DNA from: Shimia thalassica
GTDB lineage: Bacteria; Pseudomonadota; Alphaproteobacteria; Rhodobacterales; Rhodobacteraceae
Length of the DNA: 64,000 nucleotides
Direction: 5' to 3'
Assembly (NCBI RefSeq): GCF_001458215.1
Contig: NZ_CYTW01000001.1
Coordinates: 186,001-250,000, forward strand
In this document: one piece after another, positions 1-64,000 of the stretch
Numbering within the stretch: the first letter of the stretch is position 1
How the letters are laid out: every line of letters starts with the position of its first letter
The notes under the pieces: generated by a model
Told to the model about the DNA's origin: nothing
What the model saw: only the letters and a program-made list of their open reading frames with translations
The model's database searches: none
Made by a program: the position numbers and the translations under genes

Positions 1-426
1 GTCATCAAGGATAAGCGCCAACGTGTCGCGAAGGTCATCAGAGAGCGCGCGCATGGCTTGGGTCAGCCAGTCAATCCGTTCGGCATCTTCTGCGATGGCA
101 GCTGTTCGCGATTTTTCCCAGTCCCCCCATTGGTTGGATGCCTGTTGTTGGGTTGTCTGCTTGCGACGCCTGTCATGAGACGCATTGAGAACAACGCGAT
201 ATAGCCATGTGGAGAAGCGGGCGCGACCTTGGAAATGGCGCAGTTTATTTGGCAAGGCAGCGCAGATGTCTTGTGTCAAATCCTCGGCTTCGGAGTGAGA
301 GCCGGTCAGTCGAAAAGCAAACCCGAAGATGCGGTCATAATGGCGTGCAAGCAGGGCGGCAAAGGCATCGCCGTCGCCTGCATTGGCCCTGTTGACCAGA
401 TCTGTGTCAGATGTTTCCATAAGCAT
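1..426 (-). CDS. ECF-type RNA polymerase sigma factor, C-terminus cut by window edge
   Basis: The first 142 residues of a sigma-70 family protein run leftward off the window. Region 2 is clear: a DAFAALLARHYDRIF-like helix, the SEAEDLTQD core-binding segment and a FSTWLYRVVLNASHDRRRK stretch for -10 recognition. The start of region 4 (IDWLTQAMRALSDDLRDTLAL) is visible before the edge. The protein would recruit core polymerase to a stress or envelope regulon. I chose ATG 426 because a GGA lies about 7 bases upstream; an in-frame ATG at 420 is the alternative. Any anti-sigma partner would lie to the left. The family call is firm, the regulon unknown. Confidence 0.88.
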   Translation of the reverse strand, partial: MLMETSDTDLVNRANAGDGDAFAALLARHYDRIFGFAFRLTGSHSEAEDLTQDICAALPNKLRHFQGRARFSTWLYRVVLNASHDRRRKQTTQQQASNQWGDWEKSRTAAIAEDAERIDWLTQAMRALSDDLRDTLALILDD

Positions 427-471
427 TGTATTCCGTTAGACGCGCACCGCTGAGCGATCCTTGGAATTTTT

Positions 472-1479
472 TTATTTTTTCTGAACGTCGATCCCAATTT
501 GAAAGACGGCATCTCCTCGCTTCACCTGCGCCATGGGGCGTTTGGCCATCACGATGCCTGCGTAAGGAGATTTTACCGCAACCGATCCGCGCAAAGGGGT
601 GGAGGGATCGTGGATGTGCCCCACCGTTTCGTCCTGCTCTACGGGGGCTGAAATGTCTTTCAGGGGTTCAAACAGCCCGCTGTCATAGGCAAATACCGAA
701 CCGGCGGCATAAAGCTCGCGCGTGCCTCGCTCAGCGTCGGGGACATAGTCAGGCAGCATGCCAAGGCTGTGCAGGCTGCGCTGCAGGCCGCGTTCTGTCA
801 TGGCAAGAATGCTTGGCGTCACCGATCCGGCGCCGCCAAGTTCGGCCATGATGGGCACAACCCGTTTCCTGTTTGCGGCCCCCATCGCAGTTCTGGCAGT
901 AGAGTTTGGGCCGCCGCCACCCTGAAAAACCCACGCATGTGGGAAATCAAATGCATCCTGCAAACCGCGCAGGGTTTGCCCCTCTTGATCGGTCCAACCC
1001 TGTCCACGCAAAAGCGTGGCCGGATAAAACAGGGAACCGCCGCCCGAATGCAGGTCAATTAAATAGTCACATCGCGGCAACAAGACATCTTCGATGTAAT
1101 GCGCGATCATCTGGGTCGGCGTGCCAGCAGGATCACCGGGGAACGAGCGGTTGAGATTTCCGTCGTCAATCGGGGAACACCGAAGCCCGGCTTCCGCTGC
1201 GGGTTGGTTCGCCATCGTCAAAAAGATCACCTGCCCGCGCAAGTCTTCCGGGAGGAAATCCCGGGCCAGTCGTGACAGGGCGATCTGCCCTTCGTATTCA
1301 TCCCCGTGGTTTCCGGACATCATCAAAACAACTGGTCCGTCCCCATTGCGGATCGAAACGATAGGAACCGGAATCCAGCCATAGGCGCTGCGATGCACGG
1401 AATGCGGGACACGAAGAAAGCCTGCCTGCTTGCCGTCAGTCTCGAAATCAACTTCGCAAGAAATCAAAGAATTGGCCAT
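472..1479 (-). CDS. Succinylglutamate desuccinylase/aspartoacylase family protein, DoeB/EutE-like deacetylase
   Basis: Zinc-dependent amidohydrolase of 335 residues. The metal-binding signature NHGDEYEGQ lies near residue 70 and a second ligand motif, DLHSGGGSLF, lies mid-protein; the C-terminal part resembles the beta domain of the family. The closest family I recognise is the N-acetyl-diaminobutyrate deacetylase of ectoine breakdown (DoeB/EutE), but its usual partners (DoeA/EutD, transporter) are absent, so the substrate is open. A GabD-like enzyme downstream would fit amino acid or ectoine catabolism. ATG 1479 has AGGAG in front of it; the open frame continues upstream, but that part has no family similarity and overlaps the globin gene. 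Confidence 0.8.
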   Translation of the reverse strand: MANSLISCEVDFETDGKQAGFLRVPHSVHRSAYGWIPVPIVSIRNGDGPVVLMMSGNHGDEYEGQIALSRLARDFLPEDLRGQVIFLTMANQPAAEAGLRCSPIDDGNLNRSFPGDPAGTPTQMIAHYIEDVLLPRCDYLIDLHSGGGSLFYPATLLRGQGWTDQEGQTLRGLQDAFDFPHAWVFQGGGGPNSTARTAMGAANRKRVVPIMAELGGAGSVTPSILAMTERGLQRSLHSLGMLPDYVPDAERGTRELYAAGSVFAYDSGLFEPLKDISAPVEQDETVGHIHDPSTPLRGSVAVKSPYAGIVMAKRPMAQVKRGDAVFQIGIDVQKK

Positions 1480-1521
1480 GTGCGCTCCTGATCGGTCACG
1501 GATTTGCAAAGCTTTCTCTAT

Positions 1522-1535
1522 CACTTGGACAAGTG
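1522..1535. promoter_or_regulatory. Palindrome CACTTG-GA-CAAGTG between divergent genes
   Basis: A perfect 6-base inverted repeat with a 2-base spacer lies between the deacetylase start (1479) and the globin start (1635). A second palindrome, GGAAC-CT-GTTCC, sits at 1554-1565. Either could be an operator for the divergent pair. I cannot name the regulator. Confidence 0.4.
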
Positions 1536-1634
1536 CAAGGGGCGTGTGTCTTTGGAACCTGTTCCGTCTTAAGGAATGATTCAAAGGATCGTGCGACTTT
1601 GGGTTCATGGAAACAGGTCGGGGCCTACAGGCAT

Positions 1635-2039
1635 ATGGAAGACGCACAGGCAAAGTTGGTCGAGCAAAGCTATGTTTGTGTTTTTGCGCGCAAAGCGGAA
1701 CTGGCCACAAAGTTTTATGACCACCTTTTTCAACAGAACCCTGACCTGCGTGCCCTGTTTCAGGAAGACATGTATGTGCAGCGGGAAATGTTTGTGTCGA
1801 TCTTGGCGATGATCCTGAAGTTCGCCTCTCGTCCGCAGACCTTTCATGAACTCGCATCTCGATTGGCGCGGCAACATGAAAACCTTGGTGTTTCGCACGC
1901 ACAATATGCAATGGCGGTGGATGCGTTGATGGCCGCGCTGCAGGATGTTTTGCAGAATGAAATGGCACCGGAAACCGCGCAGGCATGGAAAAAGGCCATA
2001 CAGGAATTGGTATCCCACATGGCTCCTCAGAATGCCTAG
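1635..2039 (+). CDS. Single-domain bacterial globin
   Basis: A 134-residue heme globin without a reductase domain. Globin features are visible: FYDHLFQQNPDLRALF for the B/C region and RQHENLGVSHAQY for the F helix, whose His is the likely proximal heme ligand. The length fits Vitreoscilla-type or sensor-less globins that bind O2 or NO. ATG 1635 starts the globin-like sequence; an upstream extension to 1533 has no family similarity. Its TAG stop (2037-2039) interlocks with the stop of the convergent gabD-like gene. The globin class is well supported, the physiological role is not. Confidence 0.8.
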   Translation: MEDAQAKLVEQSYVCVFARKAELATKFYDHLFQQNPDLRALFQEDMYVQREMFVSILAMILKFASRPQTFHELASRLARQHENLGVSHAQYAMAVDALMAALQDVLQNEMAPETAQAWKKAIQELVSHMAPQNA

Positions 2040-3511
2040 ACCGACATGCAGATATATTTCATTTCAAGGTAGTCTTCGATGCCGTGGTGGCTGCCTTCGC
2101 GCCCCAGGCCCGATTGTTTCACGCCCCCAAACGGCGCGACCTCTGTCGAAATGATGCCCGTGTTGACGCCAACGATCCCGTATTCCAGAGCTTCGGCCAC
2201 TTTGTAGACCCGGCTCAGGTCCTTGGCATAGAAATAGGAGGCCAATCCAAAAATCGTGTCATTGGCCATTGCGATCACTTCATCCTCGTCTTCGAATTTG
2301 AACAAAGGGGCGAGGGGCCCAAAGGTTTCATCTGTTGAAAAAGCCATATCGCGCGTGGCGCCCGTCACGATTGTAGGCTCAAAGAACGTGCCGCCCAAGC
2401 TGGAGGGGTTGCCGCCCAGAATGACATTTGCGCCTTTGGCTGTCGCGTCGGCAATGTGTTCCTGCACTTTGACAACGGCGTCGGCGTTGATCAGCGGACC
2501 AAAGATTGTCCCGTCTTCAAGACCGTCACCGACCTTCATATCGGCCACGCGCGCCCGCAGCTTTTCTGCAAAGGCGTCATAGACGCCGGCTTGGACATAA
2601 ATCCGGTTGGCGCAGACGCAGGTTTGACCGTTGTTTCTGAATTTGCACAGGATCGCGCCCTCAACGGCTGCGTCCAGATCGGCATCATCAAACACGATGA
2701 AAGGGGCATTCCCGCCCAGTTCCATCGAGCACTTCATGACGCTGTCCGCCGCCTGTCGCAGAAGGATGCGGCCAACCTCAGTGGATCCAGTGAAGGTCAA
2801 TTTGCGAACGGCATCGTTTTCACAGAATTCCTTGCCGATTTCGCTTGAGCGTGAAGAGGGCACGACATTGAAAACGCCAGCTGGGATACCCGCCCGTTCG
2901 GCTAGCACGCCCAAGACAATGGCAGACAATGGTGTTTCCGCGGCGGGGCGCGCGACAAACGCACATCCGGCGGCCAAGGCAGGGCCAGCCTTGCGCGTGA
3001 TCATCGCATTCGGAAAGTTCCAGGGGGTGATCGAGGCCGCGACACCGATGGGTTGTTTGATAACAGTGATGCGTTTGTCGCGTTGATGCCCAGGAATGGT
3101 CTCACCGTAGATTCGCTTGGCTTCTTCGGCAAAAAACTCGATGAACGAGGCGCCATAGGCAATCTCGCCCACGCTTTCCGCCAAGGGTTTTCCCATTTCG
3201 GCGGTCAGGATGATCCCGAGGTCCGATTGGTTTTCGATCATCAGGTCGAACCATTTGCGCAAGACCGCGGCGCGTTCTTTGCCGGTCCACTTTGCCCAGT
3301 CTTTTTGGGCTGTGTTCGCTTGTGTAATTGCGCCTGCAACCTGAACCCGGCTGACGTCGGACACTTGTGCAATGACGTCTCCTCGGGCGGGGTTCGTGAC
3401 ATCAAAGGTGCCATGGTCACCTTCCACCCAATTACCGCCAATATAGGCGCGTGTTTCTAATAGGCTTGGATCTTTGAGCAGGGACTTTAGGTCGGTCATT
3501 GTGTCGAGCAT
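2036..3511 (-). CDS. gabD: NAD(P)-dependent succinate-semialdehyde dehydrogenase family protein
   Basis: Aldehyde dehydrogenase of 491 residues, full length for GabD. It shows TPWNFPNAMITRK in the cofactor fold, FTGSTEVGR, the general-base Glu in ELGGNAPF and the nucleophile Cys in NNGQTCVCANR. The last residues, GLGREGSHHGIEDYLEMKY, match GabD-type enzymes. Expected reaction: succinate semialdehyde to succinate, which feeds GABA or ectoine carbon into the TCA cycle. GGAGAG precedes ATG 3511; a longer start at 3538 lacks such a site. The stop is shared in antisense with the globin stop. Aldehyde specificity is inferred from family resemblance. Confidence 0.85.
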   Translation of the reverse strand: MLDTMTDLKSLLKDPSLLETRAYIGGNWVEGDHGTFDVTNPARGDVIAQVSDVSRVQVAGAITQANTAQKDWAKWTGKERAAVLRKWFDLMIENQSDLGIILTAEMGKPLAESVGEIAYGASFIEFFAEEAKRIYGETIPGHQRDKRITVIKQPIGVAASITPWNFPNAMITRKAGPALAAGCAFVARPAAETPLSAIVLGVLAERAGIPAGVFNVVPSSRSSEIGKEFCENDAVRKLTFTGSTEVGRILLRQAADSVMKCSMELGGNAPFIVFDDADLDAAVEGAILCKFRNNGQTCVCANRIYVQAGVYDAFAEKLRARVADMKVGDGLEDGTIFGPLINADAVVKVQEHIADATAKGANVILGGNPSSLGGTFFEPTIVTGATRDMAFSTDETFGPLAPLFKFEDEDEVIAMANDTIFGLASYFYAKDLSRVYKVAEALEYGIVGVNTGIISTEVAPFGGVKQSGLGREGSHHGIEDYLEMKYICMSV

Positions 3512-3605
3512 GGTCGTCTCTCCGGTTTTCGATGGCACAGGCAGCGTAATTCCGGCTAGGGTCCGAGAGCAACCGGTTCCTTCAATTAATTAACATGATA
3601 ATAAA

Positions 3606-4415
3606 ATGAGTCAAAACACCCTCGATGATGCCTATGCTAATGGCGCCTATATCCCGAATGCTGCCGAATATCCGCGGCGTTGGCTTCAAGCCGCAGATGA
3701 TTTTCGTACCTCATTGCGGGCAGAGGGCAGGATTTCAGAAGACGTTCCCTATGGCGAAGGGGCGCGCGAGGTGTTCGATTTGATGCGGCCGGAGGGGCGG
3801 CCCAAAGGGCTTTGTGTTTTCGTGCATGGCGGGTACTGGCTGAAATTCGACAAATCGTATTGGTCCCATCTGGCAGAGGGTCCCTTGGCCGCGGGATGGG
3901 CTGTGGCCATGCCATCGTACGATCTTTGCCCCGATGTCCGTATCAAGGAAATCACAAGACAAATAACGCTCGCGGTTACCGAAGCCGCCGCACAGATCGA
4001 AGGTCCAATATTGCTGGCAGGCCATTCGGCAGGTGGGCATCTTGTGGCGCGAATGGTCTGTGAAAATGTGCTTCCCACAAATGTTGCCAGTCGTCTCAAA
4101 CATGTTGTCCCGATTTCACCGTTAAGCGACCTGAGACCTTTGTTGCAAACATCGATGAATGAGGACTTTGGCTTGACCCTTGAGGACGCAGAGCAGGAAA
4201 GCCCCCGGTTGAAAACCTGTCTCAAGGTGCCGGTGACCGTATGGGTCGGAGAAGAAGAACGCCCCGCCTTTCTGGATCAGGCTCAATGGCTTGCCGAGGC
4301 ATGGGAATGCGGGCACGTTGTTGAACAGGGCAAACACCACTTTGATGTGATCGATGGATTGGCCAGCGCGAACAGTCTTCTTACACAAATGCTGATCGGC
4401 GGAGATATCGCATGA
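3606..4415 (+). CDS. Alpha/beta hydrolase, arylformamidase/BD-FAE-like
   Basis: A 269-residue alpha/beta hydrolase. The oxyanion-hole motif HGGYW lies near residue 74 and the nucleophile elbow GHSAGGH near 140; a late Asp and the His in KHHFDVIDG would complete the triad. HGGYW plus GHSAGG is typical of the kynurenine formamidase-like and acyl esterase subgroup. The gene overlaps the next one by 4 bases (ATGA), so the two are translationally coupled, suggesting that the hydrolase and the GMC oxidoreductase act on the same compound. The substrate cannot be read from the sequence. Confidence 0.82.
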   Translation: MSQNTLDDAYANGAYIPNAAEYPRRWLQAADDFRTSLRAEGRISEDVPYGEGAREVFDLMRPEGRPKGLCVFVHGGYWLKFDKSYWSHLAEGPLAAGWAVAMPSYDLCPDVRIKEITRQITLAVTEAAAQIEGPILLAGHSAGGHLVARMVCENVLPTNVASRLKHVVPISPLSDLRPLLQTSMNEDFGLTLEDAEQESPRLKTCLKVPVTVWVGEEERPAFLDQAQWLAEAWECGHVVEQGKHHFDVIDGLASANSLLTQMLIGGDIA

Positions 4416-5995
4416 CTTGGGACTATATCGTGGTGGGCGCTGGCAGCGCAGGCTGTGTCGTGGCGAGCCGTCTGAGCGCGGCTGGGCATAAAGTTCTGCT
4501 GCTCGAAGCGGGTGGAAAAGACAACTATCACTGGATCCATATTCCGATGGGGTACTTGTATTGCATCGGTAATCCCCGAACTGATTGGCTGTATAAAACG
4601 GCGGCAGATCCGGGCTTGAACGGACGGTCGCTGATTTACCCGCGTGGCAAGGTTCTTGGCGGATGTTCGTCGATCAATGGCATGTTGTATCTGCGAGGGC
4701 AGGCCGCCGACTATGACGGTTGGCGCCAGATGGGCAATGCCGGCTGGGGGTGGGATGATGTCCTGCCGTTGTTCAAACGAGCCGAAGATTATGTTGACGG
4801 GCCTTCAGAGATGCACGGCGTCGGAGGCGAATGGCATGTTGATAACCAGCGTCTGCACTGGGATGTGCTTGATGACTGGATGGCGGCTGCGCAGGCGGCC
4901 GGAATCAAGCGCACGACCGATTTCAACACGGGCGATAACGAAGGTGTTGGTTACTTCAAAGTGAACCAGAACAAGGGCTGGAGGTTGAACACGGCCAAGG
5001 CCTTCTTGCGGCCGATGAAAGACACCAAGCTTAAAATCGAAGTGCACGCACATACAAACCGGCTTCTGGTCGAGAACGGGCGTGTGGTTGGCGTCGAATA
5101 CACCCAGCATGGTCAGGTTAAACAGGCCCGCGCCGCAGCAGAGGTGGTGCTTTCCGCAGGTGCCGTGAACTCTCCTAAAATACTGCAACTCTCGGGCATC
5201 GGTCCCGGTGCCGTCTTGCAGAAATATGGCATCGAAACACTGCACGAGGCCCATGGTGTCGGTAGCAACTTGCAGGATCACCTACAGCTGCGCTGTGCGT
5301 GGAAGTTGGATGGCGCAAAGACCCTGAATACGATGGCTAATTCGCTCGTGGGGAATGCACGGATCGGGCTTGAGTATCTCTGGTCCCGGTCGGGCCCCAT
5401 GTCGATGGCCCCGTCCCAACTTGGTGCATTTACCAAGTCGCGCCCCGATCTGGACACGCCTGATCTCGAATACCATGTCCAACCTCTGACGCTCGAAGCT
5501 TTTGGGCAGCCATTGCACGACTTTCCGGCGATGACGGCAAGCGTTTGCAACTTGCGTCCCGAAAGCCGGGGGCATGTCCGCATTGCATCGCCTGATCCGG
5601 ACGTGATGCCCGAGATTGCGCCAAATTACCTTTCGACCGAAGGCGACCGTGCCGTTGCTATTGCGGCCATTCGGCAAGCACGCAACATCATTGGGCAGGC
5701 GCCGATGGCAAAATACCGACCAGAGGAAATGAAGCCGGGACTTGCCGCCCAAGACGATGCGGACCTTGCCCAGGCGGCAGGTGACATCGGGACGACAATT
5801 TTCCATCCGGTGGGCACAGTGCGCATGGGTACGGACGCAGACGCGCCGCTTGATCCTCAGCTACGGATGCGGGGGCTGGCGGGGCTTCGGGTCGTGGATG
5901 CGTCGGTGATGCCGACGATCACAAGCGGGAATACAAACTCGCCGACCATTATGATCGGCGAGAAAGCAAGTCAGATGATATTGGAGGGTGCTTAG
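4412..5995 (+). CDS. GMC family FAD-dependent oxidoreductase, choline dehydrogenase-like
   Basis: A 527-residue flavoprotein. The dinucleotide motif GAGSAGCVVASRL starts near residue 9. GMC signature 1 is seen in GKVLGGCSSINGMLYLRG and signature 2 in GAVNSPKILQLSGIGP. The active-site His lies in TTIFHPVGTVRMG and the second conserved residue is the Asn of TSGNTNSPT. It oxidises an alcohol to an aldehyde or ketone using FAD. It resembles BetA, but betB and betI are not adjacent and the coupled hydrolase is not a betaine gene, so choline is only one possible substrate. Its stop interlocks with that of convergent yghU. Confidence 0.85.
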   Translation: MTWDYIVVGAGSAGCVVASRLSAAGHKVLLLEAGGKDNYHWIHIPMGYLYCIGNPRTDWLYKTAADPGLNGRSLIYPRGKVLGGCSSINGMLYLRGQAADYDGWRQMGNAGWGWDDVLPLFKRAEDYVDGPSEMHGVGGEWHVDNQRLHWDVLDDWMAAAQAAGIKRTTDFNTGDNEGVGYFKVNQNKGWRLNTAKAFLRPMKDTKLKIEVHAHTNRLLVENGRVVGVEYTQHGQVKQARAAAEVVLSAGAVNSPKILQLSGIGPGAVLQKYGIETLHEAHGVGSNLQDHLQLRCAWKLDGAKTLNTMANSLVGNARIGLEYLWSRSGPMSMAPSQLGAFTKSRPDLDTPDLEYHVQPLTLEAFGQPLHDFPAMTASVCNLRPESRGHVRIASPDPDVMPEIAPNYLSTEGDRAVAIAAIRQARNIIGQAPMAKYRPEEMKPGLAAQDDADLAQAAGDIGTTIFHPVGTVRMGTDADAPLDPQLRMRGLAGLRVVDASVMPTITSGNTNSPTIMIGEKASQMILEGA

Positions 5996-6873
5996 GCGGC
6001 ATCGCCTTCGGCGGGTTCCAGTTTGTCTTGTGTGCCGGTGTCGAAATCTTCGGCGGCATGGCGGTTGCGCAATTGTTTGTCGAGGTCACCCCACGCGCGG
6101 TTCACCATCACGCCACGTTTCACAGCGGGGCGGTCGTTGATCTCTTTGGCCCAGCGTTGAACGTGTTCATAGCTTTCAACGTCAAGGAATTCCGCCGCCT
6201 CGTAAAGACGCCCCAATGCCAGTGCGCCATACCATGACCAGATTGCAATATCGGCGATCGTGTATTCATCGCCGGTGAAAAAACGGTTCTCGGCAAGGTG
6301 CCTGTTCATCACGTCAAGCTGGCGCTTGGTTTCCATGGCAAACCGGTTGATCGGGTATTCCCACTTTTCCGGCGCATAGGCATAGAAGTGTCCGAAGCCG
6401 CCACCCAAATAGGGTGCGCTGCCCATTTGCCAGAACAACCAGCTGAGCATCTCGGGGCGTTTTGCGGGATCAGTTGGCAGGAAGGCACCGAAGGTTTCGG
6501 CCAAATGCAAAAGGATCGCACCCGATTCAAATACGCGGGTCGGTGTTGCACCGCTGCGGTCCATTAGTGCCGGAATTTTCGAGTTCGGGTTCACATCCAC
6601 AAAGCCGGACCCGAACTGATCCCCTTCGCTGATGTTTATCAACCACGCATCATATTCCGCGCCGCTGTGACCTGCTGCCAACAGCTCTTCCAGCATGACC
6701 GTCACTTTGACACCGTTGGGTGTAGCCAATGAGTACAGCTGATAGGGCTGCTCTCCGACGGGGAGATCTTTGTCATGGGTCGGTCCGGCAATCGGCCGGT
6801 TGATGCTGGCGAACTTGCCGCCGCTTTCGGAATCCCATGTCCAGACTTTCGGGGGGGTATAGGTTTCGTTCAT
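5992..6873 (-). CDS. yghU: Glutathione-dependent disulfide-bond oxidoreductase, YghU type
   Basis: A 293-residue glutathione transferase fold. The YghU N-terminal extension is present (PPKVWTWDSESGGKFASINRP), followed by the thioredoxin-like domain with LYSLATPNGVKVTVMLEE and the family's DQFGSGFVDVNPNSKIPA. The helical C-terminal domain contains FTGDEYTIADIAIWSW. YghU proteins bind two glutathiones and reduce disulfides or peroxides in the cytosol. Length and motifs are normal. The gene is convergent with the GMC oxidoreductase and is separated from ferritin upstream by that gene's terminator. Confidence 0.9.
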   Translation of the reverse strand: MNETYTPPKVWTWDSESGGKFASINRPIAGPTHDKDLPVGEQPYQLYSLATPNGVKVTVMLEELLAAGHSGAEYDAWLINISEGDQFGSGFVDVNPNSKIPALMDRSGATPTRVFESGAILLHLAETFGAFLPTDPAKRPEMLSWLFWQMGSAPYLGGGFGHFYAYAPEKWEYPINRFAMETKRQLDVMNRHLAENRFFTGDEYTIADIAIWSWYGALALGRLYEAAEFLDVESYEHVQRWAKEINDRPAVKRGVMVNRAWGDLDKQLRNRHAAEDFDTGTQDKLEPAEGDAA

Positions 6874-7000
6874 GTGTTCTCGCGCCCTGTTTCGATGAAT
6901 TTAGATGAATGTAAGCGTTCTTTCGCAAATGTGGAGGGGGGACGCTGCGCCGTCTTTTGATTTCGGATCAAACTCCGTTCACATCTTCAGTGGATGGAAC

Positions 7001-7034
7001 AAAGAAAAAGGTTTCGGGGGGCTTCCCCGAAACC
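7001..7034 (-). terminator. Rho-independent terminator after ferritin
   Basis: A perfect 10-base stem (7010-7019 with 7025-7034) with a 5-base loop is followed, on the minus strand, by TTTTTCTTT. It lies 30 bases past the ferritin stop. Confidence 0.85.
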
Positions 7035-7065
7035 TGTTCTCTGATCGTCGTATTTTTGGAACCGC

Positions 7066-7581
7066 TTATGCGTCGTCAGGGGAGGGCAGGGGGCGCTCTG
7101 CTCCGAGTTCTTTGTCCAGTTCCAGCAGGAACCAGCGATTGCCATCTGCAGCGCGTGCTTTGTCCAGAACGGTTGCAAAGACGTCTTCTTCTTCGATTTG
7201 CTCGTCAAGGAACCAGTTCAGCATGTGCTGGGCGGAATAGTCATCATGCTCTTTTGCCAAGGCAAACAGCGCGTTGATCTGAGCGGTCACACCCTGTTCC
7301 ATCTCGAGCGCTGCGGCGATCGCGGTTTCTGGCGTGTTGTAAGATCCTTTGGGTTTGGAATTACCTTCCAGAACAACACGGCCTTCGCGTTTAACGACGA
7401 AATCGTAAATTCGCATCGCATGCTCGTTCTCTTCCAGAGACTGGCTGCGGAACCAGGCGGCAAATCCGGGCAGGGCGACCGAGTCAAAATAGGCGGCCAT
7501 AGACAGATATGTGTAAGAAGCCTGCAGCTCGGCATTGATCTGAGCGTTTAGAGCTTCGGCAACTTCAGGGTTCATCTTCAT
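7066..7581 (-). CDS. Ferritin (non-heme iron storage)
   Basis: A 171-residue four-helix ferritin. Ferroxidase residues are visible: Glu in INAELQASYTYLSMAAYF, the Glu-Glu-x-x-His pattern in SLEENEHAMRIYDF, and later Gln/Glu in EMEQGVTAQ and the NWFLDEQIEEEDVF helix. Length and the absence of a heme-binding Met pattern point to FtnA-type ferritin rather than bacterioferritin. It stores iron as ferric oxide inside a 24-mer cage. GAGGAC lies upstream of ATG 7581; ATG 7575 is a possible alternative. A terminator follows, so it is probably a single-gene unit. I did not find a convincing Irr or Fur box upstream. Confidence 0.92.
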   Translation of the reverse strand: MKMNPEVAEALNAQINAELQASYTYLSMAAYFDSVALPGFAAWFRSQSLEENEHAMRIYDFVVKREGRVVLEGNSKPKGSYNTPETAIAAALEMEQGVTAQINALFALAKEHDDYSAQHMLNWFLDEQIEEEDVFATVLDKARAADGNRWFLLELDKELGAERPLPSPDDA

Positions 7582-7781
7582 AGTACGTCCTCTCCGTGTC
7601 TCGACATAGGGCTGGCGGGCGTCGTGTGGCGCTGGCTGCTACTAGCTTAGTCCCAAGTGATATAGGTGCGCAAATGGCTTTGGGAAGAGGAAGTCTTTAA
7701 AATATCAATGGGTTAATGCGAGTGACTTGCAGGTGCAGTCTGTGTTGTCGTCAGATCTAAACGAGAGAGTTTTCTGCCCCC

Positions 7782-7818
7782 AAAAAACGACAAACCCCCG
7801 GGCACATGCCACGGGGGT
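7782..7818 (-). terminator. Rho-independent terminator after rpsU
   Basis: The arms ACCCCCG (7794-7800) and CGGGGGT (7812-7818) flank an inner GGC-ACAT-GCC hairpin. A run of six T on the minus strand follows at 7787-7782. Confidence 0.8.
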
Positions 7819-7854
7819 CGTCTAACTTTGGCGTCCAAAGCTACGGTGAAGGGC

Positions 7855-8061
7855 TTAGAGCAGTCCTTCGCGCTGAGCTTTCTTGCGTGCCAGTTTCCGG
7901 GCACGGCGAATCGCTTCAGCTTTTTCGCGCGCTTTTTTCTCGGACGGTTTCTCGAAATGTTGCTTGAGCTTCATTTCGCGGAAAACGCCTTCGCGCTGCA
8001 GCTTCTTCTTCAAGGCACGAAGTGCCTGATCGACATTGTTGTCACGAACGCTAACCTGCAT
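7855..8061 (-). CDS. rpsU: 30S ribosomal protein S21
   Basis: A 68-residue, very basic protein starting [20 protein letters not shown], with the family's [20 protein letters not shown] and a long Arg/Lys/Ala tail. S21 sits on the small-subunit platform near the anti-Shine-Dalgarno sequence and helps initiation. Length is normal for Alphaproteobacteria. It is monocistronic, with its own terminator, and divergent from the COQ9-like gene 109 bases away. Confidence 0.96.
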
Positions 8062-8170
8062 GTGGTTGTCACCACCTCTCTAAGTTTGTGTTGCAAGGAT
8101 TTGCAGGAAGCCGCCCTATAGCAAAGCAGATTTGGTTTGTCTAGTATGTGCCCGAGACAGGAGTACCGAA

Positions 8171-8845
8171 ATGAGTCAGATTGATGCCAAAGATGCCTTG
8201 CTGGATGCTGCTTTGATGCATGTGGCCTTTGATGGCTGGACAGAGGTCACATTCGAGGCCGCCATCGTGGATGCAGAGGTCAATGCTGTTGTGGCCAGAG
8301 CACTGTGCCCGCGCGGAGCTGTCGATCTGGCGGTTGCGTATCACAAACGCGGTGACCAGCAGATGTTGGAACGGTTTGCTTCCGAGGATCTCTCGGCGCT
8401 GAGGTATAGCGAAAAGGTTGCCGCTTTGGTGCGCTTTCGATTGCAGGCCTGTGACGACAAAGAAGCGGTGCGGCGCGGGTCGACCCTGTTTGCCTTGCCA
8501 CAGTATGCCGGCACCGGCGCCGAGTTGATCTGGGGCACATGTGACGCGATCTGGAACGCTCTTGGCGATTCCTCTGATGATGTTAACTGGTACACAAAGC
8601 GGATGACGCTTTCGGCGGTCTATGGATCAACGGTTCTGTATTGGCTGGGGGATGAAAGCGAGGCGCAATCTGCCACATGGGAGTTTCTGGACCGTCGGAT
8701 CGATAACGTCATGCAGTTTGAGAAAGCCAAAGCCCAGTTTCGGGCAAGCCCGTTTGGCAAGCTGATGTCCGGGCCTCTCGAGGTTCTGGGACGGGTGCGT
8801 GCGCCGCAATCGCGCGATGACCTGCCAGGTCAGACCCACCAATAA
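8171..8845 (+). CDS. COQ9 family protein (ubiquinone biosynthesis)
   Basis: A 224-residue COQ9-like protein. Family features are DALLDAALMHVAFDGWTEVTFEAA at the N-terminus (TetR-like helical fold), WYTKRMTLSAVYGSTVLYWLGD in the middle and FLDRRIDNVMQFEK near the end. COQ9 proteins bind lipids and present ubiquinone intermediates to the hydroxylase COQ7, so a membrane-associated role in ubiquinone synthesis is expected. CAGGAG lies about 8 bases upstream of ATG 8171. Downstream is a quinone oxidoreductase-like gene on the same strand, but a 190-base gap makes cotranscription uncertain. Confidence 0.9.
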   Translation: MSQIDAKDALLDAALMHVAFDGWTEVTFEAAIVDAEVNAVVARALCPRGAVDLAVAYHKRGDQQMLERFASEDLSALRYSEKVAALVRFRLQACDDKEAVRRGSTLFALPQYAGTGAELIWGTCDAIWNALGDSSDDVNWYTKRMTLSAVYGSTVLYWLGDESEAQSATWEFLDRRIDNVMQFEKAKAQFRASPFGKLMSGPLEVLGRVRAPQSRDDLPGQTHQ

Positions 8846-9038
8846 AGAAGCCTCCCGCCGCTTTGTAATCGCATCATAGATGCGGTTCAAAGCGTTGGGC
8901 GTGGCCTCGCGTTGCTCGGGGGCCACGTTACGACACGTATTGTCAGAGAATTTATGGTGTCATGCGACGCCTTCGGATTGCTCAGGGTGTCTGGGCTGAT
9001 AAGGTTCGCCCACAAACGCTTTGCCCTAGGAGACCCCC

Positions 9039-10022
9039 ATGACACAGACCATGCGCGCCATTGAGATCACTCAGCCCGGAGGGCCGGATGTCTTGCAAGT
9101 GACCGAGCGGCCTGTGCCGATGCCCGGGGCGGGCGAAGTGGTTATCCGGATTGCCTATGCAGGCGTGAACCGTCCGGACGCGCTACAGCGCGCCGGGGCC
9201 TATGCTCCGCCGCCAACAGCTAGTGATCTGCCCGGTCTTGAAGCGTCGGGGACAATTGTCGCTGTTGGCCCTGGTGTGGACGAGTGGGCGGAAGGTGACG
9301 ACGTCTGTGCCCTTTTGCCGGGTGGAGGGTATGCGGAATATGTGCTGACACCCGCCGCCCATTGTCTGCCTGTGCCCAAAGGCATGGATTTGAAGCGTGC
9401 GGCCTGTTTGCCCGAAACGTTCTTTACGGTCTGGTCCAATGTGTTTCAGCGCGGCGGCTTGCAAGCGGGTGAACGTTTCCTCGTGCATGGTGGGTCGAGC
9501 GGCATTGGAACGACAGCTATCCAACTGGCCAATGTTTTTGGCGCGCGTGTGTTCACAACCGCCGGTTCAGAAGAAAAATGTGCGGCCTGCCTTGATCTTG
9601 GTGCAGAGCGTGCGATCAATTATCGCGAAGAAGACTTTGTTGATGTCTTGCGCGCAGAAGGTGGCGCGAACCTGATCCTCGACATGGTGGGCGGTCCGTA
9701 TATCCCGCGCAATATCAAGACATTGTCGGATGACGGCAGGCTGGTTCAAATCGCGTTTTTGTCTGGTCCCAAGGTTGAGCTGAATTTTGCCCAAATCATG
9801 ACGCGGCGCCTGACGGTCACCGGCAGCACGCTTCGCCCGCAAAGTGATCTTGCAAAGGCGCGTATTGCGGCGGATCTGCGCGAGAAAGTCTGGCCATTGT
9901 TGGATGCGAGGCGCGTGGCTCCGGTTATGGATAGCGAATTTGCGCTGGAAGAGGCCGCGGCAGCCCATACCCGTATGGAAAGTAGCGGCCATATCGGCAA
10001 GATCGTTCTTAAAGTAAGCTGA
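9039..10022 (+). CDS. NAD(P)H-quinone oxidoreductase, PIG3/QOR type
   Basis: Zinc-independent medium-chain reductase of 327 residues. The N-terminal domain has AYAGVNRPDALQRAG, where zinc enzymes would carry Cys. The Rossmann motif is HGGSSGIGTTAIQLA near residue 153, and LDLGAERAINYREEDF is typical of the PIG3 subgroup. It reduces quinones or enones with NADPH. AGGAG lies 7 bases before ATG 9039. The 190 bases upstream show no gene. A short hairpin terminator follows. Confidence 0.88.
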   Translation: MTQTMRAIEITQPGGPDVLQVTERPVPMPGAGEVVIRIAYAGVNRPDALQRAGAYAPPPTASDLPGLEASGTIVAVGPGVDEWAEGDDVCALLPGGGYAEYVLTPAAHCLPVPKGMDLKRAACLPETFFTVWSNVFQRGGLQAGERFLVHGGSSGIGTTAIQLANVFGARVFTTAGSEEKCAACLDLGAERAINYREEDFVDVLRAEGGANLILDMVGGPYIPRNIKTLSDDGRLVQIAFLSGPKVELNFAQIMTRRLTVTGSTLRPQSDLAKARIAADLREKVWPLLDARRVAPVMDSEFALEEAAAAHTRMESSGHIGKIVLKVS

Positions 10023-10028
10023 AACAAA

Positions 10029-10052
10029 GCGAGGGGCACTGCCCCTCTCTTT
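10029..10052. terminator. Hairpin between convergent genes, probably bidirectional
   Basis: GAGGGGC (10031-10037) pairs with GCCCCTC (10041-10047) across a 3-base loop. TCTTT follows on the plus strand and GCTTTGTTT on the minus strand, so it may serve both converging genes. Confidence 0.65.
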
Positions 10053-10075
10053 ATGTATCCTTTCGAGATCGCCTG

Positions 10076-10843
10076 CTAGCGCCTTTGTTCATGTTCAAAA
10101 CGCTGGCGGGCAACGGCCTCGTTCCGTTCGGCCTTGATGTGGTCCGACAATGACTGTTCCACATATTCCAGATGATCGATCACGGCTTTGCGTGCCGCTT
10201 CGGGATCGCGGTCTTGGAGGGCGGCATTGATCGCACGGTGTTGTTCCAGAAGATCGCCGCGGGATGTGCGCTGTTTGAACATGATGCCACGGTTGTAAAA
10301 AACGCCTTCGCGCAGCAGTTGGTACATCGACCGCATCATATGCAGCATGATCACGTTGTGGCTGGCCTCGATAATCGCCAGATGGAAATCCGCATCGAGG
10401 CGGGATTCATCTGCCGGATTGCGCTTGGCGTGGGCCGTTTCCATCTTGTCAAACACTGTTTGTATTACTTTGAGATCCGTATCCGATGCAAAGCGAGCGG
10501 CACGCTCGGCCGCCAGTCCTTCCATGTCACGGCGAAACGAGATGTAATCGAACACCGCTTCTTCATGGGAGGAAAAGAGTTTTACCAGGCTTTCGGAAAA
10601 AGCACTGCCCAGCACATCTGCAACAAAAATACCTGCACCTGCCTTGGATGTTAGAAGGCCGCGTTCCTGTAGTTCGCCAATCGCTTCACGCAGCGAAGGG
10701 CGGGACACACCCAATTGTTCAGACAGCTCTCTTTCCGAGGGCAGCCGTTCTCCGGGGCGCAAAATCCCGCGCAAAATCAAAAGCTCAATTTGGCGAATGA
10801 CAGAAGTGGACAGTTTTTCGGTTTGGACTTTTTGGAAGGGCAT
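10076..10843 (-). CDS. FadR/GntR family transcriptional regulator (FCD domain)
   Basis: A 255-residue regulator. The N-terminal winged helix has LRPGERLPSERELSEQLGVSRPSLREAIGEL (quoted in parts: LPSERELSEQLGVSR and PSLREAIGEL). The C-terminal FCD domain shows metal-site His/Asp residues in DADFHLAIIEASHN and DLLEQHRAI, consistent with binding a small organic acid. It is divergent from a PLP aminotransferase, and a GGTCA-N7-TGAC palindrome stands in front of each gene (10861-10881 and 10934-10954), implying autoregulation plus control of the aminotransferase. The effector is unknown, but an amino or keto acid would fit. Confidence 0.9.
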   Translation of the reverse strand: MPFQKVQTEKLSTSVIRQIELLILRGILRPGERLPSERELSEQLGVSRPSLREAIGELQERGLLTSKAGAGIFVADVLGSAFSESLVKLFSSHEEAVFDYISFRRDMEGLAAERAARFASDTDLKVIQTVFDKMETAHAKRNPADESRLDADFHLAIIEASHNVIMLHMMRSMYQLLREGVFYNRGIMFKQRTSRGDLLEQHRAINAALQDRDPEAARKAVIDHLEYVEQSLSDHIKAERNEAVARQRFEHEQRR

Positions 10844-10860
10844 TGTGGACCTGTGCGCAA

Positions 10861-10881
10861 GTGGTCACCTGAGTTGACCAC
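10861..10881. promoter_or_regulatory. FadR-type operator 1, GTGGTCA-N7-TGACCAC
   Basis: Perfect 7-base arms with a 7-base spacer lie 18 bases upstream of the regulator start. FadR-subfamily GntR proteins typically bind TGGTC/GACCA-type palindromes. It is probably the autoregulatory site. Confidence 0.65.
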
Positions 10882-10933
10882 ATTGGGCGATTGGGAGCAA
10901 GGGGAGGGTGGCTGTTCACGAAAATTGTTACAA

Positions 10934-10954
10934 TTGGTCAGCAATATTGACTTA
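10934..10954. promoter_or_regulatory. FadR-type operator 2, TTGGTCA-N7-TGACTTA
   Basis: It keeps the GGTCA-N7-TGAC core and spacing of operator 1, but the right arm is weaker. It ends 53 bases before the aminotransferase start, where it could block that promoter. Confidence 0.55.
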
Positions 10955-11007
10955 TATTTTGTTCTGGCTAGGTTGCTCGAAATATTATGTCTCGAGGAGG
11001 GCTCGCT

Positions 11008-12225
11008 ATGGATCTCACAGAAATGTTTGCGGAACGAACTGCGCGTATGAAGGCGTCTGAAATTCGCGAGTTGCTCAAACTTCTGGATCAGCCCGGAATC
11101 ATCTCGTTTGCAGGGGGGATTCCCGACCCGGCGCTGTTCCCGTCTGATGCGTTTGCCAAAGCTTTCGCGCAGACGATGGAAGGGGATCAGGCCGGTTCGG
11201 CTTTGCAATACTCCGTCAGCGAAGGATACCTACCGCTGCGCGAATGGCTGGTTGGGGAAATGGCCAAGGTCGGTGTGCCTTGCAGTGTCGACAACATCCT
11301 GATCACAAGCGGATCCCAACAAGCGCTGGACTATCTTGGGAAGCTGTTTCTGTCGCCCGGTGATACCGCGTTGGTGAATTGGCCGACGTATATGGGGGCT
11401 TTGGGGGCATTTAACCCTTACGAGCCGCGCTATGACCAATTGAGCATCAATGGGAACAGATCAGCCGAGGATTTCAAAGACAGCGCCAAAGCCGAGACCG
11501 GCGGGCGCGTAAAGTTTGCGTACTTGTCGTCCGACTTTTCAAATCCTACAGGCGAGACGGTCGACCGGCGCGGGCGTGAAAGCCTTCTTGATCTGGTAGA
11601 TGATCTTGATTGTGCTGTGATCGAAGATGCGGCCTATCAGGCATTGCGATATGACGGTGCGGACATCCCGCCAATCCTTGCGTTCGAAATTGCCCGCAAG
11701 GGGGATATCGAGGCATGCCGCACGATTTACTGCGGTAGCTTTTCCAAAACTCTGTCACCGGGGTTGAGAGTGGGTTGGATTGTTGCGGCGAAACCCGTTA
11801 TCTCGCAGTTGGTACTCATGAAGCAGGCCTCTGATCTTCACTCTCCGACCCTCAACCAGATTGCGATCAATGCTGTTGCCCGCGCCTGTTTCGAGGATCA
11901 CGTCTCTGATGTGCGGAAGGCCTATCGTGGTCGACGGGATGCCATGCTCGCGGCACTCGAGCGGTATATGCCTAAAGGGGTTGAATGGACCAGGCCGGAG
12001 GGCGGAATGTTTGTCTGGCTCACCTTGCCGGTTGGAGTGGATGGCGCGGACCTCTTGGCCCTTGCGCTGGAAACGCAGAAAGTTGCTTTTGTGCCCGGAC
12101 ACGCCTTTTTTGCAGATGGGTCGGGACGCAATACAATCCGGCTCAGCTTTTCTTGTGCGGATGAGGCAACGATTGAGGAAGGTATGCGGCGGCTGGGACT
12201 GGCGCTTCAGGCGGCTATTGGCTGA
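11008..12225 (+). CDS. PLP-dependent class I/II aminotransferase, 2-aminoadipate (LysN)-like
   Basis: Fold-type I aminotransferase of 405 residues without the GntR domain of MocR regulators. It shows SFAGGIPDPALFP, SGSQQALDYLGKLF, SDFSNPTGETV, and the PLP Lys in YCGSFSKTLSPGLRVGW; the substrate-carboxylate Arg is in NTIRLSFS. This group includes 2-aminoadipate and broad aromatic or branched-chain aminotransferases. GAGGAGGG precedes ATG 11008; ATG 10987 lies before that site and is less likely. It is controlled, by inference, by the divergent FadR-type regulator. The amino donor is unknown. Confidence 0.85.
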   Translation: MDLTEMFAERTARMKASEIRELLKLLDQPGIISFAGGIPDPALFPSDAFAKAFAQTMEGDQAGSALQYSVSEGYLPLREWLVGEMAKVGVPCSVDNILITSGSQQALDYLGKLFLSPGDTALVNWPTYMGALGAFNPYEPRYDQLSINGNRSAEDFKDSAKAETGGRVKFAYLSSDFSNPTGETVDRRGRESLLDLVDDLDCAVIEDAAYQALRYDGADIPPILAFEIARKGDIEACRTIYCGSFSKTLSPGLRVGWIVAAKPVISQLVLMKQASDLHSPTLNQIAINAVARACFEDHVSDVRKAYRGRRDAMLAALERYMPKGVEWTRPEGGMFVWLTLPVGVDGADLLALALETQKVAFVPGHAFFADGSGRNTIRLSFSCADEATIEEGMRRLGLALQAAIG

Positions 12226-12262
12226 TCCTAGAATGCCCAGTTGTCGTGCAGGTCCAAAAGAC

Positions 12263-12294
12263 AAGAGGGGCGCCAAATGCGCCCCTCTTTTGCT
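12263..12294. terminator. Strong bidirectional terminator
   Basis: AAGAGGGGCGC (12263-12273) pairs perfectly with GCGCCCCTCTT (12279-12289), followed by TTGCTTTT on the plus strand. Reading the other way, a GTCTTTT follows, so it may also end the convergent membrane-protein gene. Confidence 0.85.
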
Positions 12295-12314
12295 TTTATG
12301 AGTGGTGGTTTAAT

Positions 12315-13529
12315 TTATTCTGCGGGCACTGCTGTGCCTTGCGCCTGTTTGCCAAAATGCTGACGGTTGAGGCGCATGACCAAAGCGATCATTGCGAACT
12401 GAAAGGCTAGAGCGATGGCGGTGATCAGCCAGAATGAGGGGGAAAATTTCTCGATCAGGCCCGCGCCGACGAGGCCTTTGTTGGTGAAAAAGTGAATCAT
12501 CACGGCCAGAGCAACTCCAGGACACACCAGAGCATAGGAACCCGGAGAAGTTTTCGAGCCGAGCACGAAGTCAGTAAAATAACCCTGACGACGCAGTACC
12601 AGCATGCCCAGCAATGCGAACAGGATCTGAACCGTCAAAAGGCGGGCCAACATCATCATGGTGTCCACTTTTGCCGTATGCGCGCCGAATGTTTCGTGCA
12701 AACCGTGATCCTGACGCAGGAACATGATCCCCAGAATGGTCATAATTGGCACAACAACCATAAGAGTTGGCCCTGCTTCTTTCGCTGTTCCGTGATGCAG
12801 CATGGAATTGAAGGCCGTAAAAATGGCCACAAGTGCATAGACGATCGCAGCGGTGCCCATGAACGTGGACAAGATCAAGGACAGTCCTGCGGTCAGCGTG
12901 CTGTGGCTCATTGCTGCAGGCGCAGACAGGCCAACTGCCACCATAGACAGCGCAAAGGCGGGCAACATCTGGGCAAAGGAGTTGTTGGCTGTGACGTCGA
13001 ATATACCGCCTTGGGTCAGAATGCGGCCCAAAAAGTCTGCGATCATTTTAAAGGCCAGGAACCCGATCAAGGCAAAGGCGACGAGTGCCATTGGGAACAG
13101 ATATTCCACAATGCCCCAAAGCCCGGGAACGTAGACAAGGCCGACAATGAAAAGACCGTTAACCGTCATCGCCATGGCCAGCGGCATGGCCAGCAAGGTC
13201 GACTCTGCATTGGAGTTGCGCAGCGCGACATAGGCGTCGGTCTGTTTGAATGCCTTGTAGGCTGTCAGGTTCCAAATCAGATACTTCAGGTTCAGGAACA
13301 CCATGGCAGCGATGCCGATAACCGCGATGACAATCGCAATCTGCATCGGTGTGTTTCCTGTCGCAAAAGCGGCCGAAATGTCTTCGAATGTCGGGACGGG
13401 TTTCCGGGGGTGTGGGACCCAGAACATCAAATACATGAAAAACGTGACCGAGAGCCCCCCCGCACCAAGCGAGGCGAGGAAGTAGAGCGGTGAATAGGTG
13501 TCTGCCGGACGTTTGGTTTGCGTAGACAT
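12315..13529 (-). CDS. Multi-pass inner-membrane protein of uncertain family, possibly TsoY-like
   Basis: A 404-residue protein with about ten hydrophobic segments, for example VIAVIGIAAMVFLNLKYLIW, VNGLFIVGLVYVPGLWGIV and LLTVQILFALLGMLVL. Two short conserved-looking pieces are YSPLYFLASLGAGGLSVTFF at the N-terminus and WVPHPRKPVPTF after the first helix. The layout resembles TDT/SLAC1-like transporters, and I have a weak recollection of a family called TsoY; neither is certain. Two ATTC-N8-GAAT boxes lie directly upstream, the operator form used by the persulfide sensors BigR and SqrR, which suggests a role in sulfide or sulfite handling. GGAGA precedes ATG 13529. Confidence 0.55.
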   Translation of the reverse strand: MSTQTKRPADTYSPLYFLASLGAGGLSVTFFMYLMFWVPHPRKPVPTFEDISAAFATGNTPMQIAIVIAVIGIAAMVFLNLKYLIWNLTAYKAFKQTDAYVALRNSNAESTLLAMPLAMAMTVNGLFIVGLVYVPGLWGIVEYLFPMALVAFALIGFLAFKMIADFLGRILTQGGIFDVTANNSFAQMLPAFALSMVAVGLSAPAAMSHSTLTAGLSLILSTFMGTAAIVYALVAIFTAFNSMLHHGTAKEAGPTLMVVVPIMTILGIMFLRQDHGLHETFGAHTAKVDTMMMLARLLTVQILFALLGMLVLRRQGYFTDFVLGSKTSPGSYALVCPGVALAVMIHFFTNKGLVGAGLIEKFSPSFWLITAIALAFQFAMIALVMRLNRQHFGKQAQGTAVPAE

Positions 13530-13546
13530 GGGCGAATCTCCAAAGA

Positions 13547-13587
13547 ATTCCGAATTTGGAATATATATTACATTCTAAATTTGGAAT
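13547..13587. promoter_or_regulatory. Tandem BigR/SqrR-type operators, two ATTC-N8-GAAT boxes
   Basis: Box 1 at 13547-13562 and box 2 at 13572-13587 both read ATTC-N8-GAAT with nearly identical spacers (CGAATTTG and TAAATTTG). Their centres are 25 bases apart. ArsR-family persulfide sensors (BigR, SqrR, SoxR of Sox clusters) bind this pattern. The boxes lie between the membrane protein and a divergent lipoprotein gene. The regulator itself is not in the window. Confidence 0.65.
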
Positions 13588-13662
13588 ACATATGCGACAT
13601 TCGCGCACAGCGCCGGATGAGCGGAAAGGAATTGTTAAGACTAAGGCGCAAAAAGAGAGGGC

Positions 13663-13992
13663 ATGTGGCCCATTTCAAAAATATGCCTCGTTGTGCTTTT
13701 GTCGGCCTGCAATTCGCCAAGCATGCACTTTGAGGGCATATCACCCCGCAAAATCATGGTTTTGGGAACCGAGTTCGAGCTGCGGCGAAACGCTGATCTT
13801 GTTCAGGTCATCCGGACAAGCCGTGAATATGCGCCGCGTCTAAGCCAGCAATTGGGGCGGCGTGCCGAGATCGCGGTTGAACAAACCTATGTCTGTCCGG
13901 TGGATCGGATTAGGGGCGATGCCTCGATGATGCTGGCTTATTTGAAGTGCGGCGAGCCAGATGACCTTGCCCGTATCGGCAATGGAGCCTGA
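13663..13992 (+). CDS. Small putative lipoprotein, function unknown
   Basis: A 109-residue protein. The N-terminus has a short charged start, a hydrophobic stretch and the lipobox LLSAC, so Cys 16 would be lipidated and the mature part periplasmic. Two later Cys residues (in TYVCPVDRI and YLKCGEPDD) could form a disulfide. I recognise no domain. AGAGAGG lies just upstream of ATG 13663. It is divergent from the membrane-protein gene, and the ATTC-N8-GAAT boxes 76-116 bases upstream could control both. Confidence 0.6.
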   Translation: MWPISKICLVVLLSACNSPSMHFEGISPRKIMVLGTEFELRRNADLVQVIRTSREYAPRLSQQLGRRAEIAVEQTYVCPVDRIRGDASMMLAYLKCGEPDDLARIGNGA

Positions 13993-14048
13993 GAACAGAG
14001 CTGAAAATACCTTGAAAATCTGACCCCTCGGCCAAGCATGGCTTTGGG

Positions 14049-14507
14049 TCAGCTCAGGTCTTTGGTCATAAAGAGCGATGACGTATTGGCTTCGTATTCA
14101 CCAAAAGGGCCGCAATCGACGAAACCATGCGCACTGTAAAGGCTATGGGCCTGGGTAAGCTTGTCGCCCGTTTCCAACTTTATCGTCGACAGGTTCTGCG
14201 CACGAGCATCAGCTTCGATTTTGTGCATCAGGTGATGCGCGATGCCTTTTCCTCGGGCGCGAGGATCGACAAACATGGATTTAATTTCGCCATAGTCACC
14301 TTTGTTAGCAAGAGCGACACAGCCCAATGCATTGGACTCCTCTCGCGCAACGAAAAAGTGGATAGACGGCACGCACAATTCTTCGATGTCGAGAAAATGG
14401 TTTTCCTCGGCTGAGAAAAGAGACTGCATCAACGCATGACTCTGGCGAAGAAGTGCTGTTGCCTGTGGGTCGCGTGGATCTGCGGCAAGAACCTTAATGT
14501 TGGACAT
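14049..14507 (-). CDS. GNAT family N-acetyltransferase
   Basis: A 152-residue acetyltransferase. The acetyl-CoA loop is in MFVDPRARGKGIAHHLMHKI; the preceding beta strand is ALGCVALANKGDYGEIKSM and the last strand is YSAHGFVDCGPFGEY. It transfers acetyl to an amine, but the substrate is unknown; the ElaA/PhnO-like small acetyltransferases look similar. ATG 14507 is preceded by CAGGAG; an upstream ATG at 14534 has no ribosome-binding site. Confidence 0.85.
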   Translation of the reverse strand: MSNIKVLAADPRDPQATALLRQSHALMQSLFSAEENHFLDIEELCVPSIHFFVAREESNALGCVALANKGDYGEIKSMFVDPRARGKGIAHHLMHKIEADARAQNLSTIKLETGDKLTQAHSLYSAHGFVDCGPFGEYEANTSSLFMTKDLS

Positions 14508-14571
14508 GACAGTCGTGCTCCTGTTGATGCGCATGTGTGACAGGCGCGGCTGGTTGAGTCTAGATGAGGTT

Positions 14572-14605
14572 CAAAAAGAAATACCCTCCCAACGCGGGAG
14601 GGTAT
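14572..14605 (-). terminator. Rho-independent terminator after cbtA
   Basis: ATACCCTCCC (14581-14590) pairs perfectly with GGGAGGGTAT (14596-14605). On the minus strand TTCTTTTTG follows. It lies 23 bases after the cbtA stop. Confidence 0.85.
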
Positions 14606-14627
14606 CAAAACGTGCAATTGACGTTGT

Positions 14628-15317
14628 TTAGGCGGTTTCGCCACGCTCAAAGAAATAGGCGGCAAAATACCCCAGAAGAGTCCAGCCAACAGCTGCGACG
14701 CCCATGCTGACGGTAACAAACTCGGCAGACAGCTCTGGTGGTGCGATCCCGAAGTACGTGTCGAGATGTGGTGCGCCAATGATGTGAGGCAGCAGCAAGA
14801 TAGCAATGCCGACCAACAGCATGGCAACGCCACGGCCAAAGGCGATAACCAAAAGACCGATGACCGATGCAATGATCGTCAGGAACCACCACATCTGGCG
14901 CGGCGCCAACTCGGCGGCCGGTGTGCCGGGCAATTCAGGTGGCAGACCCATCGCAGGAGCGAGTTGGATCGCGATGAACCCGCAAAGGCCCCAGATCAGG
15001 CCATTCTTGGCGGTGATCTGCGTACCGGTACGCTCGCGCGCGACGCCCATCGCAACAAGTAACAGCAACCCATATCCAGTATAGGTAACGGCATTAAAGC
15101 CGATCGTCATCAGGTGCCGGGCCCAGTCGTTCCCAAGAGCAGGAGATCCCTTTTCGGACTGCGTCATTCCATCAACAAGAAAGTGAACGCGCTCGCCACC
15201 TTCATATAATTCGCCTTCCAGCAAAAGCGGGATCACGAAAACGAACTGAAGCAGGGCTGCAATCAGCCCTGCTATCAGGCCAGCGAACACAGCGCTGGAC
15301 ACCAAATTTTTGGTCAT
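14628..15317 (-). CDS. cbtA: CbtA family cobalt transporter subunit
   Basis: A 229-residue membrane protein with about five to six hydrophobic helices. Family features include the start LVSSAVFAGLIAGLIAALLQ, the PLLLEGELYEGG segment, and PPELPGTPAAELAPRQMWW between helices. CbtA with CbtB forms a predicted cobalt uptake system of the inner membrane, known from B12-regulated loci. It lies 18 bases after cbtB, behind one cobalamin riboswitch, and its transcript ends at the hairpin at 14572-14605. A low-B12 signal should raise its expression. Confidence 0.88.
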   Translation of the reverse strand: MTKNLVSSAVFAGLIAGLIAALLQFVFVIPLLLEGELYEGGERVHFLVDGMTQSEKGSPALGNDWARHLMTIGFNAVTYTGYGLLLLVAMGVARERTGTQITAKNGLIWGLCGFIAIQLAPAMGLPPELPGTPAAELAPRQMWWFLTIIASVIGLLVIAFGRGVAMLLVGIAILLLPHIIGAPHLDTYFGIAPPELSAEFVTVSMGVAAVGWTLLGYFAAYFFERGETA

Positions 15318-15335
15318 TTTTCGAAAAGCGCTAGC

Positions 15336-15506
15336 TTAGTGGCAGGGGAATGCCATTGCGTGACGCTGATCGTGTGCTGCATCATGCAGTACAGTCGCTT
15401 GTGCCATACCCGAAACGGTGAGCAGACCCAGGCCAACAAGCGTGACGAGGATGAATGCACCGGCGTTTGAGCGGACGGCTGCGATATTGGCGGTCTTAGT
15501 TGCCAT
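15336..15506 (-). CDS. cbtB: CbtB family protein, small cobalt transporter subunit
   Basis: A 56-residue protein with one membrane helix (GAFILVTLVGLGLLTVSGMA) and a His-rich tail ending in HDAAHDQRHAMAFPCH. That single-helix plus His tail layout is the CbtB signature, and the histidines are likely to capture cobalt before CbtA transports it. AGGAG lies about 9 bases before ATG 15506, just after the riboswitch and a CCCGTC/GACGGG hairpin. The gene is too short for many gene finders. Confidence 0.88.
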   Translation of the reverse strand: MATKTANIAAVRSNAGAFILVTLVGLGLLTVSGMAQATVLHDAAHDQRHAMAFPCH

Positions 15507-15549
15507 TGTTATAGTCTCCTGTTCCCGTCACACCCGACGGGCTGGGGTT

Positions 15550-15740
15550 GTAATCCGTTGCATGGCCGGTCTCCTGGCTCGCGGGTCGACGCGTCGCATT
15601 CCCTTCCCGGAGTAAACTCCAGTGGTTGTGAACGCGCGCTCGCCACTTACAGTCGCGGGGGCGGCTGTGGCTTCGGACCAAGGTCCTTTCCACATTCCCG
15701 TTTGATCCATCAAGCAAGCTTGCGTGGAACCACACCCTTT
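15550..15740 (-). promoter_or_regulatory. Cobalamin riboswitch upstream of cbtBA
   Basis: On the minus strand the conserved core appears in order: GAAGCCACAGCCGCCCCCGC, then GACTGTAAG, then the B12 box AGCCAGGAGACCGGCC at 15579-15564. A separate hairpin (CCCGTC-GGGT-G-TGACGGG, about 15526-15543) lies between the aptamer and the cbtB ribosome-binding site and is a likely expression platform controlling translation or transcription. Boundaries are approximate. Adenosylcobalamin binding is expected to turn the cobalt transporter off. Confidence 0.93.
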
Positions 15741-16103
15741 CTCTTTGGACGTGATCTGGGCTTCGGGTCAAGACAGTTTCCGACATATTACCCCCTTGCA
15801 GCGTCCACGTGTCACAATTACCCCGCGTGTTGTGTCCTTATTTCGCGCAAGCTGGGTCATATCGTCGAGAACGTTTTGCTGACAGGCCGCTTCTGACCAT
15901 GATCCATTGGTGATTCTGGGAATTGACCTTGGATCATGCGGGCCGCTCAGTATTTGCCAAGGTCGTGCGGCAAGGGGTTTAGCACGAAATGTTGTGGATA
16001 ACTTGTGTGTATGGAGCATATCATGTGGTTTGGCGTTGACTCTGGCACAATCGCTTGGGCAGGCTCTTGAGATAGGCAAGAATCACGAGGGCATCAGACC
16101 ACT
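15741..16103. other. Intergenic stretch before smc, no gene recognised
   Basis: About 360 bases with no recognisable coding region or RNA gene on either strand. The left part should carry the riboswitch promoter (minus strand); the right part should carry the smc promoter. GAGGG at 16087-16091 is the only ribosome-binding candidate before the smc TTG start. Confidence 0.5.
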
Positions 16104-19100
16104 TTGCGCTTTTCGAAACTCAGACTGACCGGCTTTAAAAGCTTCGTCGATCCAACTGACCTTATTGTGGCCGACGGTCTCACCGGGGTTGTTGGGCCGA
16201 ACGGGTGCGGCAAGTCTAATCTCTTGGAAGCGCTGCGCTGGGTAATGGGTGAAAACCGGCCGACCGCGATGCGGGGCGGCGGTATGGAAGATGTGATCTT
16301 TGCCGGTGCCGCGACACGGCCCGCACGAAATTTTGCGGAAGTGTCGCTTCAGATTGATAACTCGGAACGTCTGGCGCCCGCCGGGTTTAACGATGATGAC
16401 AATCTCGAAATCGTACGTCGGATCACGCGTGACGTTGGCAGCGCCTACAAGGTGAATACCAAAGACGTGCGGGCACGCGATGTGCAGATGTTGTTTGCAG
16501 ATGCATCGACAGGGGCCCATTCACCTGCGCTTGTCCGACAGGGACAGATTTCAGAACTGATCAATGCCAAGCCCAAAGCGCGCCGACGCATTTTGGAAGA
16601 AGCCGCTGGCATCTCTGGTTTGTATCAGCGTCGGCACGAGGCCGAACTCAAGCTCAAAGGGGCAGAGACCAACCTGTCTCGCGTCGATGATGTGATCGAA
16701 CAACTGGCCAGCCAATTGGCGCAATTGGCAAGGCAGGCGCGTCAGGCCGCACGGTATCGCGCCATCGGGGAAGAGTTGCGAAAGTCGGAAGGGATGCTGT
16801 TATACCGCCGCTGGCGTGAAGCGGACGATGCACGATCCAAGGCCGATGAAGAGTTGCGCGTGAGGACGACGCAAGCAGCTCAGGCCGAGGCCCTTGCCCG
16901 CGAAGCGGCAAAGCAGAGGGCGTCGCGCGATGACACGCTGCCGGCCCTTCGCGAAGAAGAGGCCATTGCCTCTGCTATCTTGCAGCGTTTGCAGGTCCAG
17001 CGGGATTCGCTCAACGATCAAGAATCCCATGCTTTGCAGATTATCGAAACGCTCAAGAACCGGATCGAACAGCTGGCCTTGGATATGGAGCGTGAATCGG
17101 GGCTCAATCGGGACGCGGGCGAAACCATCGAGCGTCTCGACTGGGAAGCCAACCAGATCGCCAAGGCTGGTGAAGGACACGAAGACCGGCTGGAAGCCGC
17201 TGTTGAGGAAGCGCGCGAGGCAGCAAATATTTTGCAGGAACGCGAAAGCGACCTGTCGCAGTTGACGGAAGATGTTGCCCGTCTCGCAGCGCGCCACCAA
17301 TCCGCACAGCGTTTGCTGGAAGACAGCCGCAAAACGCAGGCAAAAAGCGAAGCAGAGGCACTGAAGGCACGAGATGCCGTGCAGGAATCGCAAAATGCGC
17401 TGACCCGCGCGGCGGAAGAATTCGAGATGGCGCAGGCTTCTGAAGAGGCTGCGCTGGAATCGGCGCAAGCTGCGGAAGAAGCTTTGGCACAGGCCGAAGA
17501 TGACCGCGCGGAGACCCAATCGCGCGAAGCAGATGCAAGGGCCGAACGGTCCGAGGCCGAGGGAGAGCTGAATGCGCTTCGGGCCGAGACAACGGCGCTG
17601 GCGAAACTGGTGGAACGGGATACCGCTGAAGGCGGTCAAATTCTTGACAGGCTGCAAGTTCAGCAAGGCTTCGAAAAGGCATTGGGCGCGGCCATGGCAG
17701 ACGACCTCAGAGCGCCCGAAGTTGATGAAGACGGGCCGTCCGGGTGGCATGTTCTGCCCCCTTATGACACCGATCAGCCGCTGCCGGACGGTGTGACTTC
17801 GCTGGTTGCGCATGTTTCCGTGCCCGAAGTGTTGCAACGCCGGATGAGCCAGATTGGTCTGGTGGCGACGGAAGATGCGATGGCCCTTCAACCCCTGCTG
17901 AAGCCGGGCCAAAGGCTGGTGTCGTTGGAAGGCGATTTGTGGCGTTGGGACGGGTTTCGGGCTTGGGCCGAAGATGCGCCAAGTGCTGCGGCCTTGCGTC
18001 TTCAGCAATTGAACCGCCTCGAAGAACTCAAGCAGCAGTTGGCAAGAGCAACCGCGCGCGCCGAGGGGGCCGTCCAGGCGCATGAAACCCTGCAAATGCG
18101 CTTGCGCGAGCTGTCCGAGGTGGACAAAGCGGCACGTTTGGCCCGACGCGACGCGGACCGCGCCGTCGCAGATGCCAATCGCGCCCTCAGCCGTGCCGAG
18201 GCAGATCGCAACCTTGCCGAAGGCCGGTTGGAGTCACTTGGTCTGGCAGTGACACGCCATGAAGAAGAGGCCATGGCAGCGCGCTCGCAGTTGCTCGAGG
18301 CAGAGCGCGGATTGTCGGATCTTGGCGACCTTGGCGCCGCACGGGCGGAGGTCGAAGATGTCAAAATGACGGTTGAGGCTGCCCGCATCACGATGATGTC
18401 GCGGCGGTCGTCCCATGACGAGGTGCGTCGCGAAGGTGAAGCCCGTTTGAAACGGTCGCAGGAAATCACCAAAGAGATCAGCGGTTGGCGGCACCGGCTT
18501 GAAACGGCCGAGAAGCGGATCAACGAGCTGGCGGAACGCAAAGAGGCATCGGAAGACGAGCTTTACGAAGCAGGAAGCGCGCCCGAGGAAATCGCGGCCA
18601 AACGTGAAGAATTGACCACCGCGATTGAAGATGCCGAAGAACGCCGCCGCACGGCGTCTGATGTTCTTGCCGAAGCCGAGACCGCATCGCGCGAAGCAGA
18701 GCACGCGGAACGCGAAGCAGAGCGTCTTGCCAGCGAAGCCCGTGAAGCACGCGCGCGGTCCGAAGCGCGCGCAGATGCCGCGCGTGAAACAGTGTCATAT
18801 GCCGCAGAGCGTATTTACGAAGAACAGCAGGTCTCGCCAGCGAAACTCCTCGAGACATTGGATGTGAATCCGGACGAGATGCCCGACAGCCATGCGATTG
18901 AAGCAGATGTGAACCGGCTCAAGCGGCAACGCGACAGTCTCGGCGCGGTCAATCTTCGTGCCGAAGAAGATGCCAAAGAAGTTCAGGAAGAGCATGATCA
19001 TCTCGTTACCGAGAAAACGGATCTGGAAGAAGCCATCCGAACCCTGCGCAACGGTATTGCAAGCCTGAACCGCGAAGGCCGCGAGCGGCTTTTGACGGCA

Positions 19101-19559
19101 TTCGAGCAGGTAAACAGCAACTTTGCGCTTTTGTTCAAACACCTGTTTGGCGGGGGCGAGGCCAACCTTGTGCTGGTTGAAAGTGATGATCCGCTTGAAG
19201 CGGGTCTTGAGATCATGTGCCAACCTCCGGGAAAGAAACTTTCAACCCTTTCCCTGTTGTCAGGTGGTGAACAAACCCTCACGGCGATGGCGCTGATCTT
19301 TGCTGTGTTCCTTGCAAACCCGGCTCCGATCTGTGTTCTGGACGAGGTCGATGCGCCGTTGGACGATGCAAACGTCACCCGTTTTTGTGATCTGCTGGAC
19401 GAGATGTGTCGACAAACCGATACGCGCTTTTTGATCATCACGCACCACGCGGTGACGATGGCACGGATGGATCGTCTCTTTGGTGTGACGATGGCCGAAC
19501 AGGGCGTGTCACAGCTTGTTTCGGTCGATCTGAAAGCCGCCGAGTCGATGGTGGCCTGA
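16104..19559 (+). CDS. smc: Chromosome segregation protein SMC
   Basis: An 1151-residue SMC ATPase. The head half starts FSKLRLTGFKSFVDPTDL with the P-loop GPNGCGKS at residues 31-38. Long coiled coils rich in Glu, Ala and Arg span roughly 160-500 and 660-1000, with a globular hinge between. The C-terminal head has the ABC signature LSGGEQTL near 1052 and Walker B CVLDEVDAPLDD near 1076. It compacts and separates chromosomes as a ring dimer, normally with ScpA and ScpB, which are not here. The start is TTG; no in-frame ATG or GTG exists before an upstream stop at 16068. Confidence 0.96.
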   Translation: MRFSKLRLTGFKSFVDPTDLIVADGLTGVVGPNGCGKSNLLEALRWVMGENRPTAMRGGGMEDVIFAGAATRPARNFAEVSLQIDNSERLAPAGFNDDDNLEIVRRITRDVGSAYKVNTKDVRARDVQMLFADASTGAHSPALVRQGQISELINAKPKARRRILEEAAGISGLYQRRHEAELKLKGAETNLSRVDDVIEQLASQLAQLARQARQAARYRAIGEELRKSEGMLLYRRWREADDARSKADEELRVRTTQAAQAEALAREAAKQRASRDDTLPALREEEAIASAILQRLQVQRDSLNDQESHALQIIETLKNRIEQLALDMERESGLNRDAGETIERLDWEANQIAKAGEGHEDRLEAAVEEAREAANILQERESDLSQLTEDVARLAARHQSAQRLLEDSRKTQAKSEAEALKARDAVQESQNALTRAAEEFEMAQASEEAALESAQAAEEALAQAEDDRAETQSREADARAERSEAEGELNALRAETTALAKLVERDTAEGGQILDRLQVQQGFEKALGAAMADDLRAPEVDEDGPSGWHVLPPYDTDQPLPDGVTSLVAHVSVPEVLQRRMSQIGLVATEDAMALQPLLKPGQRLVSLEGDLWRWDGFRAWAEDAPSAAALRLQQLNRLEELKQQLARATARAEGAVQAHETLQMRLRELSEVDKAARLARRDADRAVADANRALSRAEADRNLAEGRLESLGLAVTRHEEEAMAARSQLLEAERGLSDLGDLGAARAEVEDVKMTVEAARITMMSRRSSHDEVRREGEARLKRSQEITKEISGWRHRLETAEKRINELAERKEASEDELYEAGSAPEEIAAKREELTTAIEDAEERRRTASDVLAEAETASREAEHAEREAERLASEAREARARSEARADAARETVSYAAERIYEEQQVSPAKLLETLDVNPDEMPDSHAIEADVNRLKRQRDSLGAVNLRAEEDAKEVQEEHDHLVTEKTDLEEAIRTLRNGIASLNREGRERLLTAFEQVNSNFALLFKHLFGGGEANLVLVESDDPLEAGLEIMCQPPGKKLSTLSLLSGGEQTLTAMALIFAVFLANPAPICVLDEVDAPLDDANVTRFCDLLDEMCRQTDTRFLIITHHAVTMARMDRLFGVTMAEQGVSQLVSVDLKAAESMVA

Positions 19560-19685
19560 TCTAGCCACAGGTCCTTGATTGCGCTGTTAGAAGAGCCCTT
19601 TCAGAAAACGCCACTCAATGTCACCGGAACGTGACCGACCCTTTGGGCCGAACTGTGCGATTGTGCCCACAGAGAGGTATCAGAG

Positions 19686-20042
19686 ATGATGAAACTGACG
19701 TTAACACTTGCCCTTTTGGCGGGGCCGTCTTTTGCCGAAGAGTGGAAAATGCGAGACGGAGACCACCTGTTTTCGGCGCATGAGTTGAAAGAACGCCTGA
19801 TACAGTCAGACTTGGTTTTCTATGATGAGGGCCGCTCGGTTTATGGGGCGGACGGAAGCTATAGCTATACCTATGGCGGTGGCGGTACTTGGGAAGGCCG
19901 GTTTGAGGCGCAAGACGACAGCATCGTGTGCGTGACCTTTGTAACGGGCAGCACGCGTTGTGATCGTATCGTCGAGAATGACGGACGGCTTGTTGTTCTG
20001 ACGATTGAGGGCGAACGTTTTCCGGTTCGCCCCTCCGAGTGA
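19686..20042 (+). CDS. Small exported protein, function unknown
   Basis: A 118-residue protein with a signal peptide (MMKLTLTLALLAGPSFAEEW, cleavage after SFA). The mature part is about 100 residues with a Gly/Tyr-rich turn (GSYSYTYGGGGTWEG) and two Cys in SIVCVTFVTGSTRCDR that could form a disulfide. Short beta-rich periplasmic proteins of this form are common in Rhodobacteraceae; I recognise no domain. GAGAGG precedes the start. It converges with the RTX gene, 4 bases apart. Confidence 0.65.
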   Translation: MMKLTLTLALLAGPSFAEEWKMRDGDHLFSAHELKERLIQSDLVFYDEGRSVYGADGSYSYTYGGGGTWEGRFEAQDDSIVCVTFVTGSTRCDRIVENDGRLVVLTIEGERFPVRPSE

Positions 20043-20046
20043 TTGC

Positions 20047-21564
20047 CTAAAGAACGAAATCGAAGCTGGACCCACCCGAAATCTGTAGGGTGATCTGGTC
20101 TTGCGCTGCACCGTCCACCAAGGCCCAGATGATCCGTCCGCTTGATGTGTCGATGACAAAGGCTTCGTCTGTGCTGGTATCCCCTGCACCATGCGTATTT
20201 GCGATCGTAACGCGGAATTGGTCAGCAGTTGCAGTTGTCTGACCGAAGACCAGAACATCTCCTTCGGATTGCGAATAGTCCTGTATCCAATCAGAGCCAT
20301 GGTCGGCGACACCAAGGTGAAAGAACTTGTCTCCGCCTGACCCGCCATTCACGCGGTCGTATCCAAAGCCACCGTTGATAAAGTCGTCTCCTGCGCCACC
20401 ATAAAGCAAATCGGCAAGTGCGGCGCCGTTCAGCACGTCTTCGCCGTCCTGACCACGCAGGTCGTCGGCCCCGAAACCACCAACGAGCGTGTCGTTCCCG
20501 TCCATGCCATAAAGGAGATCGTTGCCATAAGAGCCATCAACGCTATCGTCGCCTGCACCGGCATAAATCAGATCACGCAGATCGTCCGCCGTTGCCCCGC
20601 CGGTGATAATGTCGTTGCCTTCACCACCGTTCAAAGTGTCCCGCCCGTCGCCCCCGTTCAGGGTGTCGTTGCCGCCCGCACCGGCGATACGGTCATCGTT
20701 GTTGTCACCAGTCAACAGGTCATCGTCATCGCCACCGGTCAGATCCAAAGCCGGATTCGAAGCCAGTTGACGCATTTCATCAAAGGAATAATCCACGGTC
20801 CAATCATCGCCCGCGAATCGCTGCACGTTTAGGCTGATCGTTTCAACATCGGTGACGGTGATTGATTCCCAGCGGGTGCGCGTGATTGTGACGCCTCCAC
20901 CTTCTTCGAGGCTAAGATCATAGTTGGGCAACTCATAGGCGTTCAGGATCACAAGTGTGTCCTGCCCCTCGCCGCCATCATAGGTCATCTGCCCGTCATA
21001 GTACCTGAGAGTATCGTCGCCTGCCCCCGTCATGAATGAAGTTGCATCTCTCGACGCGATGAAATCATCGTTTTCGCTGATCGTTACATTGGGAAGAGAT
21101 GTCAGTAAAATATCGTCGCGCGGTGCAAAACCGCTGTTGTCGGGGGCAACACCGCCCGCGCGCACAAGCCGATTGAAATTGTTTGCCTGCGCAATGGTCG
21201 AAACAACCGGCAAGGATGCGCCACCCAACTCAAAATACCAAACCTTGTCGATATTATAGTTCGTGATCTTGAACACATAGCTGGTCTTGTTCTGCCACTG
21301 GATCCAGCCGATTTCATAATCCGTAAAAATGCCGCCGGTTTGCCCCGGCAATCCCAGCCCGTCGACAGTAAAAGAGGCAAAGTCACTGTTCAGAGAGAGT
21401 GACGACAGGGGCAGGTTGTCGGGAATAGTTGTCAGGATGCTATAGCTGTAACTGTCGACAGCATCATTGCGGGTGACAAGGCGTGCTTCGGCAGTATCCA
21501 CCGAAATGACCTGATCGTTGTCTCCATAAGAAACGACGGTGCCGGTAAATCTGTAAGTGGTCAT
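20047..21564 (-). CDS. RTX (hemolysin-type calcium-binding) protein, type I secretion substrate
   Basis: A 505-residue acidic protein with no N-terminal signal peptide. Residues about 274-410 hold glycine-aspartate nonapeptide repeats such as GGNDTLNGGDGRDTLNGG and GGAGDDFINGG that bind Ca2+ as a parallel beta roll. The first 170 residues form an unrecognised domain with many Tyr, Asp and Asn. The end (SGGSSFDFVL) has the hydrophobic-acidic pattern of type I secretion signals. It would be exported by an ABC-MFP-TolC machine, which is not in the window. It is probably an extracellular or surface protein; there is no protease or lipase motif. Confidence 0.82.
   Translation of the reverse strand: MTTYRFTGTVVSYGDNDQVISVDTAEARLVTRNDAVDSYSYSILTTIPDNLPLSSLSLNSDFASFTVDGLGLPGQTGGIFTDYEIGWIQWQNKTSYVFKITNYNIDKVWYFELGGASLPVVSTIAQANNFNRLVRAGGVAPDNSGFAPRDDILLTSLPNVTISENDDFIASRDATSFMTGAGDDTLRYYDGQMTYDGGEGQDTLVILNAYELPNYDLSLEEGGGVTITRTRWESITVTDVETISLNVQRFAGDDWTVDYSFDEMRQLASNPALDLTGGDDDDLLTGDNNDDRIAGAGGNDTLNGGDGRDTLNGGEGNDIITGGATADDLRDLIYAGAGDDSVDGSYGNDLLYGMDGNDTLVGGFGADDLRGQDGEDVLNGAALADLLYGGAGDDFINGGFGYDRVNGGSGGDKFFHLGVADHGSDWIQDYSQSEGDVLVFGQTTATADQFRVTIANTHGAGDTSTDEAFVIDTSSGRIIWALVDGAAQDQITLQISGGSSFDFVL
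20335..20745 (-). repeat. RTX nonapeptide repeat region
   Basis: About eleven to fourteen copies of GGxGxDxLx-like units in tandem within the RTX gene. The repeat is at protein level; the DNA copies are diverged, so slippage should be limited. Confidence 0.75.
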
Positions 21565-21595
21565 TGCTGCAACTCGTTAAACGTCTTGGAAGTAC

Positions 21596-22765
21596 TCAAA
21601 GCTTGTTCAAAAGTTGGGACGTCGGCCATGCATCTGCAGGAAGACCAAGGCGTTTTTGCTCGGCCTGAACCGCGTTGCGCGTGTTCTTTCCGAGGATGCC
21701 ATCCACCTTGCCAACATTGTGCCCACGTTTTTGCAGCTTCTTTTGCAGGGATTTCATCTGGCTGTTGCTGAGTGCAGGATCAGGGTTACCCGCAATATAG
21801 GGTTTTGCACCTTCCAGACGGGTCGCAAAATACGCAGCAGTGGTCACATAGACAAAGCTTTGGTTCCACTCGAAGTAGACACTAAAGTTTGGATACGCAA
21901 GGAAGGCCGGGCCTTTGCGTCCTTGGGGCAGGACCAGAGAGGCCGGCAGGTTCGAAAGGTTCCCCTGACGCGGTTTGACACCCAAACGCGCCCAGTCCTT
22001 TGTGGACTTTGTCGTGTGCAGTCCCGACTGTGACCAATCCATGTTTTTGGGCACGATGACTTCTTGCAGCCAGGGCTGGCCTGCTTTCCAGCCGAGGTGC
22101 TGAAGCATTTTCCCGCCCGACGTCAGCGCATCCTGAGCCGAAGTTTTCAAGCGCACTTTCCCATCGCCGTCCGCATCGACGCCGTTCTCGATGATGTCTG
22201 CTGGCAGCATTTGCACCATGCCGATCTCGCCAGCCCATGCGCCAGTGGTTTTGGTCGGGCTGAAATCGCCGCGAGTATAAAGCTCTAGAGCTGCAAACAC
22301 TTGTGGTCTGAACAGGTGCGGGCGGCGGCAATCGTGCGACAGGGTCACGAGCGAGTTCAGAGTGTTAAAATCCCCCTGAAAGGCCCCATAGTCTGTCTCA
22401 AACGCCCAGAACGCCAACAGAACACCGCGCGACACGCCATACTTGCGTTCAATGTTGCTAAAGGTATTTGCGTATTGCTTGGCCTTTTTGCGGCCCGTGT
22501 CGATACGATTTTGGCTGATCAGACGGCGTGAGAAATCAGTGAACGACATCTGGAACACGCCCTGTGAGCGGTCCGCCTTTAACGTCTTTGAGTCTTGACG
22601 CACGTTTGCGAAAAAATTGTCCACGGTGGATTTGCTATAGCCTTTGGCGACAGCTTCTTTTTTCAATCCGGTGACAAAGCCTGAAAAAGACCCGCCGCAA
22701 GGTGTGTTTGCAAGGGCGGTGCTGGCGCTCAGAACAAGGGCGGCGAGGGTAAGGGAAAATCGCAT
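21596..22765 (-). CDS. Lytic murein transglycosylase (MltB-type) with C-terminal peptidoglycan-binding domain
   Basis: A 389-residue exported enzyme. A signal peptide (SLTLAALVLSASTALA) is followed by the catalytic domain with the acid Glu in LLAFWAFETDYGAFQGDFN and the GAWAGEIGMVQMLPADI stretch. Residues about 330-389 form a PGBD_1 domain with VGKVDGILGKNTRNAVQAEQ. It cleaves murein glycan to anhydromuropeptides in the periplasm during wall remodelling. The mature N-terminus is NTPCGG; the Cys is not in a clear lipobox, so it is more likely soluble than lipidated. Length is normal for this two-domain type. Confidence 0.9.
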   Translation of the reverse strand: MRFSLTLAALVLSASTALANTPCGGSFSGFVTGLKKEAVAKGYSKSTVDNFFANVRQDSKTLKADRSQGVFQMSFTDFSRRLISQNRIDTGRKKAKQYANTFSNIERKYGVSRGVLLAFWAFETDYGAFQGDFNTLNSLVTLSHDCRRPHLFRPQVFAALELYTRGDFSPTKTTGAWAGEIGMVQMLPADIIENGVDADGDGKVRLKTSAQDALTSGGKMLQHLGWKAGQPWLQEVIVPKNMDWSQSGLHTTKSTKDWARLGVKPRQGNLSNLPASLVLPQGRKGPAFLAYPNFSVYFEWNQSFVYVTTAAYFATRLEGAKPYIAGNPDPALSNSQMKSLQKKLQKRGHNVGKVDGILGKNTRNAVQAEQKRLGLPADAWPTSQLLNKL

Positions 22766-22823
22766 GAATACCTCGAATTTAACTATAAGTACTGGTTAAC
22801 AGGTGATTGTGTTTCGGCAAAGC

Positions 22824-23732
22824 CTAGAACACGGACAACACGAGACAGATGGCCAGAAACGCGGCCCATGTGCGCCACAGGGCGCGGCAGGCGGCATCCA
22901 CATCATCAGGCCCAAGGGTTCTGCGCCCATTGGGATACACGTAGGGAAAGTCGCGCATTTCACCGTCATAGGCGCGGGGGCCGGCAATCGCGGCATTCAA
23001 CGCGCGTGCCATCGCAGATTCCGGCCAGCCCGCGTTGGGTGACCGGTGTTTGGCAGCGTCCGCGCGGATGTCCCCTAGCGCATTCAGCCCATGATGCGTG
23101 GAAGCAATCAGCACCGCCGTCAGACGGGCCGGAATCCAGTTCAGCACATCATCAAGACGGGCAGCGGCCCAGCCGAACTGTTCATGGCGTGGTGTGCGAT
23201 ATCCAATCATGCTGTCTGCCGTGTTGATGATCTTATAGATCAAAATTCCGGGCAGCCCGCCGACAAGGAACCAGAACGCCGGAGCAATAACGCCGTCGGA
23301 CAGATTCTCGGCGGCGGATTCTATTGCGGATCGGGAAACTGCGGATTGATCCATGTGCGCCGTGTCGCGGCTCACGATCATTGCAACCGCACGACGCCCA
23401 TCGCCCAGAGAGATACGCAAGGCATCCGCCACCGCTTGGACATGTTGCACCAGTGATTTTTGGGCCAGCAGAATGGCTACGATGATGACTTGTGGCAGCC
23501 ATCCAAAGAGGGACACGACCCAACCAAGGCACCACATGGCTGCGACCAAAGCCGCGATCACCAGAATGCCAATGAGCTTTGCCGCGTCGCCGGTGTTAAA
23601 GCGCTTATCTGCTTGGCCGATCACCCGCCCCATCAGAATAGCGGGATGCGTGACACGGTTCCAAAGCCAGCGCGGCTCTCCCAGAAGGGCGTCCAGTGTC
23701 AAAGCAATGCTCAGGATCATGGCGGTACTCAT
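22824..23732 (-). CDS. cobD: Adenosylcobinamide-phosphate synthase
   Basis: A 302-residue membrane enzyme (CobD/CbiB). It has the family start ALTLDALLGEPRWLWNRVTHP, then SRDTAHMDQSAVSRSAIESAAENLSDGVIAP and GLPGILIYKIINTADSMIGY (each quoted in parts). It joins cobyric acid to aminopropanol phosphate in cobalamin synthesis. ATG 23732 overlaps the cobC stop (ATGA), so the two products are coupled, matching their pathway order: CobC makes the aminopropanol phosphate that CobD attaches. A longer frame to 23756 runs into cobC and is rejected. Confidence 0.92.
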   Translation of the reverse strand: MSTAMILSIALTLDALLGEPRWLWNRVTHPAILMGRVIGQADKRFNTGDAAKLIGILVIAALVAAMWCLGWVVSLFGWLPQVIIVAILLAQKSLVQHVQAVADALRISLGDGRRAVAMIVSRDTAHMDQSAVSRSAIESAAENLSDGVIAPAFWFLVGGLPGILIYKIINTADSMIGYRTPRHEQFGWAAARLDDVLNWIPARLTAVLIASTHHGLNALGDIRADAAKHRSPNAGWPESAMARALNAAIAGPRAYDGEMRDFPYVYPNGRRTLGPDDVDAACRALWRTWAAFLAICLVLSVF

Positions 23733-24679
23733 AGGGCGGCCTCGAGCTGATCCCAACGGTCTGGCGCCGGCAAACCCAGCCTTAGGAACGTTTCAGAGTA
23801 TGGAAAGATACGTGACCAGATGTGTTTGGACGCAAGCCGTTCTTGCCAGACTTTGGCGTCTGAAACCTTATAAAGACGGAACAAGGGCGTGCCGCCTGCA
23901 AGGTCCGCCCCTTTGGAAAGCATAAGCCGGTCCAATCTCTCGGAATCCTGTTGCAACCGGTTGCGCGTTTCATCAGCCCACTGGGGATCTTGCAGGGCAA
24001 GTGCGCCGATGTGCAGGGCAGGGCACGAAACGGCCCATGGGCCAGACAAATCATTGAGACGCTCGATCAGGGCGGGGTTCCCGATTGCGAACCCAAGTCG
24101 CATACCGGCCAATCCCCAGAACTTGCCAAAGCTTTTGAGAACAATGCGGCCGGGGTCTGCGCTGTGCGCGATCAGGCTTTGATCGGGGGCGATATCGCAA
24201 AAGCTTTCGTCGACAATGGTCAGCGGGGCCGTCAGATCGTTTGCCGTCCATATCTGACCCGTCGGGTTGTTCGGGTGCACAAGGACACGGGCGGTTGCCT
24301 CCTCTTGGGTGCGTTGCCACCCCTGCGCGAGAAAGGCCGCTGCGTGCTCGTTATAGGTCGGCTCTGGAATGTCCACGCCCGCGGCCGTCGCAAGGGCCGG
24401 TATACGTGCGATCAGCGCCGAAGCCCCCGGTGCAGCAAGGATCGCTGCCTGTTCCGGCACGCGCCAGAACCGTCGTGCCGCGTCCAGCAAGGCCGCTTGC
24501 GCCGCCTTGTCTGGCAGCGCAGTCCAGGCATGCTCGGGCAGCGCGGTCACCGGATAAGGCACAGGGTTGATGCCCGTAGACAGGTCGATCCAGTCAGAGC
24601 GGTCTCCGCCCCAACGGGCCATAGCGGCATCCAAGCCGCCTCCGTGATCTCGTGGTGTTTTGGTTTCGACCAAAGTCAT
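23729..24679 (-). CDS. cobC: Threonine-phosphate decarboxylase
   Basis: PLP enzyme of 316 residues, CobC/CobD-Salmonella type. It shows DHGGGLDAAMARWGG and WIDLSTGINPVPYPV at the start, HPNNPTGQIW, and the PLP Lys in VLKSFGKFWGLAGMRLGFA. It decarboxylates L-threonine phosphate to (R)-1-amino-2-propanol phosphate for the cobalamin loop. GGAGAT lies upstream of ATG 24679. No cobalamin riboswitch was seen before it, unlike cbtBA. Confidence 0.92.
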   Translation of the reverse strand: MTLVETKTPRDHGGGLDAAMARWGGDRSDWIDLSTGINPVPYPVTALPEHAWTALPDKAAQAALLDAARRFWRVPEQAAILAAPGASALIARIPALATAAGVDIPEPTYNEHAAAFLAQGWQRTQEEATARVLVHPNNPTGQIWTANDLTAPLTIVDESFCDIAPDQSLIAHSADPGRIVLKSFGKFWGLAGMRLGFAIGNPALIERLNDLSGPWAVSCPALHIGALALQDPQWADETRNRLQQDSERLDRLMLSKGADLAGGTPLFRLYKVSDAKVWQERLASKHIWSRIFPYSETFLRLGLPAPDRWDQLEAAL

Positions 24680-24757
24680 GGCGATCTCCGTATGTCCGCG
24701 GCGTTATCAAGCGGAATTTCGCCAGTTTGACAAGTCGGGACCAACGTTATGCTATCA

Positions 24758-24802
24758 TTAACGACGAATTAACCAATTCTTAGGACATTAACCGGATTAA
24801 CC
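24758..24802 (+). promoter_or_regulatory. CtrA-type binding region with TTAA-N7-TTAACC box
   Basis: TTAACGACGAATTAACC at 24758-24774 matches the CtrA full site TTAA-N7-TTAAC. Two more TTAACC copies follow at 24788-24793 and 24797-24802, the last extending to TTAACCAT, the form of CtrA half site known from Caulobacter. The whole cluster is AT-rich and lies 51-95 bases before the receiver-domain gene. Confidence 0.6.
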
Positions 24803-24852
24803 ATAAATTATGTATAAATTGGTAACGAGTGCAGAGACCGAGAGGGGTGGTC

Positions 24853-25215
24853 ATGCGTGTTTTAATTGTTGAAAGCGACCCGGACCTAGGGCGCATCTGG
24901 CAAAGGCACATGGAGCGTTTGGGCTTCAAGGTTGAATTGGCACTTGATGAACGTAATGCGATCCACGCGTTACGCATGCAAGACTTTGACATCATCGTTC
25001 TGGATCTGGTGTTGGAAGAGGGCGCGGCTTTGGCCATCGCGGATTTCGCAAGCTATCGCAGACCACATGCGCGTGTGATCTTTGTCACAAACACATCCTT
25101 CTTTTCGGACGGATCGATCTTTCGGCACAGCCCAAATGCGTGTGCATTTGTGCAGTCGGGGACACCCCCTGAAGACTTGGTCGCAATGGTCGAACACTTT
25201 GCAGAAGCAAGGTGA
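24853..25215 (+). CDS. Stand-alone response regulator receiver domain, divergent
   Basis: A 120-residue single receiver domain without an output domain. The acidic pocket is seen in LIVESDPDLG; the phosphoacceptor Asp is in FDIIVLDLVLEEG near residue 52; the switch Thr is in VIFVTNTSFF. The usual C-terminal Lys of the KP motif is missing: FVQSGTPPEDL stands where YLxKP is expected, so phosphotransfer chemistry may be altered. Start ATG 24853 follows GAGAGGGG. The CtrA-type boxes upstream suggest a cell-cycle, motility or gene-transfer-agent linked adaptor. The family is sure; activity is not. Confidence 0.8.
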   Translation: MRVLIVESDPDLGRIWQRHMERLGFKVELALDERNAIHALRMQDFDIIVLDLVLEEGAALAIADFASYRRPHARVIFVTNTSFFSDGSIFRHSPNACAFVQSGTPPEDLVAMVEHFAEAR

Positions 25216-25273
25216 GCCGAATGAGATGCGCGCGCCTTTTGACCAAAAACGCGCGATCTGATTCCTGCAGTGA

Positions 25274-26245
25274 TTACCGGCCGTGAGGCTCCCAATAGTC
25301 GAGAAGAGGGTTAATGGGCGTGATCCGGTGTGGATTTATGGTGTCGTGGCTATAGTGATAATGGCGCACGATATGGTTCATGTTCACCGTGTCAGAGATG
25401 CCGGGGATTTGATACAATTCACGGGTATAGGCCCATAGGTTTGGGTAGTCGATCAGGCGCTTGCGGTTGCATTTGAAATGCAGGTGATAAACCGGATCAA
25501 ACCGGATCAAAGTGGTGAACAATCGCCAGTCGGCCTCAGTCAAGCGATCACCCAACAGATAGCGGTTTTCTGACAGGATACCTTCCAGCCATTCAAGCGT
25601 ATCAAACAGAGGGTAAACTGCGGCGTCATACGCCGTCTGCGTTGTAGAAAACCCGCATTTGTAAACGCCGTTGTTCAGCGTGTCATAGATGCGGTCGTTG
25701 ATGCGGGCGATTGGATCGTGCAGCTCTTCGGGCCAATAGTCCTGCGTGTTGCCGGTGATGGTGTTGAAGGCCGAATTGAACATCCTGATGATTTCGGCGC
25801 TCTCGTTTGAAACGATCGTATTCTTCTGTTTGTCCCAAAGAATGGGGACGGTCACACGCCCGGAATACGCTGCATCCGCCCGCGTATAGATTTCGTGGGC
25901 AAAAGCACTGTCAAACAAATGGTCTCCGGTGGCGCCATGGTCGTCCGGTTCGAAGGTCCAGCCATCTTGCAGCATGTCAGGATGCACAACCGAAACCGTG
26001 ACGTGATCTGCCAACCCTTTGAGTTGACGGAAAATAAGCGTTCTGTGGGCCCACGGACAAGCAAGGGAAACATAGAGGTGATATCGCCCGCTTTCCGCCG
26101 CGAATCCGTCTGTCCCTGAGGGGCCGGCAGTTCCGTCAGGCGTTATCCAATTGCGAAACTGGGATTCCGAGCGGATGAATTTCCCACCATTCGCAGACGT
26201 ATCGTACCACTTGTTTGTCCATGTGCCGTCTACGAGCAATCCCAT
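25274..26245 (-). CDS. Glutathionyl-hydroquinone reductase (YqjG/PcpF type)
   Basis: A 323-residue omega/xi-class glutathione transferase. The catalytic Cys is in YVSLACPWAHRTLIFR near residue 63. Other marks are VPILWDKQKNTIVSNESAEIIRMF, the substrate-site YKCGFSTTQTAYD and RFDPVYHLHFKCN (given in parts). It removes glutathione from glutathionyl-hydroquinones, a housekeeping repair of quinone adducts. AAGGA precedes ATG 26245. It is divergent from a small unknown gene. Confidence 0.92.
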   Translation of the reverse strand: MGLLVDGTWTNKWYDTSANGGKFIRSESQFRNWITPDGTAGPSGTDGFAAESGRYHLYVSLACPWAHRTLIFRQLKGLADHVTVSVVHPDMLQDGWTFEPDDHGATGDHLFDSAFAHEIYTRADAAYSGRVTVPILWDKQKNTIVSNESAEIIRMFNSAFNTITGNTQDYWPEELHDPIARINDRIYDTLNNGVYKCGFSTTQTAYDAAVYPLFDTLEWLEGILSENRYLLGDRLTEADWRLFTTLIRFDPVYHLHFKCNRKRLIDYPNLWAYTRELYQIPGISDTVNMNHIVRHYHYSHDTINPHRITPINPLLDYWEPHGR

Positions 26246-26422
26246 TTGCCGATCCTTCCCTGTTGCGTTGAAAAACAGATAGCGTGCGAGCAGTGAGGAG
26301 AAAACGCAACAATTCGCAAATCAGTTGCGCGCACACGCACAGAGACGCGCAGTCACCCAAATCTCGCCTTGACCAGAATCGCATTCAGCTTTCACGGTGG
26401 TTACGAATAGGGAGACGAAACG

Positions 26423-26776
26423 ATGACAACTTTTCTGCCCAAAGATGTGCAGGCGGGGCTTGATGCCGCGCGCAAGAAAAGCCTCAAGAAAAGCAGCAAG
26501 CTGCGGGTCGAGGTCGACGGGCATTCGTTTCGGGTTTTGAAATTTCGCGAAGACGGATTTTCTCTGGATGTCGAGAACGCGCCGCGTCTGCGGGGGCTGG
26601 TTGATCTCTATGACGGGGGGCGTCACCTGTCGCAATGTTTGATCGTCGCGTCCGAAGAGGAGGGCGATCTGATGCACTACGAATTCAAGCGCGCAACCGC
26701 GGCCTCTGAACGTGCACCAGTCGATTTTTATCGCGGTGAAAACGCACCGGTTGCACTTATCACGCAAGATTCCTGA
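26423..26776 (+). CDS. Conserved hypothetical protein, 117 residues
   Basis: A small soluble protein with a basic N-terminal part (DAARKKSLKKSSKLRVEVDG) and a beta-rich core (HSFRVLKFREDGFSLDVENA). There is no signal peptide or membrane helix. The pattern loosely recalls PilZ-like beta barrels, but the RxxxR and D/NxSxxG motifs of c-di-GMP binding are not clear, so I do not assign it. GGGAGA lies before ATG 26423. The gene ends 6 bases before the convergent L,D-transpeptidase stop. Confidence 0.6.
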   Translation: MTTFLPKDVQAGLDAARKKSLKKSSKLRVEVDGHSFRVLKFREDGFSLDVENAPRLRGLVDLYDGGRHLSQCLIVASEEEGDLMHYEFKRATAASERAPVDFYRGENAPVALITQDS

Positions 26777-26782
26777 TCGCGC

Positions 26783-27304
26783 CTAGGGGCGAATTTCCAC
26801 CGTCGTCCCGTTTGGTGTAATGCGCCAAAGCTCTTCTATTTCCTGATTGGACAGCGCAATGCAGCCCGCCGTCCAGTCGCCTGGCAAAATCACGCTGTCA
26901 GGCAGGCTGTTCGGCTGGCCGTGTATGAAGATATCTCCGCCGGGGGATTTCCCAAGGGACCTTGCATGTTTGATGTCTTCGGTCTGCGGATAGTCGATGC
27001 CAAGCGAAAGGTGAAATTTGCTTTGCGGATTGCGTCGGTTTATCGCGAAAAAACCCTCTGGGGTTTTGCCATCCCCTTCGATTTCCTTATCGCCATCTGG
27101 CGCAAACCCGAGGGCGATCTCGTAAGTCCGTAGGGGCGTGCCTGCTTTGTACACCGTCAAAAGACGTTGTGTTTTCTCGATGAGAATATGATCGATTTCG
27201 GTGTGAAGCGGGGGTGGTGGTACAGGTTCTACCGGTCTCAGAAGCAGAACCCAAGCACCCACAAGAACCGAAAGAAGCAGGAAAAATCGAAGGAAACGGG
27301 ACAT
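26783..27304 (-). CDS. L,D-transpeptidase (YkuD domain), membrane anchored
   Basis: A 173-residue protein. One N-terminal hydrophobic helix (FLRFFLLLSVLVGAWVLLL) anchors it; the YkuD domain follows with DHILIEKTQRLLTVYKAG, GKTPEGFFAINRRN, IFIHGQPN and the catalytic DWTAGCIALSNQEIEEL, where Cys is the nucleophile and the upstream His its base. It forms 3-3 cross-links in murein or attaches proteins to it. I chose ATG 27304 over 27331 because the longer start would lie inside the terminator hairpin of the gene upstream. The Shine-Dalgarno is weak. Confidence 0.85.
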   Translation of the reverse strand: MSRFLRFFLLLSVLVGAWVLLLRPVEPVPPPPLHTEIDHILIEKTQRLLTVYKAGTPLRTYEIALGFAPDGDKEIEGDGKTPEGFFAINRRNPQSKFHLSLGIDYPQTEDIKHARSLGKSPGGDIFIHGQPNSLPDSVILPGDWTAGCIALSNQEIEELWRITPNGTTVEIRP

Positions 27305-27318
27305 TTCAAAACGAAACG

Positions 27319-27353
27319 TGGCTTGGGGCATTCATGTTAAACGCCCCAAGCCA
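27319..27353 (-). terminator. Hairpin terminator after the PatB-type lyase
   Basis: TGGCTTGGGGC (27319-27329) pairs perfectly with GCCCCAAGCCA (27343-27353) across a 13-base loop. The T-run after it on the minus strand is weak (CGTTTCGTTTTG). Confidence 0.6.
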
Positions 27354-27370
27354 CAGTTTACCTATTGTGA

Positions 27371-28543
27371 TTATTGCAGGTCTGAAAACGCCTCGGTCAG
27401 ACGTTCGCAGGCTTGCTCTACAAGGCTGCGCGGTGTGGCGATGTTAAAGCGCAGGAACATCTCGCCACCTGTCCCGAAAGTTTCCCCGTGGTTCGGTGCA
27501 ATACGCGCGTTTTTCTGCACCCGGTCAATGAACTCGGATTTTGGCATGCCGGTATCTTCAAAATCGACCCAGCTAAGGTATGTGGCTTCGAGGTTCATGG
27601 ATTTAAGGCCCGGGATCGCATTGATAGACGCATCCAAAAGCTTGCGGTTGCCATCAAGGTACTGAACCAGATCATCCACCCAAGCGGCCCCTTCGGGGGA
27701 ATAGGCCGCCTCGGCCATGAACAGACCAAAGGAATTTGGCGACAGCCCGAGCGCAGCCATGCGACCGGCAAATTTGGTGCGCAAAGCCTCATCTGGAATA
27801 ATGACATTCCCCGAATGCGACCCGGCAATGTTGAAAGTCTTTGTGGTTGCCGTCATCATCACAAGACGATCCATGATGCTGTCGTCAACAAGGGTCATTG
27901 GAATGTGGGTGTTGCCCGGAAACACAAGATCGTGGTGGATCTCGTCCGAGACAAGAACCAGATCATGGCGCTTGACAAAATCGGCAACACCCTGAAGTTC
28001 TTCGCGGCTCCAGACGCGGCCACCGGGATTGTGCGGCGAGCACAGGATGACCATCTTTTCGTTGCCGGTCATTTGCGCATCATAAGCTGCAAAATCCATT
28101 TCATACCGGCCATCGTTGTTGTTCAGCTTGCACTCGACAACCTCGCGGCCCGCAGCAGAGATGACCCGCGCGAATGCGTGATAAACAGGTGTGAACAGTA
28201 CAACGCCGTCACCCGGTGCGGTGTAGGCGTCCACACACATTGCGGTGCCATTCACCAAGCCGTGCGTCGTGAAGATATGAGAAGGGTCAACGTCCCAGTT
28301 GTGACGTTCTTTCATCCACCAGCAAATTGCAGACCGATATCCGCTCTCGTCACCGTAATAGCCATAGATGCCATGGTCCGTCATTCCTTTGACCGCGTCT
28401 GTGACACACTGGGGCGGGCGGAAATCCATATCGGCGACCCACATGGCCAGACCGTCTTCTGCCGGAACGCCATAAAGCTTTTCCATCATGTCCCACTTTA
28501 CGGAATGGGTGCCGTACCGGTTGATGACTTCATCAAAGCTCAT
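27371..28543 (-). CDS. patB: MalY/PatB family pyridoxal enzyme, probable cystathionine beta-lyase
   Basis: Fold-type I PLP enzyme of 390 residues. Family features are GLAMWVADMDFRPP at the N-terminus, HGIYGYYGDESGYR, CSPHNPGGRVWSREEL, VLVSDEIHHDLVFPG, and the PLP Lys in MMTATTKTFNIAGSHSGN. PatB/MalY enzymes cleave the C-S bond of cystathionine or cysteine conjugates, giving homocysteine or a thiol, pyruvate and ammonia. ATG 28543 is preceded by AAGGA. It is divergent from def, 92 bases away, and has its own terminator. The exact sulfur substrate is inferred. Confidence 0.87.
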   Translation of the reverse strand: MSFDEVINRYGTHSVKWDMMEKLYGVPAEDGLAMWVADMDFRPPQCVTDAVKGMTDHGIYGYYGDESGYRSAICWWMKERHNWDVDPSHIFTTHGLVNGTAMCVDAYTAPGDGVVLFTPVYHAFARVISAAGREVVECKLNNNDGRYEMDFAAYDAQMTGNEKMVILCSPHNPGGRVWSREELQGVADFVKRHDLVLVSDEIHHDLVFPGNTHIPMTLVDDSIMDRLVMMTATTKTFNIAGSHSGNVIIPDEALRTKFAGRMAALGLSPNSFGLFMAEAAYSPEGAAWVDDLVQYLDGNRKLLDASINAIPGLKSMNLEATYLSWVDFEDTGMPKSEFIDRVQKNARIAPNHGETFGTGGEMFLRFNIATPRSLVEQACERLTEAFSDLQ

Positions 28544-28635
28544 AGTAGGTTTCCTTCTGCTATCATTTGCGCAGACGCTATCGGATTGCGCGCTATGCGC
28601 AAGGGGGCGTTGCAACGACGGGCGCATTGTCCTAG

Positions 28636-29157
28636 ATGATGCCCATGATCAAGCCTATTCTTATTCACCCCGACCCGCGTTTGAAGAAACTGTGTGCGCC
28701 CGTTGACGATGTGTCAGACGAATTGCGCGCGCTGTCGCAGGATATGTTGGCAACAATGTATGACGCGCCCGGTATTGGGCTTGCGGCGCCCCAGATCGGT
28801 GTGTTGGAGCGGCTGATCGTTATGGATTGCGTCAAGGAAGGCGATCCGGAACCGACGATTATGTTCAACCCAGAAGTTCTTGCCGCCTCTGATGAGACAA
28901 ACGTCTACGAAGAAGGTTGCCTGTCCATTCCCGAGCAGTTCGCAGAAGTGACCCGCCCCGCCTCTGTTCGTGTGGGATGGCTGGATGAAAACGGCAACCC
29001 GCAAGAAAAAGACTTTGACGGGCTTTGGGCCACCTGTGTGCAGCACGAGATCGACCATCTCAATGGCAAACTGTTCATTGATTATCTTGGGCCGATGAAG
29101 CGCCAGATGATGACACGCAAATCCCAAAAAATGAAACGAGAGCGCACCCGCGGCTAG
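28636..29157 (+). CDS. def: Peptide deformylase
   Basis: A 173-residue metallopeptidase with all three catalytic motifs: GIGLAAPQ at 46-53, EEGCLSIP with the metal Cys at 95, and QHEIDH with metal His 137 and 141 and catalytic Glu 138. It removes formyl from nascent chains at the ribosome exit. ATG 28645 is an alternative start that would remove three residues; neither has a strong ribosome-binding site. It leads a def, def-like, fmt unit. Confidence 0.95.
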   Translation: MMPMIKPILIHPDPRLKKLCAPVDDVSDELRALSQDMLATMYDAPGIGLAAPQIGVLERLIVMDCVKEGDPEPTIMFNPEVLAASDETNVYEEGCLSIPEQFAEVTRPASVRVGWLDENGNPQEKDFDGLWATCVQHEIDHLNGKLFIDYLGPMKRQMMTRKSQKMKRERTRG

Positions 29158-29188
29158 GCCGGATTTTGCGCGCACAGGGAGACACAGC

Positions 29189-29683
29189 ATGACGGTTCGC
29201 AAATGTATCCCGTGGCCGGACAAGCGTCTGCGCGCGGTGTCCGCACCGGTTCCCGAAATCACGGATGAGGTGCGTCAGATTTGGGACGACCTGATTGATA
29301 CCATGGAGGCCATGCCGGGTGTTGGTATGGGCGCCAATCAGATCGGTGCTCTTTTGCGGGTGGCTGTTGTGGATGCCAGCGAAAGTCGCGGGCAGGTTGT
29401 TCGGATGGCCAATCCCGAAATTCTTCATGCATCGGTCCAGCTGCGCGAGCATGACGAGGCAAGCCCTAACCTGCCAGGCGTCTGGGCCACGATCAAAAGG
29501 CCTCGGGCGGTCACCGTGCGTTATATGGACGAGACCGGTGAAACCGTTGAAAAGGATTTTGTCGGCCTTTGGGCCACAAGCGTTCAGCACCAAATCGACC
29601 ATCTGAACGGTAAGATGTATTTCGATCATCTGAGCAAAACCAAGCGTGATATGTTGATCAAACGGGCAAGGAAGCAGCGATGA
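29189..29683 (+). CDS. Peptide deformylase paralogue with lost catalytic residues
   Basis: A 164-residue deformylase fold. Motif 1 reads GVGMGANQ (44-51), keeping the Gln. Motif 2 reads EASPNLPG where EGCLSIPG is expected, so the metal-binding Cys has become Ser 92. Motif 3 reads QHQIDH, so the catalytic Glu is Gln 135. It should bind metal poorly or not at all and is unlikely to deformylate. It sits between def and fmt, with an ATGA overlap to fmt. GGGAGA precedes the start. It may be a ribosome-bound regulator or a catalytically distinct enzyme; it is usually annotated simply as Def. Confidence 0.85.
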
Positions 29684-30585
29684 AAGTTGTCTTTATGGGC
29701 ACGCCGGACTTTTCTGTTCCGGTTTTGGATGCGTTGATCAAGGCGGGCCATGAGATCGTGGCAGTCTATTGCCAGCCGCCGCGCCCCGCAGGTCGGGGAA
29801 AAAAAGAGCGTCCCACCCCTGTTCATGCCCGTGCATTGGAACTGGGGCTTGAGGTGCGTCATCCGGTGTCTCTCAAATCCGTAGGCGAGCAGGACGCGAT
29901 GCGTGCGCTGGGCGCAGATGTGGGTGTTGTCGTCGCCTATGGATTGATTTTGCCTCAGGCCATTTTGGATGCACCTCAAAAGGGATGTCTGAATATTCAC
30001 GCAAGCCTTTTGCCACGCTGGCGCGGGGCCGCACCAATCCATCGCGCCATTATGGCGGGGGATGCGGAAAGCGGCGTTTGTATCATGCAAATGGATGCGG
30101 GTCTGGATACCGGACCGGTACTGCTCGAAGAAAAAACACCCATCTTGGCACAGGACACGACGGCCGATTTGCATGATCGATTGGCGGGCATTGGTGCAGA
30201 CGCGATTGTCAACGCGCTGGGCCAGCTTGATGATCTGGCGCCGGTACCTCAGCCAGAGCTTGGCGTCACCTATGCCCACAAGATTGATAAATCCGAGGCA
30301 AAAGTGGATTGGACAGCCCCCGCCACCGAGGTTGACCGCAAGATTAGAGGGCTGTCGCCATTTCCGGGCGCATGGTGCGAGGTCGACGGCCAGCGGGTCA
30401 AATTGCTAGCCTCAAGGCTTGCCGAAGGGCAGGGCACAGCTGGCGAAATTCTGGATGACGCCTTGACCGTTGCATGTGGTGATGGCGCGGTTCAGTTGTT
30501 GCGCTTGCAAAGAGCAGGCAAAGGCGCTCAGGATGCAGATGTGTTCTTGCGCGGATTTCCCGTGTCACAAGGCCAACAACTCTGA
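29680..30585 (+). CDS. fmt: Methionyl-tRNA formyltransferase
   Basis: A 301-residue enzyme. The formyl-tetrahydrofolate domain shows [17 protein letters not shown] at the start, [12 protein letters not shown] and [17 protein letters not shown] with its Asn/His/Asp triad region (NIHAS). The C-terminal tRNA-binding domain has [12 protein letters not shown]. It formylates initiator Met-tRNA in the cytosol. It overlaps the def-like gene by 4 bases, so formylation and deformylation genes are co-expressed. Confidence 0.95.
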
Positions 30586-30597
30586 TCGGGAAACGCC

Positions 30598-30834
30598 ATG
30601 TTTTTTACCTTTTTCGGAACCGTCGTGATCGCAGGTATCATTGGATACGCTTCTGAACGTACGGGGTTTACGCGGAATGGCATAATTCCGTCCATCATCA
30701 TCTGTATCGGCGGGGCCTTCCTGTTCTTCATGGTGGGGCGGATGTTCGGGATCAGCTTTGGCAGTGCTGGCGTAAATGCGATTATTTCCTCTATCGGATC
30801 ACTGGTGATTGTCCCAACGCACTATCGTCGCTGA
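30598..30834 (+). CDS. GlsB/YeaQ/YmgE-like small membrane protein
   Basis: A 78-residue protein with three hydrophobic segments (FFGTVVIAGIIGYASERTGF, IIPSIIICIGGAFLFFMVGR, GVNAIISSIGSLVIVPTH; each up to about 20 residues). It resembles the transglycosylase-associated GlsB/YeaQ family of stress-induced membrane proteins; the family name does not imply enzymatic activity. It lies 12 bases after fmt and is probably cotranscribed. Confidence 0.7.
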   Translation: MFFTFFGTVVIAGIIGYASERTGFTRNGIIPSIIICIGGAFLFFMVGRMFGISFGSAGVNAIISSIGSLVIVPTHYRR

Positions 30835-30983
30835 ACGATGCCAAGGTGACACAGAAAGCAGCACAAATGCGGACTGTGCCTTGCAAACGGTTAAAACTGT
30901 TTACGATTTATCTAAAACTCGCTACGCTTCACTCATAACAAGCGGCCGATAAATGAGCCGCAATACATGAGGCAGCGAGCAAA

Positions 30984-32012
30984 TTGGCTTTCTTCGGCTT
31001 AAGGGGTGCGTCTTCCGCGCCCAAGGTCACCGTCGTCACGACTATGAAGGACGAGGGTGCATATATTTTGGATTGGGTCGCACATTACAAGACCCTTGGC
31101 GCAACAGACATTGTTGTATTCACCAATGACGTGAATGATCCAACAGATCACCTTTTGCGTCGCTTGAATGCGATGGGCGAGGTGCATCACCGGTTCAGCC
31201 GTGTCATGAAACGGGGGCCTCACAAAAGTGCGCTGATGTGGGCGGAATACGAACCCGCGGTCCGTGACGCAGACTGGTTGCTGGTCGTGGACGTTGACGA
31301 ATTCCTTGAAATTAAGGTCGGGGATGGCACGTTCCAGTCGCTGATTAATGAGAATTCCAGCGCAGATGCGATTTCTTTTCCATGGCGGATCTTCGGAAAC
31401 GCCGGGATCAGGGACATCACGCGCGAACCGGTTCCAAAGCGGTTTACCCGTGCGCAACCTGTTGAAGGCAAGGCCGGAGAGCATCGCTTCTTCAAGACCT
31501 TGTATCGCAACGATCCTACCAAGTTTTCCAGAATGGGCGTTCACCGTCCCTATCTGGCAAAGGATCACGCGCCGATTTCCTGGGTGCTGCCGGATGGCAC
31601 GCCAATCCTCGAGAATGACATGCCCGGTGCATTGTTTGTTCGGGACCATTTCGGGTACGAGGCGGCGCAGCTTAACCACTATGCGCTTCGGTCTGTGGAC
31701 TCATTCCTGAACAAAAAGGCGCGGGGGCGGGCCAATCACCAAAACGGTACGATCGAGATGGGGTATTGGCAGAAGTTCAACAAAAACCACGAAGAGGACA
31801 CTTCGCTGGCAGAAGGCTTCTTCGCTGCCGAGGCGTATCGTGAACGGCTTTATGCGCAAGAACCCAATCTGAAACTGGCGAACGAGCGTGCTTTGGTTTG
31901 GGCGCGCCGCAGTGCCCGCAAGGCGCGTCGCGATCCAGAAGCCCGCAAGTTCCTGCAACTTATTGGTCCTGAACTTGCACCTGACGAGGCCACCGACGCA
32001 CAGGTCGCGTAA
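30984..32012 (+). CDS. Glycosyltransferase family 2-like protein
   Basis: A 342-residue cytosolic protein. The nucleotide-sugar domain starts VTVVTTMKDEGAYILDWVAHYK and continues with ADIVVF-like strand ATDIVVFTNDVND; the metal-binding DxD is in WLLVVDVDEFLEIKVGDG. It resembles the GT2/GT92-like glycosyltransferases common in Rhodobacteraceae surface polysaccharide loci, yet it stands alone here. Acceptor and sugar are unknown. The start is TTG 30984; there is no in-frame ATG nearby. About 150 bases upstream hold an AT-rich promoter-like region with AAACGGTT-AA-AACTGTTT, an imperfect palindrome. Confidence 0.8.
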   Translation: MAFFGLRGASSAPKVTVVTTMKDEGAYILDWVAHYKTLGATDIVVFTNDVNDPTDHLLRRLNAMGEVHHRFSRVMKRGPHKSALMWAEYEPAVRDADWLLVVDVDEFLEIKVGDGTFQSLINENSSADAISFPWRIFGNAGIRDITREPVPKRFTRAQPVEGKAGEHRFFKTLYRNDPTKFSRMGVHRPYLAKDHAPISWVLPDGTPILENDMPGALFVRDHFGYEAAQLNHYALRSVDSFLNKKARGRANHQNGTIEMGYWQKFNKNHEEDTSLAEGFFAAEAYRERLYAQEPNLKLANERALVWARRSARKARRDPEARKFLQLIGPELAPDEATDAQVA

Positions 32013-32018
32013 TCACGT

Positions 32019-32471
32019 TTAGGATTTGAAGGGTGCCATTCCCGCGCGGGCGAGTTCGTCCGCGCGTTCGTTTTCCGGATGTCCGGCGTGGCCTTTGACC
32101 CATTCCCATGTCACCTGATGTCCGGCTTGCGCCGCATCAAGACGTTTCCACAGTTCAGCGTTTTTCACTGGCTTGCGGCTCGCTGTTTTCCAGCCGTTTT
32201 TCTTCCATCCGAAGATCCAGCCGGTCACCCCGTTCTTAACATATGTACTGTCGGTGATGACAGTGATCCGCGAGGGCTTGGAAAGGGCTTCAAGCGCCAT
32301 GATGGCCGCCATAAGCTCCATCTGGTTGTTGGTGGTCTCTGGAGCGCCGCCGGACAGATCACGTTCTTTGATCACCGTGTTCCCGTCCATCGCGCGCATC
32401 AAAACACCCCAGCCACCGGGACCGGGATTTCCAGAGCAAGCTCCGTCGGTATATGCAAATAAATCAGCCAT
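32019..32471 (-). CDS. rnhA: Ribonuclease HI
   Basis: A 150-residue RNase H. The four acidic catalytic residues are seen in [16 protein letters not shown] (Asp), [13 protein letters not shown] (Glu), [12 protein letters not shown] (Asp) and [11 protein letters not shown] (Asp). It degrades RNA in RNA-DNA hybrids. Its start overlaps the methyltransferase stop by 8 bases, so it is the last gene of an ispH, methyltransferase, rnhA unit. Confidence 0.95.
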
Positions 32472-33054
32472 GAGCCGCCACTGTTATCCAATCACTGACA
32501 CTGCCTTCAAGACCTGTTCCGCGCCCGCGATTGATTTTTGTCGGAGTCAGCCCCGCAGAGCGCAGCAGGTCAAGCAATTCGTCTTCTTCATAGTAGGTGT
32601 AAAACCGGCCAAGGCGGTCGCGGGCCTCACCTGTGCCGGTTTTCAGACCGACGTGGAATATCCCGTTTGGTTTCAAAGCCTTCAAAATTGCGGCCAGATG
32701 CAGGGGCATATCCGCGCGCGGTGCGTGAAGCAGGCTAAAGTTGGCCCAGACCCCATCATAGAACGCTTCGTCTTGCAGGTCGGCAAAAGCGCCTTGTTGC
32801 GCTTTCACACCGGGCCGTGCGGCCGCAAGCGCAACCATTTCGGCAGACATATCCATCGCAATTGCATTCAGGCCATGACGGGCCATCTCTTCTGCGCAAT
32901 GTCCGGGACCGCATCCAAGATCCAGCACAGTGCCACCCGCAGGCAGGGCCTTGATAAAGGCGGCAAGCTGTTTGTCCCGCGCATCGCTTTCGGTCATTGC
33001 GGCGTATTCGGCCGCTTGTGCGTTGTAAACGGCAATGGTTTCGTGATCGCTCAT
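32464..33054 (-). CDS. Class I SAM-dependent methyltransferase
   Basis: A 196-residue enzyme. SAM motif I is [19 protein letters not shown], the acidic ribose-binding loop is [14 protein letters not shown], and motif II/III appear as [15 protein letters not shown] and [14 protein letters not shown]. The N-terminal [11 protein letters not shown] is typical of UbiE/COQ5-like small-molecule enzymes. The substrate is unknown. It lies 53 bases after ispH. Confidence 0.87.
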
Positions 33055-33107
33055 TGAACATTTCTGCCTTTTGAAACGGGTTTAGACAACGGGCGCACGA
33101 GGGGATG

Positions 33108-34067
33108 TCAGGCTTTCAATTCCACATCCCGAAGAACCCGCGGGACCTTGAAGTTCACACGCTCAACAGCTGTTTCAACAATTTCTACCGTGACCTCAAA
33201 CCGGTCCCTGAAGGCGTCAATCACTTCATTGACCAGAACTTCGGGCGCGGAAGCGCCTGCCGTTATGCCCAAATGACGAATGCCTTCCAAGGCGCGCCAG
33301 TCGATGTCATCCGCGCGTTGAACAAGTTGGGAATAGGCGCAGCCGTTCTTGGCACCGACCTCAACAAGGCGACGGGAATTCGATGAATTTGGCGCCCCAA
33401 CAACCAGAATGGCGTCTACCTTCGGGGCGACTTCCTTAACCGCTTCCTGCCGGTTGGTTGTGGCATAGCAGATATCTTCTTTGTGAGGTCCGACGATCTT
33501 TGGGAACCGCGCATTCAGTGCCGCAACAATGCCGATGGTGTCATCAACCGACAAAGTGGTTTGGGTCACAAAGGCAAGTTGTTCGGGGTCGCGAACCTCT
33601 ATTGTGGCCACATCGCCTTCTGTCTCGACAAGAAGAACTTCGCCCTCTGGCAGCTGGCCCATGGTGCCAATGGTTTCCGGGTGTCCTGCGTGGCCAATCA
33701 TGATGATCTGAAGGCCGTTTTCCGAATGGCGCTCGGCTTCGATGTGCACTTTGGAAACCAACGGGCAAGTGGCATCGACAAAAACCATGTCGCGGCGTTG
33801 GGCCTCGGCTGGAACGGATTTGGCAACACCATGCGCCGAAAAGATAACGGGCCGGTTGTCCGGGCAATCCGACAATTCCTCGACAAAGACTGCGCCTTTG
33901 GCACGCAGGCCGTCGACCACAAACCTGTTGTGCACGATTTCGTGGCGGACATAGACGGGCGCGCCCCATTTCTCGAGGGCCATTTCCACGATTTTAATCG
34001 CGCGATCCACGCCGGCGCAAAAGCCGCGCGGTGCAGCCAGATGGATGGTCAGAGGCGGATTGGACAT
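33108..34067 (-). CDS. ispH: 4-hydroxy-3-methylbut-2-enyl diphosphate reductase
   Basis: A 319-residue [4Fe-4S] enzyme. The three cluster Cys lie in [25 protein letters not shown] and [12 protein letters not shown]. It makes IPP and DMAPP, the last step of the MEP isoprenoid pathway, which supplies ubiquinone and carotenoid side chains. AGGAG precedes ATG 34067; an upstream extension to 34169 carries no family similarity. First gene of a three-gene leftward unit. Confidence 0.95.
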
Positions 34068-34291
34068 GTTCGCTCCTAATAGTGCTCGGCCAAGAGGTAA
34101 GGGTTTGCGCGAGATACGTCCAGACTGAGTCGTGCGCGAAGTTGTGGCGTGCCTGACAGCGGTGAGCATGAGATAGGGTGGGGGGAGCCGAGCTCAAATT
34201 TAAAATCAGGCATATTCGCAAAGCTGTTTGCCGTTTGCTCAAGGTGCGGAACGGGCGCACTATCCGAAAGGGAATCACACGCCCGAGTGTT

Positions 34292-34326
34292 CCCCCAAAA
34301 AGAAACCGGGGCGCGAGGCCCCGGTT
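34292..34326 (-). terminator. Rho-independent terminator after the NYN protein
   Basis: AACCGGGGC (34304-34312) pairs with GCCCCGGTT (34318-34326), loop of 5; TTTCTTTTTGGGGG follows on the minus strand. Confidence 0.85.
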
Positions 34327-34330
34327 GCAT

Positions 34331-34903
34331 TTAGTTCGCTGTGTATTCCACTTCGCGTTCGCCCGGAGCGGGTTCGCGAGGTGGTCGTCCGATAACATCA
34401 CGCAAACCGTCAAGTTCGATGAAGTTATCTGCTTGGCGACGCAATTCGTCCGAGATCATCGGAGGTTGGCTGCGAATGGTCGATACGACCGAAACGCGTA
34501 CGCCTTGGCGTTGCAAGCTTTCTACCAGCGGCCGGAAATCCCCATCTCCCGAAAACAGCACGATATGATCGACATGCGGTGCCAGTTCCATCGCGTTGAC
34601 AGCCAGCTCGATATCCATGTTCCCCTTGACCTTACGACGGCCTTGAGAGTCTGTGTACTCTTTGGCCGGTTTGGTCACCATGGTGAAGCCGTTGTAATGC
34701 AACCAGTCCACAAGTGGACGGATCGGAGAATATTCATCATTCTCCAACAGTGCGGTATAATAAAACGCACGAAGCATTTTTCCCCGGCGCATGAATTCCT
34801 GACGCAGAAGTTTGTAATCGATATCGAATCCAAGCGATTTAGCGGCGGCATACAGATTCGATCCATCGATGAACAGCGCAAGCCGTTCGTCTTTGTAAAA
34901 CAT
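34331..34903 (-). CDS. NYN domain (LabA/DUF88-type) protein
   Basis: A 190-residue PIN-like nuclease fold. Acidic residues of the metal site are visible in LALFIDGSNLYAAAK, KGNMDIELAVNAM and VLFSGDGDFRPLVESL; VSVVSTIRSQPPMISDELRR closes the fold. NYN proteins are predicted RNases acting on RNA processing or turnover. ATG 34903 is preceded by AAGGAAC; a longer frame to 35077 overlaps divergent folK and is rejected. It ends at a strong terminator. Confidence 0.88.
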   Translation of the reverse strand: MFYKDERLALFIDGSNLYAAAKSLGFDIDYKLLRQEFMRRGKMLRAFYYTALLENDEYSPIRPLVDWLHYNGFTMVTKPAKEYTDSQGRRKVKGNMDIELAVNAMELAPHVDHIVLFSGDGDFRPLVESLQRQGVRVSVVSTIRSQPPMISDELRRQADNFIELDGLRDVIGRPPREPAPGEREVEYTAN

Positions 34904-35034
34904 AATGTTCCTTTCTGATATGTCCCGCCCGGAAATATCCCGTGAGTGTAAAAAAGGTGGGCGCGACAGCCCCTTTAAGTTAAAGCAAATCTTCCTACCT
35001 GCAAGTAAATGTGCGCCAAATTGCCGCCAAGTTG

Positions 35035-35613
35035 ATGGAAGTGAATAAAAAAGTGAACAATATCTGGCTGTTGGCATTGGGCGGGAATCTGCCCTCTCAT
35101 GAGGGTGACCCCCTGTTGACGCTAAATAGCGCCTGCAAGACGCTAAATCGCGACAATCTGCGGTTGTGCAAAGTGAGTCGTTTTTATGAAACGCCTTGTT
35201 TTCCTGCCGGAGCGGGTCCTGATTATGTAAATGCAGCCGTAACGGTCGAAAGCCCGCTATCGGCCTCTGAGATGCTCAGGGTTTTGCATGAGATCGAGGC
35301 TGAATTTGGCCGCGAACGCGATCAGCGTTGGGGTATGCGGACATTGGATATTGATCTCATCGGCGGTGGGGATCTTGTGTTGCCTGACCTTGAAACACAT
35401 GCCGAATGGATGTCACTTCCGGCAGAGGAGCAAGTGCGCAAAACGCCGGATCAGTTGATTTTGCCGCATCCCCGATTGCAGGATCGCGCCTTTGTTCTGG
35501 TGCCGTTGAATGATGTCGCGCCGGACTGGAAACACCCTGTGCTGGGGCTGACAGTTTCGCAAATGCTTGCCGCCCTTCCGGAAAGTGATCGAAAAGCCGT
35601 CATTCCCTTGTGA
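35035..35613 (+). CDS. folK: 2-amino-4-hydroxy-6-hydroxymethyldihydropteridine pyrophosphokinase
   Basis: A 192-residue HPPK. It has LLALGGNLPSHEGDP, VSRFYETPCFPAGAGPDYVN, then the catalytic RWGMRTLDIDLIGGGD and LPHPRLQDRAFVLVPL. It transfers pyrophosphate from ATP to the pterin in folate synthesis. I chose ATG 35035; GTG 35011 in frame would add eight residues. Neither has a clear ribosome-binding site. It is divergent from the NYN gene and lies 76 bases before rpoZ. Confidence 0.92.
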   Translation: MEVNKKVNNIWLLALGGNLPSHEGDPLLTLNSACKTLNRDNLRLCKVSRFYETPCFPAGAGPDYVNAAVTVESPLSASEMLRVLHEIEAEFGRERDQRWGMRTLDIDLIGGGDLVLPDLETHAEWMSLPAEEQVRKTPDQLILPHPRLQDRAFVLVPLNDVAPDWKHPVLGLTVSQMLAALPESDRKAVIPL

Positions 35614-35689
35614 TTCAGCGCTTGTATTAGGGGCGAAATCCCACTAAATACACGTTTTCTGATCCGTTGAAGACATACTGGAGTTCTCC

Positions 35690-36043
35690 ATGGCCCGCGT
35701 GACCGTAGAAGATTGCGTCGACAAGGTACCGAACCGCTTTGAGCTGGTTATGCTCGCGTCACACCGCGCGCGCGAAATCTCGGCTGGTGCGCCGATCACT
35801 GTTGACCGTGACAATGACAAAAACCCGGTTGTCAGCCTGCGCGAGATCGCCGACGAAACCCAGACCGCAGACGAACTGCGTGAGCGTCTCATCGAAAATA
35901 ATCAGAGCCAGATCGAAGTTGACGAGCCTGAAGAGGATCGCATGGCACTTCTGATGGGCGCCGAATCTGACGCACCTGCAGAAGACGACATGTCCGAAGA
36001 GATGCTTCTGCGCCAGTTGATGGAAGCACAGGGTCAAGGCTGA
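35690..36043 (+). CDS. rpoZ: DNA-directed RNA polymerase omega subunit
   Basis: A 117-residue protein with [28 protein letters not shown]-like [15 protein letters not shown] and [10 protein letters not shown], the omega signature. It aids assembly of beta-prime and, in proteobacteria, forms part of a ppGpp site. The next gene is the ppGpp enzyme, the usual spoT-rpoZ linkage. GGAG lies upstream of the start. Confidence 0.96.
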
Positions 36044-36066
36044 TCTGAGAAGGTGGACAGGCGTCT

Positions 36067-38193
36067 ATGATCACTGCAGACGACCTTATCGGTCACGTTC
36101 GCGCCTATAATCCGAAAACAAACGAAAAGCTAATTCGTGAGGCCTATGACTTTGGCCTTGCGATGCACGAGGGCCAGTTCCGGCATTCCGGCGAGCCGTA
36201 CTTTACCCACCCCATCGAAGTTGCCGACATCCTTGCTGAACAACAGCTGGATGACGCCACGATCATCACCGCCCTTTTGCACGACACGATCGAGGACACC
36301 AAGGCGTCCTATTCCGAAGTTGCAAAGCGGTTCGGTGAAGAAGTTGCGATGCTGGTGGACGGTGTAACAAAGCTGACCAACCTGCAGCTTTCCTCCACCG
36401 AAACCAAACAGGCCGAAAACTTCCGCAAATTGTTTATGGCAATGTCCAAAGACCTTCGGGTGATTTTGGTCAAGCTTGCCGACCGTCTGCACAATATGCG
36501 GACGATCAAGGCGATGCGCCCCGACAAGCAGGTCCAGAAAGCCCGCGAAACGATGGACATCTATGCCCCCCTTGCCGGGCGCATGGGTATGCAGTGGATG
36601 CGCGAAGAGCTTGAGGATCTCGCCTTCAAGGTGCTGAATCCTGAAGGCCGCGCCAGTATTATGCGGCGGTTCATTACGCTGCAAAAAGAAACTGGCGATG
36701 TCATTGGCCGCATCACCGACGACATGACGCATGAACTGGACAAAGCCGGCATTGAGGCGAAAATTCTGGGTCGCGCGAAAAAGCCTTATTCGATCTGGCG
36801 AAAAATGCAGGCCAAGGATCAGGGGTTTAGCCGCCTGTCTGACATCTATGGCTTTCGCATCATCACCAACAGCGAGGCGGATTGTTATGGCGTTCTTGGC
36901 GCCATTCACCAACGCTGGCGCGCTGTGCCCGGCCGGTTCAAAGATTACATCAGCCAACCTAAAAGCAACGGCTATCGGTCGATCCATACAACGGTGTCGG
37001 GGCGCGACGGCCGGCGGGTCGAGGTCCAGATACGGACCCATCAGATGCACGATGTGGCGGAAACCGGTGTGGCCGCGCACTGGTCCTACAAAGACGGGGT
37101 ACGTGGTGAAAACCCGTTCGCCGTTGATCCGGTCAGTTGGGTCAGCACGCTGACAGAGCAGTTTGACGACGAAGACCACGATTCGTTTCTCGAGGCTGTT
37201 AAGCTGGAAATGTATTCGGATCAGGTCTTTTGCTTCACGCCCAAGGGCGAAGTGGTCAAGCTTCCGCGTGGTGCGACACCGCTGGATTTTGCCTATGCGA
37301 TCCATACCCGGATCGGCAATGCCTGTGTGGGCGCCAAAGTGGATCACATGCGCGTGCCTTTGTGGACACGGATCAAAAACGGGCAATCGGTCGAGATTAT
37401 CACCGCAGCCGGGCAAACACCTCAGGCCACATGGCTGGATATCGCGAGCACAGGCAAAGCCAAAACGGCCATTCGCCGCGCGTTGCGCGAAGTGGATCGC
37501 GAACGATTTGTGAAGCTGGGGCGCGAACTTGCGCGTGCTGCATTTGAAAACGTTGGCAAAGCCGTGACCGACCGCGTTTTGGACACCGCCGCCAAACAAT
37601 TGCGGTTGGATGACCGTGATGAACTTCTGGCGCGACTGGGCAGTGCCGAAATTGTTGCGGAATCGGTTGTTCAGGCGGTCTATCCAGATTTGCTGCCAGA
37701 CGAAAGAGATGCGGTTGGGTCAGACCGCGCCGTGATTGGCTTGTCCGAAGGGCAAAGCTTTCACCGTGCGCAATGCTGTCAGCCCCTGCCGGGCGAAAGA
37801 ATTGTGGGCATCACATACCGAGGCGAAGGGGTTGTGGTGCACGCAATCGACTGTGAAACTCTGGGGGCCTATGAAGAACAGCCTGAGCGCTGGATGGACC
37901 TTCATTGGCACTCTGGCAAACACCAAGCCATCTATGAGGTGACCCTGGAAGTCACCATTGGAAATGACGCAGGGGTACTGGGACGTATTTGCACATTGAT
38001 TGGCGAGCATAAGGCCAATATTTCGGACTTGGAATTCGTGGACAGGAAACCTGACTTCTATCGGTTGCACCTCCATGTCGAGTTGCGCGACGCAGAGCAC
38101 CTCCATTCGGTGATGCTGGCGTTGGAAGCGGAAAGCGATGTGGCAGAAATCGCCAGATTCAGGGACCCATCCAAAGCAAGGACGCCGGCTTAG
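36067..38193 (+). CDS. Bifunctional (p)ppGpp synthetase/hydrolase (RelA/SpoT, Rsh)
   Basis: A 708-residue enzyme with the complete four-domain order. The HD hydrolase has FTHPIEVADIL (His 48), ALLHDTIEDT (HD 72-73, ED 76-77). The synthetase shows KKPYSIWRKMQ, DIYGFRIITN and SNGYRSIHTTV. A TGS domain (VFCFTPKGEVVKLPRGATPL) and an ACT domain (DAGVLGRICTLIGEHKANI) follow. With intact HD motifs it should both make and remove the alarmone, the sole long Rsh typical of Alphaproteobacteria. It lies 23 bases after rpoZ. Confidence 0.95.
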   Translation: MITADDLIGHVRAYNPKTNEKLIREAYDFGLAMHEGQFRHSGEPYFTHPIEVADILAEQQLDDATIITALLHDTIEDTKASYSEVAKRFGEEVAMLVDGVTKLTNLQLSSTETKQAENFRKLFMAMSKDLRVILVKLADRLHNMRTIKAMRPDKQVQKARETMDIYAPLAGRMGMQWMREELEDLAFKVLNPEGRASIMRRFITLQKETGDVIGRITDDMTHELDKAGIEAKILGRAKKPYSIWRKMQAKDQGFSRLSDIYGFRIITNSEADCYGVLGAIHQRWRAVPGRFKDYISQPKSNGYRSIHTTVSGRDGRRVEVQIRTHQMHDVAETGVAAHWSYKDGVRGENPFAVDPVSWVSTLTEQFDDEDHDSFLEAVKLEMYSDQVFCFTPKGEVVKLPRGATPLDFAYAIHTRIGNACVGAKVDHMRVPLWTRIKNGQSVEIITAAGQTPQATWLDIASTGKAKTAIRRALREVDRERFVKLGRELARAAFENVGKAVTDRVLDTAAKQLRLDDRDELLARLGSAEIVAESVVQAVYPDLLPDERDAVGSDRAVIGLSEGQSFHRAQCCQPLPGERIVGITYRGEGVVVHAIDCETLGAYEEQPERWMDLHWHSGKHQAIYEVTLEVTIGNDAGVLGRICTLIGEHKANISDLEFVDRKPDFYRLHLHVELRDAEHLHSVMLALEAESDVAEIARFRDPSKARTPA

Positions 38194-38216
38194 CCGAACC
38201 AGCAAGGGACCGCCCC

Positions 38217-38882
38217 GTGGTATTTAAACGTCGGGACAAACGCAGTGTTACAAAGATCGTTGCGGATGGAATCTATCCCAAGGGCGGCTGGACCCGTGCA
38301 TTCCACTATGTGAAGCATCGTTTGCGTCGACTACCCGGAACGCCGGAATTCATTGCCCGCGGAATTTGGGCCGGTGTTTTCACCACCTTCTGTCCATTCT
38401 ACGGGATGCACTTTTTGGTCGCGGCTTTGATCGCGCGGGTGATCAACGGAAATTTGCTTGCTGCGTTGCTTGGAACCTTTTTCGGAAACCCACTGACCTA
38501 TCTCCCAATCGGGATGGTGTCTTTGAAGACCGGTCACTTTCTTTTGGGGACCGAATTCCACGAAGGCGCAAAACAGTCATTGGCGAGCAAATTTGCCAAT
38601 GCCGGTGCTGATCTGTGGCATAACTTTGTGTCTATGTTCACGGATTCTGAAATGGATTGGACCGGTCTGTCGGTCTTTTTTGAAGAAGTGTTCTTCCCAT
38701 ATTTGGTGGGCGGGATCATTCCAGGCATCATCACGGCCACCATTGCCTACTACCTGACAGTGCCCGTCATTCGCGCATATCAGAAGCGGCGCGCAGCACG
38801 TTTTCGCAAAAAGGTCGCCGCTGCGCAGGCCAAGGCCCAAAAGGCAGCTGCCAAACATCAGGGCAATCTTCCACAAGGGTAA
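38217..38882 (+). CDS. DUF2062 domain membrane protein
   Basis: A 221-residue inner-membrane protein. It has a basic N-terminus, then GIWAGVFTTFCPFYGMHFLV and AALLGTFFGNPLTYLPIGMV, the DUF2062 hallmark, and a C-terminal helix before a Lys/Ala-rich coiled tail. Function is unknown. The start is GTG 38217, 23 bases after the Rsh stop, with AAGGGAC upstream, so it is probably cotranscribed with rpoZ and the Rsh gene. Confidence 0.83.
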   Translation: MVFKRRDKRSVTKIVADGIYPKGGWTRAFHYVKHRLRRLPGTPEFIARGIWAGVFTTFCPFYGMHFLVAALIARVINGNLLAALLGTFFGNPLTYLPIGMVSLKTGHFLLGTEFHEGAKQSLASKFANAGADLWHNFVSMFTDSEMDWTGLSVFFEEVFFPYLVGGIIPGIITATIAYYLTVPVIRAYQKRRAARFRKKVAAAQAKAQKAAAKHQGNLPQG

Positions 38883-38955
38883 GATTCCGGTTTTCACCAG
38901 CGTTTGCGCGCACTAGGTTCCTCAACAAACAGTCTGTGTATTGGAGCGAAATGCG

Positions 38956-39690
38956 ATGCTACGTCTTGGTGTGAATATCGACCATGTGGCCACGGTGAGA
39001 AACGCGCGTGGGGGTGCGTATCCTGATCCGGTGCGCGCGGCGACTGTGGCGCAAGCTGCGGGTGCTGATGGAATCACGGCGCACCTGAGAGAAGACCGCC
39101 GTCATATTCTGGATGATGACATTGATGGGCTGATGGACGCGCTGTCCATTCCGTTGAACTTTGAAATGGCCGCCACCGACGAGATGCAGGCCATCGCCCT
39201 GCGGCACAAACCGCATGCTGTCTGTATTGTGCCCGAAAAGCGCGAAGAACGGACGACCGAAGGCGGTTTGGAAGTCGCACGTGAAGAAAACAAACTGGCA
39301 CATTTCATCGCGCCTTTGCGTGATGCCGGATGTCGGGTGTCGATCTTTATTGCAGCGGACCCCGCTCAGATCGAAGCGGCGAACCGCATCGGCGCGCAGG
39401 TCATCGAACTTCATACCGGCGCCTATTGCGATTTCCACGCCGAAGGCCGGTTTGAAGAACGTGATGAGGAGCTGGAGCGCTTGCGTGAAATGTCGGCTTT
39501 TGCACACTCACTCGGGCTCGAAGTGCACGCGGGCCACGGCCTGACCTATGACACGGTGAAACCCATCGCGGCATTTCCGGAAGTTGTCGAGCTGAACATC
39601 GGGCACTTCCTGATTGGTGAGGCGATCTTTGCGGGGCTGGACCCTGCTATTCGTGAAATGCGCCGCATGATGGATGAGGCGCGGGCATGA
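38956..39690 (+). CDS. pdxJ: Pyridoxine 5'-phosphate synthase
   Basis: A 244-residue TIM-barrel enzyme. It starts [19 protein letters not shown], shows [32 protein letters not shown] (catalytic Glu) and the phosphate loop [13 protein letters not shown] and [12 protein letters not shown]. It forms pyridoxine phosphate from aminoacetone phosphate and deoxyxylulose phosphate. ATG 38956 begins the conserved part; TTG 38941 is possible. First gene of the pdxJ-to-recO chain. Confidence 0.95.
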
Positions 39691-40313
39691 TAACGCCAGA
39701 ATTCATGGCGATCTGGGTGGCTTGGTTGTTGGCCGGGGGATCTCCCGGGCCTGCAACGATGGGCATTGCAGGCACCGCCATGACCGCAGGCCGCAAACAG
39801 GCGCTTGCCTTTGCGCTTGGTATTCTGGCGGGATCCGCAAGTTGGGGGATCGCTGCAGCATTGGGGCTATCTGCCATCATGTTGACGAACGCCTGGGTTT
39901 TTGAAGTGTTGCGATATGCGGGGGCTGCTTATCTGGGGTGGCTGGCGCTCAAGGCGCTTAAACGGGCGACTTCCAAAGAGGATGATGTCGCTTTGGGGAC
40001 CCCGTTCAAAGGCAGCTATCGCAGCCTGTTTGCCAAAGGCGCGGCAATTCACCTGACTAATCCCAAAGCGATCCTGAGCTGGGGTGCGATCTATACGATT
40101 GTGGCGCCGGGCGATGCTGTACCAACCACACTTTTCGGGTATTTTGCCATGCTGTATGCGGGATCGATATTGATCTTCATCGGGTATGCGTTCTTGTTTT
40201 CATCGAAAAAGGTTGTTTACGTGTATAGCCGTGCGCGTCGCCTGTTTGATCTGGCGTTTGCCGGTTTCTTCGGGCTTGCCAGCTTCAAAATTCTTACGGC
40301 GAGGTTGCAATGA
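39687..40313 (+). CDS. LysE family translocator
   Basis: A 208-residue permease with about six membrane segments. The family start is [21 protein letters not shown], followed by [18 protein letters not shown] and [18 protein letters not shown]. LysE/RhtB members export amino acids such as lysine, homoserine or threonine. It overlaps pdxJ by 4 bases and acpS by 4 bases, an exporter embedded in a core biosynthetic operon. The substrate is unknown. Confidence 0.88.
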
Positions 40314-40723
40314 TAATCGGCATTGGCACGGACCTCGCAAATATCGACCGTATCGCGCAAACGCTCGAACGGTTTGGGGATCGGTTTCGCAACCGCGTCT
40401 TTACAGATACGGAACAGGGCAAAGCCGAACGCCGACGAGACGTTGCCGGAACCTATGCCAAACGCTGGGCCGCAAAAGAGGCCTGTTCCAAGGCTCTTGG
40501 GACGGGGCTGAGCATGGGGATCGCGTGGAAAGACATGTCCGTGACAAACATGAATACGGGACAGCCGGTGATGCATGTCACAGGGTGGGCCGAAAAGCGG
40601 CTCAAAGAGATGACGCCCGAAGGTCACGAGGCCATCATTCATGTCACGCTGACCGACGATCACCCATGGGCGCAAGCCTTTGTTGTAATCGAGGCAAGAC
40701 CCATCGCTCGGGTTGACTCCTGA
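40310..40723 (+). CDS. acpS: Holo-[acyl-carrier-protein] synthase
   Basis: A 137-residue phosphopantetheinyl transferase. Metal-binding Asp is in [14 protein letters not shown] (Asp 8), Glu in the [17 protein letters not shown] stretch. It activates ACP for fatty acid synthesis. ATGA overlap with the LysE-type gene. Confidence 0.95.
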
Positions 40724-40770
40724 CGGGGCGCACCGCATGTAACGCTCAAATTCCAATCGGAGAAAACAGA

Positions 40771-41607
40771 ATGGCAACCGAGGCAAAGAAATCGGGCGGA
40801 TTTATGGAAACGGTCAAGACCATCTTTTGGGCTTTGATCATTGCCGGTGTCTTCCGGTCGCTGTTTTTCCAACCGTTCTGGATCCCGTCGGGATCGATGA
40901 AAGACACCCTTTTGATTGGTGATTTCGTCTTTGTGAACAAGATGACCTACGGCTATTCCTATGCGTCTTGCCCCTCGGTGCGCCTGCCTGCTGTTGGGAT
41001 CAATATCGATGCGAAAAAGCTGTGTGGTGTGTTCGACGGAGACAACACGCGTTTGTTTGGTGGTGAACCCGAACGTGGTGATGTGGTTGTGTTCCGCCAT
41101 CCGGTGACAGGCTATGACTATATCAAACGTCTTATCGCGCTGCCCGGTGAAAGCGTGCAGATGAAACGTGGTGTGCTGCATATCAACGGTGAACCTGTAA
41201 AGCTGGAAGATGGCGGTATCTTTGAGGAACAAGCCGGACCGCAGGGCCCTCAAGGTCTGCGCCCGCGCTGTGAAAATGGCCCTGTCGGGGACGGCGGTTT
41301 GTGCCAGAAATCCCGTCAGTGGGAAACATTGCCCGGTGGCGTGACCCATTCGATCCTGAATATCGCCAACCAGCCTACGGACAACACTGGCATTTATACC
41401 GTGCCCGAAGGCCACTATTTCTTCATGGGCGACAACCGTGACAATTCAACCGACAGCCGCACGCCTCGTGTTGCTCGTGGAGTAGGGTTTGTGCCTTACG
41501 AAAACCTGATTGGTCGGGCTGACCGCATCATGTTCTCGTCTGCGGGCCGGTCTATGTTCTTCTTCTGGACATGGCGGGGTGATCGTTTCTTTAAGGCGGT
41601 TGAATGA
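40771..41607 (+). CDS. lepB: Signal peptidase I
   Basis: A 278-residue membrane serine protease. One N-terminal helix ([20 protein letters not shown]), then the catalytic Ser in [15 protein letters not shown] and the Lys base in [16 protein letters not shown], and the late box [11 protein letters not shown]. It removes signal peptides on the periplasmic face. It overlaps rnc by 4 bases, the standard lepB-rnc-era arrangement. Confidence 0.96.
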
Positions 41608-42284
41608 AGCTATCTGCGGATCTAAAGGCGCTTCAGAAACGGATCGGGCACGAATTCTCGCGACCTGAACTCTTGGTGCGCGCGGTGACGCATTCGTCGA
41701 TGTCGTCGCCGACCCGGGATGACAACCAGCGGCTTGAATTTTTGGGCGACCGTGTTCTTGGTCTTGTGATGGCCGAGGCGCTTTTGGCGCAGGACCGCAA
41801 AGCCACCGAAGGCCAGCTGGCACCGCGCTATAATGCACTGGTGCGCAAAGAAGCCTGCGCCGATGTCGCCAAAGAGATCGCTTTGGGTGATGCCCTGAAA
41901 CTGGGGCGCTCGGAAATGATGTCGGGCGGGCGGCGCAAGCTTGCCCTGCTGGGGGACGCGATGGAGGCCTTGATCGCCGCCGTGTATCTGGATGCCGGGT
42001 TCGAACCCGCCAAACAGATGGTCGTGCGCCTGTGGGGGGACCGCGTCAATCGCGTAGAAGACGACGCACGCGACCCTAAAACATCGCTGCAGGAATGGGC
42101 ACAGGCCCGTGGGCTAAAGCCACCGACCTACGAAATCGTTAGCCGGTCCGGACCGGATCATGCTCCTGTGTTTCAGATTGCTGCCAGATTGGACAATGGC
42201 AAGACAGCGGAAGCCACGGACACCTCCAAACGCAAAGCCGAGCAAGCCGCCGCCAAGGCGTTGCTGGGCCAGCTGCAGAGCTGA
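41604..42284 (+). CDS. rnc: Ribonuclease III
   Basis: A 226-residue double-strand RNase. The catalytic signature is [18 protein letters not shown] near residue 40; [16 protein letters not shown] carries the second acidic cluster; the C-terminal dsRNA-binding domain ends [16 protein letters not shown]. It processes rRNA precursors and mRNAs. Coupled to lepB by ATGA. Confidence 0.96.
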
Positions 42285-42289
42285 TCCGT

Positions 42290-43171
42290 ATGAGCGATAA
42301 CCTGCGCGGCAGTCTGGCCATGATCATCTCTATGGCGGCATTCGCGGTCGAGGATGCGCTTCTCAAATTTGCGATGCAAACTGTGCCGACATCTATCGTG
42401 TTGATGTTGTTCGGGGTGGTCGGTCTGTGCCTCTTTTCCGGGCTGTCTGTGCGGGCCAGGGAACCTGTGTTGCACACAGCGATTCTGTCACCGCCAATGC
42501 TGGTCCGGTCTGTGTTCGAGTTGGGAGGGCGGTTGTTCTTTTTCCTCGCTCTGGCCTTTTCGCCACTTTCCAGCACTACGGCCATTCTGCAATCCGCGCC
42601 TCTGGTTGTGACACTGGGCGCCGTTTTGTTTTTGGGGGCCCATGTCGGCCCACGCAGGTGGGTTGCGATGGGGGTTGGGTTCATCGGTGTCCTGTTGATA
42701 TTGCGGCCCACTCCGGCAAGCTTTGAAATGGCGTCGATTTTTGCCGTTCTGGCCACCATCGGTTTTTCGGGGCGCGACCTTGCCACAAGCATCAGTCCCA
42801 AGACCATGTCGGGCAACCAGTTGGGCACGCTTGGTTTTATCGTGCTTATCCTCGCGGGATTTGTTTTGCTGCCGTTTCAGGGGCTACCGTCCGCGCCGAT
42901 GGAACCGCTGCATCTGGCTATCGTGGCCGGCACCACAATTGTTGGTGTCGTGGCCTATAATACGCTCACCCTTGCCATGCGTACGGGTGACATTTCCGTG
43001 GTGACCCCGTTTCGGTATTCCCGAATGTTGTTCGCTTTGGTGTTTGCAGTGTTCTGGTTTGGCGAGCGGCCGGACTTTTTGATGCTGGCGGGAACGATTT
43101 TGATCGTTGGAAGTGGCCTTTACACACTGATCCGCAGTGGAGGCAAAATCCCGTCTGGAACCAAGGCGTGA
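42290..43171 (+). CDS. EamA/DMT family transporter
   Basis: A 293-residue membrane protein with about ten helices in two EamA halves (for example VLMLFGVVGLCLFSGLSV and FVLVFAV-like FALVFAVFWFGERPDFLM). It resembles S-adenosylmethionine/riboflavin-like or amino-metabolite exporters of the drug/metabolite superfamily; the substrate cannot be read. It sits 5 bases after rnc and before era, two genes that are normally adjacent. Confidence 0.87.
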   Translation: MSDNLRGSLAMIISMAAFAVEDALLKFAMQTVPTSIVLMLFGVVGLCLFSGLSVRAREPVLHTAILSPPMLVRSVFELGGRLFFFLALAFSPLSSTTAILQSAPLVVTLGAVLFLGAHVGPRRWVAMGVGFIGVLLILRPTPASFEMASIFAVLATIGFSGRDLATSISPKTMSGNQLGTLGFIVLILAGFVLLPFQGLPSAPMEPLHLAIVAGTTIVGVVAYNTLTLAMRTGDISVVTPFRYSRMLFALVFAVFWFGERPDFLMLAGTILIVGSGLYTLIRSGGKIPSGTKA

Positions 43172-43212
43172 AACCCTGTAGACCCAAGGCTTGCAACGTC
43201 TAAGGAATGCTC

Positions 43213-44121
43213 ATGACCAGCCGCGCCGGATTTGTCGCTCTTATCGGTGAACCGAATGCAGGGAAATCGACCCTGACCAACCGCATGGTTGGTGCCAAGG
43301 TGTCGATTGTGACCCACAAAGTTCAGACCACCCGTGCCCGTATCCGTGGCGTGGCCCTCGAAGGAGAAAGCCAGATCGTGTTTGTTGACACGCCAGGCTT
43401 GTTCCGCCCGCGTCGCCGTTTGGACCGCGCAATGGTGGCCGCCGCTTGGGGTGGGGCCGCAGATGCGGATGTTATCGTCCTGATGGTTGAGGCCCACCGT
43501 GGCATCACGGAAGGTGTCGAGCGTATTCTGGAAGGGCTCGAAGACTTCGGAACGGGCCGTACTGTGGCGCTTGCGATCAACAAGATCGACAAGGTCCAGT
43601 CCGAGAAATTGTTGGGGCTCACGAAGGACTTGAACGAGCGCTACAATTTTGCCGAAACATTCATGATTTCCGCAGAAAAAGGGCATGGCGCAGAGCACTT
43701 GAAACAATGGCTTGCCGAAAAACTGCCAGAAGGCCCGTGGCTGTATCCCGAAGACCAGATCGCCGATCTGCCGCTGCGGATGATTGCTGCGGAAATGACC
43801 CGCGAAAAGCTAACGCTGCGGCTTCATCAGGAACTGCCCTATCAGTTGACCGTCGAGACGGAAAACTGGGAAGAGCGCAAGGATGGGTCGTGCAAGGTTG
43901 ATCAGCTGATCTATGTGATGCGCGACGGGCACAAAGGCATCGTTCTTGGCAACAAAGGCGAAACCATTAAAGCCGTTTCAAAGGCGGCGCGCGAAGAGCT
44001 GGAAGAATTCATGGGCCGCAAGGTTCACTTGTTCCTTCAGGTCAAAGTGCGACCCAATTGGCTGGAAGAGAAAGAACGCTATTCCGAGATGGGGCTTGAT
44101 TTCCGCGACGGGAATAAATGA
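43213..44121 (+). CDS. era: GTPase Era
   Basis: A 302-residue GTPase. G1 is GEPNAGKST, G3 is DTPGLF, G4 is NKID; the C-terminal KH domain has RDGHKGIVLGNKGETIKAV. It binds 16S rRNA 3' ends during small-subunit maturation. AAGGA abuts ATG 43207 but stands 6 bases before ATG 43213, so I prefer 43213. It overlaps the DUF1491 gene by 4 bases. Confidence 0.96.
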   Translation: MTSRAGFVALIGEPNAGKSTLTNRMVGAKVSIVTHKVQTTRARIRGVALEGESQIVFVDTPGLFRPRRRLDRAMVAAAWGGAADADVIVLMVEAHRGITEGVERILEGLEDFGTGRTVALAINKIDKVQSEKLLGLTKDLNERYNFAETFMISAEKGHGAEHLKQWLAEKLPEGPWLYPEDQIADLPLRMIAAEMTREKLTLRLHQELPYQLTVETENWEERKDGSCKVDQLIYVMRDGHKGIVLGNKGETIKAVSKAAREELEEFMGRKVHLFLQVKVRPNWLEEKERYSEMGLDFRDGNK

Positions 44122-44450
44122 CACGTCTCACTGCAAAGTTCTGGGTGCAGGCCTATATGGCCCGCCTGGAGTTTTCGGGAATCCCTGCCTATGTCATCTC
44201 GCACGGGGATGACACAGCTGGTGCGGTTCTTATCAAACTTGCAACGCTTGACGGGCAGGCACAGGCATTTCAGCGTTCGTTTGATCTTATGTCTGGCGCG
44301 CGCAAATGGGTGGTCTTGTCCGAGGGGGCCGAAGCAGATGTTGACGCGGCTCTGCGCCGGCAGCAAGAATTCGATCCTGATATCTGGGTGATAGAGGTCG
44401 AAGATCGACAGGGGCGACATTTGCTGGATGAACCCGATCTGTGCGATTGA
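44118..44450 (+). CDS. DUF1491 family protein
   Basis: A 110-residue soluble protein typical of Alphaproteobacteria: RLTAKFWVQAYMARLEFSG, GDDTAGAVLIKLATLDGQA and FDPDIWVIEVEDRQGRHLL. Function unknown; the family is regularly found between era and recO. The start overlaps the era stop. Confidence 0.88.
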   Translation: MTRLTAKFWVQAYMARLEFSGIPAYVISHGDDTAGAVLIKLATLDGQAQAFQRSFDLMSGARKWVVLSEGAEADVDAALRRQQEFDPDIWVIEVEDRQGRHLLDEPDLCD

Positions 44451-44504
44451 CGGACCTTGCAGGTCGCGTTTTCTGACGGTAAGGCGCCCCACGGAGGAGC
44501 AGTG

Positions 44505-45236
44505 ATGGAATGGCGGGATCAGGGCATTGTGCTTGGCAGCCGTAAACACGGTGAAACCTCTGTGATTGTCGAAGTCTTCACGCCGGAACATGGCCGGCAC
44601 TCGGGCGTTGTACGGGGCGGGACCAGTCGCAAAATGACCCCTACACTTCAGGCCGGTGCTCAAGTGGACCTGCGGTGGCGCGCGCGGCTTGAAGAGCACA
44701 TCGGCAGCTTTACAATTGAACCGCTTCGAAGCAGGGCCGTTGTTCTGTCTGACCGGATGGCCTTGGCGGGTATGAATGCCGTGACTTCGTTGCTTATGTT
44801 TTGTTTGCCAGAACGTGAGCCACACCCAGAGCTTTATGCCCGTTCCGAACAATTGCTTGACCTGCTTGGGCAAAACGAAATTTGGCCGCTTGCCTATCTG
44901 AAATGGGAACTGGCCTTTCTCGAAGAGCTTGGGTTTGGTCTTGATCTGTCGGAATGCGCCGTCACGGGCGCGCGTGACGGATTGATTTATGTCTCGCCCA
45001 AATCGGGACGTGCAGTGTCAGGGCAGGGGGCAGGAGACTGGGCAGGTCGCATGTTGGCGCTGCCACCTTGCCTGCGCGGCGAAGGAACCGCGCCGGACGA
45101 AGAGGTCATTCAGGCGCTTGGGACCACCGGATATTTTATGGAACACAAAGTTGCCCCCCATCTGGGGCACAAACCTTTGCCCGAGACACGTGGCCGCTTT
45201 GTTGATCTGTTCCGGCGGCGGCTTACTTTGCCCTAA
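44505..45236 (+). CDS. recO: DNA repair protein RecO
   Basis: A 243-residue protein. The OB-fold start is [20 protein letters not shown] with [12 protein letters not shown]; the helical part contains [14 protein letters not shown] and [20 protein letters not shown]. RecO loads RecA with RecR. GGAGGAG precedes ATG 44505. Its 3' end overlaps the convergent META-domain gene by 14 bases. The zinc-binding Cys set of some RecO proteins is not complete (only SECAVTG and PPCLRG Cys are seen). Confidence 0.92.
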
Positions 45237-45615
45237 ATACCAACTGCGCCCCTGAGTCATTGCTAAGCAACAAAACGTCACCCGAAAGTTCGGCGAGTGT
45301 CATGCTTTCAAGGGCTTTGAAAAACACAAATTCAGTTTGCAGATCCGGGCAGGACATTTCTGTTGCCGTAATCTGATCAATCGCAATCCATGGCAATGGG
45401 GCTGATTGTTGGGCCGTGAAACCGTTGCAGGGACCTTGCCCTACTACCTTGCCCCGGTTGCCGAACGACAGTGTGACGGGCGCATCTACGGGCTTCCCCT
45501 GCATCTCGGTTAGATGCCATGTCTGTTCGTTGTCATATCCGGCGATTGTTTCGTCCCGCAAGCAGGCCGAAAGCAACAAACCAAGGACGAGAATTGATGT
45601 AATGCGTAGGGTCAT
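45223..45615 (-). CDS. META domain lipoprotein (HslJ-like)
   Basis: A 130-residue protein with a lipoprotein signal ([15 protein letters not shown], Cys 18 lipidated). The META domain shows [26 protein letters not shown] and [22 protein letters not shown] proteins of this size are outer-membrane or periplasmic stress factors; function is loosely known. The gene starts 3 bases after the TetR regulator stop, so they form one unit. Confidence 0.85.
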
Positions 45616-45618
45616 CCC

Positions 45619-46149
45619 CTAGGCATATAGGGCAAGAACGAGATCTACCAGAGTGCCGAGGGCCGCTTCGTTTCTTTGCCCGTCAAGGCCGGACAATTCG
45701 GTCATGCCAAGGTTCGCGGCATAGATGATCCGCGACAGTTCAGGGTTGGAAAGACCAATCTCTGACAGCAGGACATCCAGCTCTTCAAGACGTTTAGCAT
45801 CAACTCGCGCGACGGTTTCAGCGACTTTTTCACTGCCATGCGCCCATGCACGGATCGCGGGTTCGATCGTACTGGTGTTTTCACTGTGCTGGGCAAGGCT
45901 TCGCAACCGTTGAACGGCGCTCGCGTTTTCTTCGCCAGTTTGAAAGCCATCAAGGCTCTCGGCTTCCCAGCGGTTCAACAGAGCGTCGTGAAATGCAGGA
46001 ACGTCTTTGAAATGCCAGTAGAAAGACCCTTTGGTCGTTTGCAAGTCTCTGGCGAGGGCCTCGGCCTTGAGAGCAGAGGGACCTTGCGCAGTAAGCGCAT
46101 CAAAGCCGGCTTGAATCCAGCTTTCCGGGGAAAGGCGTGTCGCAGTCAT
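45619..46149 (-). CDS. TetR/AcrR family transcriptional regulator
   Basis: A 176-residue regulator. The helix-turn-helix is ALKAEALARDLQTTKGSFYWHFKDVPAF (quoted in parts: EALARDLQTTKGSFYWHF). The C-terminal ligand domain is unlike named subfamilies. ATG 46149 follows GAGGG; the frame extends upstream to 46209 without similarity. It is cotranscribed with the META lipoprotein and lies downstream of, and on the same strand as, mcd, separated by a terminator. Confidence 0.88.
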   Translation of the reverse strand: MTATRLSPESWIQAGFDALTAQGPSALKAEALARDLQTTKGSFYWHFKDVPAFHDALLNRWEAESLDGFQTGEENASAVQRLRSLAQHSENTSTIEPAIRAWAHGSEKVAETVARVDAKRLEELDVLLSEIGLSNPELSRIIYAANLGMTELSGLDGQRNEAALGTLVDLVLALYA

Positions 46150-46241
46150 AACCCTCAGGTAAGCGCGCCGGTGATTCTTTGCAAGCGCAGCAATGCCGCA
46201 GTGCAGCATTTTGCCTGAGCGTGGCCCAAATGCCTATTTAG

Positions 46242-46275
46242 ATGCAAAAAACGCGCCCCTTAAGGGCGCGTTTTC
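46242..46275 (-). terminator. Rho-independent terminator after mcd
   Basis: On the minus strand AAAACGCGCCC and GGGCGCGTTTT form a stem around TTAA, followed by TTTGC; it lies 22 bases after the mcd stop. Confidence 0.85.
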
Positions 46276-46296
46276 AAGAGTGTTTTGAGGGCTATT

Positions 46297-47958
46297 TTAG
46301 CCCAACAGGCGACGTGCGATCACTTGCGCCTGAATTTCGGCGGCACCTTCAAAGATGTTCAGGATACGTGCATCACACAAGATGCGGCTAACCTGATATT
46401 CGAGGGCAAAGCCGTTGCCACCGTGGATTTGCAGCGCGTTGTCGGCTGCGGCCCATGCGACGCGGGCGCCAAGCAGTTTCGCCATGCCAGCCTCAAGATC
46501 ACAACGCTGGTCGTGGTCTTTTTCCCAAGCCGAGAAATAGGTCAGCTGGCGGGCGACCATGATTTCAACAGCCATCATCGCCAGTTTGCCGGCAACACGG
46601 GGGAAGTTGATCAGCGATTTGCCGAACTGTTTACGGTCATCTGCATACTGCATGCCGACTTCCAGAGCGTTCTGAGCCACACCAATGGCGCGCGCTGCGG
46701 TCTGGATACGAGCCGCTTCAAAGGTTTTCATCAGCTGTTTAAAGCCTTGGCCTTCTTCACCACCCAAGAGGTTCTCGCCTTTGACTTTGAACCCGTCAAA
46801 GCCAAGTTCGAATTCCTTCATGCCGCGATAGCCCAGAACCTCGATCTCGCCGCCGGTCATGCCTTCGGTCGGGAAGGGGTTTTCGTCGTCACCCGGGGTT
46901 TTCTCGGCAAGGAACATCGACAGGCCTTTGTGGTCAGTCGTGTTCGGATCGGTACGGGCCAGCAGGGTCATGACGTGGGTACGCGCCGCGTGTGTGATCC
47001 AGGTTTTGTTGCCAGTGACCTCGTAGTCGCCATCGGCGTTTTTCACGGCGCGGGTGCGCAGAGAGCCAAGGTCGGAACCGGTGTTGGGCTCGGTAAAGAC
47101 AGCAGTTGGCAGGATTTCGGCCGAGGCCAGCTTGGGCAGCCAGTATTGCTTTTGTTCTTCGGTACCGCCTGCTTCGACCAGCTCGGCAGCGATTTCGGAA
47201 CGGGTGCCCAAAGAGCCAACCCCGATATATCCACGCGAGAGCTCTTCCGAGACCACAACCATCGACGCTTTGGACATGCCAAGCCCGCCGTATTCTTCAG
47301 GAATTGTCAGACCGAAGACGCCCATTTCGGCCAGCTCTTCGAGGATTTCCATAGGAATGTAATCATCTTTCAAGTGCCACTCGTGGGCATTGGGTACGAC
47401 GCGGTCATCTGCATAGCGGCGGAACTGCTCGCGGATCATTTCGAGTTCTTCATCCAGCCCCGAAGCGCCGAAAGTCGCGTGGCCAGCGTTGTCCTGCATC
47501 AGTTCAACAAGACGCATGCGCGCGGCCTGTGTATTGCCCGAGGCACACAGTGCATTGATTTCTGCGGTGTTCAAACCTGCAAGCGCATCCGCATCCATGC
47601 CGAGATCGCCAACACGGACGATTTCTCCCTGGCTCATCGGGATGCCGCCTTTGATCTGGTTGAGATATTCGCCAAATGCGATCTGGTGAATCAGCTGTTC
47701 CATCTCACCAAACTTGCCGTCTGCCTGAAGGCGTTCCGCCCAAGCCTGCATCTGGATCAGAGACTGTTCGTATGTTGCCAGCCAAGACAGGCCATGTGCC
47801 GCGCCTTGGTTTTGTTCGAGCAGTGCGCCCGAGACACGACCGTCGCTTGAAACGGTTTCGCGAACTTTGGCTGTCGCGGATTCCAAAAGAGCTTTGACCG
47901 GGGCAATCGCCGCGCCGGTAAGCGTCAGAAGATCGGGGAGAATTGCGGATTGTGTCAT
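46297..47958 (-). CDS. mcd: (2S)-methylsuccinyl-CoA dehydrogenase, ethylmalonyl-CoA pathway
   Basis: A 553-residue acyl-CoA dehydrogenase. Unlike ordinary members (about 380 residues) it has a 150-residue helical N-terminal extension (LTGAAIAPVKALLESATAKV, AAHGLSWLATYEQSLIQMQ), the layout of Mcd. The core has GVFGLTIPEEYGGLGMS, FTEPNTGSDLGSLRTRA, YADDRKQFGKSL and the end IHGGNGFALEYQVSRI with ILNIFEGAAEIQAQVIARR. It converts methylsuccinyl-CoA to mesaconyl-CoA with FAD, in acetyl-CoA assimilation without glyoxylate bypass. ATG 47958 follows AGGAC. The pathway's other genes are not in the window. Confidence 0.9.
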   Translation of the reverse strand: MTQSAILPDLLTLTGAAIAPVKALLESATAKVRETVSSDGRVSGALLEQNQGAAHGLSWLATYEQSLIQMQAWAERLQADGKFGEMEQLIHQIAFGEYLNQIKGGIPMSQGEIVRVGDLGMDADALAGLNTAEINALCASGNTQAARMRLVELMQDNAGHATFGASGLDEELEMIREQFRRYADDRVVPNAHEWHLKDDYIPMEILEELAEMGVFGLTIPEEYGGLGMSKASMVVVSEELSRGYIGVGSLGTRSEIAAELVEAGGTEEQKQYWLPKLASAEILPTAVFTEPNTGSDLGSLRTRAVKNADGDYEVTGNKTWITHAARTHVMTLLARTDPNTTDHKGLSMFLAEKTPGDDENPFPTEGMTGGEIEVLGYRGMKEFELGFDGFKVKGENLLGGEEGQGFKQLMKTFEAARIQTAARAIGVAQNALEVGMQYADDRKQFGKSLINFPRVAGKLAMMAVEIMVARQLTYFSAWEKDHDQRCDLEAGMAKLLGARVAWAAADNALQIHGGNGFALEYQVSRILCDARILNIFEGAAEIQAQVIARRLLG

Positions 47959-48129
47959 CGTCAGGTCCTGTCCGTCATGGGCCATGAATCATGTCCTTCA
48001 CTTTGCTGCAGTGTGACATAATCCTTTTGCAGGTGCAGCGCAACATTAATGCTTCTTTCATGACGTAATTGTTTGTTTGTTGCGCATGGATTTTTTGCAG
48101 AGCCGCGCTAAAAGACCTAAAAGTCAGAG

Positions 48130-48897
48130 ATGGATGTTTTTTTGGCCGACCTTTCGCCCCAGCTTTTTGTCGTGACACTGGCCATCGCGATTCTGGCAGG
48201 TGTGATCAAGGGGATGGTCGGGTTTGCCATGCCAATGGTGATGATTTCCGGGCTTAGTACGTTTTTGCCACCCGAGCTTGCCTTGGCTGGATTGATCCTG
48301 CCGACACTGGTCACAAATGGGATGCAGTCCCTGCGTCAGGGTGTCGGTGCCGCGATCGAGTCTATCAAAACTTTTCGCGTGTTTTTGCTCGCAGGGTTGG
48401 TCAGCCTGTTGATCTCGGCCCAGTTTGTGCGGGTGTTACCGTCCGAAGTGATGCTTTTGCTCATTGGGGTGCCGGTTTCGTTCTTTGCATTGCTACAACT
48501 GATGGGATTGAAGATTTCATTGCCCAAAAGATCTTTACGGGTTGAGGCAGGTGTTGGAGGGTTCGCTGGGGTGATTGGCGGGTTGTCCGGTGTATGGGGG
48601 CCGCCCACCGTTTTGTACCTCACAGCGCTGAACACCGAAAAAACAGAACAAATGCGCGTGCAGGGGGTGATCTATGGTCTTGGTGCGTTCGCCCTGTTTT
48701 TTGCGCATATCGGTTCGGGCGTCATGCGTGCCGAGACGCTGCCCTTTTCCGTGGCGATGGTACCACCAGCGGTGCTGGGCATGTGGTTGGGTGGAAAGGT
48801 GCAGGACCGGATTGATCACGCGATGTTCCGAAAGGCGACATTGGTGGTTTTGACGGTGGCGGCGTTGAATCTTGTGCGGCGCGCCGTGATGGGGTGA
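48130..48897 (+). CDS. Sulfite exporter TauE/SafE family protein
   Basis: A 255-residue permease with about eight membrane helices. The paired glycine-rich motifs are GVIKGMVGFAMPMVMISGL near the start and GVIGGLSGVWGPPTVLYL in the second half, the TauE/SafE hallmark. Members export sulfite, sulfoacetate or other organosulfur anions. It stands divergent from mcd and has no sulfur genes beside it, so the substrate is open. Confidence 0.88.
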   Translation: MDVFLADLSPQLFVVTLAIAILAGVIKGMVGFAMPMVMISGLSTFLPPELALAGLILPTLVTNGMQSLRQGVGAAIESIKTFRVFLLAGLVSLLISAQFVRVLPSEVMLLLIGVPVSFFALLQLMGLKISLPKRSLRVEAGVGGFAGVIGGLSGVWGPPTVLYLTALNTEKTEQMRVQGVIYGLGAFALFFAHIGSGVMRAETLPFSVAMVPPAVLGMWLGGKVQDRIDHAMFRKATLVVLTVAALNLVRRAVMG

Positions 48898-49009
48898 ATT
48901 TATGCAGAGGGTCGCATTGCCCACAGGCGATACGGCCCTTATCTGAAGGCTGTAGCCTGACCCGAGATGCGACGGCCGACTGGAACGGAATTGAAAGACA
49001 GGGGGCGCT

Positions 49010-50110
49010 ATGACGCGCGACGGTTATGCGAAGATGACCGGCATCAGCACGGTCATACTGGCGGCTATTGCCGTGGGGTGGTCTCTGAGCGCCGCACAGG
49101 CCATTCTTGTTCCGATCGTTTGGGGTGCGCTTTTGGCCTTTCTTATGGATGGGATCTCGCGCGAACTGGAACGCTTGCCAAATTATTCACGGATTGTGCC
49201 ATCGTGGATGCGCATGACCATGACCGGCATTGTGCTGTTTTTGTTCCTCTTTTTGGGTCTTGGGTTTTTCGCACGTAATATGGAGCCGGTGGTTCGGGCG
49301 ATTCCCGACTATGTCGAGGCTCTGTCTGTGATCGTCTCTGATCAGGCCAGCCACTTTGACTATGAAATTGAGCTGACATGGCAGTCCTTTAACAAACTGC
49401 TTGATGACAACGTCGATCTTCAGGTTGCCATCCGCTATGCGTTGAACTCAGTGTCTTATTCGGCGGGATATGTGGCGCTGGTTTTCCTCTACGCCATCCT
49501 GTTTTTGTTTGAACGCCACGCGATCAAGGGCAAGATCGCGGCGATTGTGCCGGATGATCAGGCGCGCGCGCGGGTCTGGGGCACGATCGATATGCTGATC
49601 TCTCAGATCGGTACGTACTTTACCATGAAGACATTGGTCAACGTGGTGCTTGGCGTGGTCTGTTGGGTGATTTTCCTGCTGTTCGGCATTGAGTTCGCGG
49701 CGTTCTTTGCCGTGCTCACCGCGATCTTTAACTACATTCCTTATGTGGGGTCGTGGATTGCCATGGCACTCCCGCTCCTGTTCGCGATTGGACAGATGGG
49801 ATTATCGATGAATGTGTTGCTTTTGTTTGCGGCACTAAGTGCGGCACAGGTCGCCGTGGGCTATTTCTGGGAACCGCGCCTGATGGGGCGGAGCATGAAC
49901 ATGAGCCCGGTTGTCGTCATGATTTCACTGGCCGCGTGGACCGCCATATGGGGCGCGGCGGGCGCGATCCTGTCCGTAATCCTGACATCTGCCATCGTAA
50001 CGATTATGGCGTTGTTTCCGGGGTCAAAGTCGCTTGCGATTTTGCTGACCAATGACGGGCAGCTTCCTCAATCGCCGATGACAGATTCCGAAAACGAAAA
50101 CGCGTCCTAA
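49010..50110 (+). CDS. AI-2E family transporter (PurR-regulated permease type)
   Basis: A 366-residue membrane protein with about seven helices, the large soluble loop between helices 3 and 4 and the conserved FAVLTAIFNYIPYVGSWIA and FWEPRLMGRSMNMSPVVVMI near the end. Members export autoinducer-2 or act as Na+/H+ antiporters. ATG 49010 is preceded by a weak GGGGG. Its stop interlocks with the convergent DUF2478 stop. Confidence 0.88.
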   Translation: MTRDGYAKMTGISTVILAAIAVGWSLSAAQAILVPIVWGALLAFLMDGISRELERLPNYSRIVPSWMRMTMTGIVLFLFLFLGLGFFARNMEPVVRAIPDYVEALSVIVSDQASHFDYEIELTWQSFNKLLDDNVDLQVAIRYALNSVSYSAGYVALVFLYAILFLFERHAIKGKIAAIVPDDQARARVWGTIDMLISQIGTYFTMKTLVNVVLGVVCWVIFLLFGIEFAAFFAVLTAIFNYIPYVGSWIAMALPLLFAIGQMGLSMNVLLLFAALSAAQVAVGYFWEPRLMGRSMNMSPVVVMISLAAWTAIWGAAGAILSVILTSAIVTIMALFPGSKSLAILLTNDGQLPQSPMTDSENENAS

Positions 50111-50619
50111 TCTTCGTCGGCGTCATACCACGCCATCAACGAGTCTGGGTCGGGCGCAACATAGGTGGCAAGACCGCCCGAGAAATCTTCGAAATTTTGG
50201 CGGTTCATCCCGTTGATGCCGGTAATCACATGCGCGCCCTGTGAAAGGGCCTGTGCCACCAGATCCCGAAAACCGCGCCCGTCAGATTCCTGTTTGCCGA
50301 ATTTGTTGAGGATGAACACGTCAAACTCTTGATCCATCCGCTTGCCGGTTTCGAAAACAGCCTGTTCCAATGCCTCGGGGTTCAGCCTGCAACCGCTCGA
50401 TTCCTTTCCCAAAAACTGCGAAATCCTGATGCGGGGGCCGTCGGGCAGAACCTGAACATCCATATCGCAACGGTGTGTCGTCTCGCAGTCGGTATTGATC
50501 TGTACGATCCCGCGGGTGCGCGCCCCCCTTGCACCCAGCTTGTCTGCAAAGTCTGCAAGAAGGCGATCAAGGTCCCCTTTGCCTTCGGTCATTGTATAGG
50601 CGATTTTCATTCGGCTCAT
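50107..50619 (-). CDS. DUF2478 domain protein
   Basis: A 170-residue soluble protein. DUF2478 features are MKIAYTMTEGKGDLDRLLADF, GIVQINTDCETTHRCDMDV, RISQFLGKESSGCRLNPEAL and VFILNKFGKQESDGRGFRD (each up to about 20). The family is linked elsewhere to molybdenum transport loci and looks like a NTPase-like fold without a visible P-loop; function is unknown. AGAGGA precedes ATG 50619. No molybdate genes lie nearby. Confidence 0.82.
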   Translation of the reverse strand: MSRMKIAYTMTEGKGDLDRLLADFADKLGARGARTRGIVQINTDCETTHRCDMDVQVLPDGPRIRISQFLGKESSGCRLNPEALEQAVFETGKRMDQEFDVFILNKFGKQESDGRGFRDLVAQALSQGAHVITGINGMNRQNFEDFSGGLATYVAPDPDSLMAWYDADED

Positions 50620-50653
50620 GGTCCTCTTGATGCAACGTGGGGCGAGAGTTCTA

Positions 50654-51109
50654 TCATTTGTGTCGCGTTGACTCGGCATACCCTTTGGCCTCGGGCAGCA
50701 ACCTGCCAAGCAGGGCCACCAGAAACGCCGTGCTCACACCGAGGGACAGCACACCGCTCACGCCGGCCATCGTGCCAAAGATACGCGTTCCCGTGCCAAG
50801 CACAACGTCGCCGTATCCAACAGTCGAATAGGTAACGAGCGCAAAGTAAAGAGCGCTGTTCAGATCCTCAAGCACCCCCATGACCAGAAACGCCTTGGCC
50901 CAGATCCAGACCTGAATGGTGTGTGACAGCGTGATCCAGATAAAGGCGGCGCCCACAACCGTGACAAGGCGCACAAAGGGGCGGTTTCGTCTTACATGAT
51001 CGGAAAAACGTTCGGCGATGGTTGTCAGATAAGCAATCGCAACGACGTGAATGACAGCGCATAACGCCAGAAAAAATGAACCCCAGATGAGTTGCCAAGT
51101 CAGTGTCAC
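50654..51109 (-). CDS. Two-transmembrane potassium channel family protein
   Basis: A 151-residue membrane protein. It has about four hydrophobic helices and a pore loop with the selectivity filter TYSTVGYGDVVL, so K+ conduction is likely. There is no C-terminal RCK domain. The start is GTG 51109 with AAGGA upstream. It shares its strand with the DUF2478 gene, 34 bases apart. Confidence 0.87.
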   Translation of the reverse strand: MTLTWQLIWGSFFLALCAVIHVVAIAYLTTIAERFSDHVRRNRPFVRLVTVVGAAFIWITLSHTIQVWIWAKAFLVMGVLEDLNSALYFALVTYSTVGYGDVVLGTGTRIFGTMAGVSGVLSLGVSTAFLVALLGRLLPEAKGYAESTRHK

Positions 51110-51205
51110 GTCTGGTCCTTCCGGTTGTCAGGTGCCGCGGGAGTATTCTCTGCCACGTGCGACTTGGCAACCGGAATGCGCCAAAACGTCTGACCATGTC
51201 ACACT

Positions 51206-52441
51206 TTAGGTTTTGATGGTGCCATCCGAGACCCACCGGTCCAGAACCTGAAGCACCTTGGCGGTGAATTCAGGGTCGTTGATATGACATTCAAGCGGGA
51301 TGTATTCGACATTGTCCGGCAGCGCAGCTTCAATTTCACTCACAAAAGCGGTCAGCCCGTCTTGGTCATGCAAATCGGCGCCCGGACGATCCCATTCATT
51401 GCAGCCGCCTTTGGGCATCAAAAACGCCGTGGCGCCTTTGGCTGTGGCCAGCTTCTCTGCATGGGCGCGTGCGACCTCGCGGCGTTCGTCGGCGTCAAGC
51501 ACAACGGATTTGAGCAGCCGGTTGTGGTCATGGGCCGGTTTGTGGCTCATGCGTTCGGGCAAGTCTTTCCAACCCACCATATCGACAAGATCATAGCAGG
51601 CAGGGGCCACCATTTGCGGCGTGGCGGTTTGGCCCGCATTTGTGAGGCGGTCAACGCCCGCCGACAGCCCGCCCATAAGATGGTTGCCGATTTCCTGCGT
51701 TGCAAAATCCATGACACAGGCGAAACGCCCTTCGGCTGCCAGAGATTCAAAGGCACGCCCGCCCATACCGGTGGCATGAAACACGGCCACTTCGAATCCG
51801 CGGTCTTCCAGCGCGGGTTTGAGGCTCACCATATAGCGCAGGATTGTTTTGCCGAATGAGGTCATGCCGATCAAAGGTTTATCGCCTGACGATTTTTCAA
51901 CCGCACGCGCGGCGCCCAGAACGGCACCTGCGGCTTGGGACAAGGAAGATTTGCAAACGGAATTGAGCCCATACAGGCCACCAGCCCAAAGGATCATCTG
52001 GATATCGGCAGCAAGGCGTTCTGGTGGCAGCAATTGTGAAAAGGACACCGTTGAAACCACGTATTTCGGAACACCCAAGGGCAATGCCTGACAGACATCC
52101 AGCGCGAGATCGGTCCCCATCGTGCCGCCAAGGATGATAACGCCATCAACTTTGCCCTCGGTGTGCAGACGCGATGCCAGCAAAGATGCTCCATAGGCCA
52201 TGATTTGCATGGCCGTGTTCTCGTCACCACTATCAATGGCCGCTTGAATGGACGACCCGCCCTCTTCGGCAACGGCATGTTTGGAATAGTCGGTCGGTGT
52301 GGAAGGATCGCCAAGAACACTGACGTCCATGGTCAAAACGCGTCCGCCCTGATCGACTATACGTCCACACAAATAGTTCAATTCGTCGTCTTTTGTGTCG
52401 TAAGTACCGACGACAAGGATGGTTTTGTCCTGAGACATCAT
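51206..52441 (-). CDS. Tm-1-like ATP-binding domain protein (UPF0261)
   Basis: A 411-residue protein of the UPF0261 family. The N-terminal half has ILVVGTYDTKDDELNYLCGR and IILGGTMGTDLALDVCQALP; the second half has PLIGMTSFGKTILRYMVSL, AVFHATGMGGRAFESLA and FLMPKGGCNEWDRPGADLHD. The plant homologue Tm-1 binds viral replication proteins; bacterial members are thought to be metabolic and their reaction is unknown. Its ATG overlaps the kinase stop (ATGA), making it the last gene of the tct-to-Tm-1 operon and suggesting a step in the same catabolism. Confidence 0.85.
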   Translation of the reverse strand: MMSQDKTILVVGTYDTKDDELNYLCGRIVDQGGRVLTMDVSVLGDPSTPTDYSKHAVAEEGGSSIQAAIDSGDENTAMQIMAYGASLLASRLHTEGKVDGVIILGGTMGTDLALDVCQALPLGVPKYVVSTVSFSQLLPPERLAADIQMILWAGGLYGLNSVCKSSLSQAAGAVLGAARAVEKSSGDKPLIGMTSFGKTILRYMVSLKPALEDRGFEVAVFHATGMGGRAFESLAAEGRFACVMDFATQEIGNHLMGGLSAGVDRLTNAGQTATPQMVAPACYDLVDMVGWKDLPERMSHKPAHDHNRLLKSVVLDADERREVARAHAEKLATAKGATAFLMPKGGCNEWDRPGADLHDQDGLTAFVSEIEAALPDNVEYIPLECHINDPEFTAKVLQVLDRWVSDGTIKT

Positions 52442-53373
52442 TGTCTTCCTTCCAGATAGTTTTGTGCCAACCCCAAGGCGCGGGCAATCATGCGTGTGGA
52501 TCGGGTTTGATTGCCCGGCTCGTTCAGGCGTGGAACAATCCAGCCCACATACGTGAGGGCGCGCAGCAGCAACGCCAGACCAAGTGCCTGCTGCGAAATC
52601 TGTGCCCGAGCGCTGTATCCTTCCAGCAATGCAGCGCGAATCTCCTTGAAATCAGGCTGTTCGAGATAGCGAAGCAGGAACGTCGCGAGTTCAAAAGCGC
52701 GGTAACCGATAACACAGTCGTCAAAATCCAGAATTCCGATCTTTCCCTCGTGCATCACGAGGTTTTCCGTCAAAAGATCAGCGTGGATGAGACCGACATC
52801 CTGTTCAAGTATTGCGCAATCATCCTGCGCCGCCTGCCGAACCGCTTGAAGAATTGCGATTTCATCAGGGCGCAGGTCAGGATGCTCCCAAAACCGGCCC
52901 CAAAGCGGCGTTTCGCCCACGATCTCTTCTGCTGTCCATTTGGGGCGCTCGAAATCCGCAGGACGTTGCCATTGGTCCGTTATCATGTGCAGGCGGGCCA
53001 TCTGCGCGCCCACCTTTCGCGCGACCTCGACAGGTTGTCCTGAAGTGATCGATGTGCCCTTGCCAATTGGCACGCCATCAAGCCACGTCAGAAGGCTGGC
53101 GTGGCTGTCCCCGACCTTGGGAATGAGCTGTCCATCTGCAGTCGCAATTGGAGTGGGCACATGAAGCCCCTGTTGCGACAGGTATTTCATCCACGCGAGT
53201 TCCGAGCGTAATTCGTTTAGCGATCTATATCCGGGTCGGTGCAGGCGCAGGGCATATTTCTGATCCCCGTGAGACACCGCATAGACGCGGTTTTCACGCT
53301 CTGCCAACAGATCGGGGGAAGACCCGGACAGGTTCCACAATTGCAACGCATCTTTGAGACTGGAATTGGTCAT
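52438..53373 (-). CDS. APH-type small-molecule kinase, hydroxylysine/ethanolamine kinase-like
   Basis: A 311-residue protein-kinase-like phosphotransferase. The catalytic loop is DVGLIHADLLTENLV (Asp base, Asn metal ligand) and the metal-binding Asp is in IGILDFDDCVIGYR. N-terminal ATP-binding parts are VYAVSHGDQKYALRLHRPG. The family includes homoserine, choline, ethanolamine and hydroxylysine kinases. ATGA overlaps tie it to the phospholyase-like gene before it and Tm-1-like gene after it, so it most probably phosphorylates the amino alcohol that the lyase then cleaves. Confidence 0.82.
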   Translation of the reverse strand: MTNSSLKDALQLWNLSGSSPDLLAERENRVYAVSHGDQKYALRLHRPGYRSLNELRSELAWMKYLSQQGLHVPTPIATADGQLIPKVGDSHASLLTWLDGVPIGKGTSITSGQPVEVARKVGAQMARLHMITDQWQRPADFERPKWTAEEIVGETPLWGRFWEHPDLRPDEIAILQAVRQAAQDDCAILEQDVGLIHADLLTENLVMHEGKIGILDFDDCVIGYRAFELATFLLRYLEQPDFKEIRAALLEGYSARAQISQQALGLALLLRALTYVGWIVPRLNEPGNQTRSTRMIARALGLAQNYLEGRQ

Positions 53374-54662
53374 TGCTCTAGGGGTGTCTCGGTCAGGGCT
53401 TCGTCCAGACGCGTCAACATGATGTCCGCATCTTCACGGGAAAAGGGCATGGGGGGGCGTATTTTCAAGGCGTTGTAGTGGATGCCCAGAAAGTTGAGCA
53501 AAACACCCTTTTGGCGCATGGCGTTCGCAATTCTTTTGGTGAATGCCGTGGCCGGTGTTTTGCTGTGCCGATCCAGAACCATTTCGGCCCCAAAGAATAG
53601 GCCCGAGCCACGCACATCCGCGATGCATTTGTGCGTTTCGCCCAGTTTGCGAAGACCTTCGCGCGCATATTCACCTACGGCGCGGGCGTTCTCCATCAAC
53701 CCTTCTTCCTGAACCACGCGTAAGGTCGCGAGCGCAGCGGCCGCCGAAACAGGGTTTCCACCAAACGTATTGAAATAGCGAAAGTTGCTGCGGAATGCGG
53801 ACATGATTTCAAGGCTGGTGACAACGCCACCAACCGGATGACCGTTGGCCATCGGTTTTCCCATGGTCACTATGTCAGGCAGAATGCCGGCCTTCTGATG
53901 ACCCCAGAAATCGGTGCCCAAGCGGCCAAAGCCGGGCTGGACCTCGTCTGCGATGACAACACCTCCGGCCTTGTGCACCGCATCAATCGCAGGTTGGAGC
54001 CAGCCCTTTTCGAGATCAGGAAAGCCTTCGTTTGCGAAATAGGGACAGATGATCAGAGCAGACAGTTCATGACCGCGTTCTTTCAGGTCCGCGATGGCCT
54101 TTTCAATCTCGGCGGCGAACGCCAGAGAATGTGCCTTGCCAGAGGTTCCGCCAAGCGGGCGAAAGCTGTCGGGGGCGGGAACAAAGGCGACATTGCTCCA
54201 CCGGTCCGGCGGCGGGTTGGTGCAAGACAGTTGTGACACTGCCATCGTGTTGCCGTGATAGGTGTGGTCGGTTGCGATCACGCCCGTGTTGCCGGTAATC
54301 CCGCGCGCCATGCGCAACGCGATGTCGTTCGCCTCGGACCCCGTGCAGGTCATGATGGCCGTGTTCAGCGGATCGGCAAAGGTATCGGTCAGCGACTCGA
54401 CATAATCGAGAATGCCTTCGTGCAGATACCTTGTGTGCGTATTGAGGGTGCTGGCCTGTTTCGTGATAGCCTCGACCACCTTAGGGTGGCAATGCCCCAC
54501 ATGGGGCACGTTGTTATAACAATCGAGGTATTTACGACCGTCTGCATCCCAGACCCACACACCTTTTCCCCGTACCATGTGAACGGGTTCTTCATAGAAG
54601 GTGCTGACATTGGGCCCAAGCAATTGAGCCCGACGGTCAATCAGTGTCTGCGTCGATGTCAT
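53370..54662 (-). CDS. Class III PLP enzyme resembling amino-alcohol phosphate phospholyases (ETNPPL/PHYKPL)
   Basis: A 430-residue PLP enzyme. Motifs shared with ethanolamine-phosphate and 5-phosphohydroxylysine phospholyases are LDCYNNVPHVGHCHPKVV, LNTHTRYLHEGILDYVE, TGSEANDIALRMAR, GFGRLGTDFWGHQ, the PLP Lys in TMGKPMANGHPVGGV, YFNTFGGNPVSAAA and LKIRPPMPFSREDADIM. Expected reaction: O-phosphorylated amino alcohol to aldehyde, ammonia and phosphate. ATG 54662 overlaps the dehydrogenase stop; ATG 54674 is the alternative. A plain transaminase cannot be excluded. Confidence 0.8.
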   Translation of the reverse strand: MTSTQTLIDRRAQLLGPNVSTFYEEPVHMVRGKGVWVWDADGRKYLDCYNNVPHVGHCHPKVVEAITKQASTLNTHTRYLHEGILDYVESLTDTFADPLNTAIMTCTGSEANDIALRMARGITGNTGVIATDHTYHGNTMAVSQLSCTNPPPDRWSNVAFVPAPDSFRPLGGTSGKAHSLAFAAEIEKAIADLKERGHELSALIICPYFANEGFPDLEKGWLQPAIDAVHKAGGVVIADEVQPGFGRLGTDFWGHQKAGILPDIVTMGKPMANGHPVGGVVTSLEIMSAFRSNFRYFNTFGGNPVSAAAALATLRVVQEEGLMENARAVGEYAREGLRKLGETHKCIADVRGSGLFFGAEMVLDRHSKTPATAFTKRIANAMRQKGVLLNFLGIHYNALKIRPPMPFSREDADIMLTRLDEALTETPLEQ

Positions 54663-56143
54663 AGTTTGATCCATGCAGTTTTCAGGTCGGTGTATTTCTC
54701 AAGGGCATGCAGGGATTTGTCATGCCCGTTGCCGGATTGTTTATGGCCACCCAGAGGCACGGTGTTATCGGCGCCGCCATATGTGTTTACGTGCACAACA
54801 CCGGATCGCACGCCGCGCACCATTTTATGTGCCCGTCCAAGGTTCGACGTCCACACACCGGCAGCAAGGCCGTAAATCGAATTGTTGGCGATCTCGATGG
54901 CTTCGGCGTCGGTTTTAAAAGAGGTGACGCCCAATACAGGTCCAAACACCTCTTGTTGCGCCAAGCGGTCGGTGGGTTTTACGCCCGTTACAATTGTCGG
55001 CTCCATATAATAGCCGCCGGTATCTTCGAGGATACGGTTCCCGCCAAGGGCAATTGTGTTGCCTTCGGCCTCGGCGCTGTCAATGAACCCGAGGTTCCCT
55101 GTCAGTTGGGTGAGAGAGTTTACGGCTCCGACGTCCGTGGACAAATCCAGGGGATTGCCAACCCGAAGTGCAGCAGCGTGTTGCGAAAGGGTCTCGACGA
55201 ACTCGTCATGAACAGACTCTTCAACCAAAAGCCGAGACCCCGCAACGCAGACCTGTCCCGAATTACGAAAGATGCCCATGGCCGAAACCTTGGCGGCTTC
55301 CTTGAGATCTGGAGCGTCGGCAAAGACGATATTCGGGGATTTGCCCCCAAGTTCCAAATAACACCGCTTCAAATTTGAGCGAGCAGAGTATTCAAGAAGA
55401 CGACGACCCACGCCCCCAGACCCGGTGAACACCAGAACATCCACATTCATAGACAGTGCCAATGCTTCGCCAGCAACCGCCCCTTGGCCGGTGACGACGT
55501 TGAAAACCCCATCCGGCAGCCCCGCCTCGGAGGCCAGTTCGGCCAGTCTCAACAGGGTCAAAGACGCTGTTTCGGCAGGTTTCAAAACCACCGAGTTGCC
55601 CATGGCCAAAGCCGGAGCTAGCTTCCATGCTCCGATCATCAACGGGAAGTTCCACGGCACGATTGCACCAACGACGCCGACGGGTTCTTTGTGCACAAGG
55701 CCCAGCACTCCGGGGTCGGTTGGGGCGATCTCGCCATAGACCTTGTCCAATGCTTCGGCATAATACCGGAACGTGCCCGCCGCAGAACCGGGTTCGGCCT
55801 TGAGCGCCATGTTGAGTTCGGTACCGTTGTCGCGCACGCCCAACACAGCCAGTTCAAGTGCGTGTTTCTCGATCAACTCGGCGAGTTTGAACAGCACTTT
55901 CTTGCGGCCTGCCGGTGCCATGCGGCTCCAGCGCCCGTCTTCAAAGGCTGCCCGTGCCGAGGCGACAGCGCGGTTTACGTCATCAGCATTGGCGCGCGCA
56001 ATGGTGGTTAGCGTTTGTCCGTTGATCGGGGATTGTACTTCAAGTGTTTCTCCCGAACCTTGCGTCCACGCTCCTTCAATAAATAGTCCTTGCGGCGCAA
56101 CAGGTGCATTCCGAAGTTCGTCGATGCGTGTTTGGTCGACCAT
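54659..56143 (-). CDS. Aldehyde dehydrogenase, PuuC-like
   Basis: A 494-residue ALDH. It has VGAIVPWNFPLMIGAWKLAP, VFTGSGGVGRRLLEYS, the general base in LELGGKSPNIVFAD and the nucleophile Cys in NSGQVCVAGSRLLVEES. The end SGNGHDKSLHALEKYTDLK is that of PuuC and gamma-aminobutyraldehyde-type enzymes. It should oxidise the aldehyde released by the lyase, with NAD+. AAGGAGG precedes ATG 56143. Its first 136 bases are overlapped by the tctA 3' end in another frame. Confidence 0.87.
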   Translation of the reverse strand: MVDQTRIDELRNAPVAPQGLFIEGAWTQGSGETLEVQSPINGQTLTTIARANADDVNRAVASARAAFEDGRWSRMAPAGRKKVLFKLAELIEKHALELAVLGVRDNGTELNMALKAEPGSAAGTFRYYAEALDKVYGEIAPTDPGVLGLVHKEPVGVVGAIVPWNFPLMIGAWKLAPALAMGNSVVLKPAETASLTLLRLAELASEAGLPDGVFNVVTGQGAVAGEALALSMNVDVLVFTGSGGVGRRLLEYSARSNLKRCYLELGGKSPNIVFADAPDLKEAAKVSAMGIFRNSGQVCVAGSRLLVEESVHDEFVETLSQHAAALRVGNPLDLSTDVGAVNSLTQLTGNLGFIDSAEAEGNTIALGGNRILEDTGGYYMEPTIVTGVKPTDRLAQQEVFGPVLGVTSFKTDAEAIEIANNSIYGLAAGVWTSNLGRAHKMVRGVRSGVVHVNTYGGADNTVPLGGHKQSGNGHDKSLHALEKYTDLKTAWIKL

Positions 56144-57627
56144 TTGGCCTCCTTGGTTTTTTTGCGTTCCAGCCAGAGATGGCGGAAGTGGATGAACAAA
56201 ACGCCCAGGATCATCAGGAACAGGATCATGGCGACCGGGCGATCGATAAAGTCGAAGGGGGTTTTGACACGTGCCATGCCAGCGCGCAGTTTGACCTCCA
56301 TGATGCCGCCAAGAACCATCCCGAGGATGATTGGCACGGCGGGCAGAGAGAGGCGTTTCAGGACAAATCCGAAGATGCCGAAACATGCGGCGATCAGGCA
56401 GTCGGTGACCGAGTTACGAAGCGAGTAAACACCCACGAAACTCAGAACAAGAATGCAGACGCCAAGGAAACGGTTGGGGATTTTCACGACCTTGATCAGG
56501 TGATTGGTCGCAAACAACAGGAAGATCAGAACCAGCACATTGAGGACCAGCAGGGCAAGATAAAGCGCCACGACAAAATCCATCTGGTTCTGGAACAACT
56601 GGGGGCCGGGTACGACGTTGTGCACATAAAACACGGACAGCATCATCGCTGTGAGGGCCTCGCCGGGGATACCCAGCGCCAGCAAGGGTACCATCGCCGC
56701 AGCGGGCACCGCGTTGTTGGCGGTTTCAGCGGCAATCAAGCCTTCCGAAGACCCGTGACCAAAGTCTTGGGGGCGTTTTGATGTGCGCTGAGCATAGGTA
56801 TAGCTCAGAAATTGCGCCGTGAACTCGCCCACGCCGGGGATCATGCCCATCAACACCCCAAAAGTTCCCGAGATTCCGGCCACGCGCGGGTGGCGCACCA
56901 ATTCGCGGAACCCTTGGAACATACCGCCCCGCAGTTTCGTCATACGCACCTTTTCGTCTTCTCCCTGAAGCAGGAAGAACGCTTGAGACAGGGCAAAGAG
57001 CCCAAGAACCACAACGATCAGGTCAACGCCACCGGACAGAAAAGACTGATCAAAGGTGAAACGTTTGGAGTATTTTACAGGCTCAAGACCAACGGTGTTC
57101 AGAAAGATCCCGAAACAGGCCAGAGCCGCCGCGATCAAGGCCTGCCCGCGATGGGCCACAACAACGAGCAGCAAGCCCAACAGCGCTGCGAGGAAGATTT
57201 CGCGGCTGCCGAACATAGGGGCGATTTTGGCCAGAACAGGGGCGAACAAGATCAGGCAGACAACAGAAAAGATGCCTCCAAAGAAAGACGAGGAATAAGC
57301 CAGAGACAGCGCACGACGGGCTTCGCCGCGTGTGGTCATCGGGTAGCCATCATAGGTGGTCAACGCGTTCACGGCCGTGCCGGGTGTATTGATCAGGATC
57401 GCCGGAATGGACCCGCCGTACATGGACGATCCGTAGATGCCCAACAGCACCGTCAGCCCCACAATCGGGTCCATCGAAAAGGTGGCAGGCAACAAGATGG
57501 CGATGGCCACTGCCGGCCCCACGCCGGGGATTGCGCCAATCAAAACGCCACCGACCGAGCCCGCAAGCAAGGCCAGAAGAACATCCCAGCGGGCCAGAAT
57601 GTCGAAAGAAGAAAGAAGCAGCTCCAT
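56008..57627 (-). CDS. tctA: Tripartite tricarboxylate transporter large membrane subunit
   Basis: A 539-residue permease with about twelve helices. Family motifs: VGGVLIGAIPGVGPAVAIAI, SMYGGSIPAILINTPGT, GVLMGMIPGVGEFTAQFLSY and VPLLALGIPGEALTAMML. It pairs with TctB and the periplasmic TctC to take up a carboxylate using the ion gradient. The last 45 residues or so (KWSTKHASTNFG onward, ending PRSTDKR) are strongly basic and are read out of frame from the ALDH start region, an unusual tail. Confidence 0.9.
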   Translation of the reverse strand: MELLLSSFDILARWDVLLALLAGSVGGVLIGAIPGVGPAVAIAILLPATFSMDPIVGLTVLLGIYGSSMYGGSIPAILINTPGTAVNALTTYDGYPMTTRGEARRALSLAYSSSFFGGIFSVVCLILFAPVLAKIAPMFGSREIFLAALLGLLLVVVAHRGQALIAAALACFGIFLNTVGLEPVKYSKRFTFDQSFLSGGVDLIVVVLGLFALSQAFFLLQGEDEKVRMTKLRGGMFQGFRELVRHPRVAGISGTFGVLMGMIPGVGEFTAQFLSYTYAQRTSKRPQDFGHGSSEGLIAAETANNAVPAAAMVPLLALGIPGEALTAMMLSVFYVHNVVPGPQLFQNQMDFVVALYLALLVLNVLVLIFLLFATNHLIKVVKIPNRFLGVCILVLSFVGVYSLRNSVTDCLIAACFGIFGFVLKRLSLPAVPIILGMVLGGIMEVKLRAGMARVKTPFDFIDRPVAMILFLMILGVLFIHFRHLWLERKKTKEAKWSTKHASTNFGMHLLRRKDYLLKERGRKVREKHLKYNPRSTDKR

Positions 57628-57634
57628 GATGCCC

Positions 57635-58165
57635 TCAGAAATTCAGAATGAAGAAGCTGCGAAGTGATCCGGGCAGGTATTCATAGACCATGCCTCCGGG
57701 GATTTTCACGTCCAGCAAGGATTTGAACAAGATCACCACAGCAGCGCCAAAGGCCGCAGAAATCCAGAGCATCTGTTTGTCGCGGTACCCCATGCGCCAG
57801 CTCATCAAAGGCATGAACAAAAGCGTTACGGGCAAATAGCCAAAGATCGGCACCAAAAGCACATAAACCAGAAACCAGACCACCCACTCGATGCCGAGAA
57901 ACCAGATTTTCCACTCGGCATAGTCCGCAGTCACAAATTTGCGCCGCGGCAGCTTCCAAAGATGCAACCCGCCAAACAGCACCATGCCGCCAATGGATAC
58001 AGCGGGCCAAAACCGTGGCTGGGCAAAGAACTTGGTCCGTTTTGCCCACTTGGTTTCTTCGCCAAGTTGGGAAAGCAGCAAAAGCGCAGCCACCAGAAAG
58101 ACAATTGCAAACAGCAGTTGTCCACGCAGGGGACCTTTAAAGGTGCTGGGTTTTGGGTCGCTCAT
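57635..58165 (-). CDS. tctB: Tripartite tricarboxylate transporter small membrane subunit
   Basis: A 176-residue membrane protein with four helices (LLFAIVFLVAALLLLSQLG, FWPAVSIGGMVLFGGLHLW, WVVWFLVYVLLVPIFGYLP, AAFGAAVVILFKSLLDVKI). Position between tctC and tctA and the helix count fit TctB; sequence conservation in this family is low. It lies 7 bases before tctA. Confidence 0.85.
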   Translation of the reverse strand: MSDPKPSTFKGPLRGQLLFAIVFLVAALLLLSQLGEETKWAKRTKFFAQPRFWPAVSIGGMVLFGGLHLWKLPRRKFVTADYAEWKIWFLGIEWVVWFLVYVLLVPIFGYLPVTLLFMPLMSWRMGYRDKQMLWISAAFGAAVVILFKSLLDVKIPGGMVYEYLPGSLRSFFILNF

Positions 58166-58189
58166 TTATCCAACCTCTGGATACAGAAA

Positions 58190-58217
58190 GGGCCGGGGGT
58201 TTGCGTACCTCCGGCCC
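58190..58217 (-). promoter_or_regulatory. Intercistronic hairpin between tctC and tctB
   Basis: GGGCCGG (58190-58196) pairs with CCGGCCC (58211-58217); the loop holds GGT..ACC that may extend it. On the minus strand only TTTCT follows, so it is a weak terminator or an mRNA-stabilising end. It would let tctC be made in excess over tctBA, as expected of a binding protein. Confidence 0.55.
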
Positions 58218-58229
58218 GTTTTTTCTTAA

Positions 58230-59171
58230 TTACTCGAGGATACCCGAGATCACCGCACCGGTCGCTTTGTCCTGAGCGATGATCGCGGCCGAAGCCTCTG
58301 CATCTGCCCAGTAAACCTGTGCACCGGTTTCTTTTGCAATCGCTTGTGCGCGGTCGCTCATCACGGTTTTCTCAGCAACGGCCGCAATTTTTTCACGGAC
58401 ATCCGCAGGGGTGTCCTTGTGAACAAACAGACCGTTCCAAAGGGCGATATCCAGCGATGAATCCAGCTCTCCGATGGTTGGCGCATCTGGCACCAGCGGG
58501 ATGCGGTCACCGGTGATTGCGGTCAACACCTTCACTTTGTCGAGGCAAGGCAGGATCAGCTGAAGTGTGGTGTTGATGACATCGGCATCACCCGAGGCAA
58601 GCGTGTTACAGTCCAGTGCGTCAAACGCTGCATCGGAGCCCCACTCGAAACCAGCGTTGATGGCATAGGCCATAGTCACCTGGGTTGGTGTCAGGACCTG
58701 ACCAAAGTGACCAAGGGCTACGTCGTTGGATTTTGCATACTCGGCGAGTTCCCCCATGGACGAGTAAGGCGCATCACCAGATGTCGCGATGACAAAGGGG
58801 TAGGTCAGGAAAATGCCGATGGGTTCGAACACTTCGTCGGCCAGTTCATCAATGCCGATTTCATGACCGATGACGGGAACCGCAGGAACGAAAGACCCGA
58901 CGGTATAGCCGTCAGCAGGCGCCGTCGCGACCTCGATAGCACCGGGGAAAGGGCCGCCGCCGCCGCCAGGTTTGTTCACAACAGCTGCCGAGACGCCATA
59001 AGCCTTTTGAAAGTCTTCCGCGATCATGCGTGTCAGCACGTCTTCCAGATCGCCCGGAGGCCACGGAACAACAAAGCTGACGGGTTTCTCGGGATATTCC
59101 GCGAGAGCTGCACCACCAATGGTGGCCATCGAAAGGGCAAGTGCGCCGCCCAGAATGGTTTTGGTCTTCAT
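58230..59171 (-). CDS. tctC: TctC/Bug-type periplasmic binding protein
   Basis: A 313-residue exported protein. The signal peptide is KTKTILGGALALSMATIGGAALA, shown here as residues 2-23 (KTILGGALALSMATIGGAA). The Bug fold starts YPEKPVSFVVPWPPGDLEDV, then NKPGGGGGPFPGAIEVATAP and NGLFVHKDTPADVREKIAAV. It captures the substrate for TctAB. The usual GGxxD of dicarboxylate binders is changed to PPGDLEDV, hinting at a different ligand. GGGAGA precedes ATG 59171. First gene of the leftward operon. Confidence 0.9.
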   Translation of the reverse strand: MKTKTILGGALALSMATIGGAALAEYPEKPVSFVVPWPPGDLEDVLTRMIAEDFQKAYGVSAAVVNKPGGGGGPFPGAIEVATAPADGYTVGSFVPAVPVIGHEIGIDELADEVFEPIGIFLTYPFVIATSGDAPYSSMGELAEYAKSNDVALGHFGQVLTPTQVTMAYAINAGFEWGSDAAFDALDCNTLASGDADVINTTLQLILPCLDKVKVLTAITGDRIPLVPDAPTIGELDSSLDIALWNGLFVHKDTPADVREKIAAVAEKTVMSDRAQAIAKETGAQVYWADAEASAAIIAQDKATGAVISGILE

Positions 59172-59240
59172 AGTCGTCTCCCTGATAGATCCGGTTATTG
59201 TGGATCGGTTCATTATTTAAACCAAAGGTTCGAAAATAGA

Positions 59241-59302
59241 TTGACAGGTTAAGCATATTTCTGTCAACAGTTTTAGTGACACTGCGGAAAATCAATTTCC
59301 GC
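59241..59302. promoter_or_regulatory. Two palindromes between tctC and the IclR regulator
   Basis: TTGACAG-N13-CTGTCAA (59241-59267) and GCGGAAA-N5-TTTCCGC (59284-59302) are both perfect in their arms. The second has the GGAAA..TTTCC layout of the E. coli IclR box, but with a 5-base rather than 3-base centre. Either may be the IclR-family operator controlling tctC and iclR. Confidence 0.55.
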
Positions 59303-59340
59303 CCGGATTAATATTTAGACAAGGAGCGGAGGCATTTTCG

Positions 59341-60138
59341 ATGGGGACTGTATCTAAAGGATTGTCTTTGCTTGGGTATTTCTCGAGATATCGATCTGAA
59401 ATCGGGTTGAGCGAGATGACTCGCCTGTCAGGAATGAACAAGGCAACGGTGTATCGTTTGCTGACCGAATTGGCAGAACAGGGATTCGTTGAGCAGATCG
59501 GGACGGGGCGAGAATACCGGCTCGGGCCCGTTTTTCCCCGACTCGCCGCCCTTAGAGAAGCGGCTGTTCCCACGCGGGAGGTTGCTCAAAAAGTGCTGAG
59601 CGGCCTGTGTGAGCGCACTGGGGAAACCGCGCACATGTCCATTCGTCAAGGCACGACACTCTCGGTGGTTAGTTTCAGCTACAGCGCCCTTCACGGGACA
59701 CGTGTCACGATGGAAGACGCCGAACAGATCGCGTTCCACTCGACAAGTTCAGGACACGCCGTGCTGGCGTTCAGCCCGCCGACCTTTGTGGACGAGATCC
59801 TGAGCGGTCCGCTGGAAAAGAAAACAGAACAGACCGAAACCAATCCCGAGATCATTCGCGAGCGCCTTCAAGAGGCCGCCAGAACCTGTATCGCGGAATC
59901 GGTCAGTGGCCACGAGATGGATGTGCATTCGCATGCCTGTCCGGTATTCGACGCGCGGCAGGGCTGCTATGGCGCGGTTGCCGTTGCTGCACCAGTGGCC
60001 CGCATGACCCCGGATCTTCAGAACACCATTCGCACCGAAGTGCTGAGATCGTCACTCGAATTGACCCGCCTTCTTGGCGGTTTTGTCCCCGATACCTTCA
60101 AATCCAAGGCCTCCGAGTTGCTTGGCGAGCCTGCCTAA
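59341..60138 (+). CDS. IclR family transcriptional regulator
   Basis: A 265-residue regulator. The winged helix has GLSEMTRLSGMNKATVYRLL and EQGFVEQIGTGREYRLGPV; the C-terminal effector domain contains ETAHMSIRQGTTLSVVSF and FHSTSSGHAVLAFSP and DARQGCYGAVAVAAPV. Divergent from the tct operon and 27 bases before the class III transaminase on its own strand. It probably senses the pathway substrate and controls both directions. Confidence 0.92.
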   Translation: MGTVSKGLSLLGYFSRYRSEIGLSEMTRLSGMNKATVYRLLTELAEQGFVEQIGTGREYRLGPVFPRLAALREAAVPTREVAQKVLSGLCERTGETAHMSIRQGTTLSVVSFSYSALHGTRVTMEDAEQIAFHSTSSGHAVLAFSPPTFVDEILSGPLEKKTEQTETNPEIIRERLQEAARTCIAESVSGHEMDVHSHACPVFDARQGCYGAVAVAAPVARMTPDLQNTIRTEVLRSSLELTRLLGGFVPDTFKSKASELLGEPA

Positions 60139-60165
60139 TCCACTTGATCCGAAAGGACTGATCTT

Positions 60166-61521
60166 ATGAAAGACAGCAATTTCCTAAAAGAAAAAAATGC
60201 CAAGTCCTTGTGGCATCCGATGGCGCATCCCGCCGATAGTCTCAACAACCCGCCTGCCATCATTACGGGTGCACAAGGGGTGCGCATCACCGATGTAGAT
60301 GGACATGAGGTTGTGGACGGCGTTGGGGGACTTTGGAACGTCAATCTTGGCTTCTCATGCCAACCGGTCAAAGACGCCATCGCGCGCCAGCTTGATGTTT
60401 TGCCCTATTACTCGACCTTCCGTGGCACGACCAATGACGCGGTTATCGAGCTGTCAGAGGTGCTGCGCGACTTCTATGCACCCGACGGTCTGACACGTGC
60501 GTTTTACACTTCGGGGGGATCAGATTCGGTTGAAACCGCACTGCGTCTTGCCCGGCAATACCACAAGGTCAAAGGCGAAGAAGGCCGCACAAAATTCCTG
60601 TCTTTGAAAAAGGGCTATCATGGCACGCACATGGGGGGGGCTTCGGTAAACGGGAACGCAAATTTCCGCACCCAATACGAACCTCTTTTGCCGGGCTGCT
60701 TTCACATCCCAGCGCCATATACCTATCGCAATCCCTTCAATGAAGCCGATCCGGAAAAGCTGGCTGCTTTGTGTCTGCAGGCCTTTGAGGACGAGGTTGC
60801 GTTCCAGGGCGCAGGCACAATTGCGGCTTTCATCATGGAGCCGATCCTTGGTGCGGGCGGCGTGATCCCTCCTCATAAGAGCTTTATGCCGGGTGTGCGC
60901 GAAATCTGTACCCGCAATGGTATTTTGTTGATCGCGGACGAAGTTATCACAGCCTTTGGGCGGACAGGCAGCTGGACCGGATCACGTCATTGGGGTGTGC
61001 AGCCTGACATGATGGCCACGGCCAAGGCGATCACCAATGGCTACTTCCCGTTTGGCGCCGTAATGATCGCCGATCACGTGGCCGAGGTGTTTGAAAATGA
61101 CAAGACCGGCAAAGCGGCGATTGGCCATGGATATACGTATTCTGGACATCCGGTAGGGGCCGCTGCGGCCTTGGCGTGCCTGGAAGAAACTCTGCGCCTT
61201 AATGTCAAAGACAACGCCGCAGAACGTGGTACGGAACTTCACAACGGTTTGCTGGGTCTTATGCAGACCTATGACGTGATTGGTGATGTGCGTGGCGGCC
61301 ATGGTTTGATGTGCGCCATTGAACTTGTCAGCGACCGCGCAACCAAATCGCCCATCGATAAAGCCTCGGCAGGAAAGATTCAGGAAGAGGCTTACAAAGC
61401 AGGAGCAATGGTGCGCGTTTCAGGGCCAAACATCATCCTGTCACCGCCTTTGGTTCTGACGTCCGACGATGTTCAGGTCATCCTGTCGTCTCTCGAAACA
61501 GGCCTCAAGGCCGTGAGCTAA
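60166..61521 (+). CDS. Class III aminotransferase, omega-amino acid/putrescine:pyruvate type
   Basis: A 451-residue PLP enzyme. It shows SLWHPMAHPADSLNNPPA, GLWNVNLGFSCQPVKDAI, TSGGSDSVETALRLARQ, MEPILGAGGVIPPH, LIADEVITAFGRTGSWTGS and the PLP Lys 287 in MATAKAITNGYFPFG. The transaminases of this group move amino groups from omega-amino acids, diamines or beta-alanine to pyruvate. It follows iclR by 27 bases and ends at a strong terminator. In the proposed pathway it would remove the amino group from an intermediate or recycle it. Confidence 0.87.
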   Translation: MKDSNFLKEKNAKSLWHPMAHPADSLNNPPAIITGAQGVRITDVDGHEVVDGVGGLWNVNLGFSCQPVKDAIARQLDVLPYYSTFRGTTNDAVIELSEVLRDFYAPDGLTRAFYTSGGSDSVETALRLARQYHKVKGEEGRTKFLSLKKGYHGTHMGGASVNGNANFRTQYEPLLPGCFHIPAPYTYRNPFNEADPEKLAALCLQAFEDEVAFQGAGTIAAFIMEPILGAGGVIPPHKSFMPGVREICTRNGILLIADEVITAFGRTGSWTGSRHWGVQPDMMATAKAITNGYFPFGAVMIADHVAEVFENDKTGKAAIGHGYTYSGHPVGAAAALACLEETLRLNVKDNAAERGTELHNGLLGLMQTYDVIGDVRGGHGLMCAIELVSDRATKSPIDKASAGKIQEEAYKAGAMVRVSGPNIILSPPLVLTSDDVQVILSSLETGLKAVS

Positions 61522-61544
61522 ATCTCGGGTTTGTTAAAATCAGA

Positions 61545-61571
61545 AAGGCGCCCAATCGGGCGCCTTTTTTC
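61545..61571 (+). terminator. Rho-independent terminator after the transaminase
   Basis: AAGGCGCCC (61545-61553), loop AATC, GGGCGCCTT (61558-61566), then TTTT. It lies between the convergent transaminase and ferredoxin genes. Confidence 0.88.
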
Positions 61572-61594
61572 TTGAAGGGTGCGATGAAACCGCT

Positions 61595-61909
61595 TCAGGG
61601 TTGTGGCACAATCAGGACCAGACCATCCAGCTCACCACTTGCCTCGATCTGACAGCTTAGGCGACTTTGGTCGGTGCGTTCGGCCTCGGCGACATCCAGC
61701 ATTGCATCTTCAAAATCATCCGCGACGCCGGTCTTTTCCACCCAGGCCGGATCAACATAAACGTGGCAGGTTGCACAGCTCAGACAACCGCCGCATTCTC
61801 CGACAACACCAGGCACATTGTTGTCGACTGCGGCCTGCATCATGTTGGTGCCGTCAGAAACCTCTGCGGTGATTTCTTCTCCATTGGGCAATTTCCAAAT
61901 GGCTTTCAT
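61595..61909 (-). CDS. [2Fe-2S] ferredoxin, putidaredoxin/adrenodoxin type
   Basis: A 104-residue ferredoxin. Cluster ligands are Cys 39, 45, 48 and 86 (GECGGCLSCATCHV and RLSCQIEA); a fifth Cys at 42 sits in the loop. The C-terminal LDGLVLIVPQP is that of P450-linked ferredoxins. It should pass electrons to the P450 upstream; a ferredoxin reductase is not seen. It ends its unit, 78 bases after the glutamine-synthetase-like gene. Confidence 0.92.
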   Translation of the reverse strand: MKAIWKLPNGEEITAEVSDGTNMMQAAVDNNVPGVVGECGGCLSCATCHVYVDPAWVEKTGVADDFEDAMLDVAEAERTDQSRLSCQIEASGELDGLVLIVPQP

Positions 61910-61987
61910 AATGTTCTCCTTTGCAAGGATTGCGCGAGGGCCACGAGATGGGCCCCATGCGCAGATATCGAGAGACAGGGGATGGGA

Positions 61988-63277
61988 TCACACGAAATAG
62001 ATATAGAAGTCGCGCAGCGCGTCGCCTTCGAGATCTCGGGTCTTTTTGACCTCTTTCTCTTTCATGAAAACGTGATTGTCGACGAGCATCCGACCGACCG
62101 CGTCTGCCAAAACTGTATCTTTTTTGAGGTCAGAAACCGCGCCTTTCAGATCCGCGGCGCAGCTTTCTTTTGCGTCGCTTCTTTCAAACCCGTCTCCGGT
62201 TTCAATCGGCTGCAAAGGATAGTTGTTTTCAACACCCAGCAAGGAAGCCTGTAAAACGGCGGCAACGGCGGTGTAGGGGTTCGCGGTGGCGTCCGCCATC
62301 CGGTGCTCAAGCCGAGATTTCGGTCCCCCTTCCGAGCTGATCCGCGTGGTGACATTGCGATGATCGCCACCCCAGTTCTTCCAGAAACCGCTCAGCGATC
62401 CCGGTTGCAGGCGTTGATAGCTGTTGGCCGTTGGCGCGATAAGGCCGGCCAATCCTTTGTGGTGGTGCAACACACCCGCAAGACACTGTTTGGACAGATC
62501 ATTAAGCGTGTCCGGCAAGTTGCGCTCACCAGAAGACAGGGCATTTCCACCTGATACATCCGAGAACGAGAAGTTGATATGCATGCCGGATCCGCCTGCT
62601 TCGGCGATGGGTTTGGGCATGAACGTCAGGATAATCCCGTGTTCCAGCGCAATCTCGCGGGCCATAAGACGGAAGAGAACGATGTCATCGACGGCCTGTA
62701 CTGCATTGTCGAATGTCAGCGTGTATTCGAATTGCGGGGCGTCGAATTCAGCCGTGATCATATCAAGGCGAAAACCCAATTCGTCCGCTTTTTCCCAGAT
62801 GGCATCGTTGAAACGCATTGGATCAGACAGCGGTCCGGTGCCATACACAACGGCACCCGGCGTATCATAAGGGCGCAGGTTTCCGTCACTGTCGGCTTGC
62901 ATTGCAAAGGCTTCGAGTTCGATACCGACCTTCGGAGTCAGCCCTTTTGCCTCCCACGCCGCGACGGCGCGTTTGAGGGCACCGCGCGGGCACAAGGGCA
63001 GGTTGGCGCCTTCGTGATCATACAGGTCGCCCAGTACAATCTTGGTGTGAGGGTCCCAGCTGTCACGGATGTCGTCATGTTTCCAGCGCAACTCCATATC
63101 CGGCAGCCCCTCCATCATCATGGCGCCGGGGGCGGGCAGCAGGTCCTTGTCGTAATGGACGCCAAAGGTAGACCGGCAGAACCGTGTCTCGGAATCGGCC
63201 AGCTTGGACGCGGGCAGGTATTTGCCCCGCATGATGGAAAGGTGGTCGCAGAATACGGCGCGCAGACGGTCTCTCAT
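61988..63277 (-). CDS. Glutamine synthetase family ligase (gamma-glutamylamide synthetase-like)
   Basis: A 429-residue GS-fold enzyme. It has VGIELEAFAMQ (metal Glu), GGSGMHINFSFSD (ATP/metal His), LIAPTANSYQRLQPGSLS and RLEHRMADATANPYTAVAA. The length is short for GlnA, and the PTANSYQRL/RLEHR features are those of gamma-glutamyl amide ligases such as PuuA and IpuC. Expected reaction: amine + Glu + ATP to gamma-glutamylamide. GGGAGG precedes ATG 63277; TTG 63292 is less likely. It lies 11 bases after the P450 stop. Confidence 0.86.
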   Translation of the reverse strand: MRDRLRAVFCDHLSIMRGKYLPASKLADSETRFCRSTFGVHYDKDLLPAPGAMMMEGLPDMELRWKHDDIRDSWDPHTKIVLGDLYDHEGANLPLCPRGALKRAVAAWEAKGLTPKVGIELEAFAMQADSDGNLRPYDTPGAVVYGTGPLSDPMRFNDAIWEKADELGFRLDMITAEFDAPQFEYTLTFDNAVQAVDDIVLFRLMAREIALEHGIILTFMPKPIAEAGGSGMHINFSFSDVSGGNALSSGERNLPDTLNDLSKQCLAGVLHHHKGLAGLIAPTANSYQRLQPGSLSGFWKNWGGDHRNVTTRISSEGGPKSRLEHRMADATANPYTAVAAVLQASLLGVENNYPLQPIETGDGFERSDAKESCAADLKGAVSDLKKDTVLADAVGRMLVDNHVFMKEKEVKKTRDLEGDALRDFYIYFV

Positions 63278-63288
63278 CTTGGCCTCCC

Positions 63289-64000
63289 TCAATTAAGTTT
63301 CACACGGACAGGCAATTCTTTGATGCCGCCGACAAAGTTGGATCGCAGGAATTTTTGCTCGCCATTAGCTTCTATGCTTTTCAGCCGCTTGGAAAGCTCT
63401 TGGAACAGAACGCGCACTTCCAGGCGCGCGAGCCACATGCCCAGACACACATGCGGACCGGATTGGCCAAACGACATGTGCTTGTTCGGGCTGCGCATAA
63501 GGTCTACGCGGAAAGGATTGTCGAAGACCTCGTCATCCCGATTGGCCGAAGACCACCAGAACAGAACCTTGTCGCCTTCGCGCATGGTTTTTCCGTGCGC
63601 CTCGAAATCGCGGGTCAACGTCCGGCGGAAGTACAAGGCGGGGGTGGCCCAACGGATGATTTCATCTGGTGCCAATTCCCAAAGAGCATCGCCACCGGTC
63701 TGCATCTGGGTCAGCAATTCTGGCTGATGGCACATGGCCTGAATGCCTGCGGCAATCGAATATCGCGTGGTGTCGTTGCCAGCCGCGACTAGCAAACAAA
63801 AGAAATTGCGAAACTCTTCTTCCGAAATGGTGTTGCCGTCTTTGTCAGGTTGCAAGATCAGGTGCAGAACGCCGTTCGTGTCGCCGGTCGCGTTTTTGTG
63901 CGCCATCAGCTCTTTTGCGTATTGAAACAGTTCCGCACCGGCGGGCGAGTTGAAGGGCATCATGCGAAATTCGTCGGTCGTCATCTTGTCCAGCACATGA
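63289..64000 (-). CDS. Cytochrome P450, N-terminus beyond window edge
   Basis: The last 236 or so residues of a P450. The I-helix oxygen-activation motif is VAAGNDTTRYS, the K-helix ExxR is DEIIRWATP, and the heme loop is MSFGQSGPHVCLGMWLARLE with the thiolate Cys. The FGxxGxHxC form with one extra residue is that of the CYP125/CYP142-like bacterial group. It hydroxylates an aliphatic carbon using electrons from the ferredoxin. First visible gene of a leftward P450, GS-like, ferredoxin unit. Roughly the first 170 residues are missing. Confidence 0.9.
   Translation of the reverse strand, partial: HVLDKMTTDEFRMMPFNSPAGAELFQYAKELMAHKNATGDTNGVLHLILQPDKDGNTISEEEFRNFFCLLVAAGNDTTRYSIAAGIQAMCHQPELLTQMQTGGDALWELAPDEIIRWATPALYFRRTLTRDFEAHGKTMREGDKVLFWWSSANRDDEVFDNPFRVDLMRSPNKHMSFGQSGPHVCLGMWLARLEVRVLFQELSKRLKSIEANGEQKFLRSNFVGGIKELPVRVKLN

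What the first reader, a model, noticed from the sequence alone, without database searches (positions are those of the whole stretch)
51206..64000. Candidate new amine or amino-alcohol catabolic system joining gamma-glutamylation, P450 hydroxylation and a kinase-phospholyase pair
Seen: an operon of TctCBA, PuuC-like ALDH, ETNPPL/PHYKPL-like lyase, APH-type kinase and Tm-1-like protein next to an IclR regulator, a class III transaminase and a P450, GS-like ligase and ferredoxin unit. Known: GS-like ligases start putrescine (PuuA) and isopropylamine (IpuC) breakdown by gamma-glutamylation, and kinase plus phospholyase turns amino alcohols into aldehydes. Inference: amine, gamma-glutamylamide, P450-hydroxylated amide, free amino alcohol, phosphate ester, aldehyde, acid. 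I know of no described pathway combining all these parts with a Tct transporter. A gamma-glutamyl hydrolase is missing here and may lie beyond 64000.
Basis: partly seen in the sequence, partly recalled or inferred. Interest (0 to 1): 0.8.

Follow-up and report, generated by a model that had tools for sequence, protein, structure and literature searches.

The report
Roseobacter gene cluster degrading aromatic amines
The genes are real and belong to a cluster, conserved in many marine roseobacters, that most likely breaks down tyramine-like aromatic amines and feeds them into a known ring-opening pathway, rather than breaking down small alkylamines as first guessed.

Summary
The window carries TctCBA-ALDH-phospholyase-kinase-UPF0261 on the minus strand, IclR and a class III transaminase (AT) on the plus strand, and P450-GS-like ligase-ferredoxin on the minus strand. 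The missing hydrolase exists: a class I glutamine amidotransferase starts about 0.6 kb past 64000. Next to it lies a homoprotocatechuate (Hpa) ring-cleavage operon.

The setting points to aromatic amines. Over 295 family genomes the ligase (59 genomes) co-occurs with AT (56 of 59), an aromatic amino acid decarboxylase (54 of 59) and HpaD (51 of 59); an unrelated catabolic gene shows no clear link (p 0.12).

My reading: tyramine is gamma-glutamylated, hydroxylated by the P450, released by the amidotransferase, transaminated, oxidised to 3,4-dihydroxyphenylacetate and ring-cleaved. The kinase-phospholyase pair is an optional side entry, perhaps for octopamine-type amines: 25 of 59 ligase genomes have no such lyase.

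The single linear route through kinase and lyase, and the alkylamine substrate, are not supported. No step has been assayed, the hydroxylation site is inferred, and most HpaD genomes lack HpaB whether or not they carry the ligase.

The parts
51206..52441 (-). UPF0261 / Tm-1-like protein, function unknown; last gene of the tct operon
   Evidence: Pfam UPF0261 N and C domains, NCBIfam PRK02399.1-4 625 bits above cut-off 556; solved relatives 9mpy and Tm-1
52438..53373 (-). APH-fold small-molecule kinase, predicted amino-alcohol kinase
   Evidence: Pfam APH 124 bits; HADLLTEN and LDFD motifs; a kinase lies beside the lyase in 60 of 60 lyase regions
53370..54674 (-). PLP phospholyase (ETNPPL/PHYKPL-like), predicted to turn an amino-alcohol phosphate into an aldehyde
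   Evidence: Best solved relatives 5g4i phospholyase 386 bits and 6tor ethanolamine-phosphate phospho-lyase 363 bits; NNVPHVGH and MGKP motifs
54659..56143 (-). aldehyde dehydrogenase, PuuC-like
   Evidence: Pfam Aldedh 542 bits; best NCBIfam PuuC 561 bits, below its cut-off 850; ELGGK and GQVC motifs; start inferred from the frame, overlaps tctA by about 136 nt
56008..57627 (-). TctA large permease of a tripartite tricarboxylate transporter
   Evidence: Pfam TctA 441 bits
57635..58165 (-). TctB small permease
   Evidence: Pfam TctB 54 bits
58230..59213 (-). TctC substrate-binding protein
   Evidence: Pfam TctC 64 bits
59341..60138 (+). IclR-family regulator, divergent from the tct operon
   Evidence: Pfam HTH_IclR and IclR_C; PcaR/PcaU-type subfamily is best NCBIfam match, below cut-off
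60166..61521 (+). class III amine transaminase, predicted aromatic amine transaminase
   Evidence: NCBIfam PRK07481 733 bits above cut-off 575; closest solved relative omega-transaminase 5lh9; present in 56 of 59 ligase genomes and 80 of 92 HpaD genomes
61595..61909 (-). [2Fe-2S] ferredoxin, likely P450 partner
   Evidence: Pfam Fer2 40 bits; CGGCLSCATC motif
61988..63292 (-). GS-like ligase, predicted gamma-glutamyl-(aromatic amine) ligase; TTG start at 63292 or ATG at 63277
   Evidence: Pfam Gln-synt_C 249 bits; below the cut-offs of all five NCBIfam GS/PuuA models listed; ammonium-site residues of GlnA absent; in a clade with 100/100 support
63289..64000 (-). cytochrome P450 (3' part; the gene runs to about 64551)
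   Evidence: Pfam p450 65 bits; closest solved chains CYP125-type 317 bits; a P450 match of at least 45% identity is in 53 of 57 fetched ligase regions

Best explanation
The cluster is a catabolic unit for phenylethylamine-type aromatic amines, chiefly tyramine made from tyrosine, that ends in the homoprotocatechuate pathway encoded beside it. Proposed steps: (1) a decarboxylase, elsewhere in this genome, makes tyramine; (2) the GS-like ligase joins it to the gamma-carboxyl of glutamate; (3) the P450 with its ferredoxin hydroxylates the protected amine, most likely at ring position 3, giving gamma-glutamyl-dopamine; (4) the class I amidotransferase just past 64000 cuts off glutamate; (5) the class III transaminase makes the arylacetaldehyde; (6) the ALDH makes 3,4-dihydroxyphenylacetate; (7) HpaD, HpaE and the following enzymes open and break the ring. 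The kinase-phospholyase pair is an optional second entry: it would phosphorylate a beta-hydroxylated amine such as octopamine or noradrenaline and eliminate phosphate and ammonia, giving the same aldehyde. TctCBA would be an uptake system and IclR the local regulator. Shown: gene identity, neighbourhood and co-occurrence. Inferred: every substrate and reaction.
For: In this genome an hpa operon lies about 1.5-7.5 kb from the P450 start, with HpaD, HpaD_Fe, HpaE and HpaH above curated cut-offs. Of 295 genomes of the family: ligase in 59, with HpaD in 51, decarboxylase in 54, transaminase in 56 (Fisher 2e-23, 1e-15, 3e-25); within 20 kb in 11 of 51, 11 of 54 and 29 of 56. Control EutD-like gene: 42 of 59 against 146 of 236, p 0.12. 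The decarboxylase's best solved relatives are DOPA and tyrosine decarboxylases (386 and 348 bits); decarboxylase and HpaD lie within 20 kb in 34 of 80 genomes with both and in one run of hpa genes in 14 of 20 HpaD regions viewed. Transaminase-HpaD: 80 of 92, p 4e-33. Lyase-HpaD within 20 kb in 13 of 40 genomes holding both, including ligase-free G038, G073, G075, G082; on a Rhizobium and a Shinella plasmid, kinase, lyase, transaminase and UPF0261 stand beside hpa genes with no P450 or ligase annotated in the 17 kb shown. Outside the family, a Streptomyces plasmid has ligase, P450, ferredoxin and reductase beside HpaD-like and HpaE-like genes, and a Novosphingobium plasmid has ligase and P450 with the like. 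Classic 4-HPA 3-monooxygenase (PF11794, E<=1e-15) is absent from this genome and from 44 of 51 ligase+HpaD genomes.
Against: No enzyme was assayed. The lack of HpaB does not single out ligase genomes: 33 of 41 HpaD genomes without the ligase also lack it, so another hydroxylase or another substrate exists there. The P450's closest solved relatives are CYP125-type, which by recall hydroxylate sterol and lipid side chains, no support for ring hydroxylation. Other neighbours are PaaA (9 of 61 named loci of at least 16 kb) or fumarylacetoacetase (9 of 61), so the downstream ring pathway is not always Hpa. In this genome the decarboxylase is on another contig, and NCBIfam does not name it: for the relative scanned (L066) the best model is diaminobutyrate decarboxylase at 154 bits, far under the cut-off 900. 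Within 60 lyase regions, Hpa neighbours were not significantly commoner for block-B lyases (at least one: 7 of 25 against 3 of 35, p 0.08; at least two: 4 against 2, p 0.22). The Streptomyces and Novosphingobium HpaD-like and HpaE-like proteins score below cut-off, and a second P450 stands in the Streptomyces region. TctCBA, UPF0261 and the HAD hydrolase of some relatives are unexplained. All co-occurrence tests treat genera as independent.
Confidence: 0.58

Rival explanations
1. One reading: an alkylamine or phenylethylamine is gamma-glutamylated, the P450 hydroxylates the side chain, and the freed amino alcohol goes through kinase and phospholyase to an aldehyde. With an aromatic amine this would be tyramine to octopamine to 4-hydroxyphenylacetaldehyde.
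For: All enzyme classes are present in one locus; ligase and lyase co-occur (34 of 59, p 1e-6) and lie within 20 kb in 8 of 34 genomes with both; the Ipu pathway hydroxylates a side chain at the gamma-glutamyl level (PMC6776027, section 22 read).
Against: 25 of 59 ligase genomes have no lyase at E<=1e-140 (24 of these 25 have the transaminase); some clusters run from the ALDH straight to UPF0261 without kinase and lyase, e.g. TM1040 and L048, L052, L058. Hydroxylating and then eliminating would give the same aldehyde that a transaminase gives directly.
Confidence: 0.15
2. Two separate units that merely neighbour each other: block B (Tct, transaminase, ALDH, kinase, lyase, UPF0261) degrades aromatic amines and amino alcohols, while ligase-P450-amidotransferase handles some other amine.
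For: The blocks can stand apart: block B lies elsewhere in the genome in G070, G096, G052, G261, G009; block B genes stand without block A in the regions shown of the R. pomeroyi DSS-3 megaplasmid (its chromosome was not searched) and a Rhizobium plasmid.
Against: Both blocks are independently linked to the decarboxylase and to HpaD, so a common aromatic theme is simpler.
Confidence: 0.15
3. The substrate is phenylethylamine or another amine lacking the 4-hydroxyl, drained through phenylacetyl-CoA or homogentisate rather than homoprotocatechuate.
For: PaaA near block A in 9 of 61 named loci and fumarylacetoacetase in 9 of 61.
Against: HpaD accompanies 51 of 59 ligase genomes, and the hpa operon itself adjoins the block in this genome.
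Confidence: 0.15

Closest known systems
Ipu isopropylamine pathway (Pseudomonas KIE171; two clusters in Paenarthrobacter aurescens TC1)
   Same: GS-family ligase, P450 with ferredoxin, and class I glutamine amidotransferase in one cluster; N-glutamylated intermediates (PMC6776027: passages, section 22; one TC1 cluster seen).
   Different: Ligase 29.5% identical to IpuC, P450 25.6% to the TC1 P450, amidotransferase no blastp hit at E<=1e-3 to the TC1 gene beside that P450; no ferredoxin reductase seen in the cluster; aromatic-pathway neighbours.
Glutamyl organic amine synthetases, GoaS (AtdA1, NpaA1)
   Same: GS-family ligase without ammonium-site residues, starting aromatic amine breakdown (PMC11335346, passages read).
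   Different: Those serve aniline and naphthylamine breakdown; here the partner is a P450 and the neighbours are Hpa genes.
Class III PLP phospholyases: A1RDF1 (5g4i), human ETNPPL (6tor), PHYKPL
   Same: Sequence class and a kinase partner.
   Different: Known ones act on ethanolamine phosphate or phosphohydroxylysine (recalled); here neighbours suggest an aromatic amino alcohol.
Homoprotocatechuate (Hpa/Hpc) meta-cleavage pathway
   Same: HpaD, HpaE and HpaH beside block A.
   Different: No HpaB found in this genome; a decarboxylase stands among the hpa genes in 14 of 20 HpaD regions viewed.
Puu putrescine pathway
   Same: gamma-glutamylation logic, PuuC-like ALDH.
   Different: Ligase scores 183 against PuuA cut-off 650, ALDH 561 against PuuC cut-off 850.

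Membership tests
Ipu pathway | gamma-glutamyl-amine ligase of the IpuC lineage | tested here: not met
   29.5% identity; clade of 16 rows, 100/100, with IpuC outside it
Ipu pathway | P450 plus ferredoxin and ferredoxin reductase in the cluster | tested here: inconclusive
   P450 and ferredoxin present; no reductase seen by eye among ORFs listed; P450 distant from the TC1 one (25.6%)
Ipu pathway | class I amidotransferase as gamma-glutamyl hydrolase | tested here: met
   GATase with GACFGHQ and HPE motifs beside the P450; a GATase match in 52 of 57 fetched regions. Activity not tested.
Ipu pathway | isopropylamine as substrate | not testable with these tools
   needs an assay
GoaS-type ligase | GS family with metal and glutamate ligands kept, ammonium-site Asp and flap Glu lost | tested here: met
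   alignment with the genome's GlnA (L001): FDGSS and PGFEAP replaced, metal-ligand motifs kept (residue roles recalled, in part)
Phospholyase (ETNPPL/PHYKPL/A1RDF1) | closer to phospholyases than to transaminases | tested here: met
   386 and 363 bits against 197 for the next solved family
Phospholyase (ETNPPL/PHYKPL/A1RDF1) | elimination of phosphate and ammonia from an amino-alcohol phosphate | not testable with these tools
   needs an assay
Homoprotocatechuate pathway | HpaD, HpaE, HpaH above curated cut-offs beside the block | tested here: met
   409.8>321.4, 762.7>638.35, 380.4>351.5; HpaI 339.4<368.8 and HpaG-C 157.7<276.4 fall short
Homoprotocatechuate pathway | 4-hydroxyphenylacetate 3-monooxygenase HpaB | tested here: not met
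   no PF11794 match at E<=1e-15 in this genome
Puu pathway | PuuA and PuuC equivalogs | tested here: not met
   183<650 and 561<850 bits

The most novel reading that the evidence does not exclude
Marine roseobacters degrade tyrosine-derived tyramine by a protect-and-hydroxylate route: a P450 3-hydroxylates gamma-glutamyl-tyramide to gamma-glutamyl-dopamine, standing in for HpaBC. The attached kinase and PLP phospholyase are enzymes that open octopamine and noradrenaline to arylacetaldehydes.
Probability: 0.27. Interest if true: 0.75.

Novelty: new variant of a known kind. Interest (0 to 1): 0.6.

Why it matters
If right, it gives a widespread marine group a route from tyrosine and aromatic biogenic amines to central metabolism that current annotation hides (the genes are labelled glutamine synthetase family protein, aspartate aminotransferase family protein, homoserine kinase). 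It would extend gamma-glutamyl protection chemistry to P450 hydroxylation of arylethylamines, and would offer a testable answer to how bacteria turn octopamine-type amino alcohols into arylacetic acids.

Tried and rejected
Rejected: ordinary glutamine synthetase (ammonium-site residues lost; below the listed GS cut-offs). Rejected as membership: Ipu and Puu (identities and cut-offs). Set aside: the P450 as proven HpaBC substitute, because HpaB is about equally rare in HpaD genomes with and without the ligase (7 of 51 against 8 of 41). A test of block-B lyases against other lyases for Hpa neighbours was not significant. The S. canus ligase is not an ortholog: it groups with S. lunaelactis outside the roseobacter clade, so that cluster is a parallel, not a replicate.

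Literature searches without a paper on the point, judged from the listings (titles, starts of abstracts): 20 of 194 listed; 40 of 1,091 listed. One search gave the two papers that I used. The library holds only open-licence PMC papers, so this is weak evidence of absence. PMC127573, the original Ipu paper, is not held and is known to me only through PMC6776027. PMC5064897 passages mention a few homoprotocatechuate genes in one roseobacter.

Limits of the counts: E-value cut-offs (1e-80 ligase, 1e-140 lyase, 1e-110 decarboxylase, 1e-90 HpaD, 1e-200 transaminase, 1e-15 HpaB, 1e-100 EutD) were my choices. The control counts EutD-like proteins (188 of 295 genomes), of which only 48 of 295 pass the family's own cut-off; its p-values were ligase 0.12, HpaD 0.06, decarboxylase 0.19, transaminase 0.12, lyase 1.0. 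Regions were fetched for 57 of 60 ligase places (G000 seen in L006; G095 on a 3-kb contig and the fragment in G287 left out) and for 60 of 93 lyase places (the best-scoring, skipping six seen beside the ligase). The 20 HpaD regions were chosen with the coordinates in view, so 14 of 20 there is not an unbiased rate: it is 6 of 12 in ligase-free and 8 of 8 in ligase genomes. Binomial p-values assume a uniform position in a genome of about 3.9 Mb. Structure prediction and fold search were not used.
Full report
What is there. Every gene named in the finding is present and open at about the stated place. On the minus strand, overlapping or nearly so, run tctC, tctB, tctA, ALDH, a class III PLP enzyme, an APH kinase and a UPF0261 protein (59213 down to 51206). 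IclR and a class III transaminase follow on the plus strand (59341-61521), and P450, GS-like ligase and ferredoxin on the minus strand (64551 down to 61595). The true ALDH start is probably 56143, so it overlaps tctA by about 136 nt; in Ruegeria sp. TM1040 the annotated genes overlap by 118 nt.

Beyond the window edge. The window is G000:C1:186001-250000. A class I glutamine amidotransferase lies divergent from the P450 (Pfam GATase 60 bits; motifs GACFGHQ and HPE). After it come GntR, HpaI, HpaH, a HpaG-like hydrolase, HpaD, HpaD_Fe and HpaE. HpaD, HpaD_Fe, HpaE and HpaH pass their curated cut-offs; HpaI and HpaG do not. By eye I saw no ferredoxin reductase there.

The ligase. It scores below the curated cut-offs of the five NCBIfam glutamine synthetase and PuuA models listed. 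Aligned with this genome's GlnA it keeps the metal-ligand motifs but lacks the FDGSS aspartate and the flap glutamate of PGFEAP (roles recalled). PMC11335346 (passages read) reports the loss of such catalytic residues in glutamyl organic amine synthetases. In a tree of 24 sequences the roseobacter-family ligases and one Novosphingobium sequence form a clade of 16 with 100/100 support, with IpuC and this genome's four other GS-family proteins outside; several outside branches are long and their places unsure.

The lyase and kinase. The lyase is nearest to two solved phospholyases. In 60 lyase regions fetched from 93 lyase places, a kinase lies beside it on the same strand in 60 of 60. By my thresholds 25 of 60 regions also hold the transaminase, TctA or UPF0261 and 35 of 60 do not. 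This genome has both kinds (the second at C6, region L141).

Conservation of the blocks. Regions of up to 20 kb around the ligase were fetched for 57 of 60 places. A P450 match is in 53 of 57, amidotransferase in 52, GntR 29, transaminase 27, TctA 31, UPF0261 21, ALDH 20, lyase 5, kinase 5, a Hpa marker (HpaI alone counted) 16, a Paa marker 3. In a second set, the 61 of 80 named loci that are at least 16 kb long, transaminase is in 42, TctA 47, ALDH 38, UPF0261 33, lyase 12, kinase 10, decarboxylase 17, and some aromatic-pathway gene in 30. The two sets overlap in part. The closest named relatives of the ligase are Shimia at 91-93%, so the window is probably from Shimia; yet the one other genome of the window's genus in the 295 has no ligase at E<=1e-80 (G210).

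The aromatic clue. A recurring neighbour of the ligase has DOPA and tyrosine decarboxylases as best solved relatives, though NCBIfam has no model that it passes. In 20 HpaD regions (12 from genomes without the ligase, 8 with) it stands among the hpa genes, usually between hpaD and hpaG, in 14 (6 of 12 and 8 of 8); these regions were chosen with its coordinates in view. Over 295 genomes of the family, from 294 genera, the ligase is in 59, lyase in 90, decarboxylase in 138, HpaD in 92, transaminase in 111. Co-occurrence: ligase with transaminase 56, with decarboxylase 54, with HpaD 51, with lyase 34; transaminase with HpaD 80; decarboxylase with HpaD 80. Within 20 kb on one contig, in the same order: 29 of 56, 11 of 54, 11 of 51, 8 of 34, 23 of 80 and 34 of 80. 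The control, an EutD-like ectoine gene, shows no clear link to the ligase (42 of 59 against 146 of 236, p 0.12). Relatedness of the genomes is not corrected for.

What this says about the route. Of 25 ligase genomes without a lyase, 24 have the transaminase, 23 HpaD and 22 the decarboxylase. The transaminase, not the kinase-lyase pair, is therefore the more regular next step. The lyase is tied to HpaD by itself: within 20 kb in 13 of 40 genomes holding both, some without the ligase, and on a Rhizobium and a Shinella plasmid kinase, lyase, transaminase and UPF0261 adjoin hpa genes with no P450 or ligase annotated in the region. This fits a second entry from beta-hydroxylated aromatic amines to the same aldehyde. 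Against that, Hpa neighbours were not significantly commoner for block-B lyases than for the others (7 of 25 against 3 of 35, p 0.08).

Where the P450 acts. This is inference. HpaB is absent from this genome and from 44 of 51 ligase+HpaD genomes. In Streptomyces and Novosphingobium clusters ligase and P450 adjoin HpaD-like and HpaE-like genes with no HpaB annotated; those HpaD-like proteins score 125-127 bits, below the cut-off 316, and the Streptomyces region holds a second P450. But 33 of 41 HpaD genomes without the ligase also lack HpaB, so the argument is suggestive only. The P450's nearest solved relatives are CYP125-type, and it is 25.6% identical to a TC1 Ipu P450.

Known or new. The chemistry works like the Ipu pathway as told in PMC6776027 (section 22 read), and the ligase like GoaS enzymes; Ipu membership is not claimed. 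My searches of the held open-access library listed no paper that by its title or abstract start describes this route, which is weak evidence because subscription papers are missing and long listings were cut. I rate it a new variant of a known kind. The kinase-lyase role for octopamine-type amines is the least certain and most interesting part.

Noticed in passing
L141 (G000:C6:135700-155600), lyase at C6:145055: A second lyase-kinase pair (60% identical lyase) without the Tct, transaminase or UPF0261 genes near by; such regions are 35 of 60 lyase regions. Substrate unknown.
   Followed up: partly
window 56008-56143: tctA and the ALDH gene overlap by about 136 nt in different frames; the same gene pair overlaps by 118 nt in Ruegeria sp. 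TM1040.
   Followed up: no
L062 13437-19899, also L200, L216, L222, L236: Alternative upstream neighbourhood of block A: fumarylacetoacetase, MBL-fold protein, FAD monooxygenase PRK08132, aromatic amino acid decarboxylase, HpaI; suggests a homogentisate-type outlet.
   Followed up: partly
L007 9097-12895, also L209, L219, L234, L237: PaaABCDE phenylacetyl-CoA epoxidase genes directly upstream of block A in Ruegeria and Leisingera relatives.
   Followed up: no
L271 (Sagittula stellata plasmid) 5920-9227: Another GS-amidotransferase-P450 unit (P450 37% identical) beside ring-hydroxylating dioxygenase and salicylyl-CoA hydroxylase genes: same logic, probably another amine.
   Followed up: no
L011 5970-6620 and L010 5685-6362: An HAD-IA hydrolase travels with the transaminase, UPF0261 and lyase in Rhizobium, Shinella and some roseobacters; role unknown.
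   Followed up: no
G210 (same genus as the window's genome): The one other genome of the genus among the 295 has no ligase at E<=1e-80 though it has the decarboxylase and a 67% transaminase: block A is patchy even within a genus.
   Followed up: no
L006 10691-15265: A 1524-residue protein with many acidic repeats that by eye look like calcium-binding RTX-type repeats, about 9-13 kb past the window edge.
   Followed up: no
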